DNA from: Dyadobacter sp. 50-39 | Lineage (GTDB): Bacteria; Bacteroidota; Bacteroidia; Cytophagales; Spirosomataceae | Assembly (NCBI GenBank): GCA_001898145.1 | Contig: MKSR01000017.1 | Coordinates: 102,430-166,429, forward strand | Length of the DNA stretch: 64,000 nucleotides | Direction: 5' to 3' | Shown: positions 1 to 64,000 of the stretch, one piece after another | How the letters are laid out: every line of letters begins with the position of its first letter | How positions within the stretch are numbered: the first letter of the stretch is position 1 | Translations under genes and position numbers: made by a program | Notes under the pieces: generated by a model | Seen by the model: only the letters and a program-made list of their open reading frames with translations | What the model was told of the DNA's origin: nothing | Database searches by the model: none

Positions 1-1
1 C

Positions 2-1066
2 CGCCTGGGCGGCCCCAATTTCCAGGAAATACCAATCAACAGGCCGATCGTGCCCGTGCACAACAACCAGCGGGACGGCTATATGCGGCAGACGATCAAC
101 CGTGGAAAAGTGAGCTATGGCCCCAATTCGCTGGGCGATAACTACCCGTTGCAGGCCAAAGTGTCGGAGGGCGGCTTCGCCTCCTATCCCGAGCGCATTG
201 ATGCGCGCAAGGTGCGCGCGAGGAGCAAAAGTTTTCTGGATCATTTCAGCCAGGCGAAGCTGTTCTTCAACAGCCAGTCCGACCCGGAAAAAAACCACAT
301 TATCGAGGCATTCAGCTTTGAATTGGGGAAAGTGCAGTCCAATGACGTGCGGACCCGGATGCTGGGCATTCTTTCCATGATCGACAAGGGGCTCGCGGCA
401 GAGGTAGCTTTTGCGCTGCGCCTTTCGGTGCCGGAAGATCCGGAGTTGCCCGTGAACCGCAGCATTCCCGCCGATGCCGATCCCGCAGATTACGATCCCG
501 TCATCAAAGAAGGTTCGCTCACTGCGTCTCCGGCGTTAAGTATGGCTAATAACCCGAAAGACAGCATTAAGACAAGGAAAATAGCCTTCCTGGCAGCTGA
601 CGGCGTGGATAGCAATTCCCTGAACACGGTCAAAACAGCATTGGAAGCCGAAGGCGCCATCGTGGAGGTGATTGCCCCAAGGCTGAACTACATCCTGTCG
701 ACCACTGATGAGGAAATCCGCGTACATCACAGCTTTCTCACAGCTGCATCCGTATTGTACGACGCCGTGTATGTGCCTGCCGGAACGAATAGTGTAGCCA
801 CAGTAGAAGCTGAGGCCGACGCGGTTCATTTCCTCAATGAGGCGTTCAAGCATTGCAAAGCCATTGCAGCCGATGCCGGGGCGATGCAGGTGATCGAAGC
901 GACCTATTTCGCCAGAAAGATACCTGCGGACTTCTCGGACGAATCTGTGTTGCTGGATGGGATCGTGATCAGCGACGATCCGGCCAAACTGGCAAAGCAG
1001 TTCATCACCGCCATTGCTCAGCACAGGTTCTGGGAGCGGGAAAAGCCAAGAAAAATCCCGGCTTGA
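2..1066 (+). CDS. katE: Large-subunit (HPII/KatE-type) catalase, C-terminal part, 5' end outside window
   Basis: The reading frame is open from the first bases of the window, so the start and the haem active-site region lie upstream. About 354 residues are visible. They begin with the catalase segment RLGGPNFQEIPINRP, followed by PVHNNQRDG, the conserved stretch near the end of the catalase barrel/wrapping domain. From about residue 190 of the visible part there is a second domain (RKIAFLAADGVDSNSL... VYVPAG...) of the DJ-1/PfpI (flavodoxin-like) type, which is diagnostic of large-subunit clade-2 catalases such as E. coli HPII. Function by family: dismutation of hydrogen peroxide to water and oxygen in the cytoplasm. 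The gene is convergent with an ankyrin-repeat gene, and the two share a perfect hairpin terminator. A GTG at position 50 is an internal codon, not the start. Confidence 0.93.
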   Translation, partial: RLGGPNFQEIPINRPIVPVHNNQRDGYMRQTINRGKVSYGPNSLGDNYPLQAKVSEGGFASYPERIDARKVRARSKSFLDHFSQAKLFFNSQSDPEKNHIIEAFSFELGKVQSNDVRTRMLGILSMIDKGLAAEVAFALRLSVPEDPELPVNRSIPADADPADYDPVIKEGSLTASPALSMANNPKDSIKTRKIAFLAADGVDSNSLNTVKTALEAEGAIVEVIAPRLNYILSTTDEEIRVHHSFLTAASVLYDAVYVPAGTNSVATVEAEADAVHFLNEAFKHCKAIAADAGAMQVIEATYFARKIPADFSDESVLLDGIVISDDPAKLAKQFITAIAQHRFWEREKPRKIPA

Positions 1067-1082
1067 TGTATGGATTGTTAGC

Positions 1083-1132
1083 ATAATGTTGAGAGCCTGA
1101 GCGGACCTGCCTGCTCAGGCTCTCAACATTAT
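1083..1132. terminator. Bidirectional hairpin between catalase and ankyrin genes
   Basis: There is a perfect 20-bp inverted repeat (1083-1102 and 1113-1132; arms ataatgttgagagcctgagc and its complement) with a 10-nt loop. It lies between two convergent stop codons, so it can serve both strands. Confidence 0.85.
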
Positions 1133-1141
1133 ACACTCAAA

Positions 1142-1660
1142 TCAGGCGAGCAGCGATATGGCTTCCTCGTTTCCCTGCTGAATCGCAAGATCGAATGCGG
1201 ACTGGCCCCTGACGTCCAGGATAGTCGTGGATGCCCCGCTTTCCAGCAACAACTTCACCATTTCATTCCGGCCAAACATCGTTGCGAACATCAACGCCGT
1301 GCCGCCATTGCCATGCTGGCTGTCGAGGTTGGCGCCGTGTCGGATCAGGAGTGACGCCACCTCCGGAAGTCCTTTGAATGCGGCGCCCATTAAGGCCGTA
1401 TTGCCGCCGTTGTCGCCGGCATTCACATCAGCACCCGATTCGAGCAGAAGTTCCGCAGCCTCGGGGCGATTGTTATAGCAAGCGATGAGCAATGGCGTGT
1501 AGCCTTTTTCGTCCCTCACATTTACATCGACACCCCGGCCAAGCAGTTCGCGGATGACGTCCAGGTTCCCTACCCGTGCGGCATGTATGAGCACATTCGA
1601 ATAATCTTCCATTTTTTGCTGGGTTGGTTTAATGAAGCTTGTTACAAGCTTAAAATCCAT
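1142..1660 (-). CDS. Ankyrin-repeat protein
   Basis: 172 residues made almost wholly of ankyrin repeats of about 33 residues, with the hallmarks G-x-TPLL-A, LL-x-x-GADVNAGD, NTALMGAAFKG and GGTALMFATMFGR. About five repeats start near residue 20. No signal peptide or catalytic motif is seen, so it is a cytoplasmic protein-protein interaction module. The start ATG at 1660 lies 11 bp after the stop of the CheB-CheR-kinase gene, so it is probably co-transcribed with it; an internal ATG (MEDYSNV, residue 17) is an alternative start. Small ankyrin proteins are known partners of catalases in other bacteria (AnkB with KatB in Pseudomonas), and here the neighbour across the terminator is a catalase. 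That link is an inference, because the genes are convergent rather than in one operon. Confidence 0.88.
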   Translation of the reverse strand: MDFKLVTSFIKPTQQKMEDYSNVLIHAARVGNLDVIRELLGRGVDVNVRDEKGYTPLLIACYNNRPEAAELLLESGADVNAGDNGGNTALMGAAFKGLPEVASLLIRHGANLDSQHGNGGTALMFATMFGRNEMVKLLLESGASTTILDVRGQSAFDLAIQQGNEEAISLLA

Positions 1661-1671
1661 ACCAGCCGGCG

Positions 1672-4600
1672 TTAATCCTCCTGGTTTTTTGGGGGAAACA
1701 GTTGACTCAAAAGCTCGCTGAGCTCAGTGAGGTCTATCGGCTTCACCAGATGACCGTCGAAGCCCGACTGCCGGGTCCGCTTTTTATCGTCGGACTGCCC
1801 GTACCCGGTAAGTGCTATCACGGCGATCTTGCGGCCATCGGGGCGGTTCCTGATTTGTTTGGCGGTTTCGAATCCATCCATTCCGGGCATCGAGATATCC
1901 AGCAACACAACCTCGGCAGGCTGGCGTTCAAGCAATGCCAGCGCCTCGGGGCCGTCGTAGCTTACCGTGGCGTGGTGCCCCTGATGCGTGAGGATCATCG
2001 CCAGGGTATCGGCCGCATCGCGGTTATCATCTACCACCAGTATCTCCCGCGGCCTGGCTCTGACTGTTTTTTCGATGGCCGGGGGCACAAATTCCACAGG
2101 CACTTCGAGATAAGGTAAATGAACCAGGAACTCGCTCCCTTGTCCCAGGCCGCTGCTTTTAGCCTCCACCCTGCCCCCATGCATTTCCACCAGCTGTTTC
2201 ACCAATGTCAAGCCCAGGCCCAGGCCCCCGTCCGCCCGCTTCGGCGACGAGTTAACTTGTGCGAAGAGCTCGAAAATGGCCTCGAACTGGTCCGAAGTGA
2301 GCCCTATACCGTCGTCTTTTACGCTCAGCAAAAGCTCGTTCCCCGTCTGTTCGAGCGCGACCCACACATGGCCGTTCTCCTGCGTGAACCGGACTCCGTT
2401 GGTAAGGAGGTTGGTTATCACCTGCGTCAGCCTGGTAACATCGCCGTTCAGATACAATGGTGTATTGGGCAATGTCAATGTCAAATGCCTGTTTCCGGAT
2501 TCATACAATGCGGTAGTTGCCTCCACGGCATCTGCCACCAGCTTGCAAAGTTCCACCTGCTCGCGCCTCAGTTCTATTTTTCCACGGCTGATACGGCTCA
2601 CATCGAGCAGATCGTCTACCAGCCTCACCAGGTGATCCACCTGCCGGTTCATCATCGCCACCGACGCGCTCACGCGCTCGTCATCCCCCGAAGTCATTTT
2701 CATGATCTGCAGCGTGTTGCGCACGGGTGCAAGCGGGTTACGGAGCTCGTGGGCGAGCATGGCCAGAAACTCGTCCTTCCGCCTGTCGGCCTCCCGCAAG
2801 GCTTCCTCGGCCGCCTTGGGGCCGGTAATGTCAACAAATGTGAGTACGACGCCGTTAATGCGGTCTTCGGCAGTGCGGTACGGTAATATCCGCATTATGA
2901 ACACCCGTCCATCCGTGCTTCTAACTTCCCGCTCGACGGTTTGTAATTTACTCAGCACTAGCTCGGCATCCTCTTGTAAATGTGCGTAGTCAAGGCGGTT
3001 GGTAATGTCCGACAGCGGGCGGCCGAAGTCCGCCGGGATCAGGTTGAATATTTCACGCGTCGATGGGGTGAACAAGTTTACGCGAAAGCTGCGATCGAGG
3101 AACAGCGTGGCCATGTTCGTGGAATTGATCAGGTTCTGAAGATTGTTGCTGGTCAGCGAAATCTCATCCACCTTCACTTTCAACTCCTGGTTAATGGTCG
3201 TCAGCTCTTCATTGATCGATTGCAGTTCCTCCTTGCTCGTTTCCAGTTCTTCTGCCGCAGAGCGAAGCTCTTCGTTAATCGCCTGCAATTCCTCATTCGA
3301 AGCTTTCAGTTCCTCGGCCTGCACCTCGTGCTGTTCGTTGGAAGTACGCAGCTGGGCTTTCACACGGATCAGTTCCTCTTCCAGGTGCCGCGCCATCGGT
3401 TCTACGGACGTCAGCACCCCTTCATGATCACTCGCCTCGCCCACTTGCTGAAATAACACCAGAATAAATCCCCTCGCCGGGTCACGCTCACGCAAGACCG
3501 GGCGCACATGGATGGTGATGGTTTCCGTACGGTCCTCCATCCTGATTTTCAGGGTGCGGGCTTCGACATTGGTCTGCTGCTGGACCGCCTGGTAAAAGGC
3601 CGTCCGGAGTTCCAGCCGGAGTTCGGGACGGATCAGTTTCAGGAGATTCTTGCTGGGCTCCCCGCCTGCGATCTGCAGGTAGCGGCCTGCCCGCTCCGTG
3701 AGATGCAATATTTCGTATTCCTCATTGACAATGATTGAGGGGGGCGCATATTGTTCCAAAAGCTGCTGATGCAGGTCCCCGAAGCTCATCCGCACGCCCG
3801 AACGCGCCTCCATTTCAGCCACCGGCTGCGCGACGCTTCTCTTTTCAGGAATGAATTGCGGGATCGTCTCAGGCACCGGGTACGAACGGCTCGACACCTG
3901 CCTGCTTTGGTACAAATGGTTTTCGCGGCTCACATTGACATACAAATCACTCGATCCGTCGACCGTTTCCGACATACCGAGCCACAGGTACGCACCCGGC
4001 TTCAATGCAAAATGAAAGGTTTCCATAGCCCTCTCCTGCGCCGTCTGGTTCAGGTAAATGAGCATGTTGCGGCAGGTAACCAGGTCGAGCTGGGAAAATG
4101 GCGGGTCTTTAAGCACATTATGGCGGGCAAAAAGTACCATTTCCCGTATTTCGCGGCGTACGCGGTACTCGTCCCCATCACGGGTAAAAAACCGCCGCAG
4201 CCGTTCGGGCGACACATCGACGGCGTCGTTGAGGTTGTATTTTCCCTCCCGTGCAATCGAAATGGCTGCCTCGTCGATATCAGTCGCAAAAATCTGGACC
4301 TTGGGTGCGTCCAGAATCCCGGAAGTCTTCTCGGCACAAAGCATTGCCAGCGAATAGGCTTCCTCCCCCGTAGCACACCCGGCGACCCAGATCCGCAGGG
4401 TATGTTCCTGGCTTTTCCCTTTCATCAAAAGCGGCAGTATTTCCTGCTCGATGGCCAAAAAGGCGCGGCTGTCCCGGAAAAAATTGGTTACCGAGATCAG
4501 CAGGTTTTTGAGCAGTGCCTGCGTTTCGTCCGGATGCTCACGCATGTAGGCCACGTAGGCGGGGAGGTTGGGCAGGTTCAGGACATTGATCCGCCGCTCG

Positions 4601-5346
4601 ATCCGCCGCATGAGGGTCGGCCTCTTGTAGTTTGAAAAATCATGTCCGGTGCGCATCCGAAGTTGCGTGAACACCTCCCGGAGCGCCTGCTGCTGGTCGG
4701 GCGGGCGTGTTTCCGGCTCCACCGTGATAGCAACTGTCCCCAGTCCGCGACGATAGGATAACAGGTTGGCGGGAATCTGCGCCACAGGCAGGATATTGTC
4801 GACGAGCTCGGTAGCAATGGCATTGCGCGGCATTTCATTAAAAGCCGCTTCTCTCGGATTCTGCACAAATGTAGCGCCGCCATATTCCTTGATCCTTTTG
4901 AGGCCCATGGACCCGTTGGCCCCGGTACCCGACAGGATTACCGCCACGCTTCGTTCCTTGTACGACTCAGCCAGCATCCGGAAAAATACGTCCACCGGTG
5001 CGCGCCGGTCCTCGCTGGCGACGTGCGCAAAGGCCGAAACACGGCCTTTCTCTATCTCTACGTGCCCTGCGGCCGGAAGGATATAGATATGATCCGGAGC
5101 GATGGTTTGCGATCCCGCCACCAGGGTTACCGGTAGTTTTGCAACTTTCCCGAGCACATCGGCAAGGCTGATATCCAGGTCGGGGCTCAGATGCAGCATA
5201 ATAAGATACGCCAGGCCGGTGTGGGCCGGTACATGCTCAAAAAATTCCGTCAGTGCCTCCATGCCTCCCGCCGAGGCTCCGATTCCGGCGACGAGCATCT
5301 GATGCTTGGAAACCTTGTCAGGGGAATCCGGGGTAGGGTCTATCAT
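1672..5346 (-). CDS. CheB-CheR-PAS hybrid histidine kinase with C-terminal receiver domain
   Basis: 1224 residues with many domains. An N-terminal CheB methylesterase domain (residues ~15-195) has GIGASAGG with the catalytic Ser near 25 and LSGTGANGS. A CheR methyltransferase domain (~215-490) has WVAGCATGEEAYSLAM for S-adenosylmethionine binding and TCRNMLIYL. A long heptad coiled coil (~660-725) is rich in EELQ/EEL. A PAS domain follows, then HisKA with MLAHELRNPLAPVRN (phospho-His), a HATPase with NLLTNGVRFT, DDGIGL and GGLGLGL, and a receiver domain with VVDDN, VVLLDISMPGMDG and the conserved Lys in LVKP. This chemotaxis-fusion architecture is known in several phyla and probably links adaptation-type methyl transfer to phosphorelay signalling; the signal is unknown. 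It has no transmembrane segments. It is downstream of a stand-alone CheB gene (29-bp gap) and upstream of the ankyrin gene. Confidence 0.93.
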   Translation of the reverse strand: MIDPTPDSPDKVSKHQMLVAGIGASAGGMEALTEFFEHVPAHTGLAYLIMLHLSPDLDISLADVLGKVAKLPVTLVAGSQTIAPDHIYILPAAGHVEIEKGRVSAFAHVASEDRRAPVDVFFRMLAESYKERSVAVILSGTGANGSMGLKRIKEYGGATFVQNPREAAFNEMPRNAIATELVDNILPVAQIPANLLSYRRGLGTVAITVEPETRPPDQQQALREVFTQLRMRTGHDFSNYKRPTLMRRIERRINVLNLPNLPAYVAYMREHPDETQALLKNLLISVTNFFRDSRAFLAIEQEILPLLMKGKSQEHTLRIWVAGCATGEEAYSLAMLCAEKTSGILDAPKVQIFATDIDEAAISIAREGKYNLNDAVDVSPERLRRFFTRDGDEYRVRREIREMVLFARHNVLKDPPFSQLDLVTCRNMLIYLNQTAQERAMETFHFALKPGAYLWLGMSETVDGSSDLYVNVSRENHLYQSRQVSSRSYPVPETIPQFIPEKRSVAQPVAEMEARSGVRMSFGDLHQQLLEQYAPPSIIVNEEYEILHLTERAGRYLQIAGGEPSKNLLKLIRPELRLELRTAFYQAVQQQTNVEARTLKIRMEDRTETITIHVRPVLRERDPARGFILVLFQQVGEASDHEGVLTSVEPMARHLEEELIRVKAQLRTSNEQHEVQAEELKASNEELQAINEELRSAAEELETSKEELQSINEELTTINQELKVKVDEISLTSNNLQNLINSTNMATLFLDRSFRVNLFTPSTREIFNLIPADFGRPLSDITNRLDYAHLQEDAELVLSKLQTVEREVRSTDGRVFIMRILPYRTAEDRINGVVLTFVDITGPKAAEEALREADRRKDEFLAMLAHELRNPLAPVRNTLQIMKMTSGDDERVSASVAMMNRQVDHLVRLVDDLLDVSRISRGKIELRREQVELCKLVADAVEATTALYESGNRHLTLTLPNTPLYLNGDVTRLTQVITNLLTNGVRFTQENGHVWVALEQTGNELLLSVKDDGIGLTSDQFEAIFELFAQVNSSPKRADGGLGLGLTLVKQLVEMHGGRVEAKSSGLGQGSEFLVHLPYLEVPVEFVPPAIEKTVRARPREILVVDDNRDAADTLAMILTHQGHHATVSYDGPEALALLERQPAEVVLLDISMPGMDGFETAKQIRNRPDGRKIAVIALTGYGQSDDKKRTRQSGFDGHLVKPIDLTELSELLSQLFPPKNQED

Positions 5347-5375
5347 ATCTCAATAACTATATCTCAATCCAAATG

Positions 5376-6404
5376 TCAAAGCCGCTCTTCCGACGCCCTT
5401 ACCAGCTCACGGTCCTCACTGGCGCGGATGGCGTCTCTGATCGAGGCCACACGCTGCCTGGCTTCACGGGCTTTTCTGAAATAGCGGGCTGCTTCCTTCC
5501 GGTGGTTGGCTTCTGCAAAATGATCACCCATGTGGTTGAGCAGGATCACCTGTTCATCCACTCCCCTGAGTGCCGCAAACAGGTAATTTTCGATTTTCTC
5601 GGAAATGGCTTCCATGAGCGCTTCCGGCGAAAATGCGTGCCCGGTATGGCAGCGGAAGCGCGAGAGCGCACCATCTTTTAGTAACGTAAGAACACCCTGA
5701 CATTCAGGACAAGAGAGCTTGCTCATTTCCCCGTATTGAGGAATATCGACATCGAACGTCGGCTCATCCGACGCTACGCGCACTTCCGCACCCATCTTAT
5801 CGAGTTCTCCGGCGTCTACCTCCGGGCCGCTGCCAATGCTTTCATTGCAGAGCTTCACCAGCAATGCGGCCATTTCCGAAACCGGCACAATATAGTCAAT
5901 CGCTACTTCACGAATGGCATTTTTCGGCATGGATGGCACGTCGGCGTCTGCGGGGTCCTGTGCGATCGCGATCCCCCCGCAGCGCTTGATGCTCCACAGG
6001 CCAGCCGTGCCATCGTCCAGCGCCCCGGTGAGCACAACGCCGATCACGCGGTTGCCGAATGCATAGGCCGCCGACCGGAACAGCGGGTCTATTGCAGGCC
6101 GGAACCGGTTCTCGCGCGGCCCGCGCGTAACGTGCACATGCGTGCGATCGACCAGCAAATGGTGGTCGGGCCGTGCCACGTAAATGCGGTTCGGCAATAT
6201 CGGCTCGCCATGCTCGGCCTGGGCAACGGGAAGGTGTGCTATATCATCCAATACCTTCGCCAATATGCCTTCTGCGTGCGGCGACATATGCCATACCAGG
6301 AAAATGGAAGCTCCTATGTCTGCCGGCAATTCGGCGACCAGTTTCTTGAATGCCTCGAAGCCCCCGAGCGAGGCTCCTACTACGATGATGTTTCGAGTAG
6401 CCAT
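5376..6404 (-). CDS. cheB: Stand-alone chemotaxis methylesterase CheB-type protein with zinc-ribbon tail
   Basis: 342 residues from ATG 6404 (MATRNIIVVGASLGG). An upstream extension of the frame would run into the SMR gene, so it was rejected. The catalytic domain of CheB has the Ser in GASLGGF, the His region in WHMSPHAEG and the Asp-side motif LTGALDDGTAGL. No receiver domain precedes it, which is typical of the CheB family outside canonical chemotaxis clusters. From about residue 235 there is a Cys/His cluster (CPECQG ... CHTGHAF) that looks like a zinc ribbon, then a helical tail. Function by family: protein-glutamate methylesterase/deamidase. It is first in the operon with the CheB-CheR-kinase fusion and the ankyrin gene. 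Confidence 0.88.
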   Translation of the reverse strand: MATRNIIVVGASLGGFEAFKKLVAELPADIGASIFLVWHMSPHAEGILAKVLDDIAHLPVAQAEHGEPILPNRIYVARPDHHLLVDRTHVHVTRGPRENRFRPAIDPLFRSAAYAFGNRVIGVVLTGALDDGTAGLWSIKRCGGIAIAQDPADADVPSMPKNAIREVAIDYIVPVSEMAALLVKLCNESIGSGPEVDAGELDKMGAEVRVASDEPTFDVDIPQYGEMSKLSCPECQGVLTLLKDGALSRFRCHTGHAFSPEALMEAISEKIENYLFAALRGVDEQVILLNHMGDHFAEANHRKEAARYFRKAREARQRVASIRDAIRASEDRELVRASEERL

Positions 6405-6459
6405 AAATCTCTGCGGATGGTGAACAGCATTTCCTGAAAATAGCGTGCCCCGCAGTCCG

Positions 6460-6789
6460 TCAATGCTCCGAAACCATTTTGAGCCCGGCGATGGAGAGAA
6501 TGAGCGTGGTAATGAAAAATAGCCGCCAAAAACTGACGGGATCTTTAAATACCAATATCCCCACCAGCACCGTGCCCACTGCACCAATGCCCGTCCAGAC
6601 CGCGTAGGCCGTTCCTATCGGCAGCGTTTGGGTTGCTTTCAGCAGCAAGGCCATGCTGATGGTCATAGAAATGATGAACCCGGTAAACCACAGGTACATT
6701 TCCGTTCCGCTTGTCTCACGGACTTTTCCTAAACAGGAAGCGAACCCGACTTCGAACAAGCCGGCGATGATCAAAATAATCCAGTTCAT
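6460..6789 (-). CDS. sugE: SMR-family exporter, SugE/Gdx (guanidinium) type
   Basis: 109 residues from ATG 6789 (MNWIILIIAGLFEVGFA); a longer TTG start at 6810 is less likely. There are four hydrophobic helices. The essential membrane Glu is at position 13 (AGLFE), and the motif LPIGTAYAVWTGIGAVG is highly characteristic of SugE/Gdx proteins rather than EmrE-type multidrug pumps. Function by family: proton-coupled export of guanidinium and small guanidinyl compounds, working as a dual-topology dimer. The gene is alone; the Crp-type regulator sits 72 bp upstream on the same strand. No guanidine riboswitch could be recognised by eye in that gap. Confidence 0.9.
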   Translation of the reverse strand: MNWIILIIAGLFEVGFASCLGKVRETSGTEMYLWFTGFIISMTISMALLLKATQTLPIGTAYAVWTGIGAVGTVLVGILVFKDPVSFWRLFFITTLILSIAGLKMVSEH

Positions 6790-6861
6790 AACACGCTGTT
6801 TTTCTGACAAAGGTCCAGCGCCGGATCGGGAAAAAATTTTACAAATGATAAAAAGGAAACA

Positions 6862-7425
6862 CTACCTGATTTCCGCACGAATGCGGCTCAGGCTCACTTG
6901 TGTGATCCCGAGGAAAGAAGCGATATGTGACAGCGGCACACGGTGGAGCAGATCCGGCGTTGTGCTCATTAAATCCAGGTACCTTTGCTGTGCGGTTTTG
7001 AACTGCATGGAAATGAGCCGTTCTTCGGTTTTGATCATTTCCTGCCCGATGAGTTTGCGGCCCCAGTTGGCAATGTGAATGTCGCTGGCGAAAAGTGCTT
7101 CCAGATCCTGGGACCTCATCTGATACAAGTCGCAGGCTTCCAGGGTTTCGATATGCTCGTAACCCGGCTGGCCGGCCACATAGCTTTTCATCGAAAGCAC
7201 TACGTCGCCTTCTTTTCCAAACCAGAACGTCACATCCCCGCGGTCGACATCGGAGTAGGCGCGAACGATGCCGCTGCGGACAAAATAGAGCATTTTCTCT
7301 ACCCTACCGGCGCGGATGAGCGTGTGTCCTTTCGGAAACTTTACCGGGTTTATCCGCGCTTTCAATGCCTCCCTGGATTGCGCCGGCAGCGGGTAAAAAT
7401 GTTCCAGGATTTCATCTATTTCCAT
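6862..7425 (-). CDS. Crp/Fnr-family transcriptional regulator
   Basis: 187 residues. The N-terminal cyclic-nucleotide-binding-like beta-roll spans ~10-125 (FPKGHTLIRAG, LYFVRSGIVRAY, FWFGKEGDVV). The C-terminal winged-helix segment has RVPLSHIASFLGITQVSLSRIRAEI, where the recognition helix resembles the common Bacteroidota Crp-like regulators (ASYLGITPETLSRIR). The Arg-Ser phosphate-binding pair of true cAMP receptors is not evident, so the ligand is unknown. It starts 6 bp after the stop of the DUF4180 gene on the same strand and may control the SMR exporter downstream, which is an inference from position only. Confidence 0.88.
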   Translation of the reverse strand: MEIDEILEHFYPLPAQSREALKARINPVKFPKGHTLIRAGRVEKMLYFVRSGIVRAYSDVDRGDVTFWFGKEGDVVLSMKSYVAGQPGYEHIETLEACDLYQMRSQDLEALFASDIHIANWGRKLIGQEMIKTEERLISMQFKTAQQRYLDLMSTTPDLLHRVPLSHIASFLGITQVSLSRIRAEIR

Positions 7426-7431
7426 AACTAG

Positions 7432-7791
7432 CTAGCTCGACAACCTGCCAATAGCCTCTTCCACCGTAGGTACGAAGCTGATCTGCCTCCCCTTATTGCT
7501 TTCAAAGATAAAATCCCGCAGGCTTTTGCTGTCGTATTGCGCAAAGTCGCCCACGATAGCCAGCCTGACGCGGTAGGTCGCGAACTTTTGCAGAATTTCC
7601 CCGGCGATACCCGTTTTTAAATCAAAAAAAGAGGGCGTAATATTTCGTTCGTGCAGGATCATTTCCCCGTAACCCTGGTAGTACAGGTCAACCATCAGTT
7701 GCAGCCCGTCGTCGGGTGTGCGGATGAGCATTTCGTCGGATACAATTTCCGCGATTGCGGTGTCGTGCGGTTGATGTCTTTGAATTTTCAT
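7432..7791 (-). CDS. DUF4180 domain-containing protein
   Basis: 119 residues matching the DUF4180 family in length and pattern: an opening MKIQ strand, ISDEMLIRTPDDGLQLMVDLYYQG, a central FFDLKTGIAGEILQKFATYRVRLAIVGDF, and an end with IGRLSS. The function of the family is not established. It is cytoplasmic, with no signal or membrane segment. It lies immediately upstream of the Crp-type regulator (6-bp gap), so the two are probably co-transcribed. Confidence 0.85.
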   Translation of the reverse strand: MKIQRHQPHDTAIAEIVSDEMLIRTPDDGLQLMVDLYYQGYGEMILHERNITPSFFDLKTGIAGEILQKFATYRVRLAIVGDFAQYDSKSLRDFIFESNKGRQISFVPTVEEAIGRLSS

Positions 7792-8222
7792 GGCAAAAAG
7801 CAGCTACCCGGTTTGTTTCCGGCAGTGTGCGAAGTTAGTTAAAAACAGCTCCTGCCGGCATGCACATCGTTTGAACTTTTTCTACATTTTAAAATATTTA
7901 TTCTAATCCTTTAACCGGATTGAAAGATAAAAAGTACAAATAAGGAGCGAGTTTACCGACGCGCCGGTTCGGGTACAGCTACCACCCAATCCTAACATTG
8001 GCAGCTAGGGACCTGTAAATTCAGGTCTCAGCCAGCGATCTGCCCTCCCGTTCTGAATTGCCCGTTTACCGGGTACTTCCTGACTCAAAACTATTTTTAC
8101 AAGCCGGATAGAATAGTATTTTTACGGCAACGCCCGGGTTAATTTTCTAAACGGAATGGCAGTTGTTTGGTAGCGGATTTATCCCTAATATTCGCGTTAC
8201 GCCTCCCGAAAATTAACCTTTC
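7792..8222. other. Intergenic region between divergent DUF4180 and histidine kinase genes
   Basis: 431 bp without a convincing gene. It should hold the two divergent promoters. A short dyad (gacctg-taaatt-caggtc, about 8010-8027) and an A+T-rich patch (7865-7945) are visible. No clean TTG/TAnnTTTG pair could be assigned. Confidence 0.5.
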
Positions 8223-9835
8223 ATGACACCGGAAACCGTTCCTCTCCGCACGATAGATCACGACCATATTCCGCTGTGCCGCCCGGCCGCGGTGCCTTCC
8301 GGGGTAGCCCAGGCAAGCCCCCCGGAACAGGTGACGGATTTTTTCGGAGGGATTTTCAGCACTGCCGACTGGCCCGCGCGCTGGTACTGCGGGTCGTGGT
8401 CCGATTTCCATGGGTGGCTGTACATCATTTCCGACGTACTTATCTGGGCTGCTTACTTTCTGATACCCATTTTTCTCATACGGTTCATCCTCAGCAGAAA
8501 GGATTTCCCCTTCCCTAACACGATCTGGCTTTTCGTTGCATTCATCCTCTTCTGCGGCGCCACGCATTTGATCGACGCATTGATCTTCTGGGTGCCGGTG
8601 TACCGTTTCAGTGCGCTGGTCAGGTTTTGTACCGCCATCATCTCGCTTACCACGGTTTATTACCTGTTCAGGATTTTCCCAATGTGCTTTTGCTCCGGTC
8701 GGTTTCGGATTTACAGCGTGAAATCGACGATCGGATTTCCGTGGAAGAAAAGCTCGCAGAAAGTGAGTTCCTCCTCACTGCGGCCGGCAATGTGGGCAAG
8801 CTGGGCGGCTGGGAATACGACCCTGCCACGGGACAATTCAGCTGGACAGCTACCTGCCGCAATATCCTGCAAACGGACGAAGAAAGTGTCCGGAACGAGA
8901 GCGATCTGCTGCGCTTTTTCGCCGAGCCCTATCAGCTGATCATCCGCGCCGCCCTGCATGAATCGACCGCGCTCGGGCATTCGTGGGACCATGAATTACA
9001 GCTTACCACGCGCGACGGCATCCGAAAATGGGTCCGTTTTTCCGCTACACCCCTGCTCAATGCCGAAGGACAGGTCAGCAAAATCAGGGGCATTATCATG
9101 GATATCGACCGCTACAAAACGCTGGAACTGAAACTGGTGAAGTCGATCGACCAGATGGCACAGAAAAACAGCCAGTTGCAGAGCTTTACGCACATTCTTT
9201 CCCATAACCTGCGGAATCATTCAAGCAATATTGCCTTGCTGGCCGACTTCGTGGACGAGTCGACGCTCACCAAAGACAATGAGGAGCTTTTTCAGAAAAT
9301 CAAAACGGTATCAAAGCATTTGAACGGCACGCTGGACGACCTTTCGCAGGTGATCAAGATCCGTGACAACCAGCTCGAAGGAGAGCAGTTGAATATCCGG
9401 GAGGTCACCAGGCAGGTGCTCAGCGTGCTGGACGAAAGCCTGCATACGAGCCAGGCGGAAATCGCAATGGATTTTCAGGAAGAGGAAATCTTTTTTCCAC
9501 GCATTTACCTGGAAAGCATCCTGATGAACCTGCTCTCCAATGGTATCAAGTACAAAAAGGACCATGAACACCCGCTGATGCGGCTGCGGTTTTATCGCAG
9601 CAAAACAGGTCTCAAAGTACTGGAATATAGCGATCAGGGGAAGGGAATCGACCTGTCGCTCCATGCCGACAAGATATTCGGATTGTATAAAACTTTCCAT
9701 AAACACGAAGATGCTCATGGAGTTGGGTTATTTTTGATAAAAAATCAGATCGAAGCCCAGGGCGGGAACATTCAGGTATTCAGTAAAGTCGACGCGGGTA
9801 TTACCTTTAAAATTACATTTAACGAAAATGCTTGA
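8223..9835 (+). CDS. Ethylene-receptor-like membrane histidine kinase, reading frame interrupted by a -1 shift
   Basis: Two overlapping frames make one protein of about 537 residues. The first frame (from ATG 8223) gives three membrane helices (~65-90, 100-123, 130-152). The second frame continues from about 8676 with a coiled linker, a PAS domain (LGGWEYDPATGQFSW), HisKA (HILSHNLRNHSSN) and a HATPase (MNLLSNGIKYK, DQGKGI, GVGLFLIKN). The membrane part matches the ethylene-binding domain of plant ETR1 and SynEtr1, with D71, Y78, I81, P82, C111 and H115 in exactly the ETR1 spacing (D25, Y32, I35, P36, C65, H69). The Cys/His pair binds Cu(I) in that family. The frames join at a T-TTC-CCA heptamer (8675-8681), and a -1 step there restores the family sequence FPNVLLLRS. 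Whether this is a mutation, a sequencing deletion or recoding cannot be told from the sequence. The receiver gene overlaps the end by 8 bp. Confidence 0.8.
8675..8681 (+). other. T-TTC-CCA slippery-type heptamer at the frame junction
   Basis: In the upstream frame the codons are ATT-TTC-CCA, which fits X-XXY-YYZ. Slipping back one base re-pairs TTT and CCC and enters the frame of the kinase domains. No clear pseudoknot could be drawn by eye downstream; a missing T in the T-run is the simpler explanation. Confidence 0.4.
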
Positions 9836-10241
9836 AATACTCTGTGTAGTTGACGACGACAAGATCTTCACCTACCTGCTGAAACGTCTTATTGAAAAAG
9901 CCAAAGTTGCCCGTGAGATTATTTTTTTTGAAAACGGGCGGGAGGCCCTTGATTACCTGACCAGCCATAAGGAGGATGCGCTCAAACTCCCGCAACTGAT
10001 CCTGCTCGATATTAATATGCCCATCCTGGACGGCTGGCAGTTTTTGAACGAATACGGTAAGTTAAAACCGGATGTCCACCAGTCCATTTCGATTTGTATG
10101 ATGAGCTCTTCTTCCGAAATGGAAGACTACAACCGGGCGATGGGATCCGGATTTGTGATGGATTACCTGCAAAAACCTGTTCAGATACCCTCTCTGAAAG
10201 AAGTTACCGACCGGGTGCTGTCGTTCCTTGGTCCAAAATAG
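9828..10241 (+). CDS. Single-domain response regulator (receiver)
   Basis: 137 residues forming one receiver domain. The acidic triad is VVDDDK near residue 10, the phospho-acceptor Asp is in LILLDINMPILDG, the conserved Ser/Thr region is MMSSSS, and the Lys is in YLQKPV. No output domain is present, so it passes phosphoryl groups on or acts by protein contact. Its ATG lies within the last codons of the ethylene-receptor-like kinase (8-bp overlap), which indicates translational coupling and makes it the cognate partner. This type of small receiver is common beside PAS-kinases in Bacteroidota. Confidence 0.92.
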   Translation: MLEILCVVDDDKIFTYLLKRLIEKAKVAREIIFFENGREALDYLTSHKEDALKLPQLILLDINMPILDGWQFLNEYGKLKPDVHQSISICMMSSSSEMEDYNRAMGSGFVMDYLQKPVQIPSLKEVTDRVLSFLGPK

Positions 10242-10258
10242 CCTGCGACTCGCTATTT

Positions 10259-11380
10259 TTGCCTTTTAACCAAAATGAATCTGCCCTGCCATTCCGTATC
10301 CTGATAACGCCCTTGGACTGGGGACTGGGACATGCCACGCGCTGTATCCCCGTCATCCGCTACTTTATGGAGCAGGGGTGCATGGTTACAATTGCCGCCT
10401 CGGGTGCGACTGCATTGCTTTTAAAAGAGAACTTTCCCGGCATCCCTCAATTGCAGCTTCCGGGTTACGGCATTACATACAGCCGCAGCGGCCGCAGTTT
10501 TGCCCCGAAAATCATCGCCCAGATCCCCAAAATCCTCCGCGCGATCCGGCGCGAGCGGCAGTGGCTCCGCGAAATGCAGGCTGTGCACCGGTTCGACCTC
10601 GTCGTTTCCGACAACCGCTACGGATTGAAGATCGACGGGCTACCCTCGGTGATTATGACGCATCAGCTGCAAATTATGACCGGCTTCGGCCCGACAGCCG
10701 ACTATCTGATGCGAAAGATGCATTATAGCCTGCTTGAAAAATTCGATGCATGCTGGGTGGTAGATGAGCCGGAAAACAGCGGACTGGCCGGGGCCTTGTC
10801 GCACCCTCGCAAATTACCTGCAAATCCACAATACATGGGACTGCTTTCGCAGCTCGTGCCCGACGGGAAGCTCCCTCTCCAAACCGGCCCGCTCCTGGTA
10901 CTGCTATCCGGCCCGGAGCCGATGCGCGGCATTCTGGAAAACAAGATACTCGGACAGATTCGTGGACTTGAAGACCATCGGTTCCATATCGTGGCAGGAA
11001 ACCCTTCGGGCGCCGTGCCCGCTCATTTGCCCTCACACGTTACATATGCCACCCATGCGAACGCACGCGAACTGGCGACGGCGCTTGCCACTACGCCGCT
11101 GGTGATCTGCCGGAGCGGCTACTCTACGCTGATGGACCTGGCGATGCTCGGTAAAAAGGCTTTGCTGATCCCCACACCCGGCCAGTCGGAACAGGAGTAC
11201 CTGGCCCGGCATTTAAAAGCGCAGGGCACGGCATTCAGCATTCGGCAGGCGGAAATGGATTTGAAAAAAGACATTGCCGAAGCATTGAATTACAAAGGGT
11301 TCGAAATGCTGGCGTACTCCGCCAGGCATTCGCTCATGCAGCAGGTCATCGATCGCGCGCTCGGCCAGCTCCAAAACTAG
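10259..11380 (+). CDS. Glycosyltransferase, GT28/MurG-like superfamily (start uncertain)
   Basis: The recognisable protein begins FRILITPLDWGLGHATRCIP, a typical N-terminal nucleotide-sugar transferase loop. It ends with a GT-B C-terminal half (LVICRSGYSTLMDLAMLGKKALLIPTPGQSEQEYLA) like the UDP-GlcNAc transferases of the MurG/Glyco_tran_28_C type. It is about 370 residues and cytoplasmic or membrane-peripheral; the acceptor is unknown. The frame has no ATG in a sensible place: the first in-frame ATG sits deep inside the receiver gene at 10094, and the nearest plausible start is TTG 10259. An ATG at 10275 is one base out of frame, and adding one C to the CCC run at about 10283 would give MNLPLPFRILITP, so a one-base deletion or sequence error is possible. 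Confidence 0.78.
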   Translation: MPFNQNESALPFRILITPLDWGLGHATRCIPVIRYFMEQGCMVTIAASGATALLLKENFPGIPQLQLPGYGITYSRSGRSFAPKIIAQIPKILRAIRRERQWLREMQAVHRFDLVVSDNRYGLKIDGLPSVIMTHQLQIMTGFGPTADYLMRKMHYSLLEKFDACWVVDEPENSGLAGALSHPRKLPANPQYMGLLSQLVPDGKLPLQTGPLLVLLSGPEPMRGILENKILGQIRGLEDHRFHIVAGNPSGAVPAHLPSHVTYATHANARELATALATTPLVICRSGYSTLMDLAMLGKKALLIPTPGQSEQEYLARHLKAQGTAFSIRQAEMDLKKDIAEALNYKGFEMLAYSARHSLMQQVIDRALGQLQN

Positions 11381-11573
11381 CGGTTGTTTTTTCTATCTTT
11401 ACGGTTACAAATCACCACCCCTATACGTTGTGTATGCCTAAACCTCTGCTTTACCTGCTGGTAACAGCGTCTGTTGCACGGTAGGCCACCAGCATGTTTA
11501 CGTTAAACATTGTACGATATTTTCATTTTTTTGACTTTATTCTACCTTTGTATCAGGAAAACCGGAAAGGAAT

Positions 11574-12146
11574 TTGGGCCGACTTTTATCACTCCTGCTT
11601 TTTGGACTATTACTCTATAACATGATGGGCTACTCTGTGCTCTATCTGTGGGAAGAGCATGACGTTCCTATGGCGGTCGGCACAGGGCATATCGAGCGCA
11701 ACGGGTTTTCACGTGACATTGTCATGAAAGTGCCGGTGTCCCTGCCCTACCAGACCGACTGGTCCACTCCCGAGCCCTCGGAAGGGGGTATCAGGCATGA
11801 GGGCGAGTACTACCAGATCCGGACGAAACAGCTTTTGAACGACACGCTCTACGTTTACTGCGAATACGACCAGAATGCCCGGGACCGGTTCATGGAGCTT
11901 GCCGACCATATCCGGTACGACACCGAGAGTCCTGCACCCAGAAGCCACGCCAAGCTGCTTAAATTCTTTCTGAAAGAGTATATGTCTTCCCCGCGGGAGC
12001 ATGTCTTTTTCGTCACGGAATGGATCGAATCAACGCCATCCGCAATCGATCAATATGATCGTACAGTTTCCGAAACCTGCCGCATTGCCCCAACACCGCC
12101 GCCTGACGGACTGCCTACCCGGACAATTGTTTTTTACGCTTCGTAA
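11574..12146 (+). CDS. Hypothetical protein with N-terminal membrane anchor or signal peptide
   Basis: 190 residues from a TTG start (11574) preceded by an AAAGGA ribosome-binding-like sequence. The N-terminus (LLSLLLFGLLLYNMMGYSVLYLW) is one hydrophobic segment, either an uncleaved anchor or a signal peptide. The rest is acidic and soluble, with MKVPVSLPYQTDW, EGEYYQIRTKQLLNDTLYVYCEYDQNARDRF and LLKFFLKEY. I do not recognise a family. It lies 65 bp upstream of an outer membrane protein gene on the same strand and may share its transcript. Confidence 0.72.
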   Translation: MGRLLSLLLFGLLLYNMMGYSVLYLWEEHDVPMAVGTGHIERNGFSRDIVMKVPVSLPYQTDWSTPEPSEGGIRHEGEYYQIRTKQLLNDTLYVYCEYDQNARDRFMELADHIRYDTESPAPRSHAKLLKFFLKEYMSSPREHVFFVTEWIESTPSAIDQYDRTVSETCRIAPTPPPDGLPTRTIVFYAS

Positions 12147-12211
12147 TCCTGCCTTTTTCGCGGGAGTGTGAAAGCGCTTACTCAACCTCAGGTACATTCA
12201 CCAAATCCGTA

Positions 12212-13327
12212 ATGAAAACATTATTACAATCGGCCGCCGCATTGCTGTTATCGCTTTGCGCCGCCCAAAATACATTTTCACAAGGCTGCGTTGCGATCCG
12301 CGGCACCGGCAATGCATGTATGATCGCACACGCCGACAGCAACAACCACAGCCAGTGGGTGGCCAGCATTAGCGGCCGCTATTTCAAATCCTTCCGCCAC
12401 TTCTCCGGCCCGAATGAGAACAAGGAGCGCCTTGTCCAGCACACGGAGGTAATCAACCATACGGCGTCGGTGGATATCAACATTATGCGCATTCTGAACG
12501 ATCGCTGGTCGCTGATGGTCGATCTGCCGATCATTTCAAATGCGCGTTCCTCGCTGTACGAGCACGGGCTGGTGAATGGCGCCAACAAATTCAACGAGCG
12601 CCACAGCATGCATTCCTTCGGTATCGGCGACCTGCGCATTGCCGCCTACCACTGGCTTTTCGATCCAAAAAAGAGCTACCGCGGTAATATCCAGGTGGGT
12701 TTGGGCATCAAGCTGCCGACGGGAGATTATGACTACCAGGATTACTGGTACAATGTGGGCCCTAATGGCGCCAAGGAGCTTCGGACAGTCGACCAGTCCA
12801 TTCAGCTCGGCGACGGGGGAACCGGTGTTTCCGTGGAGCTGAACACGTATTACAACATTTTCCACAACTTTGGCATGTACGGCAACTTCTACTACCTCGT
12901 AAACCCACGCGAGCAGAACGGTGTACGCACCTATCGCGAGACGCTCTCACCACGCCTTGCCAACGAAGCCATTATGAGCGTGCCCGACCAGTATATGGCG
13001 CGCGGCGGTTTCAGCTACTCGCTGAACCCATTTGTAAAAGGCTGGGCCGTATCGGCTGGCGCGCGCCTCGAAGGCATTCCCGTTCACGACCTCGTAGGCG
13101 GCAGCGGCGATTTCCGCCGGCCGGGCTACGTGTGGAGCGTGGAGCCGGGCATCACCTATTCGGGGCAGAAATTCAGCTTCTTCGCAACGGTACCGGTCGC
13201 ATTCGTCAGAAACCGCACGCAAAGTGTGACAGACAAGGAATATTCCGACAAGACCGGCGTATTTACGCGCGGAGATGCCGCATTTGCCGACTATTCAATC
13301 AATGCCGGTGTTTCCTTCAAGTTCTGA
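12212..13327 (+). CDS. Outer membrane beta-barrel (transporter-like) protein
   Basis: 371 residues. A signal peptide (MKTLLQSAAALLLSLCAAQNTFSQ) is followed by repeated amphipathic strands with aromatic girdle residues, and the last residue is Phe (GVSFKF), as is usual for barrels inserted by BAM. Segments such as DRWSLMVDLPIISN, GNIQVGLGIKLPTGDYDYQ and ARGGFSYSLNPFVKGWAVSAGARLEG fit the transporter/phenol-degradation-like outer membrane families of Bacteroidota. Four Cys residues occur near the mature N-terminus and just beyond (QGCVAIRGTGNACM). The substrate is unknown. The gene is followed by a strong hairpin terminator shared with the convergent DJ-1 gene. Confidence 0.8.
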   Translation: MKTLLQSAAALLLSLCAAQNTFSQGCVAIRGTGNACMIAHADSNNHSQWVASISGRYFKSFRHFSGPNENKERLVQHTEVINHTASVDINIMRILNDRWSLMVDLPIISNARSSLYEHGLVNGANKFNERHSMHSFGIGDLRIAAYHWLFDPKKSYRGNIQVGLGIKLPTGDYDYQDYWYNVGPNGAKELRTVDQSIQLGDGGTGVSVELNTYYNIFHNFGMYGNFYYLVNPREQNGVRTYRETLSPRLANEAIMSVPDQYMARGGFSYSLNPFVKGWAVSAGARLEGIPVHDLVGGSGDFRRPGYVWSVEPGITYSGQKFSFFATVPVAFVRNRTQSVTDKEYSDKTGVFTRGDAAFADYSINAGVSFKF

Positions 13328-13347
13328 TTCATTGTAATACCCATACA

Positions 13348-13380
13348 AAAGGCCGGACTTGCGACGCAAGTCCGGCCTTT
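13348..13380. terminator. Bidirectional hairpin terminator
   Basis: A perfect 16-bp inverted repeat (13348-13363 and 13365-13380, GC-rich core ggccggacttgcg) flanked by A and T runs. It lies between convergent stop codons at 13327 and 13397. Confidence 0.92.
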
Positions 13381-13396
13381 CTGCTTAAAAACTTCC

Positions 13397-13978
13397 TTAA
13401 ATACCGCTGATCTGAACGCCCAGCAATTTATAGAACTCTTTCAGAATCGCGGGATGGCCGGGCCATGCGGGCGACGTTACCAGGTTACCGTCCACCACTG
13501 CCTGATCTGCGGGAATATTCTTCCAGGTTCCGCCCGCAAGTTCAATATCCGGGCCCACAGCCACATACGCCGTCAGCGTACGGCCTTGCAAAACTTTTGC
13601 AGCAGTGAGGATCTGAATACCGTGACAAATGGCAGCTACGGGCTTGTTAGTCTCGAAAAAGTGGCGGGTAATTTCCAGCACACGCTTGTTGAGCCGTGTG
13701 TATTCGGGCGCGCGACCTCCCGCAATGTAAAGTCCGTCGTAGTCGGCAGGATTAATGCTGTCGAAATCGGCTGTGATCGCGAAACGGTGCCCCTGGGTTT
13801 CCTTGTAGGTCTGATCACCTACGAAATCATGAACAGCGGTTGGGACCGTGTCACCTTTGTGACGATCGGGAGCGAGCGTATCCACTTCAAATCCAACAGA
13901 CAACAGCGCCTGGTAAGGCACCATAGCCTCGTAATCTTCCACATAATCGCCTGCAAGCAACAGAATTTTCTTCGACAT
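13397..13978 (-). CDS. DJ-1/PfpI family protein
   Basis: 193 residues with one class I glutamine-amidotransferase-like domain. The nucleophile elbow AAICHGIQ places Cys118 and His119, the conserved acidic residue is near the N-terminus ([11 protein letters not shown], Glu14), and a GGRAPEY oxyanion region is present. Members act as proteases, glyoxalases/deglycases or chaperones against carbonyl stress, and the exact activity cannot be assigned. It is a monocistronic unit on the minus strand, convergent with the outer membrane protein gene. Confidence 0.9.
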
Positions 13979-14066
13979 AATGGTTTAAGGTTAGTGATTA
14001 AAGAAGTTGTATTACACTTAAAACTACGCTAAAAAAGGCCTTGTTGTTCCTGAAATGCCCGATTCT

Positions 14067-14711
14067 TTACTTTTCATACTCTTTCAGCAAAGTCCGGATG
14101 TCGCGGATGAGCTCGTAGGTGCCCTCGTCGGTAGTTCCGTCATACATCCCCCGTATGTGGCGTTCCTTGTCGAGCAGCACAAAGTGCCCGCTGTGCAGGA
14201 AACCGCCCGGCGATTTGGCGTCTTCGGTGGCAGTAATAAGGTAATGCCGCTGCCCTATTTCGTAAATCTTCCCGCGGTCGCCCGTGACAAACTGCCAGGT
14301 ATCGTTGCTGACGCCCAGGTCGTTGGAGTAAGTTTTCAGCACCGAAGGCGAATCATGTTCCGGATCAATGGTGTGGGAGAGAATCCGAACGGTGGGATTG
14401 TCCTTCACCTCGTCGTACACTTTGAGCATATTCTTTTTCATCACCGGACAAATGGTGGGGCAGGTTGTAAAAAAGAAATCCGCGACATAGATTTTATCTT
14501 TGAAATCCTGCTCAGAAACGACCTTATTATCCTGATTGACAAATGAAAAGGCCGGTATGGACGGGTAATGCGTTTCCTCGGCGGGTTTGCCGTCTACGGT
14601 TTTGATAACGGTTTCGGGTTCGCCCAGGTAGGGCAGTTTACGGTCGTCGCAGGCAGCCAGCAAAGCCGCTGCCAGCAAACCGACGAAGATTGTTCGGGTA
14701 TGCACGCGCAT
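14067..14711 (-). CDS. SCO1/SenC family copper chaperone lipoprotein
   Basis: 214 residues. A lipoprotein signal (LLAAALLAACDD, lipid-anchored Cys21) precedes a thioredoxin-like domain. The copper-binding pair is present as TTCPTICPVM (Cys84, Cys88), and the distal His ligand lies in FLHSGHF (His173). Function by family: delivery of Cu to the CuA site of cytochrome c oxidase, or thiol-disulfide control of it, in the periplasm. The gene upstream on the same strand (14817-15215) is a small Cys-containing membrane protein that probably belongs to the same process. No oxidase genes are in the window. Confidence 0.93.
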   Translation of the reverse strand: MRVHTRTIFVGLLAAALLAACDDRKLPYLGEPETVIKTVDGKPAEETHYPSIPAFSFVNQDNKVVSEQDFKDKIYVADFFFTTCPTICPVMKKNMLKVYDEVKDNPTVRILSHTIDPEHDSPSVLKTYSNDLGVSNDTWQFVTGDRGKIYEIGQRHYLITATEDAKSPGGFLHSGHFVLLDKERHIRGMYDGTTDEGTYELIRDIRTLLKEYEK

Positions 14712-14816
14712 GGTAGGTTTTGAAGTATAAGGAATAGAAAATGACCGACGCCGCCTCAGGCCGCGTCCTTGAATGGCGCTCCCGTGACCGATGCCGGGAA
14801 GCCGAAAAGTAACTGT

Positions 14817-15215
14817 TTAAACCAGCGGGGGATGAAAAATATCCGTTACGACCGTACCGGGAAATGATGGGGAAATGTCAACGAATGTTACTGCCAACCG
14901 CTCTTCCCAGCAGTCCGGCGCGTGGAAGGTAAACGGCTTACCAGTATCCATTACCTGAAACAGCAGGTTGGCCATGTAAGTCTGTTCGGCACGGCGTTCC
15001 TCCTGCTTTTTGGCCTCGACGATTTTTTCAGCCAGGTAGCATTTGCCCTCGCATACGACGATCGGGTTATCACGGTTCACACATAGGTTGGCCATGATGT
15101 ACTCCTTTCGCAACTCGTAGTCCAGATAAACCAACGGAACGACCCATGCCTTCACCAGCATCAGCAGCGTAAAGCCCAGGGTAATCCATTTTTTTCCGTA
15201 AGTTTTCAAAAGCAA
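14817..15215 (-). CDS. Small membrane protein with CxxxC motif, upstream of SCO gene
   Basis: 132 residues from a TTG start (15215); an in-frame stop upstream excludes a longer protein and no ATG fits. One N-terminal membrane helix (WITLGFTLLMLVKAWVVPLVYL) is followed by a presumably periplasmic part with Cys residues arranged CVNRDN...CEGKCYLAEK, then a charged helix and a C-terminal CWEE. The CEGKC pair could bind metal or form a disulfide. No named family is recognised. Its position 105 bp upstream of a SCO-type copper chaperone suggests a role in copper or oxidase maturation, which is an inference. Confidence 0.7.
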   Translation of the reverse strand: MLLKTYGKKWITLGFTLLMLVKAWVVPLVYLDYELRKEYIMANLCVNRDNPIVVCEGKCYLAEKIVEAKKQEERRAEQTYMANLLFQVMDTGKPFTFHAPDCWEERLAVTFVDISPSFPGTVVTDIFHPPLV

Positions 15216-15322
15216 ATACTTATATCCGTAAACACCACCGCAAAACTAAGCCCCCACGCCTGAGATACCAAATCGCCCCCTCCTGCACTCCTCCAAGCCA
15301 CAAAAATATTTTCGAATATATT

Positions 15323-15353
15323 TTGTACTAATTGGTAAAGTATTATATCTTTG
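15323..15353 (+). promoter_or_regulatory. Bacteroidota promoter of the TetR gene with overlapping operator
   Basis: TTG (15323-15325), 20-bp spacer, TATCTTTG (15346-15353), matching the TTG-N19-21-TAnnTTTG consensus. The imperfect dyad TGTAC-N6-GTAAA (15324-15339) overlaps the -33 box. The same dyad recurs before osmC, so it is a candidate operator for autoregulation. Confidence 0.75.
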
Positions 15354-15373
15354 TAACATCAAACACGAAAACA

Positions 15374-15958
15374 ATGGCAGGCAGACCTAAAATATATGAC
15401 GAATCAGCGATCCTGGACAAGGCGGTGGAAGTCTTTTGGGAAAAAGGATATGCCAACGCGACTGCCGACGACCTGCTCCAAGCCATGGGAATCGGAAAAG
15501 GCAGTTTCTATTTTGCATTCAAAGGCGGCAAGGAGGAATTGTTCCGGAAATCCATGGAACGGGTCGTCGAGCTGAACTTTAATGCCATCCGCGACGCACT
15601 TGCCACTTGCGCGGACCCGGTGCAATTCATCAAAGATTTCTTCCTTTCACTTACGGGGAATGAGTCGCCGGTGGGTAATAAGGGCTGCTATTTTGGAAAC
15701 GCCCTGATACAAGTTTCCTCCGATGATTCAGGCTTGAAGATCATCGCCGCGAAATACCTGCATTTGCTGGAAGAAATATTTACCGAGGCCGTCCAAAGAG
15801 GCAAGGACCTGGGACTGCTTCAAACCAAAGAACCGGCAGGCGCGCTGGGTGCTTACCTGGTCAACCTCTGGAATGGCATCAACGTAACCCGCAGAATGGA
15901 AACAGACCAACGCAAGCTGGCAGACCTGGTGCGGATGAACCTGAGCATATTGAACTGA
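15374..15958 (+). CDS. TetR/AcrR-family transcriptional regulator
   Basis: 194 residues from ATG 15374 (MAGRPKIYDES). An upstream TTG-like extension overlaps the promoter and was rejected. The N-terminal HTH has ILDKAVEVFWEKGYANATADDLLQAMGIGKGSFYFAFKGGKEELF, the classic TetR pattern for regulators of the AcrR/YxaF type. The C-terminal ligand domain contains CYFGNALIQVSSDD and LVNLWNGINVTRR. It is followed 78 bp later by an OsmC-family gene whose promoter carries a perfect copy of the dyad found in the regulator's own promoter. The likely role is repression of both genes until a stress signal is sensed; the Cys in KGCYFGNA could be a sensor, but that is not established. Confidence 0.92.
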   Translation: MAGRPKIYDESAILDKAVEVFWEKGYANATADDLLQAMGIGKGSFYFAFKGGKEELFRKSMERVVELNFNAIRDALATCADPVQFIKDFFLSLTGNESPVGNKGCYFGNALIQVSSDDSGLKIIAAKYLHLLEEIFTEAVQRGKDLGLLQTKEPAGALGAYLVNLWNGINVTRRMETDQRKLADLVRMNLSILN

Positions 15959-15976
15959 ATTTTTTTTACCCAATTT

Positions 15977-15992
15977 TGTACCATGTAGTACA
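15977..15992 (+). promoter_or_regulatory. Candidate TetR operator in the osmC promoter
   Basis: Perfect inverted repeat TGTAC-catgta-GTACA overlapping a TTG (15976-15978), placed just as in the tetR promoter. A TAttTTTA -7-like box lies at 15996-16003. Confidence 0.65.
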
Positions 15993-16036
15993 GTTTATTT
16001 TTAAAACCATTTTTCAATTTTAAATCCAAAAAGATC

Positions 16037-16447
16037 ATGAAACGCAAAGCAACAGCCGTATGGAATGGTGATATCAAAACAGGCGCCGGACACATCACCA
16101 CGGGCAGCACCGTCCTCAACAAAACGCAATACTCGTTCAACAGCCGCTTCGCAGATGGCATCGGCACCAACCCGGAAGAGCTCCTCGCCGCAGCGCATGC
16201 AGGGTGTTTCACTATGAAGCTTGATCTGGACCTAACCCAGGCCGGTTACACAGTCGAGTCTTTGGAGACACAATCCGTGGTGACGCTGGATAACGGCAAA
16301 ATCACGCAATCGGAACTGACGCTTCAAGCAAAAGTGCCGGGTATTTCCGAAGAAGAATTTCAGGCCATCGCCAAGGGTGCAGAGCAAACCTGTCCGGTAA
16401 GTCAGGCTTTCAGTTTCGAAATCGTTTTGAATGCCAAATTGGTATAA
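16037..16447 (+). CDS. osmC: OsmC-family peroxiredoxin
   Basis: 136 residues. The OsmC fold is shown by the paired redox Cys residues Cys57 (AAAHAGCFTM) and Cys119 (AEQTCPVSQAF), with the catalytic-site region NPEELLAAAHAGC. Function by family: thiol-dependent reduction of organic hydroperoxides in the cytoplasm. The length is normal for OsmC (~140). It is probably controlled by the TetR regulator upstream through the shared TGTAC-N6-GTACA operator. It is followed by a strong intrinsic terminator. Confidence 0.93.
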   Translation: MKRKATAVWNGDIKTGAGHITTGSTVLNKTQYSFNSRFADGIGTNPEELLAAAHAGCFTMKLDLDLTQAGYTVESLETQSVVTLDNGKITQSELTLQAKVPGISEEEFQAIAKGAEQTCPVSQAFSFEIVLNAKLV

Positions 16448-16462
16448 TACCCGTATCCTCCT

Positions 16463-16506
16463 GCCGCCGCTGCATGGATCATTACCCGTGCAGCGGCGGC
16501 TTTTTT
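16463..16506 (+). terminator. Intrinsic terminator of osmC
   Basis: 12-bp perfect GC-rich stem (16463-16474 / 16489-16500) with a 14-nt loop, followed by six T residues. Confidence 0.93.
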
Positions 16507-16652
16507 ACCGATGGATAATTGCTGATAGGATTGCTAACTATAAGTACTACAAAAGGTTACTAAAATTGAGGTGTGTTGGGATACACAACCTTCTGTTGAG
16601 ATTACATACCTTTGTGGGAGAGCTAAAAATTTACCTTAAACCACACTACCTT

Positions 16653-16865
16653 ATGCAGTCCTCCATCACCACAACCAAAAAACAATGCAGCGGAGATCAA
16701 TGGAGCTCCGTCATTCCTTCTCTTATTTCCACTTCTATGGGCGGCGCGGTCATTGGCGGCACCATAGCCCACATCTCCGGCGCGCTCGCCGGTGGGGCAT
16801 TCGGGATCGTGATCGCGCTCTGCTCCGAATACAGAACCCGCAAAGCTTCCATCACCAGGAACTGA
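16653..16865 (+). CDS. Small glycine-rich membrane protein
   Basis: 70 residues from ATG 16653. The centre is one hydrophobic, glycine-zipper-like stretch (MGGAVIGGTIAHISGALAGG), so it should sit in the membrane. A TACCTTTG -7-like box lies at 16607-16614. It is followed after 7 bp by another small membrane protein and the two likely form an operon. No family is recognised; glycine-zipper helices often oligomerise. Confidence 0.55.
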   Translation: MQSSITTTKKQCSGDQWSSVIPSLISTSMGGAVIGGTIAHISGALAGGAFGIVIALCSEYRTRKASITRN

Positions 16866-16872
16866 TCCTGCC

Positions 16873-17202
16873 TTGGTTGACGTGCTGAATTCGATTGTCA
16901 GGGATGTTCTTGCTCCCAGGATCATCTTTGTACTGGCCGGCCTGGGAAGCATTGCGTATCTGTTCACCTTCTGGTTTCAGAATCGTTTCATTCAAACCAA
17001 TCTCCCCGATCTGATCAGCACGGGGTTTCAGATTGTGTCGATCAGCAGCGGCTTCAAGTTGGTGCTGCACGTATTTATAGAATTGTGCAGGCCAGAAGCT
17101 GTTATGGAAATGGATAAATTCTATACCGGCTACGGCGGTGCAGCGGTTTTTTGGATTTCAATCACCACTCTGAAAAAACGTTTCAAAAATCCGGATTGCT
17201 AA
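16873..17202 (+). CDS. Small membrane protein, unknown function
   Basis: 109 residues from a TTG start 7 bp after the preceding small gene. There are two to three hydrophobic segments (IIFVLAGLGSIAYLFTFWF; STGFQIVSISSGFKLVLHVF; AVFWISITTL). No catalytic motif or known domain is recognised. The arrangement of two short membrane proteins in tandem is the only context. Confidence 0.55.
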   Translation: MVDVLNSIVRDVLAPRIIFVLAGLGSIAYLFTFWFQNRFIQTNLPDLISTGFQIVSISSGFKLVLHVFIELCRPEAVMEMDKFYTGYGGAAVFWISITTLKKRFKNPDC

Positions 17203-17289
17203 CTGAATCACCGTTTTGCAAAGTCAATTCCCTGTTATCCGAACCAATGAAATACCCGTTGTTGTTGCCAGAGGATAAACACGACAAAA

Positions 17290-17790
17290 ATGGGTAACCG
17301 CTTCAAAACAATCGCTTCTCCGACGGGCACGCTTACGCTCATTGCCAGCGAAAAAGGGTTGAGGGCAGTGCTTTGGGACTACGATCCTGAAAAATCAGGC
17401 ATCGAATGCGGTGTTGAAGCCCCAAATGACCCGTTACTGCTGGAAACTGAGAAACAGCTGAACGAATATTTTACCAAAAAACGAAAAACCTTCGAGCTTG
17501 ACCTTGACTTCGTAGGGAGCGATTTCCAGATACAGGTCTGGGAGGCCATGCTTACGATCCCATTCGGCGAAACCAGGACCTATGGCGACATTGCCCGGCA
17601 GATCGGCAACCCCGATTCGGTGCGTGCCGTGGGCGGAGCCGCCAACAAAAACCCTATTCCGATCATCGCGCCCTGCCACCGTGTGGTGGGAGCAAACGGC
17701 AAACTGGTCGGTTTCGGCGGCGGGCTTCCCAATAAAGCGCTGCTCCTTGAACTGGAAGCGCCTTATCGGCAAACCACTTTATTTGATTAA
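17290..17790 (+). CDS. ogt: Methylated-DNA--protein-cysteine methyltransferase
   Basis: 166 residues. The active-site motif IIAPCHRVVG places the methyl-accepting Cys at 129. The HTH-type DNA-binding part (FQIQVWEAMLTIPFGETRTYGDIARQIG) and GGAANKNPIP are typical of Ogt/MGMT. Function by family: irreversible transfer of alkyl groups from O6-methylguanine to the protein in direct DNA repair. It lacks the AdaA/AraC domains, so it is of Ogt type. It stands alone and is on the same strand as the ABC-F gene downstream. Confidence 0.95.
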   Translation: MGNRFKTIASPTGTLTLIASEKGLRAVLWDYDPEKSGIECGVEAPNDPLLLETEKQLNEYFTKKRKTFELDLDFVGSDFQIQVWEAMLTIPFGETRTYGDIARQIGNPDSVRAVGGAANKNPIPIIAPCHRVVGANGKLVGFGGGLPNKALLLELEAPYRQTTLFD

Positions 17791-17970
17791 GATATGCTTA
17801 GTAAATGGTAACCGATAGTTAATCTATTACGCTTTCGGGATTTATTTTTACCTTTGCTGCATTATTCACCAACCATAAACACCAGGTGTAAGAGACCATT
17901 TCTTTCAGGAAAATAAATGCATGCGGCCGTGATGGCGGCTGCTATTATTCATTCTCAAAAGAAGTTTCTT

Positions 17971-19572
17971 ATGCTTTTTCTTCAAGGTGTTACCTATGCA
18001 CACCCTAACCGGGATGTGCTGTTTTCTGATATTCATCTTACTGTAAATAAACAGGATAAGATCGCGCTGATCGGCAACAACGGCTCGGGTAAGTCGACTT
18101 TGCTGGGTATTCTGGCGGGCAGGCTGCAACCCTCTTCCGGAACAGCCGGCGCTGATTCAAAGCCCTATTTCGTACCCCAGCTGTTCGGACAATACAATGC
18201 GCTCACAGTCGCCGAAGCATTAGGCATTCACGAGAAGCTGCTGGCGCTTAAAGAAATCCTGGAAGGGCATTTGACGGACATCAACCTCGAATTGCTCGAC
18301 GACGACTGGGGAATCGAAGAACGGTGCCAGGAGGCATTTGCACATTGGCAACTGCCCGAAATTGCGCTTTCGTCACCCATGTCGGCGTTGAGCGGCGGCC
18401 AAAAGACCAAGGTTTTCCTGGCTGGTATCATGATCCACGAGCCGGAGATTGTGTTACTCGACGAGCCCAGTAACCACCTCGATGCGCCGGGCAGGGCGCT
18501 GCTGTACGACTATATCCGTTCCACGGGTCATACGCTCGTGGTGGTAAGTCATGACAGGTCGCTGCTGAACCTGCTCCCAACGGTGTGCGAGCTTGGCAGA
18601 CGCGGCATTACGGTCTATGGCGGGAATTACGATTTTTACAAAGCACAAAAATCAGCCGAAAATGGAGCATTGAGCCTTGAAATGAAAGCCAAGGAAAAGG
18701 CGTTTCGGAAGGCCAGGGAGGTGGAACGGGAGTCGATCGAGCGGCAACAAAAGCTCGATGCCCGCGGCAAGAAGAAGCAGGAAAAGGCCGGGCTACCCAC
18801 GATCGTCCAGAATGCATTCCGTAATAATGCGGAGCGAAGTACAGCCCGCATGAAGGGTATTCATGCCGAAAAGGTGGGCGGGATCTCACAGGAACTGAGC
18901 CAATTGCGCAGTGAAATGCCGGGTATCGATAAAATGAAGGTCGATTTTGACAATTCCGCACTGCATAAAGGCAAAATACTCGTCACCGCCGACCATGTCA
19001 ATTTTGCCTACGGAGAGCGGCCGCTTTGGCAAGAGAACCTGGATTTCCGGATCACCAGTGGCGAGCGAATAGCCATCAAAGGCGCTAACGGATCCGGGAA
19101 AACGACGTTGATACGCATGATTCTCGGTGAATTGTCCCCTGCTACGGGGGCTGTCGAGCGGGCAGATTTTAAAGCAGTTTACATAGACCAGGATTATTCA
19201 CTGATCGACAATGCATTGAGCGTCTACGAGCAAGCGCAAAAATTCAATTCGGGCATTTTGCAGGAACACGATATCAAGATCCGGCTGAACCGGTTTCTCT
19301 TTACGCGGGAATACTGGGATAAACCGTGCGCTGGCCTTAGCGGCGGCGAAAAGATGCGGTTAATGCTTTGCTCGCTGGCTGTGGCCACACAAGCGCCCGA
19401 TATGATCATCCTCGACGAGCCGACCAACAATCTCGACATCCAGAACATCGGCATTCTCACGGCGGCGATCAACGAATACCGGGGAACGCTGCTGGTCGTT
19501 TCCCATGATGTTCATTTTCTGGGAGAAATCGGCATAGAGCGTGAGATGGAGCCAGGCTCATTCTCCACTTAG
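17971..19572 (+). CDS. ABC-F family ATPase (ribosome-associated)
   Basis: 533 residues from ATG 17971 (MLFLQGVTYAHPNRDV); an 18-residue upstream extension lacks homology. There are two ABC domains and no membrane helices. The first has Walker A GNNGSGKST, signature LSGGQKTK and Walker B VLLDEPSNHLD; the second has GANGSGKTT, LSGGEKMRL and IILDEPTNNLD. The charged interdomain linker (~245-330, KAREVERESIERQQKLDARG) is the P-site tRNA interaction motif region of ABC-F proteins. Members act on the ribosome in translation quality control or antibiotic (MLS/pleuromutilin) protection, and which applies here is uncertain. A TACCTTTG box lies at 17849-17856 about 115 bp upstream, leaving a leader that could hold an attenuator. 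Confidence 0.93.
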   Translation: MLFLQGVTYAHPNRDVLFSDIHLTVNKQDKIALIGNNGSGKSTLLGILAGRLQPSSGTAGADSKPYFVPQLFGQYNALTVAEALGIHEKLLALKEILEGHLTDINLELLDDDWGIEERCQEAFAHWQLPEIALSSPMSALSGGQKTKVFLAGIMIHEPEIVLLDEPSNHLDAPGRALLYDYIRSTGHTLVVVSHDRSLLNLLPTVCELGRRGITVYGGNYDFYKAQKSAENGALSLEMKAKEKAFRKAREVERESIERQQKLDARGKKKQEKAGLPTIVQNAFRNNAERSTARMKGIHAEKVGGISQELSQLRSEMPGIDKMKVDFDNSALHKGKILVTADHVNFAYGERPLWQENLDFRITSGERIAIKGANGSGKTTLIRMILGELSPATGAVERADFKAVYIDQDYSLIDNALSVYEQAQKFNSGILQEHDIKIRLNRFLFTREYWDKPCAGLSGGEKMRLMLCSLAVATQAPDMIILDEPTNNLDIQNIGILTAAINEYRGTLLVVSHDVHFLGEIGIEREMEPGSFST

Positions 19573-19609
19573 CCTGCATTCCTTTATATTTAACCCAAAA
19601 ACCAATACA

Positions 19610-20524
19610 ATGCTGGATATAGTAATCGAAGCGCGGAAAGCGGCTATCAGCGAGTCGGTGATGGTGAAACGGATACTCCCTTTTCGTCTCCGGCGGATGG
19701 TCGGGCCTTTTATTTTTATGGATCATGCAGGGCCGCTGGGCACTGTTCCGGCCGACCCGTCGGCGATGGATGTACTGCCGCACCCGCATATCGGGCTTTC
19801 GACGGTCAGCTATCTCTTCGACGGGCAGGTCACGCACCGCGATAGCACCGGGGCGCAGCAGATCATCAAGCCCGGAGAAGTGAACTGGATGACTGCCGGA
19901 AGCGGTATCGCGCATTCGGAGCGTTTCGAAGATCCTGCGGCGCTGGCCGGCGGCCTGGAAATGATCCAGACATGGGTGGGATTGCCCGAAAAAGATGAAG
20001 AATCGGCGCCCGCATTCCGGAATTATGCTCAAAACGAGCTGCCCGTTTTCACGGATAAGGGCGTGTGGATGCGGCTCATTGCGGGCGATGCATTTGGGTT
20101 ACAGAATGGCGTCGAAACGCATTCTCCGCTTTTTTACCTCCACGTAGTGCTGGAAGCCGGGGCGACATTCCGTATGCCGGATGGCTATGCCGAGCGGGCG
20201 ATTTATGTGGTGAAAGGATCGGTGGAGACCGGAGGGCATTTTTACCAACCGGGAAAAATGCTGGTCTTTAACAAGCATGCAGAGCCGGCCATTAAGGCGC
20301 GTGAAAATACGACACTGATGCTCCTCGGCGGCGAACCGCTCGGGGAGCGCTTCATCTGGTGGAACTTCGTTTCGTCCCGGAAAGAGCGCATCGAACAAGC
20401 CAAGGAAGATTGGAAACAAGGCCGCATTCAGCTCCCGCCCGCCGACGACCACGAATTTATACCACTGCCCGAGGACTATTCACGACCGGCAGGCGCCCCT
20501 CCCCGGCCAGAACCGCTTTCCTGA
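19610..20524 (+). CDS. Pirin family protein
   Basis: 304 residues from ATG 19610 (MLDIVIEARK); upstream in-frame codons overlap the ABC-F gene and were left out. It is a bicupin. The metal-binding histidines are in LPHPHIGLSTVSYLFDG and QVTHRDS, and the WMTAGSGIAHSE motif is characteristic of pirins. Family members are nuclear cofactors in animals and quercetin 2,3-dioxygenases or redox regulators in bacteria; the substrate is not predictable. It is convergent with an AraC regulator and separated from it by a hairpin. Confidence 0.93.
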   Translation: MLDIVIEARKAAISESVMVKRILPFRLRRMVGPFIFMDHAGPLGTVPADPSAMDVLPHPHIGLSTVSYLFDGQVTHRDSTGAQQIIKPGEVNWMTAGSGIAHSERFEDPAALAGGLEMIQTWVGLPEKDEESAPAFRNYAQNELPVFTDKGVWMRLIAGDAFGLQNGVETHSPLFYLHVVLEAGATFRMPDGYAERAIYVVKGSVETGGHFYQPGKMLVFNKHAEPAIKARENTTLMLLGGEPLGERFIWWNFVSSRKERIEQAKEDWKQGRIQLPPADDHEFIPLPEDYSRPAGAPPRPEPLS

Positions 20525-20588
20525 TACTGGCTATCGCTTTGCGTGCTTCCGGGTTCTGTGAATGTCAGGAAATTGATCTTATTCGGCA

Positions 20589-20624
20589 CGAAGGCCCTGC
20601 AATCCACGGATTACAGGGCCTTCG
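20589..20624. terminator. Bidirectional terminator between pirin and AraC genes
   Basis: Long inverted repeat: cgaaggccctg / cagggccttcg with inner aatcc / ggatt pairs. It lies immediately before the convergent stop codon at 20627. Confidence 0.85.
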
Positions 20625-20626
20625 TA

Positions 20627-21445
20627 TCAGCCGGCGAGCCTGGACGGCGGTACGCCAAATGCCTTTTTGAATGCGAATGAGAAATGCGAGAGATCTTCAA
20701 AACCGATTTCCAGATAGACGTCGGAAGCGGCGCGGCCTTTTTCCTTGATCAGATAGTGTGCCTCCTGCAACCTTCGCTGCTGCAACCACCGGCTGGGTGA
20801 AGTGTGGAAAATATGTTCGAAATCACGCTTGAATGTAGCCAGACTGCGCCCCGTCAGGTAAGCGAAACGATTCATCTGCACATTGAAATGGAAGTTCTTG
20901 TTCATGAACGCTTCCAGGTCGATCTTACCGGGCTCGCTGAAATCAAACAATATATCTCGCATCACCGGCGATGTACGAAGCAATATCATAATGGCCTCCC
21001 GGACTTTCAGGGCTTGCAGGCCTGCGTCGATCAGCTGGTCGTCCTCGCTATACGGCATCAGCGAATCCATAAACCCCTTTAAGAGACTGCCGCCATTCAA
21101 TGCGAAGATCGGCCCCGCATCCTGGCCTCGCTGATGATCGGCCCTGTAACCATGCTCCATCGCGAAACTTCGCAGCGTTTCCTGGTCGAGGTATACGGAA
21201 ATGGATTTAAACACACCGTTTTCGGGAGGCTGCTTGATGAACTTCATGAGCTGGTTGCGCCGGATAAACCGGAAATCACCCTCCTTGAACACATACTCCT
21301 TTTCCCCGTTGTTGATCGTGAGCGTCCCGGAAATCTGGTAGCTGAACACGTGCTCGGGTGCAAACTGCTCCCCCTCGCGGTTCCTGGTAAAATAACAAGA
21401 ATACGCGATGGGAGATGATTGTTTATTAGACTTCGGATCGGCCAT
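20627..21445 (-). CDS. AraC-family transcriptional regulator
   Basis: 272 residues from ATG 21445. The N-terminal cupin-like sensing part includes GTLTINNGEKEYVFKEGDFRFIRRNQLMKF. The C-terminal AraC double HTH (~170-272) has FNVQMNRFAYLTGRSLATFKRDFEHIFHTSPSRWLQQRRL and ASDVYLEIGFEDLSHFSFAFKKAFGVPPS. It begins 15 bp downstream of the stop of an SDR oxidoreductase on the same strand, so the two are likely one operon with the regulator controlling the oxidoreductase. The ligand is unknown. Confidence 0.92.
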   Translation of the reverse strand: MADPKSNKQSSPIAYSCYFTRNREGEQFAPEHVFSYQISGTLTINNGEKEYVFKEGDFRFIRRNQLMKFIKQPPENGVFKSISVYLDQETLRSFAMEHGYRADHQRGQDAGPIFALNGGSLLKGFMDSLMPYSEDDQLIDAGLQALKVREAIMILLRTSPVMRDILFDFSEPGKIDLEAFMNKNFHFNVQMNRFAYLTGRSLATFKRDFEHIFHTSPSRWLQQRRLQEAHYLIKEKGRAASDVYLEIGFEDLSHFSFAFKKAFGVPPSRLAG

Positions 21446-21460
21446 GAACAAAGTTAGAAA

Positions 21461-22354
21461 TTATGCGTCCTTTTTGCTTCCGGTATACCACTTACCCATC
21501 GTCGTTTCGAGAAAGTTCTCCGACTCATGATGGTCGGTCGAAAGGCTCACATGCTCCCATTCTTCCATTTCCGCCTTCCGGGCTTCGTCGGCGCTTTTCA
21601 GTATGCCGATCGCCTCGCTTCCCAGTATGAGGTGCACCGGCGGCGCGGGGTGTGCGGCCAATGCCACCATGACCTCCGCTGCCCGGTCGGGATCTCCCAC
21701 GGGTACGAATCGGCCTGATTTGAAAAAGTCCGTACGCTGGTTCACCATTTCGTAGCCCTCGATTTCACGGGCATATGTCATGGACGCCCCGGCCCAATCC
21801 GTGCGAAAGCCGCCTGGCTCGACACTGGTAACGTGGATACCCAGCGGCCGCACCTCTTTGGCCAGCGCCTCCGTAAAACCGCTTAACCCGAACTTGGCTG
21901 CCTGATACATGGTAAGGCCCGGATTGCCGACACGCCCTCCGATCGAACTGATTTGCAGAATACGGCCACTCCCCTGCCCGCGCATGTACGGCAGCACGGC
22001 CCGGGTGATCTCGATCGGCGCGTAAAGATTGGTTTCCAGCTGGCTGCGCACCTGCTCTTCGGTATATGCCTCCGCGGCGCCGATAATGCCGAAGCCCGCG
22101 TTATTGACCAGCACATCTATGCGCCCGAAATGAGCCACGGCCTCGGCCACCACATGGTAAACCTGCTCATAATCGGTTACGTCCAGCGCTACCGGGTAAA
22201 CCTGGTCGCCGTATTGCGCCGCCAGTTCATCCAGCTGCGCGGTGTTGCGGGCAGTGGCTACCAGTTTATCACCGCTTTTCAGAACTGCTTCTGCAAGGCT
22301 GCGTCCCAATCCGCGGGAGCTGCCTGTAATGAACCATACTTTTGTCATTGTCAT
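21461..22354 (-). CDS. SDR-family NAD(P)-dependent oxidoreductase
   Basis: 297 residues from ATG 22354 (a second ATG at codon 3 is equally possible). It is a classical short-chain dehydrogenase: cofactor motif TGSSRGLGR at the N-terminus, NNAG in VLVNNAGFGIIGAA, and catalytic Ser (ISSIGG) and Tyr-xxx-Lys (YQAAKFG). The PGGFRTDW segment follows as usual. Function by family: oxidation or reduction of an alcohol/ketone with NAD(P); the substrate is unknown. It is followed by an AraC regulator 15 bp downstream. Confidence 0.93.
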   Translation of the reverse strand: MTMTKVWFITGSSRGLGRSLAEAVLKSGDKLVATARNTAQLDELAAQYGDQVYPVALDVTDYEQVYHVVAEAVAHFGRIDVLVNNAGFGIIGAAEAYTEEQVRSQLETNLYAPIEITRAVLPYMRGQGSGRILQISSIGGRVGNPGLTMYQAAKFGLSGFTEALAKEVRPLGIHVTSVEPGGFRTDWAGASMTYAREIEGYEMVNQRTDFFKSGRFVPVGDPDRAAEVMVALAAHPAPPVHLILGSEAIGILKSADEARKAEMEEWEHVSLSTDHHESENFLETTMGKWYTGSKKDA

Positions 22355-22437
22355 CGTGTTTTAAGTACAATGCAAAAGTACCCTACACCGCGGCTGCCAA
22401 CTTTGCTGAAAAGCTCAGAGTTACTTTGTTCAAAAGC

Positions 22438-23115
22438 TCACTGCTTCAATACATAGAAGAAGATTTCCGTCCGGATCTGGAAACCGAGCGACTCGTATAC
22501 GCCTATTGCCCGGGCATTGTCCGTTCGCACGTGCAGAAATGGCTGTTCCCCGGCTTGCTGGATGCGGTTTACCTGGCGTAGCAGCAAATGCCGCGCATAA
22601 CCTTTTCCCAAATGATCGGGGTGGGTGCAAACCGCGCTGAATTCCGCATAACCTTCGGGATGCATCCGCTGGCCGGCCATGGCTACCAGCCTGGCGTTTT
22701 CGAATATGCCTTCATAATGTCCGAAGCGGATCGTCTCTGTCGAGAATGGACCGGGAACGGTAAGGCCTGTCAACGCGAGCATTTCCGGAACGTGTTCTGT
22801 GGTGAGCGGAACCGTCACCGGGCCATCGGATACGGGCATGGGTTTGCCCTGGTAAAGCATCTGATAGCCGGGCACAGCCGCCACCTTCCGCCACGGACGC
22901 GGGATTCCCACATTTTCATTACTGACGAATATGACATTATTGTCAAAAGGAATGGCTTCATGCAGCGCCGGCAGGCCATCCAATGCCGGCCCTTCTACGG
23001 CCACAAACGGAGACACTTCCGGCAAAAAATAGGCAGATCCTTCCTGTATGGAGCCGAGCGCACGATTGTGAGTGCGCAGCGCATGCCACGCGGGGTTGTC
23101 GAGGATTTGTTTCAT
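22438..23115 (-). CDS. GNAT-family N-acetyltransferase
   Basis: 225 residues. The C-terminal half has the acetyl-CoA-binding GNAT core: AEFSAVCTHPDHLGKGYARHLLLRQVNRI (Q/R-x-x-G-x-G/A-like loop) and NARAIGVYESLGFQIR. This is the FR47-like subgroup. The N-terminal ~90 residues are a separate domain, probably for the substrate. Function by family: acetyl transfer from acetyl-CoA to an amine of unknown identity. It is monocistronic. Confidence 0.9.
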   Translation of the reverse strand: MKQILDNPAWHALRTHNRALGSIQEGSAYFLPEVSPFVAVEGPALDGLPALHEAIPFDNNVIFVSNENVGIPRPWRKVAAVPGYQMLYQGKPMPVSDGPVTVPLTTEHVPEMLALTGLTVPGPFSTETIRFGHYEGIFENARLVAMAGQRMHPEGYAEFSAVCTHPDHLGKGYARHLLLRQVNRIQQAGEQPFLHVRTDNARAIGVYESLGFQIRTEIFFYVLKQ

Positions 23116-23217
23116 TTCAAACAGTCAAGTGGCAGGCTGGTCAATCACAGTTGCCTGCATGTGTCATCACCAACAACCGACGCATTTCCTTGGTTGCACG
23201 TTTTGGAATAAAACAAA

Positions 23218-23250
23218 AAAAGTGGCCGCCATGAACGGGCAGCCACTTTT
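23218..23250 (-). terminator. Hairpin terminator (minus strand)
   Basis: 9-bp stem aaaagtggc / gccactttt with a 15-nt loop. On the minus strand it is followed by a T-rich run, so it fits as the terminator of the AraC gene ending at 23446. The rest of the 330-bp gap 23116-23445 shows no gene. Confidence 0.65.
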
Positions 23251-23445
23251 GCCAAAACACACGAAAACACTATTCGAAACAGAAGGCCGCAAAGCCATGT
23301 CATACAAATCAAAACAGGTCATCACCCCTGTATTTGCATATGCAAAAAATCTTATTACAAATTTCAGGAAAACAGAACGGAATGGTTCGCACGATCTGTC
23401 CGAAGGTTAGGACAATCTGAACATCCTGTAAAAGTACCTTAACTA

Positions 23446-24306
23446 CTACCGGGCGCCGGCGCGGAATTCTTCGGGCGTCAGGCCGGTCTGCTTTTTGAAG
23501 AAACGGGCAAAATACGACTGGTCGCTAAACCCTAAGCCATAGGCGATTTCCTTTACCGAATGCTGGCGGTGAAACAATTCCCGCTTGGCTTCGATGAGCA
23601 TCAGGCGATAGAGCAGCTTGCTCACCGTCGTCCCCATTTTCTCGCGGAGCAGCTCATTCACCCGTTTGGGCGTAAGGCCGATTTCACGAGCATAGAATGC
23701 GGCCGATTTTTCCTGCCGGTAGTGCTTTTGCATCAATTGAAAGAGCCTTACCAGCCGATGATCTTCCGCCCCCGACATCCTGTGGTTATGCATGCCGAAG
23801 CGGTGCAGATGGGTAAGAAAGGCCGTTGTGTATTTCAAAAGCAAGGCTGTATCGGCAGCGCCGGCACATTCCAGGAGAATGAGGTCGAACAGCCGGGACA
23901 GCGGTTCCTGCATGGCATCGGGTATGGCGAAGGCTACGTTTTCAAAAGGTAAAAAAAGCTGGCGAAAATGCGGCTCTTCGATCCGGTCGAAAATGTCGTG
24001 TGCGAATACGATCGTCCGTGCGCGCGGAAGCGTGGGGGAAGGAATGGAATGAACCTGGTTAGGCGCGAGGAGAAATACCTCGTTGGCTTTCACCGGGAAC
24101 GACTCGAAGTCAATATGGTGCGTACCGCCGGTTTCCGAGAACCACACGATGGCAAAAAAACTGATGCGGTGGCTAGGCGCATGATCGCCCAATGCAAGGC
24201 CCTTATCCGACGCCATAAAGCGGGAACGCGGCAATTCATGCAGCGGGAAATCGGTATGTTGCGCCATGTTGGCCGGGTTATGAGCATGCAGGCGCACCGG
24301 GAGCAT
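23446..24306 (-). CDS. AraC-family transcriptional regulator (second)
   Basis: 286 residues from ATG 24306; ATG 24267 (MAQHTDFPLHEL) is an alternative. The N-terminal cupin-type domain contains HHIDFESFPVKANEVFLLAPNQVHSI. The C-terminal AraC HTH pair has FYAREIGLTPKRVNELLREKMGTTVSKLLYRLMLIEAKR and SVKEIAYGLGFSDQSYFARFFKKQTGLTPEEFR. It is divergent from the DUF6766 gene, with 87 bp between starts, and may control it; this is inferred from layout only. Confidence 0.92.
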   Translation of the reverse strand: MLPVRLHAHNPANMAQHTDFPLHELPRSRFMASDKGLALGDHAPSHRISFFAIVWFSETGGTHHIDFESFPVKANEVFLLAPNQVHSIPSPTLPRARTIVFAHDIFDRIEEPHFRQLFLPFENVAFAIPDAMQEPLSRLFDLILLECAGAADTALLLKYTTAFLTHLHRFGMHNHRMSGAEDHRLVRLFQLMQKHYRQEKSAAFYAREIGLTPKRVNELLREKMGTTVSKLLYRLMLIEAKRELFHRQHSVKEIAYGLGFSDQSYFARFFKKQTGLTPEEFRAGAR

Positions 24307-24393
24307 CCGGGCGCGTCGTGCAATTTACAAAGCCCGGATTAGCATGGCACGGTTTTCGCATTAGTATTTGGCGATTTTTAAACGCACACAGCC

Positions 24394-25065
24394 ATGTCGA
24401 AAAACAAATCGGATCGCTTTCTCTACCGCAACGGTCTTTCGATCGTCTTCACATCGTTGTTCTGTATAGCGATGGTCGCCCAGGCCGTTTTTGGCTGGAA
24501 ACAGCACAATCAGGAAGTGGAAGAACTGGGAGGCCAGGCGCTCGGAATGAGCGAGTACCTCACCAGCGGCCACTTTTTTTCGGCCACATTTGAAAACTTC
24601 CAAAGCGAGTTTCTGCAAATGTCCATGTACGTCTTACTAACGATTTCATTGCGGCAGATCGGTTCGGCGGAATCCAAAGATCTGGAAAAACCGGAAGAGG
24701 TGGACCGGAAACCCGACCCGGCCAGAACGGCCGCGCCCGGACCGGTGAAGCGCGGCGGGTGGCAGCTGCGGGTATATCAGCATTCGCTTTCCATCGCATT
24801 TGTAATCTTGTTCCTGATCAGCTGGGCAGGGCACCTTTACGGCAGCTTCACAGATTTCAATGATCAGCAGGTGCTTCGCGGGAAACCCCGTGAGGATCTG
24901 GCCACATTTCTGACCGAGCCGGAATTCTGGTTCGAAACATTTCAGAACTGGCAGAGCGAATTTTTGTCCGTGGCCTCCATCGTGATCCTGTCCATATTCC
25001 TGAGGCAGAAAGGCTCCCCCGAATCCAAACCCGTGGACGCGCCGAATATGGAAACCGGCAAATAG
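24394..25065 (+). CDS. DUF6766 family membrane protein with internal duplication
   Basis: 223 residues. Two halves of about 90 residues repeat the same layout: a short N-terminal turn, a helix (LSIVFTSLFCIAMVAQAVFG; LSIAFVILFLISWAGHLYG), a hydrophilic loop, F-x-x-N-(F/W)-QSEFL, a second helix, and S-LRQ-GS-ESK. This gives four membrane helices. The linker (~95-120) is charged and proline-rich. The family is DUF6766 with no established function. It is divergent from an AraC regulator and followed after 38 bp by a DUF72 gene. Confidence 0.85.
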   Translation: MSKNKSDRFLYRNGLSIVFTSLFCIAMVAQAVFGWKQHNQEVEELGGQALGMSEYLTSGHFFSATFENFQSEFLQMSMYVLLTISLRQIGSAESKDLEKPEEVDRKPDPARTAAPGPVKRGGWQLRVYQHSLSIAFVILFLISWAGHLYGSFTDFNDQQVLRGKPREDLATFLTEPEFWFETFQNWQSEFLSVASIVILSIFLRQKGSPESKPVDAPNMETGK

Positions 25066-25103
25066 GAAATTCCCGCGGATAAAGCAGATCGGACAATCAA
25101 CTT

Positions 25104-25859
25104 ATGACACAGCAGCGACTCTACATGGGGACCAGCGGACTGGTGCTTCCGTACAAAAACAGCCAGGCCTACCCACCGGCATTTGAGGGTTGGAGCAGGC
25201 TGCGTGTGTACGGTACGCTTTTCAACTCCATTGAAGTCAATTCTATTTTTTACAAACTTCCCAGGACATCCACGGTAGCCCAATGGAACGCGTCCGTGGG
25301 CGACGATTTCCGGTTTACATTCAAGCTCTGGAAACAGGTCACCCACAATAAGTCGCTGCACTTTGAGCAGCCCGACATCGATAAGTTCTTCGAAGTGATC
25401 GATGGAGCGGGTGATAAACAAGGATGCATTCTGATCCAGTTTCCTGCCTCTGTCAGGTTGCCATTGTATAAAAAAGTAGAAACCCTGCTGGAATGCATTC
25501 AGCAATCAAACCACAGGAACTGGCCGGTAGCCGTAGAATTCAGGCACGTTTCCTGCTACGATGATTCGGTATACGAGCTGCTGAATGCGTACAATGCGGC
25601 GATGGTCTTTCACGACAAGGCTGGAAGTGTGTCACCCCAACCCGACCTGGATGCGGCGCATGTATACCTGCGCTTTCACGGGCCCGACGGGAATTACAAA
25701 GGCAGCTACGACCAGGGCCTGCTGTTCGAGTACGCAGGCTACATTGCCGAATGGATGCGGGCCGGGAAGTCGGTGTATGTTTACTTCAATAACACGATGG
25801 GCGCTGCGGTGGAAAATCTGAGGACTCTTGAAAGGTTTCTCTCCGACTTTTCGAATTGA
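25104..25859 (+). CDS. DUF72 domain-containing protein (YecE family)
   Basis: 251 residues with a TIM-barrel-like DUF72 pattern: YMGTSGLVLPYKN at the start, FNSIEVNSIFYKLPR, FRFTFKLWKQVTH, CILIQFPASVRL, VAVEFRHVSCYDDSV, YLRFHGPDGNYKGSYD and VYVYFNNTMGAAVEN at the end. The biochemical function of the family is unknown. It is cytoplasmic and 38 bp downstream of the DUF6766 gene, so the two are probably co-transcribed. Confidence 0.92.
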   Translation: MTQQRLYMGTSGLVLPYKNSQAYPPAFEGWSRLRVYGTLFNSIEVNSIFYKLPRTSTVAQWNASVGDDFRFTFKLWKQVTHNKSLHFEQPDIDKFFEVIDGAGDKQGCILIQFPASVRLPLYKKVETLLECIQQSNHRNWPVAVEFRHVSCYDDSVYELLNAYNAAMVFHDKAGSVSPQPDLDAAHVYLRFHGPDGNYKGSYDQGLLFEYAGYIAEWMRAGKSVYVYFNNTMGAAVENLRTLERFLSDFSN

Positions 25860-25919
25860 TACTTGCCGGGCTAGTAAATTCCCAGCCGCCTTGTCCGTGC
25901 ACCATCGGCTTACGTTTTT

Positions 25920-27665
25920 CTATGCATGTTCGCTTACTTCCGCAGCCGTCAATTTGAAATAAAAAGTACTTCCTGCGCCCACTTCGCTTTCAACGCCTAT
26001 TTCACCGCCCTGTGCTTCAATGAATTCCTTGCTGATAGCCAGCCCCAGGCCGGTTCCGGATTTCGGACTGCCCGGCACCTGAAAATACCGGTTGAATATC
26101 TTTTCCCGGTACTTTTTGTCGATCCCCTGCCCGTGATCTGTTACCGAAAAGCGTACCTGCTGGCCATGGGAGGCAATGGCAATGGTAATTTCTGTCCCCT
26201 CTCCCGAGTAGCGAATGGCATTGGTCAGAAAGTTAATGAGTACCCAGGCTGTTTTTTCAAGATCGGCCCTCACTGCCGGTAACCCGGGCTCTATTTGGGC
26301 AGCGAGGGCAACCTTTTTCTGATCGGCCTGGAACCGGACCGCGTCATGCGCATAATGCCAGATTTCCTCAGGCCGGGCCGTCTGGATGTTAAGTTGAATG
26401 TTGCCGGTTTCCACCTGCGACATATTCAAAAGCTCACCCGTTATTTTAAGCAGCCGCTCACTGTCTTCCCGGATCGACTCGATCAGCTGCGATTGCTCAT
26501 GGTTCACCGCTCCGATGCGCGGAGATTGGAGGAGGTCGAGGCTCATTTTAATAGACGATATCGGCGTTTTGAGCTCGTGGGAAACCGTAGCGATGAAGTT
26601 GGTCTTGGCGGAGTCAAGCTCTTTAAATGGGGTAATGTTTTTCAAAAGAATAACCTTGCCAATGCGGACGCGCTCCTTTTCTCCGGTTGGCAGGATGGTG
26701 ATGTCGATGACTTCCTTTTCAAAATAGCTTTCCTTATCATCCGCGTATATTTTAAGCAGATTGGCCTCTTTTTGCAATGCGGCCTCCCCGCTTCCGTTCG
26801 GGCCGGTCAGCGTCCGGATCAGGTCGTTTCTTTCCGAAAGCTCCTGAACCGACCGTCCTATCATTTCGCTCATAGACAAGCCGGTAATCTTGATCGCCTC
26901 CTGATTGGCAAACAGCACAATGCCCTTCTGATCGAGACTTATCACCGGCTCATGCATATTGTTGATCAGCGCTTCCGTTCTCTTTTTCTCGATTAACAGC
27001 CGTGCCAGATTGCTGTCGTCGTATTCTTCCAGTTTTTCGGCCATAGCATTGAACGACTGCCCGAGCTGGCCGAATTCGTCCCGGCGGTCGAAACGTACCC
27101 GGCGCGAGTAGTTCTTTGCGGCTATCTGCCGGATACTTTCGCTCAGCTCGGCAATAGGGTTGGCGATATTGCCGGGCAAGTTGACAAAAAGCGTGAGGGA
27201 AATGATCGTGCAGGCCGTAGCGGTGAGCACAATCCAGAGAATGGCCGTAGCAACCGTGCCATTCGCCACATCGTTTTTTGCCCTGATTGCCTCCATATTG
27301 ATTTTGACCAAACCGAGAATGTCCTTCCGAAGCAATGCCGGAAGCGTGTCGGGCCGCGCGCTGGTACCAAGCAGGTGGAAATGCTTCCTGATCTGCTCCG
27401 TCGCCTGCCCCTCACCGGGCTCGGTGAGATTGCCGAACTGCCTTTGCAGATTCTGCTCAAAGGACGCTCTCGCCGAAGGCCGTCCGATTTCATCCAGGGC
27501 CAGCATCATGTTTCTGGAACATTCCAGCGTATTGTAGTTATCGGCCAGGATGTTCGCTGTGTCGTCTTTGAGCTTGTACACATTTCGCGAGGCCACGAGC
27601 GATTGCAGCAGGATCAGCACAAACAGCAGCCCCAGGCTCAACCTCAATTTTGGTTTAATACTCAT
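25920..27665 (-). CDS. Sensor histidine kinase of the kdp operon (HAMP-PAS-HisKA-HATPase)
   Basis: 581 residues. Domains in order: membrane helix (~8-26), extracytoplasmic sensor region (~27-140), second helix (~143-167), HAMP (NPIAELSESIRQIAAKNYSRR), PAS (~235-350), HisKA with phospho-His in FIATVSHELKTPISS, and HATPase with LINFLTNAIRYS, DHGQGI and GTGLGLAIS. It is the last gene of the kdp operon, 19 bp after the kdpD-type gene. In E. coli the Kdp sensor and kinase are one protein; here the kinase half is separate and has gained its own periplasmic sensor, HAMP and PAS. The cognate response regulator is not next to it. Confidence 0.92.
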   Translation of the reverse strand: MSIKPKLRLSLGLLFVLILLQSLVASRNVYKLKDDTANILADNYNTLECSRNMMLALDEIGRPSARASFEQNLQRQFGNLTEPGEGQATEQIRKHFHLLGTSARPDTLPALLRKDILGLVKINMEAIRAKNDVANGTVATAILWIVLTATACTIISLTLFVNLPGNIANPIAELSESIRQIAAKNYSRRVRFDRRDEFGQLGQSFNAMAEKLEEYDDSNLARLLIEKKRTEALINNMHEPVISLDQKGIVLFANQEAIKITGLSMSEMIGRSVQELSERNDLIRTLTGPNGSGEAALQKEANLLKIYADDKESYFEKEVIDITILPTGEKERVRIGKVILLKNITPFKELDSAKTNFIATVSHELKTPISSIKMSLDLLQSPRIGAVNHEQSQLIESIREDSERLLKITGELLNMSQVETGNIQLNIQTARPEEIWHYAHDAVRFQADQKKVALAAQIEPGLPAVRADLEKTAWVLINFLTNAIRYSGEGTEITIAIASHGQQVRFSVTDHGQGIDKKYREKIFNRYFQVPGSPKSGTGLGLAISKEFIEAQGGEIGVESEVGAGSTFYFKLTAAEVSEHA

Positions 27666-27684
27666 TATTTGAAAGGGAAATGGC

Positions 27685-28809
27685 TCACGACAAAATGACC
27701 AGGTCGATGTCTGAGCTGGTTAACTTCTTCAAAAGATTGTTGAACAGGTTGGTCGCCATGATCACCCTGATCAGCGTGATATGCGGCTTGCCGATGCAAA
27801 TGGTGGTCACCTGCTTTTCTTCGGCCGTTTCGATGATCGCCCGGGATATGTTGGGGCTTGACACGCGCACGATCTCCGCCCCCATTTCGGTAGCCAGCTT
27901 GAAATTATTGATCAGGTGCCGCTGCTTGTCGAGCGGTATCCGGTCGCGGCTCTCCCGAGGCGTTTGGACATAGAGCAGCAGCCATTTACTGTTGTAATAG
28001 CTTGCCAGGCGGGCCGTCTTCCGGATCACGTGCTTGGCCGTCACCTCGTTGGAACTGATGCAGGCCAGAAATTTCTCCCGGCGCTGCGCGACCATTTTCG
28101 GCACTTCCGTATCCACCTTCCGCTCCACCTGGCTCGCCACCTCTTTCAATGCCAGCTCGCGCAGTTGCAGGATATGGTCGGACCTGAAGAAGTTCGTCAA
28201 TGCGGTCTGGATCTTGTCGGACCGGTATATTTTCCCTTCTTTCAGGCGTGTGATCAGTTCGTCGGCCGTAAGGTCTATATTCACCACCTCGTCGGCGGCC
28301 GCCAGCACGCTGTCGGGAATGCGCTCCCGCACCTCCACGCCGGTAATTTGCTTTATTTCTTCATTGAGGCTTTCGATATGCTGAATATTCACCGCACTGA
28401 TCACATTAATGCCTGCATCGAGGATTTCCATCACATCCTGCCAGCGCTTTTCATTTTTGCTGCCTTCGATATTGGTGTGGGCCAGTTCGTCGATGACCAC
28501 AATCTCCGGCCTGAGACCGATCACCGCCGGCATATCGAGCTCTTCCAGCTCCTTACCTTTGTAAAATAGCCGGCGCCTCGGGATCAGCGGCAACCCTTCC
28601 AGTAACTCGTGCGTTTCCTTCCGGTGATGGGTTTCGATGAAGCCGATCTTGACGTCTATCCCGTTTCGGAGCAAGGTATGCGCCTCCTGAAGCATGCGGT
28701 AAGTCTTGCCCACGCCTGCGCTCATCCCGATGTATATTTTAAACTTCCCCCTTCGGGATTTTTTGATCAATTCCAGGAAGTGTTGGGCATTGGGGCTGGT
28801 CTCTGACAT
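27685..28809 (-). CDS. kdpD: KdpD-type sensor protein lacking the kinase domain (KdpD N-terminal + USP domains)
   Basis: 374 residues from ATG 28809 (MSETSPNAQHF); a 15-residue upstream extension is unlikely. It starts with the KdpD domain: Walker-A-like YIGMSAGVGKTYRML, IGFIETHHRKET, and VVIDELAHTN. The second half is a universal-stress-protein-like domain (~225-370) with WLLLYVQTP and ICIGKPH. Membrane helices and the catalytic histidine kinase half of E. coli KdpD are absent. It is presumed to sense K+/ATP or c-di-AMP and to work with the kinase encoded 19 bp downstream; this is inference from family and context. Confidence 0.93.
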   Translation of the reverse strand: MSETSPNAQHFLELIKKSRRGKFKIYIGMSAGVGKTYRMLQEAHTLLRNGIDVKIGFIETHHRKETHELLEGLPLIPRRRLFYKGKELEELDMPAVIGLRPEIVVIDELAHTNIEGSKNEKRWQDVMEILDAGINVISAVNIQHIESLNEEIKQITGVEVRERIPDSVLAAADEVVNIDLTADELITRLKEGKIYRSDKIQTALTNFFRSDHILQLRELALKEVASQVERKVDTEVPKMVAQRREKFLACISSNEVTAKHVIRKTARLASYYNSKWLLLYVQTPRESRDRIPLDKQRHLINNFKLATEMGAEIVRVSSPNISRAIIETAEEKQVTTICIGKPHITLIRVIMATNLFNNLLKKLTSSDIDLVILS

Positions 28810-28910
28810 AGCGGATCCGGGTGGTGGGTGGGAAACCAACAGCCTTTCGGGCATTTACCCGAAAGGATTTGGCATGATAGCTGCTGCTGGCAGTATGATG
28901 TATTAATTTA

Positions 28911-29996
28911 CTAAAATGAAACGGCGAGTGAGGTGGTCAGGAAAGTATTGCTCTTGCCGAATGCGCCATCCCGTTCTGCGAAGACCGCATCCTTGCTTGA
29001 AAGCGTCCGGGCTTCAACCCGCCAGAGCACATTCGCCATCACCGCATAGTCCACATTGGCCGAGAAACCCCAGGTCTTAAAGCCTTCGGGCGTGCCGGTC
29101 GCAATGATTACGCCTTTCTCATCCTGAAAGTATTCCCCTCTCACCGCCACATTTACTTTTGAAGCCGGCGAATAACGGACAATCATCACCGGCACCAGCC
29201 AGCGGTTATAGCTGCTGCTACCCTTCTGCTTTTGCTCAGTACCATAGTCGAACCCTGCGGTAATGCCCCATTGGTCACTGACCTGAAAAACACCGTATAC
29301 ATTATGGTAATAACGCATTTGCCGCACGCTGTCAGGCTTATCGCTTCCGACGAAAGTGCTGTAATTGAGGGTCAATGCCGCCGAAGGTTTATAGGTAATT
29401 TGCGTACCAAATGCCGGGGTCGTGTTCCCGTCTACCCGCTGAATACGCTGCCATCCGTTCAAATACAGCGCTGCCAGGTACAATTTGCCGTCGTCCGTCG
29501 TATAGTTCAGCTTCGCGCCCGCTTCGAAATAGGGCGAGTTTTCTGCGACCAGGCTGCGGGTCAGCGTCCAGTTATCCTTGCCGATGGCGCTCTCAAATCC
29601 GATATGGGAAGGCATAATGCCCGCATCAAGCCAGAGATTGGCCTTTTTGGCCAGCTTGATCCCGGCATTGGCCTCGTAGATATTGCGCAGCACGCCCGGT
29701 TCGGCAGCATAATTGGCATTCATATAGGTACCCACAGCCAGCGCAAGATTCGCCCGCACGCGCTCGCTGGTATATGCGCCGCGGATGAATCCGAGGTTCA
29801 GGTTCACTTCGCCGGCACGGTTGAAATTGTACAGGAACGACGGGGTCGTGTTTTGCACAGGACGGTTAAAATCATGGTTATAGTAAGCTTCCAGGTACCC
29901 GCCGACCGAAAACGACGGCGTGGTACTGGTAGAATCCTGGGCCTGGGCGGTTTGGAAAAAGGCCAGCGCCGAGGCCATCAAGAGTAGTTTTTTCAT
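28911..29996 (-). CDS. Outer membrane porin of the kdp operon (OmpL/BBP2-like)
   Basis: 361 residues from ATG 29996 (MKKLLLMASALAFF). It has a clean signal peptide ending TAQAQDS, many amphipathic beta strands (VGGYLEAYYNHDFNRP, YFEAGAKLNYTTDDGKLYLAALYLNGWQRI, RYSPASKVNVAVRGEYFQDEKG) and a C-terminal Phe (TTSLAVSF). It resembles the putative OmpL-like beta-barrel porin-2 family often placed in Bacteroidota kdp loci. It presumably lets K+ cross the outer membrane when the medium is K+-poor. It lies between kdpC and the kdpD-type gene on the same strand. Confidence 0.88.
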   Translation of the reverse strand: MKKLLLMASALAFFQTAQAQDSTSTTPSFSVGGYLEAYYNHDFNRPVQNTTPSFLYNFNRAGEVNLNLGFIRGAYTSERVRANLALAVGTYMNANYAAEPGVLRNIYEANAGIKLAKKANLWLDAGIMPSHIGFESAIGKDNWTLTRSLVAENSPYFEAGAKLNYTTDDGKLYLAALYLNGWQRIQRVDGNTTPAFGTQITYKPSAALTLNYSTFVGSDKPDSVRQMRYYHNVYGVFQVSDQWGITAGFDYGTEQKQKGSSSYNRWLVPVMIVRYSPASKVNVAVRGEYFQDEKGVIIATGTPEGFKTWGFSANVDYAVMANVLWRVEARTLSSKDAVFAERDGAFGKSNTFLTTSLAVSF

Positions 29997-30041
29997 TGTA
30001 TCAAAAATTATAAAAGAACTGAAAGCTGCCAGCAACAGCAC

Positions 30042-30602
30042 TTATCTGAGCTGGTCGAGGGCCAGGTTCAACTTCAATACATTCACATGAGATGGACCGA
30101 AAAGCCCCAGCAAAGGTCCCTGTGTATGTTGTTCGACAAGACTGGCGACCGTTTTTTCCGAAATACCCCGTACTCTGGCAATACGTGCCGATTGCACCCG
30201 TGCGCCCGCCGGGGAAATATCGGGGTCGAGCCCACTGCCGCTGGCGGTCACCAGCTCCACAGGCACATCAGCTTCCTTCACTCCGGGATTATGCACCAAA
30301 AAAGTATCCAGTCGCGCCTTCACCGTTTGCAGGTACTCGGGATTGGACGCGCCTTTATTGCTGCCTGCACTACCCGCCGCATTGTAATCCACCGCCGAAG
30401 GACGCGAATTGAAGTATTTGTCTTCGGTAAACTGCTGCCCCACGTTGGCATAGTATCGCTTGCCATTCGAGGCTATTACTTCTCCTTTTCCCTGGTTAGG
30501 TGCAAGCTGGGCGATGGCCCAGACGATTGCCGGGTATACCACGCAAAAGAGCACCAGCGTGGCTGCGGTGAGCCTGATAGCAGGCAATAGGTTCGTTTTC
30601 AT
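30042..30602 (-). CDS. kdpC: Potassium-transporting ATPase subunit C
   Basis: 186 residues. One N-terminal membrane helix (LTAATLVLFCVVYPAIVWAIAQL), then a periplasmic domain with YFNSRPSAVDYNAAGSAGSN, the signature KdpC pattern, and LVTASGSGLDPDISPAGA. Function by family: assembly and stabilising subunit of the KdpFABC high-affinity K+ pump. It lies 49 bp after kdpB. Confidence 0.96.
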   Translation of the reverse strand: MKTNLLPAIRLTAATLVLFCVVYPAIVWAIAQLAPNQGKGEVIASNGKRYYANVGQQFTEDKYFNSRPSAVDYNAAGSAGSNKGASNPEYLQTVKARLDTFLVHNPGVKEADVPVELVTASGSGLDPDISPAGARVQSARIARVRGISEKTVASLVEQHTQGPLLGLFGPSHVNVLKLNLALDQLR

Positions 30603-30651
30603 TGTTTTAATGTCTGATGTTGTGAAATGCGACCGCTGTTCCGGCCGGCTG

Positions 30652-32691
30652 TTAAATCCAGTTGCTGACCACCATGTCGATGAGCTTGATACCGATGAAA
30701 GGGATCAAAACCCCGCCCAGTCCGTAGATCAGCAGGTTCCTGCGCAACAATGCACTTGCACCGATGGGTGTGTATTTCACCCCTTTGAGCGCCAGCGGGA
30801 TCAGGATCGGGATGATCACCGCATTGAAGATGATCGCCGACAGGATCGCGCTCTCAGGACTGCTCAGGCGCATGATATTCAATCCCTGCAATGCCGGAAT
30901 GCTGGCGATGAAGAGTGCGGGGATAATCGCGAAATACTTGGCCACGTCATTGGCGATCGAAAAGGTAGTCAGTGTACCACGGGTCATCAGCAGCTGCTTC
31001 CCGATTTCAACGATTTCGATCAGTTTGGTAGGGTCGTTGTCCAGGTCCACCATGTTACCGGCTTCCTTGGCGGCCTGTGTACCGCTGTTCATCGCCACAC
31101 CCACATCGGCCTGCGCCAATGCCGGTGCATCATTGGTACCGTCGCCCATCATCGCTACGAGCCGCCCTCCCTCCTGCTCTTTTTTGATATAATTCATTTT
31201 ATCCTCAGGTTTGGCTTCGGCGATAAAATCATCTACCCCGGCTTTCTCGGCGATGAACCGGGCAGTAAGCGGGTTGTCGCCGGTAACCATCACCGTTTTG
31301 ACGCCCATCTTGCGCAGGCGCCCGAAACGTTCGCTGATCCCCGTTTTGATAATATCCTGCAACTCGATCACCCCTATCACCCGCTCGTTTTCGGAAACCA
31401 CCAGCGGCGTTCCGCCATTGCCGGATATTTCCTTCACCTTCGATTCAATTTCCTCAGGGAACCTGTTACCAGCTCCTTCGGTCAATTTGCGGATCGAATC
31501 AAATGCGCCTTTACGGATACGGGTTTCGCCGAAGTCGACGCCCGAGCTGCGCGTTTCTGCGGTAAACTCGATAAACCTCGGGTTGCTGAGCTGATAGCTC
31601 GAAGGCGTGGCATGGGCCAGTTCGAGGATGGATTTACCCTCAGGCGTCTCGTCGGCCATGGAACTCAGCGCAGCGGATTTGATAAAATGCGCATCGGTGA
31701 TGCCTTTGGCCGGGTAAAAATGGGTCGCTTTACGGTTACCGATCGTGATCGTACCGGTTTTATCCAGCAGCAGCACATCCACGTCCCCTGCCGTTTCCAC
31801 CGCCTTACCCGACTTGGTGATCACATTCGCCCGCAGCGCGCGGTCCATTCCCGCAATCCCGATTGCCGACAGCAAACCACCGATCGTGGTGGGGATCAGG
31901 CACACGAAGAGCGAAATGAATGCCGCGATCGTGATCGGCGTGTTGGCGTAGGCGGCAAATGGCTGCAGGGTGGTACACACGATGATGAACACGAGTGTGA
32001 AGCCGGCCAGCAGGATGGTCAATGCGATCTCGTTAGGCGTTTTCTGGCGCGTGGCACCTTCCACGAGCGCGATCATTTTGTCTAGAAAACTCTCGCCCGG
32101 AGCGGTGGTCACGCGCACTTTAATGCGGTCGGAAAGCACTTTGGTCCCGCCCGTGACGCTGCTTTTATCACCGCCTGCTTCACGGATCACGGGAGCGGAC
32201 TCACCCGTGATCGCACTTTCGTCGATCGTAGCGAGGCCCTCGATGATCTCACCGTCCATCGGGATGTTGTCGCCTGCCTCACAGATGAACACATCGCCCT
32301 TTTTCATTTGTGCGGACATGACTTCCCGCGTGGGCACGTCGAATCCCTGCACGTGCGTAGTCACCAGCCTGGCGCGGGTTTCCTCGCGCGTTTTGCGAAG
32401 GCTATCCGCCTGCGCCTTACCTCTTGCCTCGGCAATAGCTTCGGCGAAATTGGCGAAAAGCAACGTGGCGAAAAGGATCAGGAAAACGGTGAAGTTGTAG
32501 CCAAAAGAACCCTGGGACTTTTCGCCAGCCAGTATCCAGAGGCTGACAAAGAGCATAACAACCGTTCCGATCTCGACCGTAAACATGACCGGGTTGCGGA
32601 ACAGCAGGCGGGGGTTGAGTTTCACGAACGATTGTTTGATCGCTTCGTTCACAAGCTCCTTTTGAAATAAGGATGCAGTTTGATTTTTCAT
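30652..32691 (-). CDS. kdpB: Potassium-transporting ATPase subunit B (P-type ATPase)
   Basis: 679 residues, the usual KdpB length. Actuator motif TGES (about 162-165), phosphorylation motif DKTGT with the catalytic Asp310, GDGTND in the hinge ([18 protein letters not shown]), and [15 protein letters not shown] in the membrane region. It hydrolyses ATP and couples this to K+ import through KdpA. It starts 12 bp after the kdpA stop. Confidence 0.97.
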
Positions 32692-32703
32692 TTCAATGGG
32701 ATA

Positions 32704-34392
32704 TTACAGCATGGAGAAATATTCGGCGATGGGGCCGAGTGTGAGCACCGGGAAGAAAGAAAGGGCTGCAATGATGACAATCACGGCAAGGACCATCACC
32801 CCGAAGGTGGCAGAGTCGGTAGGCAGCGTTCCAGCACTTTCCGGAACGAATTTCTTCTTTGCCAACAGGCCCGCAATCGCTACCGGGCCGATAATGGGCA
32901 GGTAACGCGATAGGATCAGCACAATGCCGGTGGTAATGTTCCACCACGGGTTATTGTCGCCCAACCCTTCGAAACCACTGCCGTTATTGGCGGCCGAGGA
33001 AGTGTATTCGTACAACATTTCGCTGAAACCGTGGAAGCCGGGATTGTTCAGGCTTCCCGAGGTAATTTCCGGAAATGCAGCTGCGAGAGCGGTGCCTGCC
33101 AGGATCAGCAGCGGGTGCAACAGCGCTACGATCATGGCAATCTTCATTTCACGCGCCTCGATTTTCTTACCAAACAGCTCCGGCGTGCGTCCGACCATCA
33201 GCCCGCTGATAAACACCGCCAGGATAATGAATATGAAGAAGTTGAGAATACCCACGCCGCAGCCGCCGTAGAACGCATTGGTCATCATAGCGAGCAGCTG
33301 CGTCATGCCGGAGAGCGGCATTCCGCTGTCGTGCATCGAGTTCACCGACCCTGTGGAAATGACGGTGGTGGCTATACTCCAGAACGCGGAGGCCGCACTA
33401 CCGAAGCGCACTTCCTTGCCTTCCATAGCCCCGGAAGAAATGTCAACGCCCATTTTACCGAGCGCCGGGTTGCCATTGATTTCCCATACCATCGTCGGAA
33501 TCACCAGCAGCAGAAAACCTGCCGTCATGACGCCGAACACCATCCAGCCGAATTTCTTTCGTTTCAGGAAATACCCGAACGAGAAGATCATCGCCAGCGG
33601 AATAATCAGCTGAGAGAACATTTCCAGCATGTTGGTAAAATAGTTCGGGTTTTCGAGCGGATGGGCCGAGTTGGTCCCATAAAAGCCTCCGCCATTGGTA
33701 CCGAGGTGCTTGATGGCCACAAAACTTGCAACAGGCCCGGTCGAAACCTGTACGGTATCACCCTGCATACTGATCATCGTATCCTTTCCATTGAAGGTCA
33801 TCGGCGTACCATTGAATGCCAGAACCGAGCCTACGACAATTGACAATGGTAACAATATCCTGGTGCACGATTTCACCAGCAGCGCCCAGAAGTTGTCTAG
33901 TTTTTCGGTAGTACGGTTCTTCAATGCAATAAAAATGATCGCCGCCGCTGCCATTCCCGTACCGGCGCTCACGAATTGAAGGAACATCAAAAACAACTGC
34001 GAAAGATAACTCACGCCGCTTTCGCCGGAGTAATGCTGCAGGTTGCAGTTGACCATGAATGAAATGCCGGTATTGAATGCAAGATCCGCCGTCTGGTCGG
34101 GGTTCGCGTCGGGGTTGAGCGGCAACCAGCTTTGGTTCATCAAAACAAAGATGGCCAGCAGGTACCATACTACATTAACCGTCAGCAATGCATACATATG
34201 CTGCTTCCAGTTCATTTCGCGTTTTTCGTCGATGCCGCTTACCTTGTAGAGCAGCTTGTCGAGCCGATTCAAAACCGGGTCGGGCAGCGTCTTTTCCCCT
34301 GCATAAACTTTGGCGATGTAGGATCCGAATGGGATTGCCAACACGATCGTGATAGCAAACATGGCAATGACGCCTATTAATTCAGTATTCAT
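32704..34392 (-). CDS. kdpA: Potassium-transporting ATPase subunit A
   Basis: 562 residues with about ten membrane segments. The four pore-loop selectivity segments of KdpA are visible: NLQHYSGESGVSYLSQ, GTNGGGFYGTNSAHPLENP, FYGGCGVGILNF and YEYTSSAANNGSGFEG. Channel-like K+-binding subunit of KdpFABC in the inner membrane. It is 50 bp downstream of kdpF. Confidence 0.97.
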   Translation of the reverse strand: MNTELIGVIAMFAITIVLAIPFGSYIAKVYAGEKTLPDPVLNRLDKLLYKVSGIDEKREMNWKQHMYALLTVNVVWYLLAIFVLMNQSWLPLNPDANPDQTADLAFNTGISFMVNCNLQHYSGESGVSYLSQLFLMFLQFVSAGTGMAAAAIIFIALKNRTTEKLDNFWALLVKSCTRILLPLSIVVGSVLAFNGTPMTFNGKDTMISMQGDTVQVSTGPVASFVAIKHLGTNGGGFYGTNSAHPLENPNYFTNMLEMFSQLIIPLAMIFSFGYFLKRKKFGWMVFGVMTAGFLLLVIPTMVWEINGNPALGKMGVDISSGAMEGKEVRFGSAASAFWSIATTVISTGSVNSMHDSGMPLSGMTQLLAMMTNAFYGGCGVGILNFFIFIILAVFISGLMVGRTPELFGKKIEAREMKIAMIVALLHPLLILAGTALAAAFPEITSGSLNNPGFHGFSEMLYEYTSSAANNGSGFEGLGDNNPWWNITTGIVLILSRYLPIIGPVAIAGLLAKKKFVPESAGTLPTDSATFGVMVLAVIVIIAALSFFPVLTLGPIAEYFSML

Positions 34393-34442
34393 TTATTTCA
34401 GATTTAGTCCGGCTGCGGCCGTATATGCCACCGCCGGTCAGG

Positions 34443-34520
34443 TTAAAATTTTTCAGGTTTGACCAGTACATAGCACATGTACACAAACACGAGAATCGCA
34501 ACTATGAATAGCGCCGCCAT
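34443..34520 (-). CDS. kdpF: Potassium-transporting ATPase subunit F (25 aa)
   Basis: A 25-residue peptide from ATG 34520. A single membrane helix (LFIVAILVFVYMCYVLV) ends in the KdpF-typical tail KPEKF. KdpF peptides are about 25-30 residues and stabilise the KdpABC complex. It lies directly upstream of kdpA, and its ATG is 2 bp after the stop codon of another micro-ORF, so the two are translationally coupled. Confidence 0.9.
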   Translation of the reverse strand: MAALFIVAILVFVYMCYVLVKPEKF

Positions 34521-34522
34521 AA

Positions 34523-34606
34523 TCAGATTTTCTCAAAGTAGTTGACCGAATAGTAAAAAACCGCAAAGCATAGAAGCCCCGCAGAAATCAAGAGGATTGC
34601 TAACAT
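34523..34606 (-). CDS. 27-aa membrane micro-protein upstream of kdpF
   Basis: From ATG 34606 the ORF encodes 27 residues: one hydrophobic helix (LAILLISAGLLCFAVFYYSV) ending NYFEKI. An in-frame ATG at 34639 would give 38 residues. It ends 2 bp before the kdpF ATG (TGA-TT-ATG). Size, single helix and short charged tail (FEKI against PEKF in kdpF) make it look like a second KdpF-like subunit or a leader peptide. It is seen directly, but the function is inferred. Confidence 0.6.
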   Translation of the reverse strand: MLAILLISAGLLCFAVFYYSVNYFEKI

Positions 34607-34765
34607 GATCAGAATGGATTGAGTGAGTATTAAAAGCATTTCAGATTTCCATTAAATGGATTGCTGTATGCTTTTACCAAGCCTGTGCCCGGCGGAGGTA
34701 CAAGCGATCAACCTATTGATTTTTAAGAACATAGCTATCAATCAATAAACCCGGCATGTTTTAAA

Positions 34766-34802
34766 CCCTATCAAAATGATAGGGTCCGGTATCAAATTGA
34801 TA
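34766..34802. promoter_or_regulatory. Tandem dyad operators upstream of the kdp operon
   Basis: Two inverted repeats of form TATCA-N3-TGATA: 34766-34784 (extended by CCC/GGG to 8-bp arms) and 34790-34802. Their centres are 21 bp apart, two helical turns. A weaker relative (TATCA-atc-AATAA) starts at 34736. They lie between the divergent kdp operon and the 34952 gene. The rest of the gap 34607-34951 shows no further gene. Confidence 0.6.
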
Positions 34803-34951
34803 TAATGCCAATTGCGTGGGGCTGGAAAGTGAACGGGCGCTGGTTGCGTGCGCCACTGAACCTTCCACAAGCGCCGCATCCGGCATGCTCATCCGACTGG
34901 CACGGCTTTTAGAAGCATTGCTTTCTGAATCAAAATCATCTTACGGATTGT

Positions 34952-35677
34952 ATGAGAATACTTTATAGGATTATCCTGGCTTTTGTTTTGCACCTTTCGT
35001 TTTACGGATTTGCAGCGGCACAGCTGACGGTGTTCAACGTGCCGTCCTCGGAAATCACCGATCGCGGGCGGATCAGCTTTCAGCAGCAATTTGAAATCGG
35101 TGACCAGGTAGAGTCTTCGACGACCGCTACCTATGGTTTGGGCAAGAACTGGGAAATAGGCCTGAATCTTCTGAACCTGGATTACGGGCTGTCGAGCCAT
35201 CGCTTTGAATTCAACGACCTAGCCGACTCCATTCCTTATGCGCCCCTGCTCATGGCCAATGCACAAAAAGTATTCGATCTGACCAACCACCTCTCGATAG
35301 GCCTGGGCGCCATAGCCGGGACAAATCTTTCGGGACACAACCACCCGGGGTTTAGCTACTATACCTATTCCAATTTGCTCTTCGAGGCCGGTGCGGCCGA
35401 TCAGTACAAATTTGCGGCCGGCGCCTACGCGGGAAACCATCATTTTCTGGGCAAGGGACCCGTAGCGGGGTTTCAGGGCGGCCTGGATGCTGGGATATGG
35501 TATGAAAAACTGCACTTTCTGGCCGACTGGATATCCGGTAACCATCCCAAGGGCCGCCTCAGCCTCGGCGTGAGCATTTACATTACCAAACAACTCCCCT
35601 TATCGCTGGGCTGGCAACGCAGCAATGAAGACGGGTCCCAGGCCGGCGTCATCCAGTTGACGGTACTGCCGAAGTGA
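34952..35677 (+). CDS. Predicted outer membrane/secreted beta-strand protein
   Basis: 241 residues. A signal peptide (LAFVLHLSFYGFAAAQ) is followed by alternating strands (RISFQQQFEIGDQVESSTTATYGLGKNWEIGLNLLNL, GGLDAGIWYEKLHFLADW, LSLGVSIYITKQLPLSLGWQRS). This fits a small outer membrane barrel of 8-12 strands, although it ends in Lys rather than Phe. No family is recognised. It is divergent from kdp across the dyad operators, so it may share regulation with it. Confidence 0.65.
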   Translation: MRILYRIILAFVLHLSFYGFAAAQLTVFNVPSSEITDRGRISFQQQFEIGDQVESSTTATYGLGKNWEIGLNLLNLDYGLSSHRFEFNDLADSIPYAPLLMANAQKVFDLTNHLSIGLGAIAGTNLSGHNHPGFSYYTYSNLLFEAGAADQYKFAAGAYAGNHHFLGKGPVAGFQGGLDAGIWYEKLHFLADWISGNHPKGRLSLGVSIYITKQLPLSLGWQRSNEDGSQAGVIQLTVLPK

Positions 35678-35857
35678 GTTTAACCGCGGCATAATTACTT
35701 TCCTGTGAAGGGATTGCCGGTCGGGAATAAATGGGTACTTTCGCTATGACGGGTTCAGCAAGGCCAAGAGCGGACTAATATAATAAGTAAGTCCTTAACT
35801 TTCAGCCGGATCGGGCCTCACGACGCACCCATACTTAGAACTCAACCGCCCAACACA

Positions 35858-37864
35858 ATGCTCGACGAAAATGCCGAAGGATCGGTCCCTCCTTTCTCCC
35901 ACGATACACACAGCCCATTGATGGGCAGGCAAGCCATCGACTTTGTTGACCTCGTACAGAACATACCCTTTCCCGTAGCAATGTTCGATGAAAACCTGAG
36001 AATGATGTCGGCCAGCGACCGGTGGATCAGGGCGGGAAAGTTGGAAGACCAGAAATGGGTGGGGATGCACCTCCGGGAAATCTGTGATGAGGGGGAGCTT
36101 TGGGAAGAAAGACACCGGGCAGCCCAGCAAGGAGTGGGTGTGGAGGGACAGGAGGAAGAAATCTGGATCCCGGCTTTTGAGACTTACCAGTTTGTCAACT
36201 GGCAGATCCGGCCGTGGCGCAGGACAGACGGAACCGTTGGCGGAACGGTCATTAGCGTCCAGAATGTCTCGGAAGGTGTTATGACCCGCAAAAAACTGGA
36301 AAGAGCATTGGCCGAGGAGGAAAAGGCCAAGAGAATTAAGGACGAATTTCTCTCCAACATAAGCCACGAGTTGAGGACTCCGCTGAATGGTATCCTGGGT
36401 TTTACCAGGCTGGCAATGGACACGCAGGCTCATGGCCTTCGGGCAGAATACCTCAAAATTGTCAACAATTCCGCCTCCAAACTGCTGACCATCATCAACG
36501 ATCTGCTGGACTTTTCGGAAACAGAGGCCGATTCCATCATCCTGGAACTCCGCAAAATTCCGCTTTGCGAACTTGTCCGGCAAACGGTCGACCTGACTTC
36601 CCTTGCAATTCATGGCAAAGGATTGGAAATGCTGGTCCGCTTTCATGATCAGCACCCGCTCTGGATTTTCGCAGATGCAGAGCGGGTGAAGCAAGTACTC
36701 GTGATCCTGCTGGAAAACGCGGCCAAATTCACCCATCAAGGCGAAATAGAGCTCGGTATAAAACATCTATTTCCGTTTGAAAAGGCTGGTAAAGGGAAAT
36801 TCAGGTTCAGTGTCAGAGATACGGGGATCGGCATTAATCCTGCAAAAATGGAGGAGATTTTGCAGCCGTTCATGCAGGCGGAAGCCCCGGCGACAAAGCG
36901 CTATGAGGGCACCGGCCTCGGTCTCGCCATTGCCGGCAATCTGCTGCGCATGATGAACAGCAAACTTGAAATCGCGAGCTCACCCGACACGGGCAGCATA
37001 TTTACTTTCGAGTTGGAACTGGATTTCCAGGCTACCGAGGTCGAGGCACCTATCGACCTTGGCTTTATTAAAAGGATTATGATCGTCGATGACAACCATT
37101 CGGCCAGTAGTTATATTCAAGAAATCCTGCATTTCCACGACATTACCTGTGACCTGGTGCAAAGTGCAGCCGAAGCGATGGACCTGTTGGAAACCGGGAA
37201 AGTTTACGACGCCATGCTCATTGATCATGACTTATCGGAAGCGAACGGCGTTCCGCTTACCGCTAGATTGAAGGAGGCGGCCCTACTTTCTCATCCCGAA
37301 GTGGTGCTCATGCATACTTCGCTCGCGCATCTATTACCCGCTGTGCAGAGCGAAACGGTTGCCAGATCGCTCATTCAAAAGCCTGTCAGGTACCAGGATC
37401 TGATCATTGCATTATCTAACCTGTATGGTAAAATACATGAGGAAAGACACGAAAAGCAGTGGGCGACGAAATTGATCCGCCCGCGTAATGCTGCTCTTTC
37501 CATATTGATGGTGGAAGACAACCTGGTAAATATGCTGCTGTTAAAGACTATTTTACGGAAACTATTTCCTGACGCAAATTTAGTGGAAGTCGGAAATGGC
37601 CTTGCGGCCGTTAACATCTGCCGGCAAGAGCTACCCGACATTGTGTTCATGGACGTTCAGATGCCCGTCATGAACGGCCTGGATGCCACCAAAGCCATCC
37701 GAGACATCGAGTATGCCAAAGCGCTGCCCATAATCGCCCTCACGGCCGGGAATGAAAAGGGCGCGCGGGAAAAGTGCCTGGAAGCCGGCATGAATGAGTT
37801 CCTGACGAAACCCTACACCAAAAAAGACTTAATAAAGGTATTCGAGCAATTTGAGCTGGTTTAG
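35858..37864 (+). CDS. Hybrid histidine kinase with two receiver domains
   Basis: 668 residues and soluble. A PAS domain (~30-145) lacks any membrane anchor. HisKA follows with FLSNISHELRTPLNGILGF, then HATPase with ILLENAAKFTH, DTGIGI and GTGLGLAI. The first receiver (~405-520) has IVDDNHSASS and LIDHDLSE. The second receiver (~545-665) has MVEDNLVNMLLL, IVFMDVQMPVMNG and LTKPY. The first receiver looks less canonical around the phospho-Asp (DHDLSEANG), so the second is probably the main output. The gene stands alone with a terminator at 37977-38000; no DNA-binding partner is next to it. Confidence 0.93.
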   Translation: MLDENAEGSVPPFSHDTHSPLMGRQAIDFVDLVQNIPFPVAMFDENLRMMSASDRWIRAGKLEDQKWVGMHLREICDEGELWEERHRAAQQGVGVEGQEEEIWIPAFETYQFVNWQIRPWRRTDGTVGGTVISVQNVSEGVMTRKKLERALAEEEKAKRIKDEFLSNISHELRTPLNGILGFTRLAMDTQAHGLRAEYLKIVNNSASKLLTIINDLLDFSETEADSIILELRKIPLCELVRQTVDLTSLAIHGKGLEMLVRFHDQHPLWIFADAERVKQVLVILLENAAKFTHQGEIELGIKHLFPFEKAGKGKFRFSVRDTGIGINPAKMEEILQPFMQAEAPATKRYEGTGLGLAIAGNLLRMMNSKLEIASSPDTGSIFTFELELDFQATEVEAPIDLGFIKRIMIVDDNHSASSYIQEILHFHDITCDLVQSAAEAMDLLETGKVYDAMLIDHDLSEANGVPLTARLKEAALLSHPEVVLMHTSLAHLLPAVQSETVARSLIQKPVRYQDLIIALSNLYGKIHEERHEKQWATKLIRPRNAALSILMVEDNLVNMLLLKTILRKLFPDANLVEVGNGLAAVNICRQELPDIVFMDVQMPVMNGLDATKAIRDIEYAKALPIIALTAGNEKGAREKCLEAGMNEFLTKPYTKKDLIKVFEQFELV

Positions 37865-37976
37865 ACGCATCGGTAAGCACGATGTGCATTATTGGGCGAC
37901 GGTTGCAGAATGTGAGAGCAACGTCGTTTTCTTTTTGGAGTTGAAAGACTTTAAACTGGTAGAATCTGAATGACGG

Positions 37977-38000
37977 GCCCGGCACTAGTCGGGCTTTTTT
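37977..38000 (+). terminator. Intrinsic terminator after hybrid kinase
   Basis: gcccg (37977-37981) pairs with cgggc (37990-37994), followed by six T residues. Confidence 0.7.
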
Positions 38001-38107
38001 CGTTTTACCGTTCAATCAATTCTTCCGGGAGAATACATTGTATTCACCCTTTGACCGGAATAGTTACCCATCAGCCGATTGGTATCAACATTTAACCCTC
38101 AATTAAG

Positions 38108-38626
38108 ATGAAGCATTTATTCTACCCTCTCATTGCTATTCTATTATTATCAGGTTGTTCAGGAAAAGACGGCGAGCCGGGGCCGAAAGGCGATACCGGG
38201 GCGCAGGGAGCACAAGGACCGAAAGGCGACGCGGGTTCGCCTGGCAAGAATGGAACCAACGGTTCACAGGCCTATACCTATGATTTTAATCTCGACGTAA
38301 CAAAAACATTAGGCGGATACCAGTTTGAGACGCCGATCGAGCCGGATGAATTCGTTCTGGTCTTCCTGAAAAAATCTGAATTCTTCTATACCGCGGTTCC
38401 ATACGCAGGATATGCTTTTGATGTCAACAAGGCTTTTTTAAAAGTTGATATGACCTACGAATATGGCCCGCACACTCTATATGTGGACAGTAATACCATC
38501 CTTCCAACAGGTACCACTTTCGTATTTCGGGCAGTCGTGATCAGGGGAGTTCCAGGCGGTAAGCTCAATTTGGAACGGTACAAGGATTACGCCAATGTAA
38601 AGGCCGACTTCGGCCTAAAAGACTGA
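38108..38626 (+). CDS. Collagen-like lipoprotein
   Basis: 172 residues. The lipobox LLLSGCSGK gives a lipidated Cys near residue 17. It is followed at once by about ten Gly-x-y triplets (GEPGPKGDTGAQGAQGPKGD and on to residue ~51), a collagen-like stalk. The rest (~55-172) is a beta-rich domain without a known name (FVLVFLKKSEFFYTAVPY, TTFVFRAVVIRGVPGG). It is probably outer-membrane anchored and surface exposed. It is followed 5 bp later by a small repressor-like gene. Confidence 0.85.
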   Translation: MKHLFYPLIAILLLSGCSGKDGEPGPKGDTGAQGAQGPKGDAGSPGKNGTNGSQAYTYDFNLDVTKTLGGYQFETPIEPDEFVLVFLKKSEFFYTAVPYAGYAFDVNKAFLKVDMTYEYGPHTLYVDSNTILPTGTTFVFRAVVIRGVPGGKLNLERYKDYANVKADFGLKD

Positions 38627-38631
38627 TCAAA

Positions 38632-38937
38632 ATGAGAAACAGGCTAGTTCAAGCATTACAGGCGCTGGGACCACATATATCGGAAAAAGGACTTTCGGGT
38701 ATACCTGACAGCATTCTCGCGCTGGTCGGCCGCATCAGTCCGGAGGACTTCCATATCATGTATGTTTTGCTTATGAAGTACCCGAATATCTCGGCCGAAT
38801 GGGTAATCCGGGGCAATGGTGAGATGCTGATTGACGAAGACCCGATTGAGGCACTGAGAGCAGAAAACGAAGAGCTGCGCAGAGAACTCGAACGGGAGCG
38901 GCAGAAAGTCCGGTATCTCGAAATGAAAAATCTCTGA
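38632..38937 (+). CDS. Small putative HTH (phage-repressor-like) protein
   Basis: 101 residues. The segment GLSGIPDSILALVGRISPEDFHIMYVLLMKYPNISAEWVIRGNGEML resembles the second half of the HTH domain plus the 'NPEWLLTGEGEML' tail of Bacteroidota phage-CI-like regulators. The C-terminal ~30 residues form a charged coiled coil (EALRAENEELRRELERERQK). No peptidase domain is present. The start is 5 bp after the collagen-like lipoprotein. DNA binding is likely but not proven. Confidence 0.6.
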   Translation: MRNRLVQALQALGPHISEKGLSGIPDSILALVGRISPEDFHIMYVLLMKYPNISAEWVIRGNGEMLIDEDPIEALRAENEELRRELERERQKVRYLEMKNL

Positions 38938-39072
38938 TAAATGCCGGCTCGGGCTGGAAGATTGAGATTTGATACGAATAGTGATAAGGATTTGGAATCC
39001 GGACGTATAAACTGTGCATTAAAAACAAAGTTTAGTATAAAACTAACTACACATAAAATACAGCAAGTCAAT

Positions 39073-39660
39073 ATGGATCGAATAGGACTTTTCTCGCAGC
39101 CATTAATCAGCTCATATCTGGCCGACAAAGCCAGGGGTTTTAAAGATGAAATAAAGCAAATATTGGAGTCAAAAAATATTGACGACCTCGAAGACAGGAT
39201 CGCCGCCACCAAGAAAAAATTCACAATTTCGCCTCTTGTGCTAGATTTTGACAATGTATCGACAGAAAAAATAGATATGCATGGTCAGCCAGTTGCGGAC
39301 GATGCGGACGCAAATGCGGTTCTATTTTATATACCAATTCGAGGGGATTTGAAACTTTTGTCAGTAAGGCCAATGGAATTAGTTAATCCCACTTTCGGTG
39401 CGGCTTTATCGAAAGATAATCAAGAACTCGTGTTTACTCTAAATGTGAACGATAACGACGGCAAGCGAATGAGACAGCATTTCGGCTCTTTTGAAAAATC
39501 CGTAAAGGCGAATGTGCGCAATCAGAGAAAAGATATTGATGAATTCAATTTTTCGCTTGCAGGGATCGTCGAAGAACAGCGCCAAATTATTGCCCAACGT
39601 AAAGAAATTCAGAAAAATCTAATTTCGGATATCGGGTTCCCTTCAAGGAAAAAACAATAA
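39073..39660 (+). CDS. Hypothetical protein in A+T-rich patch
   Basis: 195 residues from ATG 39073 (MDRIGLFSQPLISSYL); a 44-residue upstream extension runs through non-coding-looking DNA and was rejected. It is hydrophilic, with no signal or membrane segment. A helical N-terminus (KARGFKDEIKQILESKNIDDLEDRI) precedes a beta-rich middle (AVLFYIPIRGDLKLLSVRP, ELVFTLNVNDNDGKRMRQHF) and a basic helical C-terminus. No family is recognised. Its base composition is lower in GC than the flanking core genes, a sign of acquisition. Confidence 0.65.
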   Translation: MDRIGLFSQPLISSYLADKARGFKDEIKQILESKNIDDLEDRIAATKKKFTISPLVLDFDNVSTEKIDMHGQPVADDADANAVLFYIPIRGDLKLLSVRPMELVNPTFGAALSKDNQELVFTLNVNDNDGKRMRQHFGSFEKSVKANVRNQRKDIDEFNFSLAGIVEEQRQIIAQRKEIQKNLISDIGFPSRKKQ

Positions 39661-39889
39661 GTGATTAAGTCTTTTGTTCTTCACTGTTAAACTAGGTGAA
39701 GCGGGGTATGAATCTAATGCCCATTAAAGTAGAGCACATTGACTGGCGAAGGGTGTTTTTTATGATGAACTTCGTAACGCTTTACACCTTGGCCTTCCAC
39801 TGCCGGTATCATCGGAAGTGCAGCACGGTGTAAATAGCATCCCTGACATCATAATTCCCTCGCGCAATTCCAGATCCCCAAATACTCGT

Positions 39890-40390
39890 ATGATCAATAA
39901 GATAGCCCAGTACATAAACCCCAGAAATCCACTATTCTGGATTTTCGTAATTGCCGGGTGGTCGTTGATTTACCGAATTTTCACTAAGCAACCCGCCCTA
40001 GATGCCTACAAGGGCAGATATGCTGATGAAGAAATTTCAGACAGCGCCAGAGCCGCTAAAAGGAAAGCCGACTCGACGCGAATTGCAGAAGAAACCGAAG
40101 CGGCCATGAAGGCAGAAGCCGAGTTGAACCGCAAATTTTACGCTAGCAAAGCAGGGAAAATTTACAAGAAACATCCAGAGTGGTCGCGCGAGGCCTGCCA
40201 GCGCCTTGCGAGAAAAGAAGTTTGGATAGGCATGCATCTTGACATGCTCAAATACCTGCGAGGGCTCCCTGACGCTGCAAACGAATCGAACTATGGAAAC
40301 GGATCGCAATGGCAATGGTGTTGGCACGATCTGTCACCCTCGTGCTTTTACGATCGTGATAACGACATGGTAATTGATGCCTACAACTAG
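39890..40390 (+). CDS. Hypothetical membrane-anchored protein
   Basis: 166 residues from ATG 39890 (MINKIAQYI). There is one N-terminal membrane helix (LFWIFVIAGWSLIYRIF), an alanine/charged helix (DSARAAKRKADSTRIAEETEAAMKAEAEL) and a C-terminal soluble part with YKKHPEWSREACQRLARKEVWIGM, like SHOCT/TPR-edge proteins of bacterial stress lipoproteins. It ends CWHDLSPSCFYDRDNDMVIDAYN. No firm family. Confidence 0.6.
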   Translation: MINKIAQYINPRNPLFWIFVIAGWSLIYRIFTKQPALDAYKGRYADEEISDSARAAKRKADSTRIAEETEAAMKAEAELNRKFYASKAGKIYKKHPEWSREACQRLARKEVWIGMHLDMLKYLRGLPDAANESNYGNGSQWQWCWHDLSPSCFYDRDNDMVIDAYN

Positions 40391-40448
40391 TAATATGTAA
40401 TACTCCACTCCTGCGCCTTCAACTTGCCCTGAAATGACACACTTCCAG

Positions 40449-40475
40449 AGCCCGGAACCCCTCCGGGCTTTGTTG
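40449..40475 (+). terminator. Hairpin terminator
   Basis: Perfect 8-bp stem agcccgga / tccgggct with a 5-nt loop followed by a T-rich tract. It lies after the gene ending at 40390. Confidence 0.75.
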
Positions 40476-40524
40476 TTTTCACGGTGAATCTTTCGCTTAC
40501 ACCCTGATATTCACCGTGATACAA

Positions 40525-40558
40525 GAAAAAAGCACTCACGAATATCTCGTAAGTGCTT
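40525..40558 (-). terminator. Terminator of the minus-strand tRNA operon
   Basis: Stem aagcactcacga / tcgtaagtgctt (one mismatch) with a T-run on the minus strand, 11 bp downstream of tRNA-Arg. Confidence 0.7.
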
Positions 40559-40568
40559 GATTTTCAAG

Positions 40569-40642
40569 TGATCCCGTTGTGATTCGAACACAAGACCTAC
40601 TGCTTAGAAGGCAGTTGCTCTATCCAGCTGAGCTACGGGACC
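40569..40642 (-). tRNA. tRNA-Arg (TCT)
   Basis: 74-nt cloverleaf on the minus strand, with acceptor GGTCCCG/CGGGATC, D arm GCTC..GAGC, anticodon loop CTTCTAA (anticodon TCT) and T loop TTCGAAT. CCA is not encoded. It is the third of a Ser-Pro-Arg cluster. Confidence 0.95.
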
Positions 40643-40708
40643 GGTCATAAAAAAAGGCAGTCAGCAGTGCAGGTTTACTGCATACGGCTTACTGCCTTTT
40701 TGCTTGTT

Positions 40709-40783
<75 letters not shown>

Positions 40784-40841
40784 ATAATTTTCCCTTTCTA
40801 CTTTAAGAAAGAGCACTCTTTCGAACGTTCGGAAACCGCTG

Positions 40842-40928
40842 TGGAGGAAGCGGGATTCGAACCCGCGGTACCCTTGCGAGTACGGCAGTTTAGCAAACTA
40901 CTGGTTTCAGCCACTCACCCATCCCTCC
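40842..40928 (-). tRNA. tRNA-Ser (GCT)
   Basis: 87-nt class II tRNA with a long variable arm (GTACTCGCAAGGGTAC), acceptor GGAGGGA/TTCCTCC and anticodon loop TTGCTAA (anticodon GCT). The discriminator base reads A, where bacterial tRNA-Ser usually has G; tRNA-Ser(GGA) at 53569 has the usual G. Confidence 0.93.
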
Positions 40929-40950
40929 GTTCTTCCGTCGTTCGGGAGTG

Positions 40951-40982
40951 CAAATATAGCTGGTCTTTTTTCAGAAAAGCAA
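40951..40982 (-). promoter_or_regulatory. Promoter of the tRNA Ser-Pro-Arg operon
   Basis: On the minus strand: TTG (40980-40982), 21-bp spacer, TATATTTG (40951-40958). It ends 23 bp before tRNA-Ser and agrees with the Bacteroidota consensus. Confidence 0.75.
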
Positions 40983-41061
40983 ACATTTGAATAAAAAAAA
41001 CTTCACCAGAAGCCTGAAATGCCTATTTTTGCCCAAGACTAAATTACACAACGCGTTCATT

Positions 41062-42024
41062 ATGAACTGGAATTACCCCTTTGAAAGCACTGAATATTTT
41101 TTTATATTTTTTTTCATTTTCGCTTATACAGCCTACATCATACGTACCGTGCGGATCGCGCGGCAGCTTCAAACGACCGCAAGAACCCTTATCATCAAAC
41201 TCTTTTTACGCAGCATTACCTTCTCTCTTTTGATAATTAGCCTCCTGGGCCCGTCGTTCGGCGAGGCGGAGCGCGACATTCAGGCGAAGGGTAAAGATAT
41301 ATTCATGGTGGTGGACCTTTCGAAGTCGATGGACGCCGCGGACGTGACGCCCTCGCGGCTGGAAAAGGTGAAGTTCGAACTGAACCGGTTTATCGAAAAC
41401 GAGCGCGCGAACCGCATCGGAATCATCATCTTCTCCAACGACGCGTACATACACGTACCGCTCACGTACGACGCGGCCGCACTCGAACTGTTCATACAGT
41501 CGCTGCAAACGGACCTCCTTCCTACCAATGGCACCAATGTGTGCGGCGCCATTGAAATGGCTTACAACAAACTCATGAATGCCGCCGACCCCACGAGCCG
41601 TGCGAAAATGATGGTACTTTTTACCGACGGCGAGAACAGCACCAGTTGCAGCAATGCATTGTTCAACAACCTCCGCAGGTTCGGGATCGGGGTGTATTCG
41701 GTGGCGGTGGGTACCAAAGTGGGCATAAGCATTCAGCAGAACGGAAAGCCGTTGATGGACAAAAACGGCAAGCTCGTAATCAGCAAGCTCGACGAAAATT
41801 TCCTGCGCGGCATTGCCGCCTCATCGCGGGGAATGTATTATGAGCTCAACAATTCGAAGAACGATATTCAGAAGCTGATCAGCGATATCAATCAGGCCGA
41901 GGGCGCATTGGTGGATTCGCGGACAATTACAGTGGTTTCCAACAAATACTACTATTTCCTCGGCGCAGCGCTGGTACTGATCCTGCTGGATGTACTAATT
42001 ACCATCGGAACCTTTCGACTGTAA
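41062..42024 (+). CDS. batB: VWA-domain membrane protein, BatB/aerotolerance type
   Basis: 320 residues from ATG 41062 (MNWNYPFESTEYF); an upstream extension crosses the promoter region (TATTTTTG at 41024-41031). It has two N-terminal helices, then a von Willebrand A domain with the MIDAS motif VVDLSKSMDAAD, GTNVCGAI and FTDGENS, and a C-terminal helix (YYFLGAALVLILLDVLI). This is the layout of the Bat (Bacteroides aerotolerance) proteins, which work with MoxR ATPases in envelope stress. It is followed after 39 bp by a TPR protein of BatC type. Confidence 0.88.
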   Translation: MNWNYPFESTEYFFIFFFIFAYTAYIIRTVRIARQLQTTARTLIIKLFLRSITFSLLIISLLGPSFGEAERDIQAKGKDIFMVVDLSKSMDAADVTPSRLEKVKFELNRFIENERANRIGIIIFSNDAYIHVPLTYDAAALELFIQSLQTDLLPTNGTNVCGAIEMAYNKLMNAADPTSRAKMMVLFTDGENSTSCSNALFNNLRRFGIGVYSVAVGTKVGISIQQNGKPLMDKNGKLVISKLDENFLRGIAASSRGMYYELNNSKNDIQKLISDINQAEGALVDSRTITVVSNKYYYFLGAALVLILLDVLITIGTFRL

Positions 42025-42063
42025 GCAGCAATTCCCTATTTTTGCACGCAAATGTGAACCGAT

Positions 42064-42783
42064 ATGACGTCCCTGATCCTTTATGTCCTGCTTTGGCTCT
42101 GGGATAACCGCACGTTCGATTCGATTACCAAGGCGAACCGGAGAAAGCTGGATGCCGAGCAGGCCTTCCGGAAAAAGGAGTTTACGAAATCGGCGGAGCT
42201 GTACAGTCAAATAACTTATGGCTCAATCTTTTCGGACCCCGCCGCAAGGTTGAACCTCGCCCACTCCCTATATAAAGCGGGCGACTACAAGCAGGCTTTG
42301 AAACATTACCAGCTACTTGGCGATATTGATAACAACAGCATCGCATCCGTAGCCAATGCGCAGATCGCGCTGATCCTCGTCAACAAAAAAGATACCGCCA
42401 GCGCGCTGACCCACCTGCGGACATCGTTGCGGCTTGAACCGGGCAATGCGCTCGCGAGGGCCAACTATATTATACTGAAAAAGAGTTTTTCGGGCGTGGA
42501 CCAGCCATCGGACCTGACCACCCGGAAACGGCGATCGAACCAGCAGCAAACGGCCCAGAGCCAGGCGGCCAAGCCACCCGAACCGCCTCAGGAGTCGAGG
42601 GAGGTAACGCAGGATTTCAAAAAGGAGGAGCTGCTTAAAAGCCTGAAAGCAATGAACATGTCGGAAGAGCAGGCCCACGCCATCCTCGATGCCATGAAAT
42701 CGAACGAATCGCAATATATTTACCAGCTCCGCCGGAAGCAATACAACCAGAAGCCGGCGCAAAAGAGCGAAATCGAATGGTGA
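42064..42783 (+). CDS. batC: TPR-repeat protein, BatC type
   Basis: 239 residues. A hydrophobic N-terminus ([11 protein letters not shown]) is followed by TPR repeats ([80 protein letters not shown]). A Q/P-rich low-complexity stretch ([20 protein letters not shown]) and a charged tail ending [10 protein letters not shown] complete it. The order BatB-like VWA then TPR protein matches Bat operons. It presumably scaffolds the VWA protein at the inner membrane. Confidence 0.8.
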
Positions 42784-42799
42784 TTTTATCCATAATCTA

Positions 42800-44208
<1,409 letters not shown>

Positions 44209-44243
44209 TATTTGAATAGTATAATTTTCAGCCTTTTACGACC

Positions 44244-44274
44244 ACGTCCTGCCGAAGCCCGGCAGGACGTTTTT
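44244..44274 (+). terminator. Intrinsic terminator
   Basis: 10-bp perfect stem acgtcctgcc / ggcaggacgt with a 7-nt loop and a T-run, after the STAS gene. Confidence 0.9.
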
Positions 44275-44606
44275 GTGATGTCATTCCAACACTTTTTATA
44301 TTTTCCTTAGACGCTTTTTGTAATCCTCCAAGGAGCGAAAATGGCGTTTGCAGCTTTCCAAAATGGTAAGTAATCGAGCCATTCTTTACATCTTTATCAA
44401 TATTCTGATAATAATTGTAATAATTCGGCCAAATGCATAATAGGGATAGAAAATTTTGCCATTCCCATAATAAGCCAAATATTTTTTATGGGTATATTGC
44501 GTGGCTTTACCCAAAACATCACACACTGGCGTTTTCGCTTTCCTTTTAAAGTGCTTATTTAAACAGATTCTAATTACGAATTTGTTAATTACCTACAATT
44601 CGATAA
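44275..44606 (+). other. Long A+T-rich leader upstream of gltB
   Basis: About 330 bp without a normal gene. It should hold the gltBD promoter. A very short ORF at 44341 (ATG, 10 codons) follows a good ribosome-binding-like aaggagcg. Several A+T-rich near-palindromes are seen (44380-44500). No known riboswitch was recognised. Confidence 0.45.
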
Positions 44607-47600
44607 ATGTCGCAAATGTCTGAACAAATGGTAGAAAATCAGGGACTGTACCGCCCGGAATTTGAGCATGATGCATGTGGAATCGGTTTCCGGGCTAACA
44701 TCAAGGGTCGTAAGTCGCACCAGATCGTGGCTGATGCCATTCATATGCTCGAAAGGATGGAGCATAGGGGTGCAACTGGTTTTGACCCTAACACCGGTGA
44801 CGGTGCTGGTATTTTAATTCAGATCCCTCACGAGTTCTTTGTAGAAGAATCTACCAAATTGGGCTTCCACCTGCCGGCAGCGGGTGAGTATGGTGTAGGG
44901 ATGATCTTTTTCCCGGGCGATGAGCTTGCCCGCGAAGAAAGCAGGGATATCCTGAACCGAAAGATCAAGAAGCTTGGCCTGCAACTGCTCGGCTACCGCA
45001 AGGTCCCTACATTAAACAATACTTTGGGTGAAGGCTCACTTTCCGTTGAACCGGCGGTAGAGCAGGTTTTCATCAAACGTCCGGACGACATTACGGACGA
45101 TATGGCATTTGAACGCAAGCTGTTCATCCTACGCCAGGTTGCTGCAAGATTGATTAAAGACACGGTGAAAGGCGCGAAAAACTTCTATTTCTCGTCGCTT
45201 TCATGCCGTACCATCTCATATAAGGGACAGCTTACGACTGCCCAATTGAAATATTACTTCCCGGACCTGGAAAACGAGTCGGTCGTGTCTGCATTGGCAG
45301 TCGTACACTCGCGTTTCTCGACCAACACCTTCCCTTCGTGGGAGCTGGCCCAGCCATTCCGCTACATCGCGCACAATGGCGAGATCAACACCGTGAAAGG
45401 CAACGTGAACTGGATCCGCGCAGGGGAAAAATCATTCGAGTCTAAATTCTTCTCGAAAGAGGAAATGGATATGCTTCTGCCGATTTGCGACAGGAACCAG
45501 TCCGACTCCGCCAACCTCGACAATGCGATCGAATTGCTGCACCTTTCGGGCCGCTCATTACCACACGTGATGATGATGCTGATCCCCGAAGCATGGGACG
45601 GCAACGAACAAATGGATCCCGAGCGCAAGGCATTCTACGAATACCACGCCGCCATTATGGAGCCATGGGACGGTCCCGCATCGATCTCATTTACCGACGG
45701 CAAAATGGTAGGTGCAACGCTTGACCGTAACGGTCTGCGCCCTTCACGCTACTGGGTACTCGACGACGATACCATCATCATGGGCTCGGAAGCGGGTGTA
45801 CTGGAAGTGGATCAGGCGAGAGTTGTGACCAAAGGCCGCCTGCAACCCGGACGTATGTTCGTGGTGGATATGGAGCAGGGCCGCATTGTTCCCGACGAAG
45901 AAATCAAAAAACAAATCTGCACCGCGCAGCCTTACCAGCAATGGCTGGATGAAAACAAGCTGCACGTGGACGCACTGGATCACCCGATCCGTACCTACCG
46001 CGCTTACGACGAGAATGCATTGCTGAAACGTCAGGTAGCATTCGGTTATACTTCGGAAGATCTGCGCATGATCCTCGGACCCATGGCGCAGACGGGCATG
46101 GAAGCGATCGGCTCCATGGGTACCGACTCTCCATTGGCTGTTCTTTCGGATCAGTCGCAGCATTTGTCTACCTATTTCAAACAGCTGTTCGCACAGGTGA
46201 CCAACCCGCCGATCGACTCGATCCGCGAGCGTGCGATCATGTCTTTGATCTCTTTCGTAGGCAGCACAGAGAACATTCTCACAGAATCGCCGAAACATTG
46301 CCGCCAGATCGCATTGCCGCACCCGATCCTTTCGGTGCAGGAGTTCGACAAGCTGCGTTTTGTGGATAAAGACGGCTTCCAGGCCAAAACCATCAATACC
46401 TACTTCCGCGCCGATGAAGGCGGAAAAGCACTGGAAAGAGCATTGGATAGAATCTGCCGTTACGCGGTAGACGCCATTGAAGACGGATTTGAAATCCTGA
46501 TCCTCTCCGACCGCGCCATCGACTCCGACCACGCGCCGATCCCTTCATTGCTCGCCACAGCGACCATCCATCACCATTTGATCCGCGAAGGATTGAGAGG
46601 AAAAGTAGGTCTGTTGGTTGAAGCGGGAGATGTTTGGGAAACGCACCATGTAGCGACATTGATCGGCTATGGTGCTGCGGGTATCTGCCCTTACATGGCA
46701 TTCGAAACGCTTGCATACATGAACCGCAAGGGCATGATCGAAGGCGAATTCACCGACGAAAAACTGCATTACAACTATATCAAGGCTGTTAACAAGGAGC
46801 TTTTGAAGATATTCTCGAAAATGGGAATCTCTACCCTGCAATCGTACCAGGGTGCGCAGATCTTCGAATGCGTGGGCTTGAACAAGGATGTAATCGACAA
46901 ATATTTCACAGGAACCATCTCGCGTATCAGCGGTATGGGCATTCCTGAGATTGCACGTGAAATCCTCGTACGCCACAAAGTGGCTTACCATGAAAGCGCG
47001 GAGCAAAAGCCAAGACTCGAAGTAGGTGGCGTTTACCAATGGAAACAACGCGGTGAAGCACACATCTTCAACCCGCAGTCGGTGCATTTGCTGCAACAAT
47101 CAACCCGCAATGCGAGCTACGAGCAATTTAAGAAATACTCTAAACTGATCGACGACCAGAGCCACAAGGCGCTGACATTGCGTGGTCTTTTAAGATTCAA
47201 AAAAGGCAATGCCATTCCTTTGAGCGAGGTAGAGCCGGTTGAAAATATCTTCAAACGCTTCGCAACCGGTGCGATGTCCTTCGGATCGATTTCGTGGGAA
47301 GCGCACACTACCCTGGCGATTGCGATGAACCGCATCGGCGGCAAATCCAACTCCGGTGAAGGTGGCGAAGACGAACTGCGCTACAATAAGTTGCCGAACG
47401 GCGACAGCATGAATTCGCAGATCAAACAAGTTGCTTCCGGGCGTTTTGGTGTAACAAGCCACTACCTGAGCAATGCGGGTGAGCTGCAAATCAAAACTGC
47501 CCAAGGTGCGAAACCGGGCGAAGGCGGTCAGCTGCCGGGCTTCAAGGTGGACGACTGGATAGGCCGTACCCGTCACTCGACGCCGGGCGTAGGCTTGATC

Positions 47601-49187
47601 TCCCCTCCTCCGCACCACGATATTTACTCGATCGAGGATTTGGCGCAGCTGATTTTCGACCTTAAAAATGCGAACCGCGCCGCACGTATCAGCGTGAAGC
47701 TGGTATCCGAAGCCGGTGTAGGAACCGTGGCATCCGGTGTAGCGAAAGCACATGCCGACCACATCCTGATCTCGGGTTACGACGGTGGTACCGGTGCTTC
47801 TCCATTGAGCTCGATCCGCCACGCCGGTCTGCCATGGGAACTTGGACTAGCCGAAACGCACCAGACTTTGGTACGCAACAAATTGCGCGGACGGGTAACC
47901 GTTCAGGCCGACGGACAGCTCCGTACCGGCCGCGACCTCGCGATCGCCGCATTGCTTGGCGCCGAAGAATGGGGTGTGGCAACCGCTGCATTGGTAGCAG
48001 CAGGCTGTATCATGATGCGTAAATGCCACCTGAACACCTGCCCTGTGGGTGTGGCTACGCAGCGCAAGGAACTCCGCGCATTGTTCTCGGGCAAGCCTGA
48101 GCACGTGGTGAACATGTTTACCTACATGGCGGAAGAACTACGCGAGATCATGGCACAACTTGGTTTCAGAACCGTGAATGAAATGGTTGGTCAGGCCCAG
48201 TACCTCGAACTGCGCAATGATATCAAACATTGGAAATACAAAAACCTGAACTTCGACGCGATCCTGTACAAAGAAGGCGACCTTTCGGTAGCCCAATTCA
48301 AGCAGGAAGAACAGGATCACGGTATCGACGCCATTCTCGACCTCGACCTGATCCGTTCGGCACAGCCGGCTCTCGAAAGCAAAGAAGAGATTTACGCAGA
48401 ATTCCCGATCAACAACCTTAACCGGTCGGTGGGAACCATGCTCTCAAACGAAATCTCGAAGAAATACGGCGGTGTGGGCTTGCCAACCGGTAATATTCAC
48501 TTCAAATTCCGCGGTACGGCGGGCCAGAGCTTCGGTGCATTCAACACCACCGGTGTACGACTGGAACTGGAAGGTGACGCGAACGACTACTTCGGAAAAG
48601 GCCTTTGCGGCGCCGAACTGATCGTGTACCCCGACCGCGACGCGAAGTTCAAACCAGAAGAGAACATCATCATCGGTAACGTGGCATTCTACGGTGCTAC
48701 TTCGGGTGACGCCTACATCCGCGGAACCGCGGGCGAGCGCTTCTGCGTACGTAACTCCGGCGCTAAAGTAGTAGTAGAAGGTGTCGGCGACCACGGTCTG
48801 GAATACATGACGGGCGGGTTGGCGATCATCCTCGGCGAAACAGGCCGCAACTTCGCGGCGGGTATGTCCGGCGGTGTGGCTTACGTCCTTGACAAAGCAG
48901 GCAATTTCGAGGAGAAAGTGAATAAAGAAATGGTGACGCTGGAAGCATTGAATGAGGAAGACAAAGGCATTCTCCGCGAATACCTGGATAAGCACTTCCA
49001 GTACACGACCAGTAACATCGCATTCCAATTGATCCAGAACTGGGAACAATCTGTGAAGCAGTTTGTGAAAGTAATGCCATCCGACTTCCGCAAAGCGCTG
49101 GAAGGACGCGGTATCACGCTCGCGCAGCAGATTGCCGACAAGAACGTGGTGTATAAAGACATCGTCGTAGACGTAGTACACCAGTAA
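44607..49187 (+). CDS. gltB: Glutamate synthase large subunit
   Basis: 1526 residues. The N-terminal class II glutamine amidotransferase domain has its nucleophile Cys in EFEHDACGIGF, so the first ~23 residues are probably removed on maturation. The central domain follows, then the FMN-binding domain with GGEDELRYNKLPNGDSMNS, GAKPGEGGQLPG and SGYDGGTGASPLSS, and the 3Fe-4S Cys cluster CIMMRKCHLNTCPVG. The C-terminal GXGXG beta-helix domain contains GFGAFN-like repeats and GGLAIILGETGRNFAAGMSGG. It makes two glutamates from glutamine and 2-oxoglutarate with electrons from GltD. It starts at the first of three close ATG codons and is followed by gltD after 49 bp. Confidence 0.98.
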   Translation: MSQMSEQMVENQGLYRPEFEHDACGIGFRANIKGRKSHQIVADAIHMLERMEHRGATGFDPNTGDGAGILIQIPHEFFVEESTKLGFHLPAAGEYGVGMIFFPGDELAREESRDILNRKIKKLGLQLLGYRKVPTLNNTLGEGSLSVEPAVEQVFIKRPDDITDDMAFERKLFILRQVAARLIKDTVKGAKNFYFSSLSCRTISYKGQLTTAQLKYYFPDLENESVVSALAVVHSRFSTNTFPSWELAQPFRYIAHNGEINTVKGNVNWIRAGEKSFESKFFSKEEMDMLLPICDRNQSDSANLDNAIELLHLSGRSLPHVMMMLIPEAWDGNEQMDPERKAFYEYHAAIMEPWDGPASISFTDGKMVGATLDRNGLRPSRYWVLDDDTIIMGSEAGVLEVDQARVVTKGRLQPGRMFVVDMEQGRIVPDEEIKKQICTAQPYQQWLDENKLHVDALDHPIRTYRAYDENALLKRQVAFGYTSEDLRMILGPMAQTGMEAIGSMGTDSPLAVLSDQSQHLSTYFKQLFAQVTNPPIDSIRERAIMSLISFVGSTENILTESPKHCRQIALPHPILSVQEFDKLRFVDKDGFQAKTINTYFRADEGGKALERALDRICRYAVDAIEDGFEILILSDRAIDSDHAPIPSLLATATIHHHLIREGLRGKVGLLVEAGDVWETHHVATLIGYGAAGICPYMAFETLAYMNRKGMIEGEFTDEKLHYNYIKAVNKELLKIFSKMGISTLQSYQGAQIFECVGLNKDVIDKYFTGTISRISGMGIPEIAREILVRHKVAYHESAEQKPRLEVGGVYQWKQRGEAHIFNPQSVHLLQQSTRNASYEQFKKYSKLIDDQSHKALTLRGLLRFKKGNAIPLSEVEPVENIFKRFATGAMSFGSISWEAHTTLAIAMNRIGGKSNSGEGGEDELRYNKLPNGDSMNSQIKQVASGRFGVTSHYLSNAGELQIKTAQGAKPGEGGQLPGFKVDDWIGRTRHSTPGVGLISPPPHHDIYSIEDLAQLIFDLKNANRAARISVKLVSEAGVGTVASGVAKAHADHILISGYDGGTGASPLSSIRHAGLPWELGLAETHQTLVRNKLRGRVTVQADGQLRTGRDLAIAALLGAEEWGVATAALVAAGCIMMRKCHLNTCPVGVATQRKELRALFSGKPEHVVNMFTYMAEELREIMAQLGFRTVNEMVGQAQYLELRNDIKHWKYKNLNFDAILYKEGDLSVAQFKQEEQDHGIDAILDLDLIRSAQPALESKEEIYAEFPINNLNRSVGTMLSNEISKKYGGVGLPTGNIHFKFRGTAGQSFGAFNTTGVRLELEGDANDYFGKGLCGAELIVYPDRDAKFKPEENIIIGNVAFYGATSGDAYIRGTAGERFCVRNSGAKVVVEGVGDHGLEYMTGGLAIILGETGRNFAAGMSGGVAYVLDKAGNFEEKVNKEMVTLEALNEEDKGILREYLDKHFQYTTSNIAFQLIQNWEQSVKQFVKVMPSDFRKALEGRGITLAQQIADKNVVYKDIVVDVVHQ

Positions 49188-49236
49188 TTTTCAGTTTCAA
49201 GATCAACTATCAGAATTTTTTAAATCAGTAATAAGA

Positions 49237-50745
49237 ATGGGAAAACCAACCGGATTTTTAGAGTTTGAAAGGGAGTTGCCGAAAAAAAGAAGCGTAGAAG
49301 AGCGCTTGAAGGACTACCGTGAGATTGAAACCGCACCGACCGACTCTAATTCCAAACAGCAGGCAGCCCGTTGCATGGACTGCGGAATTCCTTTTTGCCA
49401 TAATGGTTGTCCGCTGGGCAACATCATCCCTGAGTTCAACGACGCGGTGTATGATGAAAACTGGGGACTGGCCTACGAAATATTAGCGTCTACCAACAAC
49501 TTCCCTGAATTCACAGGCCGCATTTGCCCCGCTCCTTGCGAAGCATCCTGCGTGTTGGGCATTAACAAGCCGCCGGTTGCGATCGAGTACATCGAGAAAT
49601 CGATCATCGAAAAAGCATTCGAGTTAGGTTTGGTTAAACCACGCATTCCGAAAACCCGCACCGGCAAAAAAGTAGCTGTGGTAGGTTCAGGACCTGCGGG
49701 AATGGCTGCCGCTTATCAGCTCAACCAGGCCGGCCACTCGGTGGTATTGCTCGAAAGAGCAGACAAAATCGGTGGTCTGGTACGCTACGGTATCCCCGAT
49801 TTCAAGCTCGACAAAGGCATTATCGACCGTCGCATGGCGGTGATGGAAGCCGAAGGCGTTGAATTCCGTACCGGCGTGAATGTGGGTGTGGATATCAAAG
49901 CAGAAGAGCTGCAAAACGACTTCGACGCGGTGTTGCTCACCATGGGATCGACCGTGCCGCGTGATGTAAAAATCGCAGGCCGCCAGTTCAAAGGCGTGCA
50001 TTTCGCGATGGAATTCCTGAGCCAGCAGAACAAGCGCGTAGCCGGTATCGACCGTGTGGTAGATCACCGCGGCGTTGCCTACGGCAATGGCGAAATCCTC
50101 GCGACGGACAAGCACGTGGTGGTAATCGGTGGTGGTGATACAGGTTCCGACTGCGTAGGTACTTCGGGCCGTCATGGCGCGAAATCCATTACGCAGATCG
50201 AGCTGATGCCTATTCCTCCAAAAGAACGCGACGCAAGCACGCCTTGGCCGAACTGGCCGATGATGCTCCGCACATCGACTTCGCACGAGGAAGGCTGCGA
50301 CAGACATTGGTCTATCAACACCAAAGAATTCGTAGGTGACGAAAACGGCAACCTGACTGCATTGAAAATCGTAGACCTCGACTGGCAGAAAGACCCTGAA
50401 ACGGGCCGTATGCAAATGAAAGAGGTGGAAGGCAGCGAGCGTTCCATTCCATGCGACCTGGCGTTTCTGGCAGCCGGCTTCCTGCACCCGCAGCAAGAAG
50501 GCCTCCTGAACGACCTCGACCTGGAATTCGACGAGCGCGGCAATATCAAAACCAACGGATACCAATCCACTTCCAATGAGAAGATTTTCGCAGCAGGCGA
50601 CTGCCGTCGCGGACAATCCCTCGTGGTATGGGCGATCTCCGAAGGCCGTGAAGCCGCACGTTCGGTGGACGAGTACCTGATGGGCGAGTCATTCCTGGAA
50701 GCTAAGTCTGTATCGATGCTGAATCCTGTGTTTGCGCACGCGTAA
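49237..50745 (+). CDS. gltD: Glutamate synthase small subunit
   Basis: 502 residues. N-terminal Fe-S cluster Cys motifs are CMDCGIPFCHNGCPLGN and CPAPCEASCVLG. The first FAD-binding Rossmann motif is VAVVGSGPAGMAAAYQL, the NADPH-binding motif is VVIGGGDTGSDCVGTS, and the C-terminal FAD motif is IFAAGDCRRGQSLVVWAI. It passes electrons from NAD(P)H to the GltB subunit. It is second in the operon and is followed by two tandem terminators. Confidence 0.98.
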   Translation: MGKPTGFLEFERELPKKRSVEERLKDYREIETAPTDSNSKQQAARCMDCGIPFCHNGCPLGNIIPEFNDAVYDENWGLAYEILASTNNFPEFTGRICPAPCEASCVLGINKPPVAIEYIEKSIIEKAFELGLVKPRIPKTRTGKKVAVVGSGPAGMAAAYQLNQAGHSVVLLERADKIGGLVRYGIPDFKLDKGIIDRRMAVMEAEGVEFRTGVNVGVDIKAEELQNDFDAVLLTMGSTVPRDVKIAGRQFKGVHFAMEFLSQQNKRVAGIDRVVDHRGVAYGNGEILATDKHVVVIGGGDTGSDCVGTSGRHGAKSITQIELMPIPPKERDASTPWPNWPMMLRTSTSHEEGCDRHWSINTKEFVGDENGNLTALKIVDLDWQKDPETGRMQMKEVEGSERSIPCDLAFLAAGFLHPQQEGLLNDLDLEFDERGNIKTNGYQSTSNEKIFAAGDCRRGQSLVVWAISEGREAARSVDEYLMGESFLEAKSVSMLNPVFAHA

Positions 50746-50772
50746 GAGACAGGCGTCCATATAATTTTATTG

Positions 50773-50804
50773 CAAGAAAGCTGCCCCTCCCGGCAGCTTT
50801 CTTG
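50773..50804 (+). terminator. Terminator 1 after gltD
   Basis: 13-bp perfect stem caagaaagctgcc / ggcagctttcttg with a 6-nt loop. Confidence 0.88.
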
Positions 50805-50840
50805 TTGAATGATTCCTATATAATCCTCTATAAAATCGCG

Positions 50841-50869
50841 AAGCTGTCTGATAAGGCAGCTTTTTTTAT
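50841..50869 (+). terminator. Terminator 2 after gltD
   Basis: 8-bp stem (one G-U pair) aagctgtc / ggcagctt with loop tgataa, then seven T residues. It backs up the first terminator. Confidence 0.82.
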
Positions 50870-50913
50870 TTTCTTTGAATGATTATATATGAATCATATC
50901 GTCCGTTTACGGC

Positions 50914-51534
50914 ATGTTCCTGCATCACTCCCCATTCTGGCTGAAAGCATTTTTCCCCGGTTTTACCTGGCACATTCCCGTCAGGGAAAAGACCATCTTC
51001 CTTACATTCGATGATGGCCCAATCCCCGATATTACCGAGCAAGTACTTGCATTATTAGCCAAATTCGACGCCAAAGCCACTTTTTTCAGCATTGGCGCCA
51101 ATGTGATGAAACATCCGGATATCTACGAAATGGTCAGGGCAGGCGGACATTCCATTGGTAACCACACATTCAACCATATGAACGGATGGAAAACAGACGA
51201 TACCGTTTATCTGGACAACATTCAGCAATGTACCCGGCAACTGAACCTTGGAACAAAACTCTTCCGCCCGCCATACGGACGCATTAAAAAGAGCCAGTCG
51301 CGAGTGGTTTTGCAGGATAAGCAGATCATCATGTGGGACGTCCTCAGCGGCGATTTTTCCGTCGAAATCACCCCTGAAATTTGCCTAAAAAAATCCATCC
51401 AACACACCCGCCCGGGCTCCATCGTGCTATTTCACGACAGCATTAAGGCGTCAAAGAACATGCTCTATGCATTACCAAGATACCTCGAAACCTTTACGGA
51501 ACGCGGTTACAGGTTTGAAGCGATGGAGATGTGA
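50914..51534 (+). CDS. Polysaccharide deacetylase family protein (NodB domain)
   Basis: 206 residues. NodB motifs: TFDDGPIPD (catalytic base and metal Asp), the metal-binding HxxxxH in GHSIGNHTFNHMN, RPPYGRIKKSQ, MWDVLSGDFS and the closing GSIVLFHDS. Function by family: metal-dependent N-deacetylation of peptidoglycan, chitin-like or other amino sugars. It has no obvious signal peptide but a hydrophobic N-terminus (PFWLKAFFPGFTW). The start ATG 50914 has no strong ribosome site. Heptamer repeats begin 2 bp after its stop. Confidence 0.92.
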   Translation: MFLHHSPFWLKAFFPGFTWHIPVREKTIFLTFDDGPIPDITEQVLALLAKFDAKATFFSIGANVMKHPDIYEMVRAGGHSIGNHTFNHMNGWKTDDTVYLDNIQQCTRQLNLGTKLFRPPYGRIKKSQSRVVLQDKQIIMWDVLSGDFSVEITPEICLKKSIQHTRPGSIVLFHDSIKASKNMLYALPRYLETFTERGYRFEAMEM

Positions 51535-51535
51535 G

Positions 51536-51598
51536 GCTGTAAGCTGTAAGCTATAAGCAATAAGCCGTAGGCGAAAAGCCGAAAGCCGACTGCCGAAG
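51536..51598 (+). repeat. Degenerate 7-bp tandem repeat array, nine units
   Basis: Nine consecutive heptamers starting GC: gctgtaa, gctgtaa, gctataa, gcaataa, gccgtag, gcgaaaa, gccgaaa, gccgact, gccgaag. The array starts right after the deacetylase stop codon. Confidence 0.85.
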
Positions 51599-51631
51599 TC
51601 CAACAAACCTCTTCCGTTAGAACCAACCACA

Positions 51632-51666
51632 AAAAAGCTTAAAGCTTATAGCCTAAGGCTTACAGC
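51632..51666 (-). repeat. Inverted array of five 7-bp units facing the first array
   Basis: Read on the minus strand: gctgtaa, gccttag, gctataa, gctttaa, gcttttt. About 25 of 30 bases pair with the start of the first array, so the transcript can fold into a long imperfect hairpin just before the tatD ATG (51674). Confidence 0.8.
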
Positions 51667-51673
51667 ATAAAAA

Positions 51674-52444
51674 ATGATCGAAACCCACGCCCACATATAC
51701 AGCACCGATTACGCCGAAGACCGTACCGAAATGCTCGACCGCGCCTGGAATGCCGGTATCGAACAGATATGGATGCCCAACTGCGATCACGAGACCATCG
51801 ATGGCATGCTCGAACTCGCCGAAAAATACCCCGGCAAATGTCTCCCGATGATCGGCCTGCACCCGACTTATGTGAAGGAGAATTTCGAAACGGAATTGCA
51901 AGTCATGGAAGAATGGCTCGGCAAATACGAGTTCATCGCCGTCGGGGAGATCGGTATGGACCTTTTCTGGGATGTTACCTTTAAAGAGCAGCAGGAAAAG
52001 GCATTTTTATACCAATGCGGCCTTGCGCGCAAACATAACCTCTGGATCGACATTCACAGCCGGAGCGCATTCTGGGAAACTGTGAAACTCATCGAAGATT
52101 TCGCCGACCCCGCACTAACCGGAATTTTCCATTGCTTCACCGGCAAGTTAGAAGAGGCGCAGAAGGCCATTGAACTCGGTTTCAAGCTCGGCATCGGCGG
52201 TGTGGCTACATTTAAGAATGGGGGGTTGGACAAAGTGATCCCGCACGTCGGCATCGAGCATCTCGTACTGGAAACCGATGCCCCCTATCTCGCGCCCGTC
52301 CCCTACCGCGGCAAACGCAACGAAGTCGCTTATATCGATCTCGTAGCCCAGCGCGTGGCCGACCTCAAAGAAATGACCAAAGCCGACGTGATTGCTGCCA
52401 CCACCACGAATGCGAAAAGCATGCTCAAAAAAGTGACACAATGA
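51674..52444 (+). CDS. tatD: TatD family hydrolase
   Basis: 256 residues. Metal-dependent TIM-barrel hydrolase: N-terminal metal His pair ETHAHIY, IGLHPTYVKE, VGEIGMDLFWD (metal Glu), DIHSRSAFWET, GIFHCFTG, and LETDAPYLAPVPYRGKRNE at the C-terminus. Function by family: 3'-5' DNase/exonuclease or D-aminoacyl-tRNA deacylase-like activity. Its last codons overlap the ansA start by 4 bp (ATGA), giving translational coupling. Confidence 0.95.
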   Translation: MIETHAHIYSTDYAEDRTEMLDRAWNAGIEQIWMPNCDHETIDGMLELAEKYPGKCLPMIGLHPTYVKENFETELQVMEEWLGKYEFIAVGEIGMDLFWDVTFKEQQEKAFLYQCGLARKHNLWIDIHSRSAFWETVKLIEDFADPALTGIFHCFTGKLEEAQKAIELGFKLGIGGVATFKNGGLDKVIPHVGIEHLVLETDAPYLAPVPYRGKRNEVAYIDLVAQRVADLKEMTKADVIAATTTNAKSMLKKVTQ

Positions 52445-53514
52445 GTTATACCAAAATACACATCAACCCCATTTCCCCCGAACCGACCAGCGGCTCGGTA
52501 CTCGTGATCTACACTGGAGGCACGCTGGGCATGGTGTACGAAACCAAGGGCAAGCAGCTGGTACCATTCGATTTCCAGCAGATTATCGAAAAAGTCCCCG
52601 AAATCAGCCGGCTGGATTTCGACATTACTTTCCTGTCGTTGCCCGAACCCATCGATTCCTCGAACATGAGTCCGTCGATCTGGACCGAGCTCGCGACGAT
52701 TATCGAGGCGCATTACGAGCAGTTCGACAGCTTTGTGATCCTGCACGGCACGGATACGATGGCCTACACTGCCTCCGCATTGAGCTATTTGCTTGAAAAC
52801 CTCAACAAGCCCGTCATCCTCACGGGCGCGCAGCTGCCCATAGGCGTCGCGCGCTCGGACGCGCGTGAGAATGTGATTACCGCATTGGAGCTCGCCGCTG
52901 CCAAGAATACGGAAGGCCATCCCATCATCACCGAGGTTTGCATTTATTTTAATTCCAACCTTTTGCGCGGTAACCGTTCCAAAAAGCAGGAAAGCTCTGA
53001 TTTCAACGCATTCCATTCCGAAAACTACCCTGCACTGGCCAATGCAGGTGTGAACATCGAGTACAACTTTCCGTACATCAAACCTTACCAGCCTGGTTTG
53101 AAACTAAAAGTCCACAAAAGCTTCGACAGTAATGTGGCATTTCTGAAAATGTTCCCCGGCATCAGCCGGCAAGTCGTGGAATCGATATTAAATATTGAGG
53201 GACTGAGGGGCATTGTGCTCGAAACCTACGGCGCAGGCAACGCCACTACCGAGCCCTGGTTCCTGAATGCGATCAGCAACGCCATCGAACGTGACATCGT
53301 GATTTTCAACGTCTCCCAATGCGACGGCGGCCGCGTGTCGCAAGGCCAGTACCAGACCAGCAAATTCCTGCAACAGATCGGCGTCATCAGCGGCTCCGAC
53401 ATTACCGCGGAAGCCGCCATCACCAAAATGATGTATGTTTTCGCCTGTGAAAGCCGCAGCGGCACATGCGTCGACATGCTCGGCAAACCGCTGCGCGGAG
53501 AAATGAGTGTTTGA
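52441..53514 (+). CDS. ansA: Type I L-asparaginase
   Basis: 357 residues. Active-site motifs: VIYTGGTLGMVYE (nucleophile Thr) and VILHGTDTMAYTASALSY (second Thr-Asp-Lys site), GAQLPIGVARSDARENVI, GIVLETYGAGNATT. There is no signal peptide, so it is a cytoplasmic type I enzyme, which hydrolyses asparagine to aspartate and ammonia. It overlaps tatD by 4 bp. It is the last core gene before tRNA-Ser and the integrated element. Confidence 0.95.
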   Translation: MSYTKIHINPISPEPTSGSVLVIYTGGTLGMVYETKGKQLVPFDFQQIIEKVPEISRLDFDITFLSLPEPIDSSNMSPSIWTELATIIEAHYEQFDSFVILHGTDTMAYTASALSYLLENLNKPVILTGAQLPIGVARSDARENVITALELAAAKNTEGHPIITEVCIYFNSNLLRGNRSKKQESSDFNAFHSENYPALANAGVNIEYNFPYIKPYQPGLKLKVHKSFDSNVAFLKMFPGISRQVVESILNIEGLRGIVLETYGAGNATTEPWFLNAISNAIERDIVIFNVSQCDGGRVSQGQYQTSKFLQQIGVISGSDITAEAAITKMMYVFACESRSGTCVDMLGKPLRGEMSV

Positions 53515-53529
53515 TTTTGGCGGTGAGAT

Positions 53530-53559
53530 TTGGAAACAAAAATCTCTTCCTTATCTTTG
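53530..53559 (+). promoter_or_regulatory. Promoter of tRNA-Ser(GGA)
   Basis: TTG (53530-53532), 19-bp spacer, TATCTTTG (53552-53559), ending 9 bp before the tRNA. Confidence 0.8.
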
Positions 53560-53568
53560 CAGCCCAAT

Positions 53569-53655
53569 AGAGAGGTGCCCGAGTGGTTGAAGGGGCTACC
53601 CTGGAAAGGTAGTATGTGGGTAACTGCATCGTGAGTTCGAATCTCATCCTCTCTG
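53569..53655 (+). tRNA. tRNA-Ser (GGA), integration site of the downstream element
   Basis: 87-nt class II tRNA with acceptor AGAGAGG/CCTCTCT, anticodon loop CTGGAAA (anticodon GGA), long variable arm, T loop TTCGAAT and discriminator G. A tyrosine recombinase gene follows about 250 bp downstream in the same direction, so its 3' end is the likely attachment site. Confidence 0.96.
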
Positions 53656-53679
53656 CTGATAAGAGCAACAAAAAGCAAC

Positions 53680-53720
53680 AAAAGCCTGTAAATGAGTCAT
53701 TTACAGGCTTTTTCTTTTTT
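53680..53720 (+). terminator. Terminator downstream of tRNA-Ser
   Basis: Perfect 16-bp stem aaaagcctgtaaatga and its complement with a 1-nt centre, followed by a T-rich run. Confidence 0.85.
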
Positions 53721-53754
53721 AAGCCTCTGCCAGAATATTCAATTTTACCCAATA

Positions 53755-53807
53755 TTCTGGTGAGCATTTGGTGAGCATGGCCAAGGCAAAAAATCTGCTC
53801 ACCAGAA
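53755..53807. repeat. Direct and inverted GGTGAGC repeats near the integrase (arm-type sites?)
   Basis: GGTGAGCAT occurs at 53759-53767 and 53770-53778 (11 bp apart). An inverted copy lies at 53797-53807, so ttctggtgagc / gctcaccagaa form an 11-bp inverted repeat. The position between tRNA and integrase fits recombinase arm binding. Confidence 0.5.
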
Positions 53808-53904
53808 CCGATATAACACACTGAATTACAACCTGTTTACGAAGGAAACATCTTGATTTTTTGACGGCATTGATAGTAGATTTAATTCACTTAAAACTAT
53901 CATT

Positions 53905-55137
53905 ATGTTATCTAGAAACCTCACAACGCTCTTTTACCTGAAAAAAAGAAGCGGCTATGTTAAAGGCCCGTTACCGATATATCTTCGGATAACAACCAAT
54001 GGCGAACGATTTGAGATTTCCACAAAGAGAGAATGCGAGCCGGAAAAATGGAATTCGGTTACAGGTCGCAAAAACGGGACACGGGAAGATGCACGAGTTT
54101 TGAATAGCTATCTCGACACCATGCAACTCAAAGTGTATGACATTCAAAAGCAGATGCTGGAAGCGAACGTCGAACTGAGTGCTGAAAAGCTTCGGAACAG
54201 AATTAATGGTGTGTCGGACAAATCGAAAGATATCCTTGAAGTTTTTCGGGATCACAACGAGAAATTGGCGCGGATGGTAGGCAGTGACTATGCCTTGGGA
54301 ACGCTTGGACGGTACAAAACCTCGTTCGACCACACAAAGGCATTTATTGAGTGGAAATATAAAGCGACTGAATTTGATATCACAAAGCTTGACTACGATT
54401 TCATATCAGAATATGCGTTCTGGTTGAAGACGGAAAAGCAGCTAGGCCACAACACGGCGATGAAATACCTGACGAATTTCAAAAAAATCGTCATCATTTG
54501 TGTCAAGAAGGGTTGGCTAGTGCGAGATCCATTCGCAAACTACCAAATAACGTTGAAAGAAGTCAATAGGGAGGTGCTCACTCCGGCTGAGCTTCAGACG
54601 ATTTCAAACAGGGATTTCGATAATCAGCGACTTGAGCACGTCCGAGACATCTTCATTTTCTGCTGCTACACTGGATTGGCGTATGCCGATGTCTACAAGC
54701 TCAAACGTTCCGAGATTGTTGACGGCGTAGACGGCGAAAAGTGGCTTTCAATAAAAAGGCAGAAAACAGATACTCCGTCGCGTATTCCAATTTTGCCGAT
54801 GGCTCAAATTGTGCTCGACAAATACGCCGGCTTCGCTGAGTGCATTGCAAAAGACAGGTTACTCCCCGTTCTGTCAAACCAGAAAATGAATTCTTATCTG
54901 AAAGAGATTGGAGATGTTTGCCGGATAAAGAAAGTCATCACATTCCATTTGGCGCGACATACTTTTGCCACTACTGTTACTCTTACCAATGGAGTTCCGA
55001 TAGAAAGCGTTTCTAAAATGCTTGGGCATCGAAACATCAAAACGACTCAGCAATATGCCAAAGTTGTCGACAAGAAGATTGCTGACGACATGGCTAAATT
55101 AAAAGGTATACTAGTCAAGCAATGCCAGCCTTCTTGA
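53905..55137 (+). CDS. int: Tyrosine recombinase / integrase of the mobile element
   Basis: 410 residues. The N-terminal arm-DNA-binding part (residues ~1-95, LFYLKKRSGYVKGPLPIYLRITTNG) is typical of Bacteroidota conjugative element integrases. A SAM-like core-binding domain follows (~105-210), then the catalytic domain with CCYTGLAYADV (Arg region is atypical, as in many Bacteroidota integrases), the HxxR box HLARHTFAT, LGHRNIKTTQQYAK with the Tyr nucleophile near 388. It catalyses site-specific insertion and excision; the target is probably the 3' end of tRNA-Ser(GGA). A very strong hairpin terminator follows. Confidence 0.95.
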   Translation: MLSRNLTTLFYLKKRSGYVKGPLPIYLRITTNGERFEISTKRECEPEKWNSVTGRKNGTREDARVLNSYLDTMQLKVYDIQKQMLEANVELSAEKLRNRINGVSDKSKDILEVFRDHNEKLARMVGSDYALGTLGRYKTSFDHTKAFIEWKYKATEFDITKLDYDFISEYAFWLKTEKQLGHNTAMKYLTNFKKIVIICVKKGWLVRDPFANYQITLKEVNREVLTPAELQTISNRDFDNQRLEHVRDIFIFCCYTGLAYADVYKLKRSEIVDGVDGEKWLSIKRQKTDTPSRIPILPMAQIVLDKYAGFAECIAKDRLLPVLSNQKMNSYLKEIGDVCRIKKVITFHLARHTFATTVTLTNGVPIESVSKMLGHRNIKTTQQYAKVVDKKIADDMAKLKGILVKQCQPS

Positions 55138-55142
55138 CTTGC

Positions 55143-55192
55143 ATTCTAGGAATGCCCGAGCTCCGTGCCAGGAGCTCAGGCATTCCTAGAAT
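55143..55192 (+). terminator. Terminator of the integrase gene
   Basis: 22-bp stem with one G-T pair (55143-55164 / 55171-55192) and a 6-nt loop, 6 bp after the stop codon. Confidence 0.85.
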
Positions 55193-55307
55193 CGTCAATC
55201 CGTCACGGAATAAGGCGGTCTGTGAGACCATATTTTCCACCCACGCGCTGACTGCGGCATACAGGGTTCTCACGACCTGCTGTTGAAATTTAGCCTAACC
55301 GCTAGGC

Positions 55308-56294
55308 ATGAATTCGCAGGACTACTATATTTACAGCCAGATAATCACAACTGTTATGGGGTTCGCTGACGAGATCATGCGGGAGTTTCTCGACGCACAC
55401 CCCGATGCGGCCGGGGGACGTTGGTCACAAGAGGAGCTCAACCAAAAGTTGAGCGCATTTATGCAAAATCGCAACCGAAAACCGGTTGCCGGATTTGATG
55501 GGCTGTCCGCCGAGCAGATGCATCTGCTCCTTAACGCCCCCTTCGGCCACGGCTCCATTATCCGTCGGCATCCAACACCTGCTGATACGACCATAGACCA
55601 GGTCCCTTTCTTTGTTCTAATAGAAATTCTTTACGGGATGCTTTCAAATGGGCCAATTAAGCTGACCCCCAAAGGAAATTTACCCGTGTCGGTTTGTCGT
55701 GAACTGTATGAGCGCAAGCTTTTAATACAAGACGATATACAAAAAGGTTATACGAAAAAGATCTCCGAGGATAATGTGGCTTTCATACAGGCTTTGAAAG
55801 CCTGCATCCTAATAAGCCCCGATGTCAAAAAGCGAGGCAATGCATTATCGCTTACTCAATCAGGCCAAAAATCGTTGTCCAAAGAGCGCAATATTCTATT
55901 TTGGCAGGTATTTGACACGTATACCACGCAATTTAATTGGGCTTACTTGGATCAAGCCGATGCCCAGATCGGCCAGTTCGGCTGGGCGTATTCGATTTAT
56001 CTGCTGCACCGGTATGGAGCCCAAGAAAAAGAGGCAGGCTTCTACGCTTCCAAAGTCATTCAGGCATTTCCCCATTTGCAGGAACCAGTTCCCTCAACAC
56101 GGTTTGAAGGTTTTAACCTGGAACCAGCACTGATCTACAGATGGCGCTTTGTTGAGCATTTTGCTGGGTGGTTCGGACTTATAGAAATTCGCAAAGGTAC
56201 CAATGATGTTTTTGACCGGCAGGCAATTATACAAAAAGCGGCCATCTTTAGTGAGCTTTTCCAAGTTGGTGCCCAGAAAGGTTCAGTTAAATAA
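55308..56294 (+). CDS. Conserved hypothetical protein of the mobile element
   Basis: 328 residues, soluble. The segment GPIKLTPKGNLPVSVCRELYERKLL, the stretch NALSLTQSGQKSL and FGWAYSIYLLHRYGAQEKEAGFYASKVIQAFP are reminiscent of a family often annotated together with plasmid pRiA4b ORF-3-like or SEC-C proteins, but I cannot name it with certainty. The winged-helix-like LTPKG and LTQSGQK turns suggest nucleic-acid contact. It is the first cargo gene after the integrase. Confidence 0.65.
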   Translation: MNSQDYYIYSQIITTVMGFADEIMREFLDAHPDAAGGRWSQEELNQKLSAFMQNRNRKPVAGFDGLSAEQMHLLLNAPFGHGSIIRRHPTPADTTIDQVPFFVLIEILYGMLSNGPIKLTPKGNLPVSVCRELYERKLLIQDDIQKGYTKKISEDNVAFIQALKACILISPDVKKRGNALSLTQSGQKSLSKERNILFWQVFDTYTTQFNWAYLDQADAQIGQFGWAYSIYLLHRYGAQEKEAGFYASKVIQAFPHLQEPVPSTRFEGFNLEPALIYRWRFVEHFAGWFGLIEIRKGTNDVFDRQAIIQKAAIFSELFQVGAQKGSVK

Positions 56295-56304
56295 ATTGGA
56301 ATCA

Positions 56305-56559
56305 TACTAACAGTTACTTTTGCGAGTGTGAGAAAATTTAAACCTCAAAAGAGGTAATGAAGTGTTAAACAAATCACTTCAGTTGCTAAAAAAATATGAC
56401 ATACAATACTCATTACCAGCAACATATAACTCAGTTTATATTAAATGAGATAACATAGATCAATGGGGAATATGTAAATTGGGGCACATTCTTTGAGAAA
56501 TACAAACCGGAACGTATATGGGAAATAGCAAGCCTGGTATGCCCTACTAACAGTTACTT
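56305..56559. repeat. 15-bp direct repeats 240 bp apart
   Basis: tactaacagttactt occurs exactly at 56305-56319 and 56545-56559. The interval holds a broken reading frame (56396 onward). This may mark an insertion or a slipped duplication. Confidence 0.6.
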
Positions 56560-56563
56560 ACTG
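56396..56563 (+). pseudogene. Gene fragment with in-frame TAG
   Basis: From ATG 56396 the frame reads 20 codons (MTYNTHYQQHITQFILNEIT), TAG at 56456-56458, then continues protein-like (INGEYVNWGTFFEKYKPERI WEIASLV) until the second copy of the 15-bp repeat. The two halves read as one N-terminal domain, so this is probably a decayed gene. No family is recognised. Confidence 0.35.
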
Positions 56564-56573
56564 TTGTTTAGCA

Positions 56574-56732
56574 TTGACCTATGTTTGGCCGTACCTGATG
56601 CAGGTCAAGGGCGCATTTCAGAATGGAGTGCCAATCCGGCAGGTACCCAGGCCGGCCACCAACAAGCTGATCGCCGGCGCGCTGGCATTGATAGGCGGGG
56701 TGATGTGGACTTGGCTGTATTTCAAGCAATAA
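56574..56732 (+). pseudogene. 3' end of a truncated membrane-protein gene (52 codons)
   Basis: The frame is open from about 56531 to TAA 56730-56732 without an ATG; TTG 56574 is the first possible start. It has membrane-like segments (LTYVWPYLMQVKGAF; KLIAGALALIGGVMWTWLYF). It stops 12 bp before the next gene and its 5' part overlaps the 15-bp repeat, so it is most likely a truncated remnant. A small functional protein cannot be excluded. Confidence 0.4.
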
Positions 56733-56744
56733 AATGTACAGAGC

Positions 56745-57020
56745 ATGGATCAGGCCCAAAAGGAAGAGCTATCACGGGACGCGTCGCGGTTTATGATTAT
56801 CGGATACTTTTTGTATTCGATGTTTTACTCATCATTGGAGAGAATTATTTCAACCGATAGGCTGCCCTTCCGGTATTTTTTGCTGGCAGGTGCAGCAGGT
56901 TTCGCCGTGGAAGTAGCGCTTTATTTTTCGATCCGGCACTGGCCTGGGCGGTGGAAGACCGCTATGGTGTCGGTGATCGGAGTTCTATGGGTCGGAGTTT
57001 GTTTATTTGTTAGTCGCTAA
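56745..57020 (+). CDS. Small membrane protein (91 aa)
   Basis: 91 residues with about three hydrophobic segments (FMIIGYFLYSMFYSSL; YFLLAGAAGFAVEVALYFSI; AMVSVIGVLWVGVCLFV). No family is recognised. It is followed 10 bp later by another small membrane gene, and the run of short genes 56574-58145 looks like one transcription unit. Confidence 0.6.
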   Translation: MDQAQKEELSRDASRFMIIGYFLYSMFYSSLERIISTDRLPFRYFLLAGAAGFAVEVALYFSIRHWPGRWKTAMVSVIGVLWVGVCLFVSR

Positions 57021-57030
57021 ATTAACAGGT

Positions 57031-57336
57031 ATGAACTGGATATTGGCATCGGTAGGTATTTTGGCGATTTTGTTGGGTATCGCTATCTGGCGTTTCAGAC
57101 AAGTCGGTTGGCTGAGCAATGTCCCCAAAGGAGGTGAAATCATTGATAAAGAGAAAGCAGCCAGACTTGGCGGGAGTTATTTAGGCTTGTTAGGGCTGTG
57201 CTTTATCGCTTTTGGATATGCGGTCGAAAATTTGCCGGATCAGACCATAACGCTGATTGTAGCTTGCTATATTCCAGTCAACATGGTCGTATTGGTTTCG
57301 TACCTGGTAGCCCAAAGCAAGAATATGCGTAGATAA
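57031..57336 (+). CDS. Small membrane protein (101 aa)
   Basis: 101 residues from ATG 57031 (MNWILASVGILAILLGIAIW); an upstream ATG overlaps the previous gene. Three membrane segments (WILASVGILAILLGIAIW; GGSYLGLLGLCFIAFGYAV; TLIVACYIPVNMVVLVSYLV) with a hydrophilic loop (NVPKGGEIIDKEKAARL). No family is recognised. Confidence 0.6.
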   Translation: MNWILASVGILAILLGIAIWRFRQVGWLSNVPKGGEIIDKEKAARLGGSYLGLLGLCFIAFGYAVENLPDQTITLIVACYIPVNMVVLVSYLVAQSKNMRR

Positions 57337-57363
57337 GGATAATCAGATTAAAATTGGACGAGC

Positions 57364-57591
57364 ATGGATAAGGAAATTAGGGTTAAATCTGTTTGGTTTC
57401 AGGATGAGTGCATCTTTATCCAAACGACATCTGGAGAAGAGCGGAGTCAGCCGCTAAAATGGTTTCCTAAACTCTTCAATGGCTCTCTGGCAGAGCGTCA
57501 GAAATTTGAGCTATCCCCCTTTGGTATCCATTGGCCGGATCTGGATGAAGATTTGAGTTTTGAAGGTTTTTACACCTACTCGAAGCTCTGA
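57364..57591 (+). CDS. DUF2442 domain-containing protein
   Basis: 75 residues. It matches the DUF2442 family: an N-terminal strand pair (VKSVWFQDECIFIQTTSGEE), LKWFPKLFNGSLAERQKFELS, and the signature FGIHWPDLDEDLSFEGF at the C-terminus. DUF2442 proteins are often found next to DUF4160 as toxin-antitoxin-like pairs; no DUF4160 is beside it here, so it would be an orphan. Confidence 0.85.
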   Translation: MDKEIRVKSVWFQDECIFIQTTSGEERSQPLKWFPKLFNGSLAERQKFELSPFGIHWPDLDEDLSFEGFYTYSKL

Positions 57592-57704
57592 GGCGATACG
57601 GTATCGGGGTAGACTGGTTGTATGTTCAACCGTGGTGGGTTATTACAAGCCGAGCTTACCCCTTGTTTAAGTTCTATTGTTTTTTGAATCGGCAGTGATG
57701 ATTT

Positions 57705-58145
57705 ATGAGCGCAGAACCAGCGGCAGATTATAAAAAGTACAGGTTGTTTTGGCTAGTTCTGTCGCTGGGATTATCTTTATTATTAATTTTCTTGACGTTT
57801 GGGATGTACCGGAATGCCGCCCGAAAGGATAGAATAGGAAGCAGGGGGAAATTGGTGTACATGAAAATTACACGTCGAGAAAGAGGTGCGGGTACATTGA
57901 AATTTCCAAATCACATATATGCTGAATATCAAGGAGTAGAACATGATTTCACCTGTGGGAGTAAGTTTTTTCGCGGCACAATGAAAGCCGATAGTATAGA
58001 GGTGAGGCTGGATTTAACGAGTGGGGCGGCTGCTCTTCCTGGGTCGGGTCGTGTCCGCCACGAGGCATTTTTGTATGTGATGATCATGGGGATATCACTA
58101 ATAATGATTTGGAAGAGCATCCAGGAGTTCATTAAGTTTAGTTGA
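57705..58145 (+). CDS. Membrane protein with two helices (DUF3592-like layout)
   Basis: 146 residues. One helix near the N-terminus (FWLVLSLGLSLLLIFLTFGM) and one at the C-terminus (AFLYVMIMGISLIMIWKSI). Between them is a beta-rich domain (GKLVYMKITRRERGAGTLKFPNHIYAEYQGVEHDFTCGSKFFRG) resembling the DUF3592-like extracytoplasmic domain. The function is unknown. Last gene before the IS3-type insertion. Confidence 0.6.
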   Translation: MSAEPAADYKKYRLFWLVLSLGLSLLLIFLTFGMYRNAARKDRIGSRGKLVYMKITRRERGAGTLKFPNHIYAEYQGVEHDFTCGSKFFRGTMKADSIEVRLDLTSGAAALPGSGRVRHEAFLYVMIMGISLIMIWKSIQEFIKFS

Positions 58146-58274
58146 TGCAGGACAAAATCAGAAATGGTTCTGGTCGCAATAAACGCCCGTTTGGTGCGAC
58201 CCTGGACGCCGGGCCTCTTGGTCGGCCAAATCGTCGGGCCGCTGCCGACGTATGCTACGGAATAGCGTTGACAG

Positions 58275-59171
58275 CTAGCCAGTTTGCTGAAAATGAGCGC
58301 CGTATTGGATATTTCCGAACCGAACTTTTTTATACGGGTACCATTTTAGTGGGAGCGGGCCTGGCCGTCGATGCGCCTGGTTGGGCGTCAGATAGCCGAT
58401 TGAGGCGTGGGGCCGGAGATTGTTGTAAGCATGAATGGCGCGTTCGATGGAAGTGCTTGCTGCTGAAAAAGAAAGAAAACCTCTCAGCCTAAAATCATCT
58501 TTTAGGGTCCGGAACACGCGTTCGGCCATCGCGTTTTCGTTTGGGTCACCACTTTCGGTCATACTGATCGCCACATTCTCGTTTCTCAAACGGTTGACGT
58601 ATTTCCACGAGCAGTACTGGACTCCGCGATCAGAATGATGAACGAGCGGTTGTGAAGGATTAGTTCTAGACAACAAGGCCATGTCCAAGGCTTGTACTGA
58701 TCCCTGTGCCTGCATGGTTTTGTCCAGGTGCCAGCCGACAATTTTGCGTGAGTAGGCATCCAGGATCACCGATAGATAGACGAAGTTGGAACCCAATGGG
58801 ATGTAAGTCATATCAGCCACCCAAAGTGTGTTGGAACCTTTGGGGATCAGGTTCTTAGCACGGTTTGGGTACTTGTAATAGCAGTGCTCAGAGTTGGTCG
58901 TCCTGACGCGTCTGTCTTTTCGTTGGGACAATAAATTATTGTCTTTCAGTAGCTTATGGAGCTTGTCGCGACCAAGCTTAATCTGGTGGCCACGCACAAA
59001 ATCCTTCATTAAATCGTGCAATTTCGCAGTCCCAATTCCAGGAATCTGCCGCCTGATCCGGCGGACTTCGCCCAGTATAAGGTCTTGCTCGAAGCATTTC
59101 TTCTCCCGACGCCTGGCAGCCGCATACCAGGCTTGTCTTGATAAGCCAAACAACTTAGTTAACTGTTCCAT
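58275..59171 (-). CDS. IS3-family transposase OrfB (DDE integrase domain)
   Basis: 298 residues. HTH_21-like N-terminal part (RRIRRQIPGIGTAKLHDLM), then the retroviral-type integrase core with the DDE triad: Asp in WVADMTYIPLGSNFVYL, Asp in LVHHSDRGVQYCS, Glu in NENAMAERVFRTLKDDF. The tail HAYNNLRPHASIGYLTPNQAH is classic for IS3/IS150. It is preceded 23 bp upstream by OrfA in a different frame; in IS3 elements a -1 frameshift usually makes the OrfAB fusion. Confidence 0.95.
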   Translation of the reverse strand: MEQLTKLFGLSRQAWYAAARRREKKCFEQDLILGEVRRIRRQIPGIGTAKLHDLMKDFVRGHQIKLGRDKLHKLLKDNNLLSQRKDRRVRTTNSEHCYYKYPNRAKNLIPKGSNTLWVADMTYIPLGSNFVYLSVILDAYSRKIVGWHLDKTMQAQGSVQALDMALLSRTNPSQPLVHHSDRGVQYCSWKYVNRLRNENVAISMTESGDPNENAMAERVFRTLKDDFRLRGFLSFSAASTSIERAIHAYNNLRPHASIGYLTPNQAHRRPGPLPLKWYPYKKVRFGNIQYGAHFQQTG

Positions 59172-59194
59172 ACCCGTGAGCGGGTAGCGACGGG

Positions 59195-59590
59195 TCAGCC
59201 TTTCGGTTGTTTGGTACCAGACTTTTTTAGGATCGGAATGTTAAATTGTTCTTCGGCAATCTGTATGGCAGTTTCAAATGCTTCGGCTTTAAGCCGAAGG
59301 AAACGGTTTTCCTTTTCGGTTTCCAAAAGCCTTTGTTCCAGGGCTTTCAGATACGACGCATCAGTTTTCTTTTTCATAGTCTGAATAAATGATTCAAGAA
59401 ATAAATATGGCTTTAAGCGGTGCTTGAAGTACCACCGGTTAAGACGGCGGAGCTCGATCTGCGAAATGTGCAGCGTCTGTTGGATCTGGTCTGCGGTGGC
59501 AATCTCCGCCCGGAATGTCTCGACAACCTTTCGTTTGAAAAGCAGCGATTTTCTACTTTTTTTATTTCGACTTAATACGCTAATATACAT
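59195..59590 (-). CDS. IS3-family transposase OrfA (HTH, leucine zipper)
   Basis: 131 residues from ATG 59590. HTH in RKVVETFRAEIATADQIQQTLHISQIELRRLNRWY, then a leucine-zipper-like helix (LKALEQRLLETEKENRFLRLKAEAF) as in IS3 OrfA proteins, and a C-terminal KKSGTKQPKG. It binds the IS ends and pairs with OrfB. Confidence 0.88.
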   Translation of the reverse strand: MYISVLSRNKKSRKSLLFKRKVVETFRAEIATADQIQQTLHISQIELRRLNRWYFKHRLKPYLFLESFIQTMKKKTDASYLKALEQRLLETEKENRFLRLKAEAFETAIQIAEEQFNIPILKKSGTKQPKG

Positions 59591-59782
59591 GATGTTACCA
59601 AGTTATTGTACACAATAATCAGTAGCATATGCGAATTTCTATAAGTTATCTTATGTTAAATAGAATATGTAAGCTCAGGAAGCCGATTCCTAAGTTACAC
59701 GCTGGCCTGCCCTATCCATCTCAAAAAATAGCCGACGGGAAAAGAAGACTGCCAACTTCCGGCAGCAGCCTCTTTTCATATT

Positions 59783-60148
59783 TTAATATTCACTCGGAAG
59801 CAAAATCACATTGTCTGAAACGTAGATTTTGATTTCAGCGAGTGGGAAGTCTGTGAACAGAATTTGCTTTTTGCATAATACCTGGCCGTTACCGTCTTCA
59901 CATTGAAGACTGCCCGTCGATTGGTCGAGATCAACGCTAAGAACCCAGACCTGGAATTCTTCCATTTTGACACGCGGATGGTATTGCTGGAATGCGATTT
60001 CGTCGATAAGCTAGTATGCGCCGCCTTTGGCCATCATGTATCTAATGCCATCTGTGTAAAGCATTCTGCGGACGACCCGATGGCGGTACCAATTTTCAGT
60101 GCCGGTGAATTTTGAGAGTTCTGTCGATGTCAATTGCTGAGCTTCCAT
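59783..60148 (-). pseudogene. DUF6876 family gene with a nonsense (TAG) codon
   Basis: From ATG 60148 the frame reads LSKFTGTENWYRH, RRMLYTDGIRYMMAKGGAY, then TAG (60011-60013), then LIDEIAFQQYHPRV...EEFQVWVLSVDLD...LCEDGNGQVL-like and FTDFPLAE...NNVILLPSEY-like to the stop at 59783. The family has Trp at the stop position (GGAYWLIDEIA), so one base change TGG to TAG has broken it. 121 codons in all. The downstream 60-codon piece (ATG 59965) could still be translated. A hairpin near 59749-59765 may be its terminator. Confidence 0.75.
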
Positions 60149-60539
60149 TTTCTGCTATCAGAATGCCTCCAACGTTGGAGAACAATGCCCATCAGCATGA
60201 AGCAGAGACTGGAAAGGCAACACCAACACGGGAGCGAAGCGAAGGAGCGGGCAGCGTGATTGACATCCAGGCTGCTTTATGCATCTTGCGTTGTTTCTCT
60301 CAGATGGTAGGCTCTCTAAGACTGGAAAGCTATGCGCCTGTCGAAAGATAAATTCGAGGCGGACGTAAAACCACCTATAACTTCTTGCGCACGCCAAAAA
60401 CATCTGAATGACCTAAGTAAATTATTTCGCGTACCGACATAATTACGTGATTATAAATACTTTGAATAACCTCTCGGGCTCGTATCTAATTTTACCAAGT
60501 CGATAAGGCCCAACAAAAAATCAGTGAGACATGCCGCTG
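60149..60539. other. Gene-free stretch upstream of DUF6876 pseudogene
   Basis: About 390 bp. Short open frames on both strands have no protein-like features. The segment 60180-60350 looks like a repeated non-coding leader seen near such genes in Bacteroidota mobile elements, but I cannot confirm this. The promoter of the pseudogene should be here. Confidence 0.4.
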
Positions 60540-60764
60540 TTACCAAGTTCTGTATCTCTGTCTCTGCTGTTTTGCCGCGCGTTCAGCATCTTCAAATGTT
60601 TTATACTCTCCGGGTAAGGCTTCGGGAAGAAAAGGAGCATACCAAGGACTTCTCACAACTCGATAAATGCCGTCCTTCTCGGTGATATCAAACTCGCTGT
60701 TACCACCGGATTTGAAAAACATAACAACGATGTATGTTAAAATAATTGCGACTACTACACTCAT
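60540..60764 (-). CDS. Small membrane-anchored protein (74 aa)
   Basis: 74 residues. N-terminal helix (SVVVAIILTYIVVMFF), then a hydrophilic domain (FDITEKDGIYRVVRSPWYAPFLPEALPGEYKTFEDAERAAKQQRQ). The last part, strand followed by 'TFEDAERAA' helix, resembles a DUF1508/DUF2188-like half repeat. The function is unknown. It is 157 bp downstream of the two-gene unit on the same strand. Confidence 0.55.
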   Translation of the reverse strand: MSVVVAIILTYIVVMFFKSGGNSEFDITEKDGIYRVVRSPWYAPFLPEALPGEYKTFEDAERAAKQQRQRYRTW

Positions 60765-60921
60765 ATTGTAATCTTAATTTTTAAAAATGTCGTGGTGGCA
60801 TCCATCGTACAAGCTATTATCGAGAGCTAACTGACATGTAATTATAGATAGCACTAGTTTCGAATGTAGATCAGTCATAGCAATTGTTAAATCCCAGTTC
60901 TTCAGGCTAGAACCAAAAAAG

Positions 60922-61545
60922 TCACCGTATCGCCCGTATCCGCTCAAAGTCCAATACAAGCCGTTGAACCTCATATTGATTAGAAGTGTAAAGCTCCCCT
61001 AGAGTTGTTGAGATAAATGCTTGCATATAAGCCCCTTCCTGTGCGATATTTCGAAAAAAAGGCATTATATCGGGGCCAATATCATAAACCAAAGAAACAA
61101 CCTCTCCGTACTCCATCCTGATAGGAAAGTTTTTTTGCTCTGCTTCAAACATTATAAAAGCGTCGCCATTGTCTGCTCCAGGCATTTCTAATCTAGGATC
61201 AGTCTTAAAATATGGCTGAGAAAAATACCTAATCTCCTTTGTCAAATTGGTTATTGAAAGGCCAAACTTGGCCTCAGCATGATGTGGCGGAGCCAACCGA
61301 GCTTTAAGTATCATCGTCAAATAGAGGTTTGCCCCCACCACTGGCGCGTTTTCTAAATTTTGATGGTCTTTGATAGCAGTCAAAATATCTGTTGGCAATG
61401 CCCTAATCTCGTTCTTAAAATTAATCAAAAAGGTTCTTACTTCCAGATCATCATTAAGATTGATCGTGATGGTGGAGCCGTGAACATCTTGAATTAACAA
61501 ATTTCCGTCTCCTGTTATTCGCGCGTCATTATTGGTCCCAAACAT
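60922..61545 (-). CDS. Soluble partner protein with N-terminal G-x-x-N motif (two-gene unit, gene 2)
   Basis: 207 residues from ATG 61545 (MFGTNNDARI); an 11-residue extension overlaps the previous gene. Residues 12-28 read GDGNLLIQDVHGSTITI, a beta-strand motif also found near the C-terminus of the upstream protein. The rest is soluble and mixed alpha/beta (ANLYLTMILKARLAPPHHAEAKFGLSITNLT, FPIRMEYGEVVSLVYDIGPDIMPFF). No catalytic motif is recognised. Its ATG lies 2 bp after the stop of the upstream gene (translational coupling). Base composition is clearly A+T-rich. Similar short motifs occur in effector-associated domains of bacterial conflict systems; that link is an inference. Confidence 0.65.
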   Translation of the reverse strand: MFGTNNDARITGDGNLLIQDVHGSTITINLNDDLEVRTFLINFKNEIRALPTDILTAIKDHQNLENAPVVGANLYLTMILKARLAPPHHAEAKFGLSITNLTKEIRYFSQPYFKTDPRLEMPGADNGDAFIMFEAEQKNFPIRMEYGEVVSLVYDIGPDIMPFFRNIAQEGAYMQAFISTTLGELYTSNQYEVQRLVLDFERIRAIR

Positions 61546-61547
61546 AA

Positions 61548-62468
61548 TTACTTGAAAAAATTTACAATTTTCTCCCAATCAACAATTACAGCAACAACAA
61601 AGGCCAGTACGGCGATAAAAACACCTACAATCGCCCAAATATCAGTTCCTTTCTTGTTCAATTCGCCACCATTGCCGATTCTGACGTCGGATCCACTTAC
61701 CCCCGAAACTATTATGTTGTCATTGCCATGCGAACTTATATTGTTTCCAACGGATATATGTCCCCGGTCTGAGGATACATTGTCTATCTTGTTAATATTT
61801 CCCATGATAATTTCATTGTGTATATTAATTGAGTCGTTTGGCCTGACAGGCTGTTCCGCAGGAAACAGCGACGAGTCAGGCATTGAAAAAGACATGCTTT
61901 TCCCATTCATCAATGCATGTTCTATCGCCTCCTTAATAGTAGATACCTGAACGGGCTTAATTTCAAAATGATCAAATTCATCATGACTTGTGTCACTGAA
62001 AAAATTAAACAAGACTTTCAAAATCCTGTCTAGTGCATTGAAAAGGGAAAATAACAATACAAAGTCACTTCGCGTTTCGTTTCTGAAATCGAAATACATT
62101 TTTTTGTATTTCCTTACCAGCGCAACATCTTCATCCGCAAAGCCGTCTTTAAATCTAATAATAGCGCCATAATGGTCGTTCCAGAGACTGGTACTGATAT
62201 CATTAGACCAAATATTCAGTTCAACTAGCTTGCTTTTGATGGGCTGTTCGATATTTCTTGATATAATGTCAATTTTTTGACAAATTTCACTTTGTACAGC
62301 ATCCAGCCGAGCCTTTTGTCGATAATTGGCTTGCGGGTCCAAGTTAAGCCTTTCGACGTTAAGGTCTGCAATTTCAATACAAAGTGGAATATATGGCAGG
62401 TAGTTTGCTTTCTGCTCGTCCAAATAGTCAATAAATTCGAACAATTTTTGTATTTCAGGAGGTATCAT
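61548..62468 (-). CDS. Tail-anchored membrane protein with G-x-x-N motif (two-gene unit, gene 1)
   Basis: 306 residues from ATG 62468 (MIPPEIQKLFEFI); a TTG at 62498 is an alternative. Residues ~1-170 form a helical domain without known motifs, then a polar linker rich in Asn/Ser. Residues 248-264 read GNDNIIVSGVSGSDVRI, matching the motif in gene 2, and a single C-terminal membrane helix follows (277-297, IWAIVGVFIAVLAFVVAVIV). Layout: cytoplasmic domain, motif, tail anchor. No known family. The tight coupling with gene 2 and the position in a mobile island suggest a paired system such as defence or toxin-antidote; the function is unproven. Confidence 0.65.
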   Translation of the reverse strand: MIPPEIQKLFEFIDYLDEQKANYLPYIPLCIEIADLNVERLNLDPQANYRQKARLDAVQSEICQKIDIISRNIEQPIKSKLVELNIWSNDISTSLWNDHYGAIIRFKDGFADEDVALVRKYKKMYFDFRNETRSDFVLLFSLFNALDRILKVLFNFFSDTSHDEFDHFEIKPVQVSTIKEAIEHALMNGKSMSFSMPDSSLFPAEQPVRPNDSINIHNEIIMGNINKIDNVSSDRGHISVGNNISSHGNDNIIVSGVSGSDVRIGNGGELNKKGTDIWAIVGVFIAVLAFVVAVIVDWEKIVNFFK

Positions 62469-62580
62469 AGGTTTCCGACTTATACTTGTCTCAACCAATT
62501 CCGTTGTTGCGTATAAGTAGGTAAATATAACTAATTTTGATGGTGCATAGTGCGAATGTTGATCTAATGAAGTTCATGCC

Positions 62581-63213
62581 CTAAGAAGCAATTTCAGGGC
62601 TGCCATCCATTTTCTGGTAAATTTCTTTCAGCTGCTTTAAAATCGTGTCCATTGTCTGCGAAATATGCTGTACGTCCGACACCCTCTCGGGCACGTCCTT
62701 GGAAAAGTAGCTGTGAAATTTCCAGATTTCAAGCACATCACCGGCGCTGATCTCATAGGGCTCATACGCCCGATTTAGTGATTCCAGGAGGATCTTCTTC
62801 TCTTCTGGCAAAACCGTGACTTTCTTGAATACAAAATCCTGCTCACCATCCAGGATCACTATGCATAGCGTTCCCGACTTCAATGCAGTCCAGTCCTCGA
62901 CATACCGGCAGATCACATCCGCGCCCTCGGGCACCGGCAGCATTGAGTCGCCCGTCGTGGGAAACATTCGGAACGTTCCCGTCTGCGGAAGGCCTGGCAC
63001 TGAGAGCATCGCGCGATTCAGGGATGGGCAAAGAAAGTCCCCTACTACATATGGCCAAAAGACCGTAAGATGCAGTTTCTGCCTGGGCTTTTTCAGGTCG
63101 TTGAGTCGATCGGACCAGCTGGTGAAAAAAGACAGAGTTTCAGCTTTGGGATGCTGACTCGGACGGCTAATGAGCTGATGGCTAACATTCATAACGATGG
63201 CGAGTTCCGGCAC
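62581..63213 (-). CDS. S24/LexA-like peptidase domain protein lacking a recognisable HTH
   Basis: 210 codons from ATG 63213; the true start is uncertain because the first ~60 bp overlap an opposite-strand gene. The S24 peptidase core is clear: FPTTGDSMLPVPEGADV (nucleophile Ser), FVFKKVTVLPEEKK (general-base Lys), LESLNRAYEPYEI and VLEIWKFHSYFS, as in Bacteroidota XRE-S24 phage repressors. The usual N-terminal HTH (about 70-90 residues) is missing and residues 1-60 do not look like the family, so this is probably a truncated repressor joined to foreign DNA. It may be non-functional or act as a stand-alone self-cleaving domain. Confidence 0.7.
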   Translation of the reverse strand: MPELAIVMNVSHQLISRPSQHPKAETLSFFTSWSDRLNDLKKPRQKLHLTVFWPYVVGDFLCPSLNRAMLSVPGLPQTGTFRMFPTTGDSMLPVPEGADVICRYVEDWTALKSGTLCIVILDGEQDFVFKKVTVLPEEKKILLESLNRAYEPYEISAGDVLEIWKFHSYFSKDVPERVSDVQHISQTMDTILKQLKEIYQKMDGSPEIAS

Positions 63214-63717
63214 CGGATGCCGCTATTTCTAACGCCTGAGCTGGAAGAGTACGGCCACGAGATCGATGACTGGTCAGCGCTTTTTTTGACCGAAACCCAC
63301 GAGCATTTCCAAAGCCTGGAATCAAGGGTGGGCAAATCCATTGAAGCCATTGACCGAGCCGCATCTAAGCTGAATAGCAGCAAACAGCCCCTGCAGTTTC
63401 AGGACCGATACCACGCATTGTTCTACGGCTTAGGTGTGAGTGGTCCCTACGCGATTGCAGCCGTTTTCATCTCAGCCTTGTTCTACCTTTTAATATCCCA
63501 GGGGCAGCAGCATGTTGATATGCAAAGGATGGTATACCAGTCCCCCAACGCGCCGGCCTACAGGCAAATCATGCAGCAAGGGAAAATCTTTGAACGCGAT
63601 GGTATGCTGTATTTGCAGCTTGTCCCAGTGCCCAAAAAGGGTGAAGTACAGATTGGCAGGCACTACCTGTATGACTCACAGGCTAAGCGTGTATTGGTTC
63701 CGCTCGGCAGCCAGTAA
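63151..63717 (+). CDS. Hypothetical protein with central membrane helix
   Basis: 188 residues from ATG 63151 (MLTRTANELMANI); ATG 63070 would overlap the S24 gene further. A helical N-terminal half (HFQSLESRVGKSIEAIDRAASKL, FQDRYHALFYGLG) is followed by one membrane helix (YAIAAVFISALFYLLI) and a C-terminal part (QIMQQGKIFERDGMLYLQLVP, QIGRHYLYDSQAKRVLVPLG). The layout resembles small mobilisation/conjugation-associated membrane proteins of Bacteroidota elements, but no family name can be given. Next to it is the repeat-rich region at the end of the window. Confidence 0.6.
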   Translation: MLTRTANELMANIHNDGEFRHRMPLFLTPELEEYGHEIDDWSALFLTETHEHFQSLESRVGKSIEAIDRAASKLNSSKQPLQFQDRYHALFYGLGVSGPYAIAAVFISALFYLLISQGQQHVDMQRMVYQSPNAPAYRQIMQQGKIFERDGMLYLQLVPVPKKGEVQIGRHYLYDSQAKRVLVPLGSQ

Positions 63718-63734
63718 AAAACGGGTCCCATATA

Positions 63735-63850
63735 TCAATTTTCGAATCGAAGCGAACAACTTCTGCTACTTTCGAACGGGTTCAAACACTTTCAAATTAT
63801 CCCGGTTTTATTTAAACGTTTGCAAACGACTACAAACGGTTACGAACATG
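63735..63850. repeat. Phased AAC-rich short repeats
   Basis: Degenerate units of the form T-(T/A)-N-N-AA(A/C) spaced about 9-11 bp: tttcgaac, ttcaaac, tttcaaat, tttaaac, tttgcaaac, tacaaac, ttacgaac. Phased short repeats of this kind are usual in protein-binding regions such as iterons or transfer origins. Confidence 0.45.
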
Positions 63851-63983
63851 TCAGGTGGTTTTGGCCACAGCCAGCTATCGCCGGTACGTCGCAAAAGCGA
63901 CTCCCCGGCGGGCTGGCCATGGGGAAACCCCCTGGACCCCTGCTATTCGCCTGTCGGCTCATAGCTCAAACCACTAAGACTAT
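63851..63983 (+). other. GC-rich region with hairpin, possible origin of transfer
   Basis: GC-rich and without a credible gene. An 8-bp stem (one mismatch) with an AAA loop lies at 63917-63935 (ccatgggg / ccccctgg), and gtcgcaaaagcgac forms a small hairpin near 63888. Together with the phased repeats just before it, this looks like a control region such as oriT, but nothing in the sequence proves it. Confidence 0.35.
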
Positions 63984-64000
63984 ATGAAAGATCAAACCAG
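63984..64000 (+). CDS. Possible start of the next gene (cut by window end)
   Basis: ATG at 63984 followed by five codons (MKDQT...). Only the start is visible; it could be the first mobilisation gene after the repeat region. Confidence 0.25.

Follow-up and report, generated by a model that had tools for sequence, protein, structure and literature searches.

According to PMC11819568, a cyanobacterium and Azospirillum are bacteria in which functional ethylene receptors have been demonstrated. For the AzoEtr1/AzoRR system of Azospirillum brasilense, the same paper reports measured, saturable ethylene binding as well as an influence on biofilm and on root colonization (PMC11819568). AzoEtr1 (NZ_CP012915.1) comprises 525 aa counted from the first Met, and AzoRR 135 aa. 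SynEtr1 (slr1212) of Synechocystis, as described in PMC11819568 and PMC7700396, likewise couples an ethylene-binding sensor to a histidine kinase in a phosphorelay plan; the response regulator of this system is a transcriptional activator of the small RNA csiR1, and the receptor also senses light. In Arabidopsis ETR1, D25, C65, and H69 are named as binding residues, and plant receptors are described as signaling mainly independently of kinase activity (PMC11819568).

The 64,000-nucleotide stretch of Dyadobacter sp. 50-39 DNA analyzed here (hereafter, the window) contains a locus with the layout of AzoEtr1/AzoRR-etr1, that is, an ethylene-binding-type domain, a PAS domain, and a histidine kinase (EBD-PAS-HK, ~530 aa) followed by a single-domain receiver (~135 aa) without an output domain, except that the window copy is frameshifted. 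The lack of an output domain distinguishes the window receiver from the SynEtr1 response regulator; Arabidopsis ETR1 differs in its kinase output. We read the locus as a disrupted AzoEtr1-type operon, the intact relatives of which would sense ethylene or a similar small pi-ligand via Cu(I), and assign this reading a probability of roughly 0.55.

Sensor domain and its distribution

Residues 63-154 of the open reading frame (ORF) starting at position 8223 match the Pfam family ETR1_N (PF25487) with E=1.9e-31 (108.7 bits, cut-off 27) over profile positions 2-93 of 97, nearly the whole domain, and a search of 14 control genomes for the same family returned zero matches. In the alignment, D71, Y78, I81, P82, C111, and H115 correspond to D25, Y32, I35, P36, C65, and H69 at the spacing of ETR1, and I108 corresponds to I62, so that all seven of what we take to be the ETR1 binding residues are present; in addition, R134 occupies the position of ETR1 K91. 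The alignment consists of 60 rows, namely 58 unique relatives, the window, and ETR1. The preliminary description of this DNA, made from the letters alone, had proposed an ETR1-type sensor and listed six of these residues; both proposals are borne out by the profile search and the alignment, the seventh residue, I108, having gone unlisted.

On the forward strand, the putative ligand-site codons lie within 8433..8567 (D71, 8433; Y78, 8454; I81, 8463; P82, 8466; I108, 8544; C111, 8553; H115, 8565). The three-helix membrane domain itself, delimited by the profile match and a structure model, occupies 8409..8681 (+) and follows an N-terminal extension of 62 residues (8223..8408, +), which has a similar length in Dyadobacter relatives and the first ~30 residues of which are modeled with low confidence. 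Three long helices are predicted at residues 61-91, 98-120, and 127-151 (AlphaFold with 26 sequences; mean pLDDT 82.6). Searches of solved structures with the sensor yielded no match by sequence at E<=1 and none by fold at E<=0.001, leaving the model with no independent structural check of whether the resemblance to ETR1_N arose by chance; chance is, however, an exceedingly improbable explanation, refuted in practice by the strength of the profile match, the seven of seven residues, and the zero matches in the control genomes. Judged by its sequence, the 8223 ORF holds a genuine ethylene-receptor-type sensor domain, a type with precedents in other bacteria.

The comparison with AzoEtr1 separates the parts of the protein. 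All seven binding residues are common to the two sensors, as is a basic residue at the same position (K98 in AzoEtr1, R134 in the window), whereas the identity is 40% over 88 residues and the Dyadobacter protein has 36 extra residues before the first binding residue (D71 versus D35). A tblastn search at E 0.1 with the PAS, kinase, and receiver of the window found nothing in the AzoEtr1 locus. The sensor is therefore homologous in the two systems, whereas the other parts, within the reach of this search, have only their architecture in common, so that any similarity of output logic is one of plan.

Within the genus, 34 matches to PF25487 were found in 33 of 48 Dyadobacter genomes, including that of the window; no such gene was found in the other 15 (14 of the 47 genomes that are at least 90% complete). 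Among the 29 of 33 other genus matches that were retrieved for comparison, the Asp, Cys, and His are invariably kept (29/29); with this conservation and the highly significant profile match, the proposal withstands the sequence-level refutation criteria of the preliminary description. One relative has Phe at Y32. A receiver gene lies directly behind the kinase in 27 of the 29, the remaining two loci (L003 and L015) having none within the 310-370 nt covered behind the kinase. The former (L003:1321-2976) is one of two receptor genes in its genome (G007) and encodes a different, ordinary HisKA kinase, with no receiver in the 310 nt behind it.

Beyond the genus, the domain was detected in 21 of 395 genomes of a phylum sample, the window's genome included. 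Among the 27 named loci are Dyadobacter species, with identities ranging from 91% to 62%, D. endophyticus being one named relative that carries the receptor gene, as well as Pedobacter, Flexithrix, Fulvivirga, and others, with one match each in Planctomycetota, Phycisphaerales, and an unassigned metagenome-assembled genome (MAG). Of 76 loci, one (L078) was too distant and was left out of the residue alignment. Asp is retained at D25 in 52 of the 58 unique domains, Cys at C65 in 57, and His at H69 in 55, with the C65 gap and one of the three H69 departures belonging to a single genome, G418. In this genome, from another genus of the same family, helix 1 of the domain (L126:8211-8516) is interrupted by an in-frame TGA at the position of a Trp in the window, which makes this a second disrupted copy. 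At three loci from Chitinophagales and other Bacteroidota MAGs (L051, L052, and L054), Tyr replaces the copper-ligand His in the alignment.

Kinase, receiver, and the break in the reading frame

The PAS domain and histidine kinase are encoded by an ORF at 8627-9835, in a frame different from that of the sensor ORF. The PAS domain (8840..9097, +) scores just under the PAS_3 cut-off (2.6e-5, 24.9 bits versus 25.6) and is 76-80% identical to the nearest PAS-containing relatives; judging from three of the 29 Dyadobacter receptors, of 403-416 aa and without a PAS match (L012, L017, and L030), it looks dispensable. The dimerization and phosphoacceptor helix (9176..9361, +; HisKA E=0.12, below the cut-off) carries the H-box SHNLRNHSSNI, with the phospho-His codon at 9203, and is followed by the HATPase_c catalytic domain (9506..9823, +; E=2.7e-11). 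The kinase motifs SHNLR, LLSNG, GKGID, and GVGLFL, which we take to be the H-box, N-box, and ATP-lid glycine motifs, are all present. SHN[LI]RNH recurs in 27 of the 29 Dyadobacter relatives, 16 of which are identical over the 11 residues of the H-box. The H-box of the window (9200-9232) is unusual in carrying Asn-His; most HisKA domains have Pro near this position. The single-domain response regulator (9828..10241, +; 137 aa; PF00072, 1.9e-17), with D61 as the likely phosphoacceptor, starts 8 nt before the end of the kinase stop.

The sensor ORF stops out of frame at 8939 and is 240 aa long, versus 404-554 aa for the 33 other PF25487 matches in the genus. The shift maps to a short T/C run at 8674..8681 (+), in which the relatives used for comparison have, net, one base more. 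In the sensor frame, the junction is ATT TTC CCA ATG in the window, whereas Dyadobacter relatives read I-F-P-N-V or similar and continue into the kinase. The ORF translation then runs out of frame for 85 residues to the stop (8682..8939, +). The junction was compared at 58 loci, two of which represent the gene of the window itself and several of which are duplicates of a genome obtained by two routes; the sensor frame is open across the junction in all 56 others, including three distant loci with frames of 254-309 aa and no kinase match (L055-L057). Sensor and histidine kinase are therefore not encoded in one polypeptide in the window, whereas a domain scan finds them in one in the Dyadobacter relatives L003, L012, and L032. 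The preliminary description had suggested that ethylene or a similar molecule is sensed through this kinase and the receiver next to it. The receptor family and the binding residues were named correctly, and the adjacent receiver is conserved; because a net one-base frameshift parts the sensor from the PAS domain and kinase, sensing through this kinase does not follow.

Between the window and seven relatives, dN/dS is 0.052 for the sensor core, 0.066 for the PAS, 0.039 for the kinase, and 0.039 for the receiver, versus 0.041, 0.055, 0.051, and 0.053, respectively, among the relatives, and 0.118 versus 0.084 for the whole N-terminus plus sensor, in a test that is rough given synonymous sites near saturation. 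The gene pieces thus show no decay, which fits both a recent mutation and a sequencing or assembly error. Under the latter explanation, the gene would be intact and work as in the relatives; the location of the site within a short homopolymer run and the absence of any further stop in either piece are also in keeping with it, and we regard it as a substantial possibility, short of the favored one. It is opposed by the otherwise clean appearance of the assembly, in which this gene alone among 24 window genes has a frameshift-like break, one seen against each of five relatives. These 24, the sensor gene included, are the matches at >=65% identity, counted from coordinates, in a comparison of ORFs of >=150 aa from the five relatives (80 kb each, 57-64 ORFs) with 419 kb of the genome; the survey thus covers genes long enough to give such ORFs, mostly within the first ~25 kb of the window, where partners were available. 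The patchy presence of the gene in the genus, where it was not found in 15 of 48 genomes, and the stop inside helix 1 in a genome from another genus of the same family also argue against an error.

Programmed -1 frameshifting at T TTC CCA (8675-8681), which would yield a short sensor-only protein together with the full receptor, is very improbable. The heptamer does have the X XXY YYZ form and lies exactly at the junction, and a -1 shift there would lead into the kinase frame; against this, no shift occurs here in any of the 56 other loci, and the RNA downstream shows no exceptional stability, its folding being equaled by 20 of 200 shuffles (z -1.31).

The window copy is, then, probably a disrupted member of the AzoEtr1-type receptor family. 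Ribosomes translating the sensor would terminate at 8939 while still ~890 nt short of the receiver start; given the 8-nt overlap of the kinase and receiver genes, translation of the receiver in the window is probably reduced. As such, the disrupted copy is a warning against inferring function from this one genome.

Proposed function of the intact relatives

In the intact relatives, the three-helix domain most likely holds Cu(I) between the Cys and His of helix 2 and binds ethylene or a similar small pi-ligand. Ligand binding would then alter autophosphorylation of the kinase and, hence, phosphotransfer to the receiver, which, having no output domain, would have to act by protein contact or in a phosphorelay. 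In the genome of the window, the net one-base frameshift just past helix 3 uncouples the sensor, so that the system is probably inactive there, provided that the base was not simply lost in assembly. We infer copper, ethylene, the direction of the response, and the receiver target, with ethylene, by homology, as our best guess for the ligand of the intact Dyadobacter gene. The open-access literature consulted describes no Bacteroidota ethylene receptor and no binding or copper data for one, which is weak evidence of absence; where it mentions an "ethylene receptor" in connection with Bacteroidetes, ACC deaminase is concerned, and the mention of Dyadobacter refers to work on tomato. ACC deaminase is itself unsupported in the window genome (best score 61 bits versus a cut-off of 392).

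The domain might instead sense Cu(I) itself, or another Cu(I) ligand, for instance CO or a different alkene, rather than ethylene, an alternative that we consider less likely than not but worth weighing. It gains from four Bacteroidota genomes in which the domain is joined to a copper-type P-ATPase in one chain (see below), as would suit a sensor of copper flux, and from the replacement of D25 in 6 and of H69 in 2 of the 58 unique domains. In Dyadobacter, however, the Asp, Cys, and His are kept in 29 of 29 members; none of the nine neighboring proteins scanned (1672-13978) belongs to a copper family by its matches, two having no match at all; KdpB accounts for the P-type ATPase encoded elsewhere in the window; and AzoEtr1, built to the same plan, is reported to bind ethylene (PMC11819568). 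Copper ATPases of family TIGR01511 do occur elsewhere in the window genome (five over the cut-off), which says little, as the family gives matches in 14 of 14 control genomes, in 13 over the cut-off. Ethylene or a similar pi-ligand accordingly stays our preferred signal for the intact genes, and a patchily distributed receptor operon with its key residues kept in Dyadobacter makes ethylene sensing readily testable in Bacteroidota.

Upstream of the sensor, DUF4180 and Crp-type genes are oppositely oriented and are found at near relatives only. A hybrid protein of CheB-CheR-PAS-HisKA-HATPase-receiver organization adjoins a separate CheB-type protein (1672-6587, -). No copper ATPase was found near the operon, the P-type ATPase of the window (30652-32703) being KdpB; kdpA, kdpB, and a histidine kinase lie close together at 25920-34392 (-).

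Fusions of a copper ATPase with ETR1_N in other Bacteroidota

Plant ETR1 receives its Cu+ from the copper ATPase RAN1, and the molecular mechanism by which receptors acquire copper is "not fully elucidated" according to a 2026 review (PMC13012798). Four Bacteroidota genomes fuse a copper-type P-ATPase and ETR1_N in one chain: G231 (L118:3439-8037), G420 (L119:5388-9986), G506 (L141), and G529 (L148:6936-11168). In G231 and G420, where the phylum-sample matches lie in 1567-aa frames, the 1532-aa ORFs comprise, in order, an HMA domain with GMTCTNC, a copper-type ATPase with ACPCA and DKTGT (TIGR01511; 560 and 561 bits, cut-off 397), ETR1_N (2.4e-30 and 3.4e-30), PAS, HisKA, and HATPase_c, with a receiver gene directly behind. 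G506, of the same genus, encodes the HMA, ATPase, and ETR1_N as a single frame on a contig that ends soon after the sensor. G529, of another family, has the whole chain and the receiver, with GITCIGC as its HMA motif and identities to G231 of 48% in the ATPase, 63% in the sensor, and 45% in the kinase. The copper assignment of G506 and G529 is by the CPC motif and similarity to G231, without a TIGR01511 scan. Occurrence in four genomes of two families indicates that the fusion is no assembly accident.

The fusions and the window gene belong to the same sensor family, and the three readable fusions have a kinase and, next door, a single receiver gene; they differ from the window gene in the copper-type ATPase within the same chain and in Asn at D25, which all four carry with the Cys and His kept. 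Because of this Asn, the fusions may not be ethylene sensors; an Asp-to-Asn receptor is nonetheless reported to be functional, with ~100-fold lower affinity (PMC13012798). We tentatively suggest, at somewhat less than even odds, that in some Bacteroidota a CopA-type Cu(I) ATPase supplies, in cis, the three-helix sensor of the PAS-kinase to which it is joined, a RAN1-to-ETR1 handover within a single chain. The sensed signal could then be copper flux or else ethylene, bound with the low affinity that Asn at D25 suggests, and the intact Dyadobacter kinases would represent the unfused, Asp-bearing, higher-affinity version. The fusions thus provide independent support for copper handling by the ETR1_N family of Bacteroidota and, should their function match their appearance, would constitute a natural one-chain model of receptor copper supply.

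No such fusion was found in the 48 Dyadobacter genomes searched, and none is the subject of a title or abstract found in the open-access literature on ethylene-binding domains with P-type ATPases or on RAN1 fusions in bacteria. At unfused loci, tblastn (E 1e-5 or 1e-3) detected no copper ATPase in the 16-kb stretches at 18 phylum loci, in 13 kb around the G499 locus, or at L149 and L150. A plasmid search with the fusion as query matched 4913 records, at least six of which cover at least 80% of the query; the best 10 of the 4913 are nine records annotated as heavy-metal ATPases or similar proteins and one unannotated record. In G231, genes for cytochrome bd subunits lie directly upstream of the fusion.
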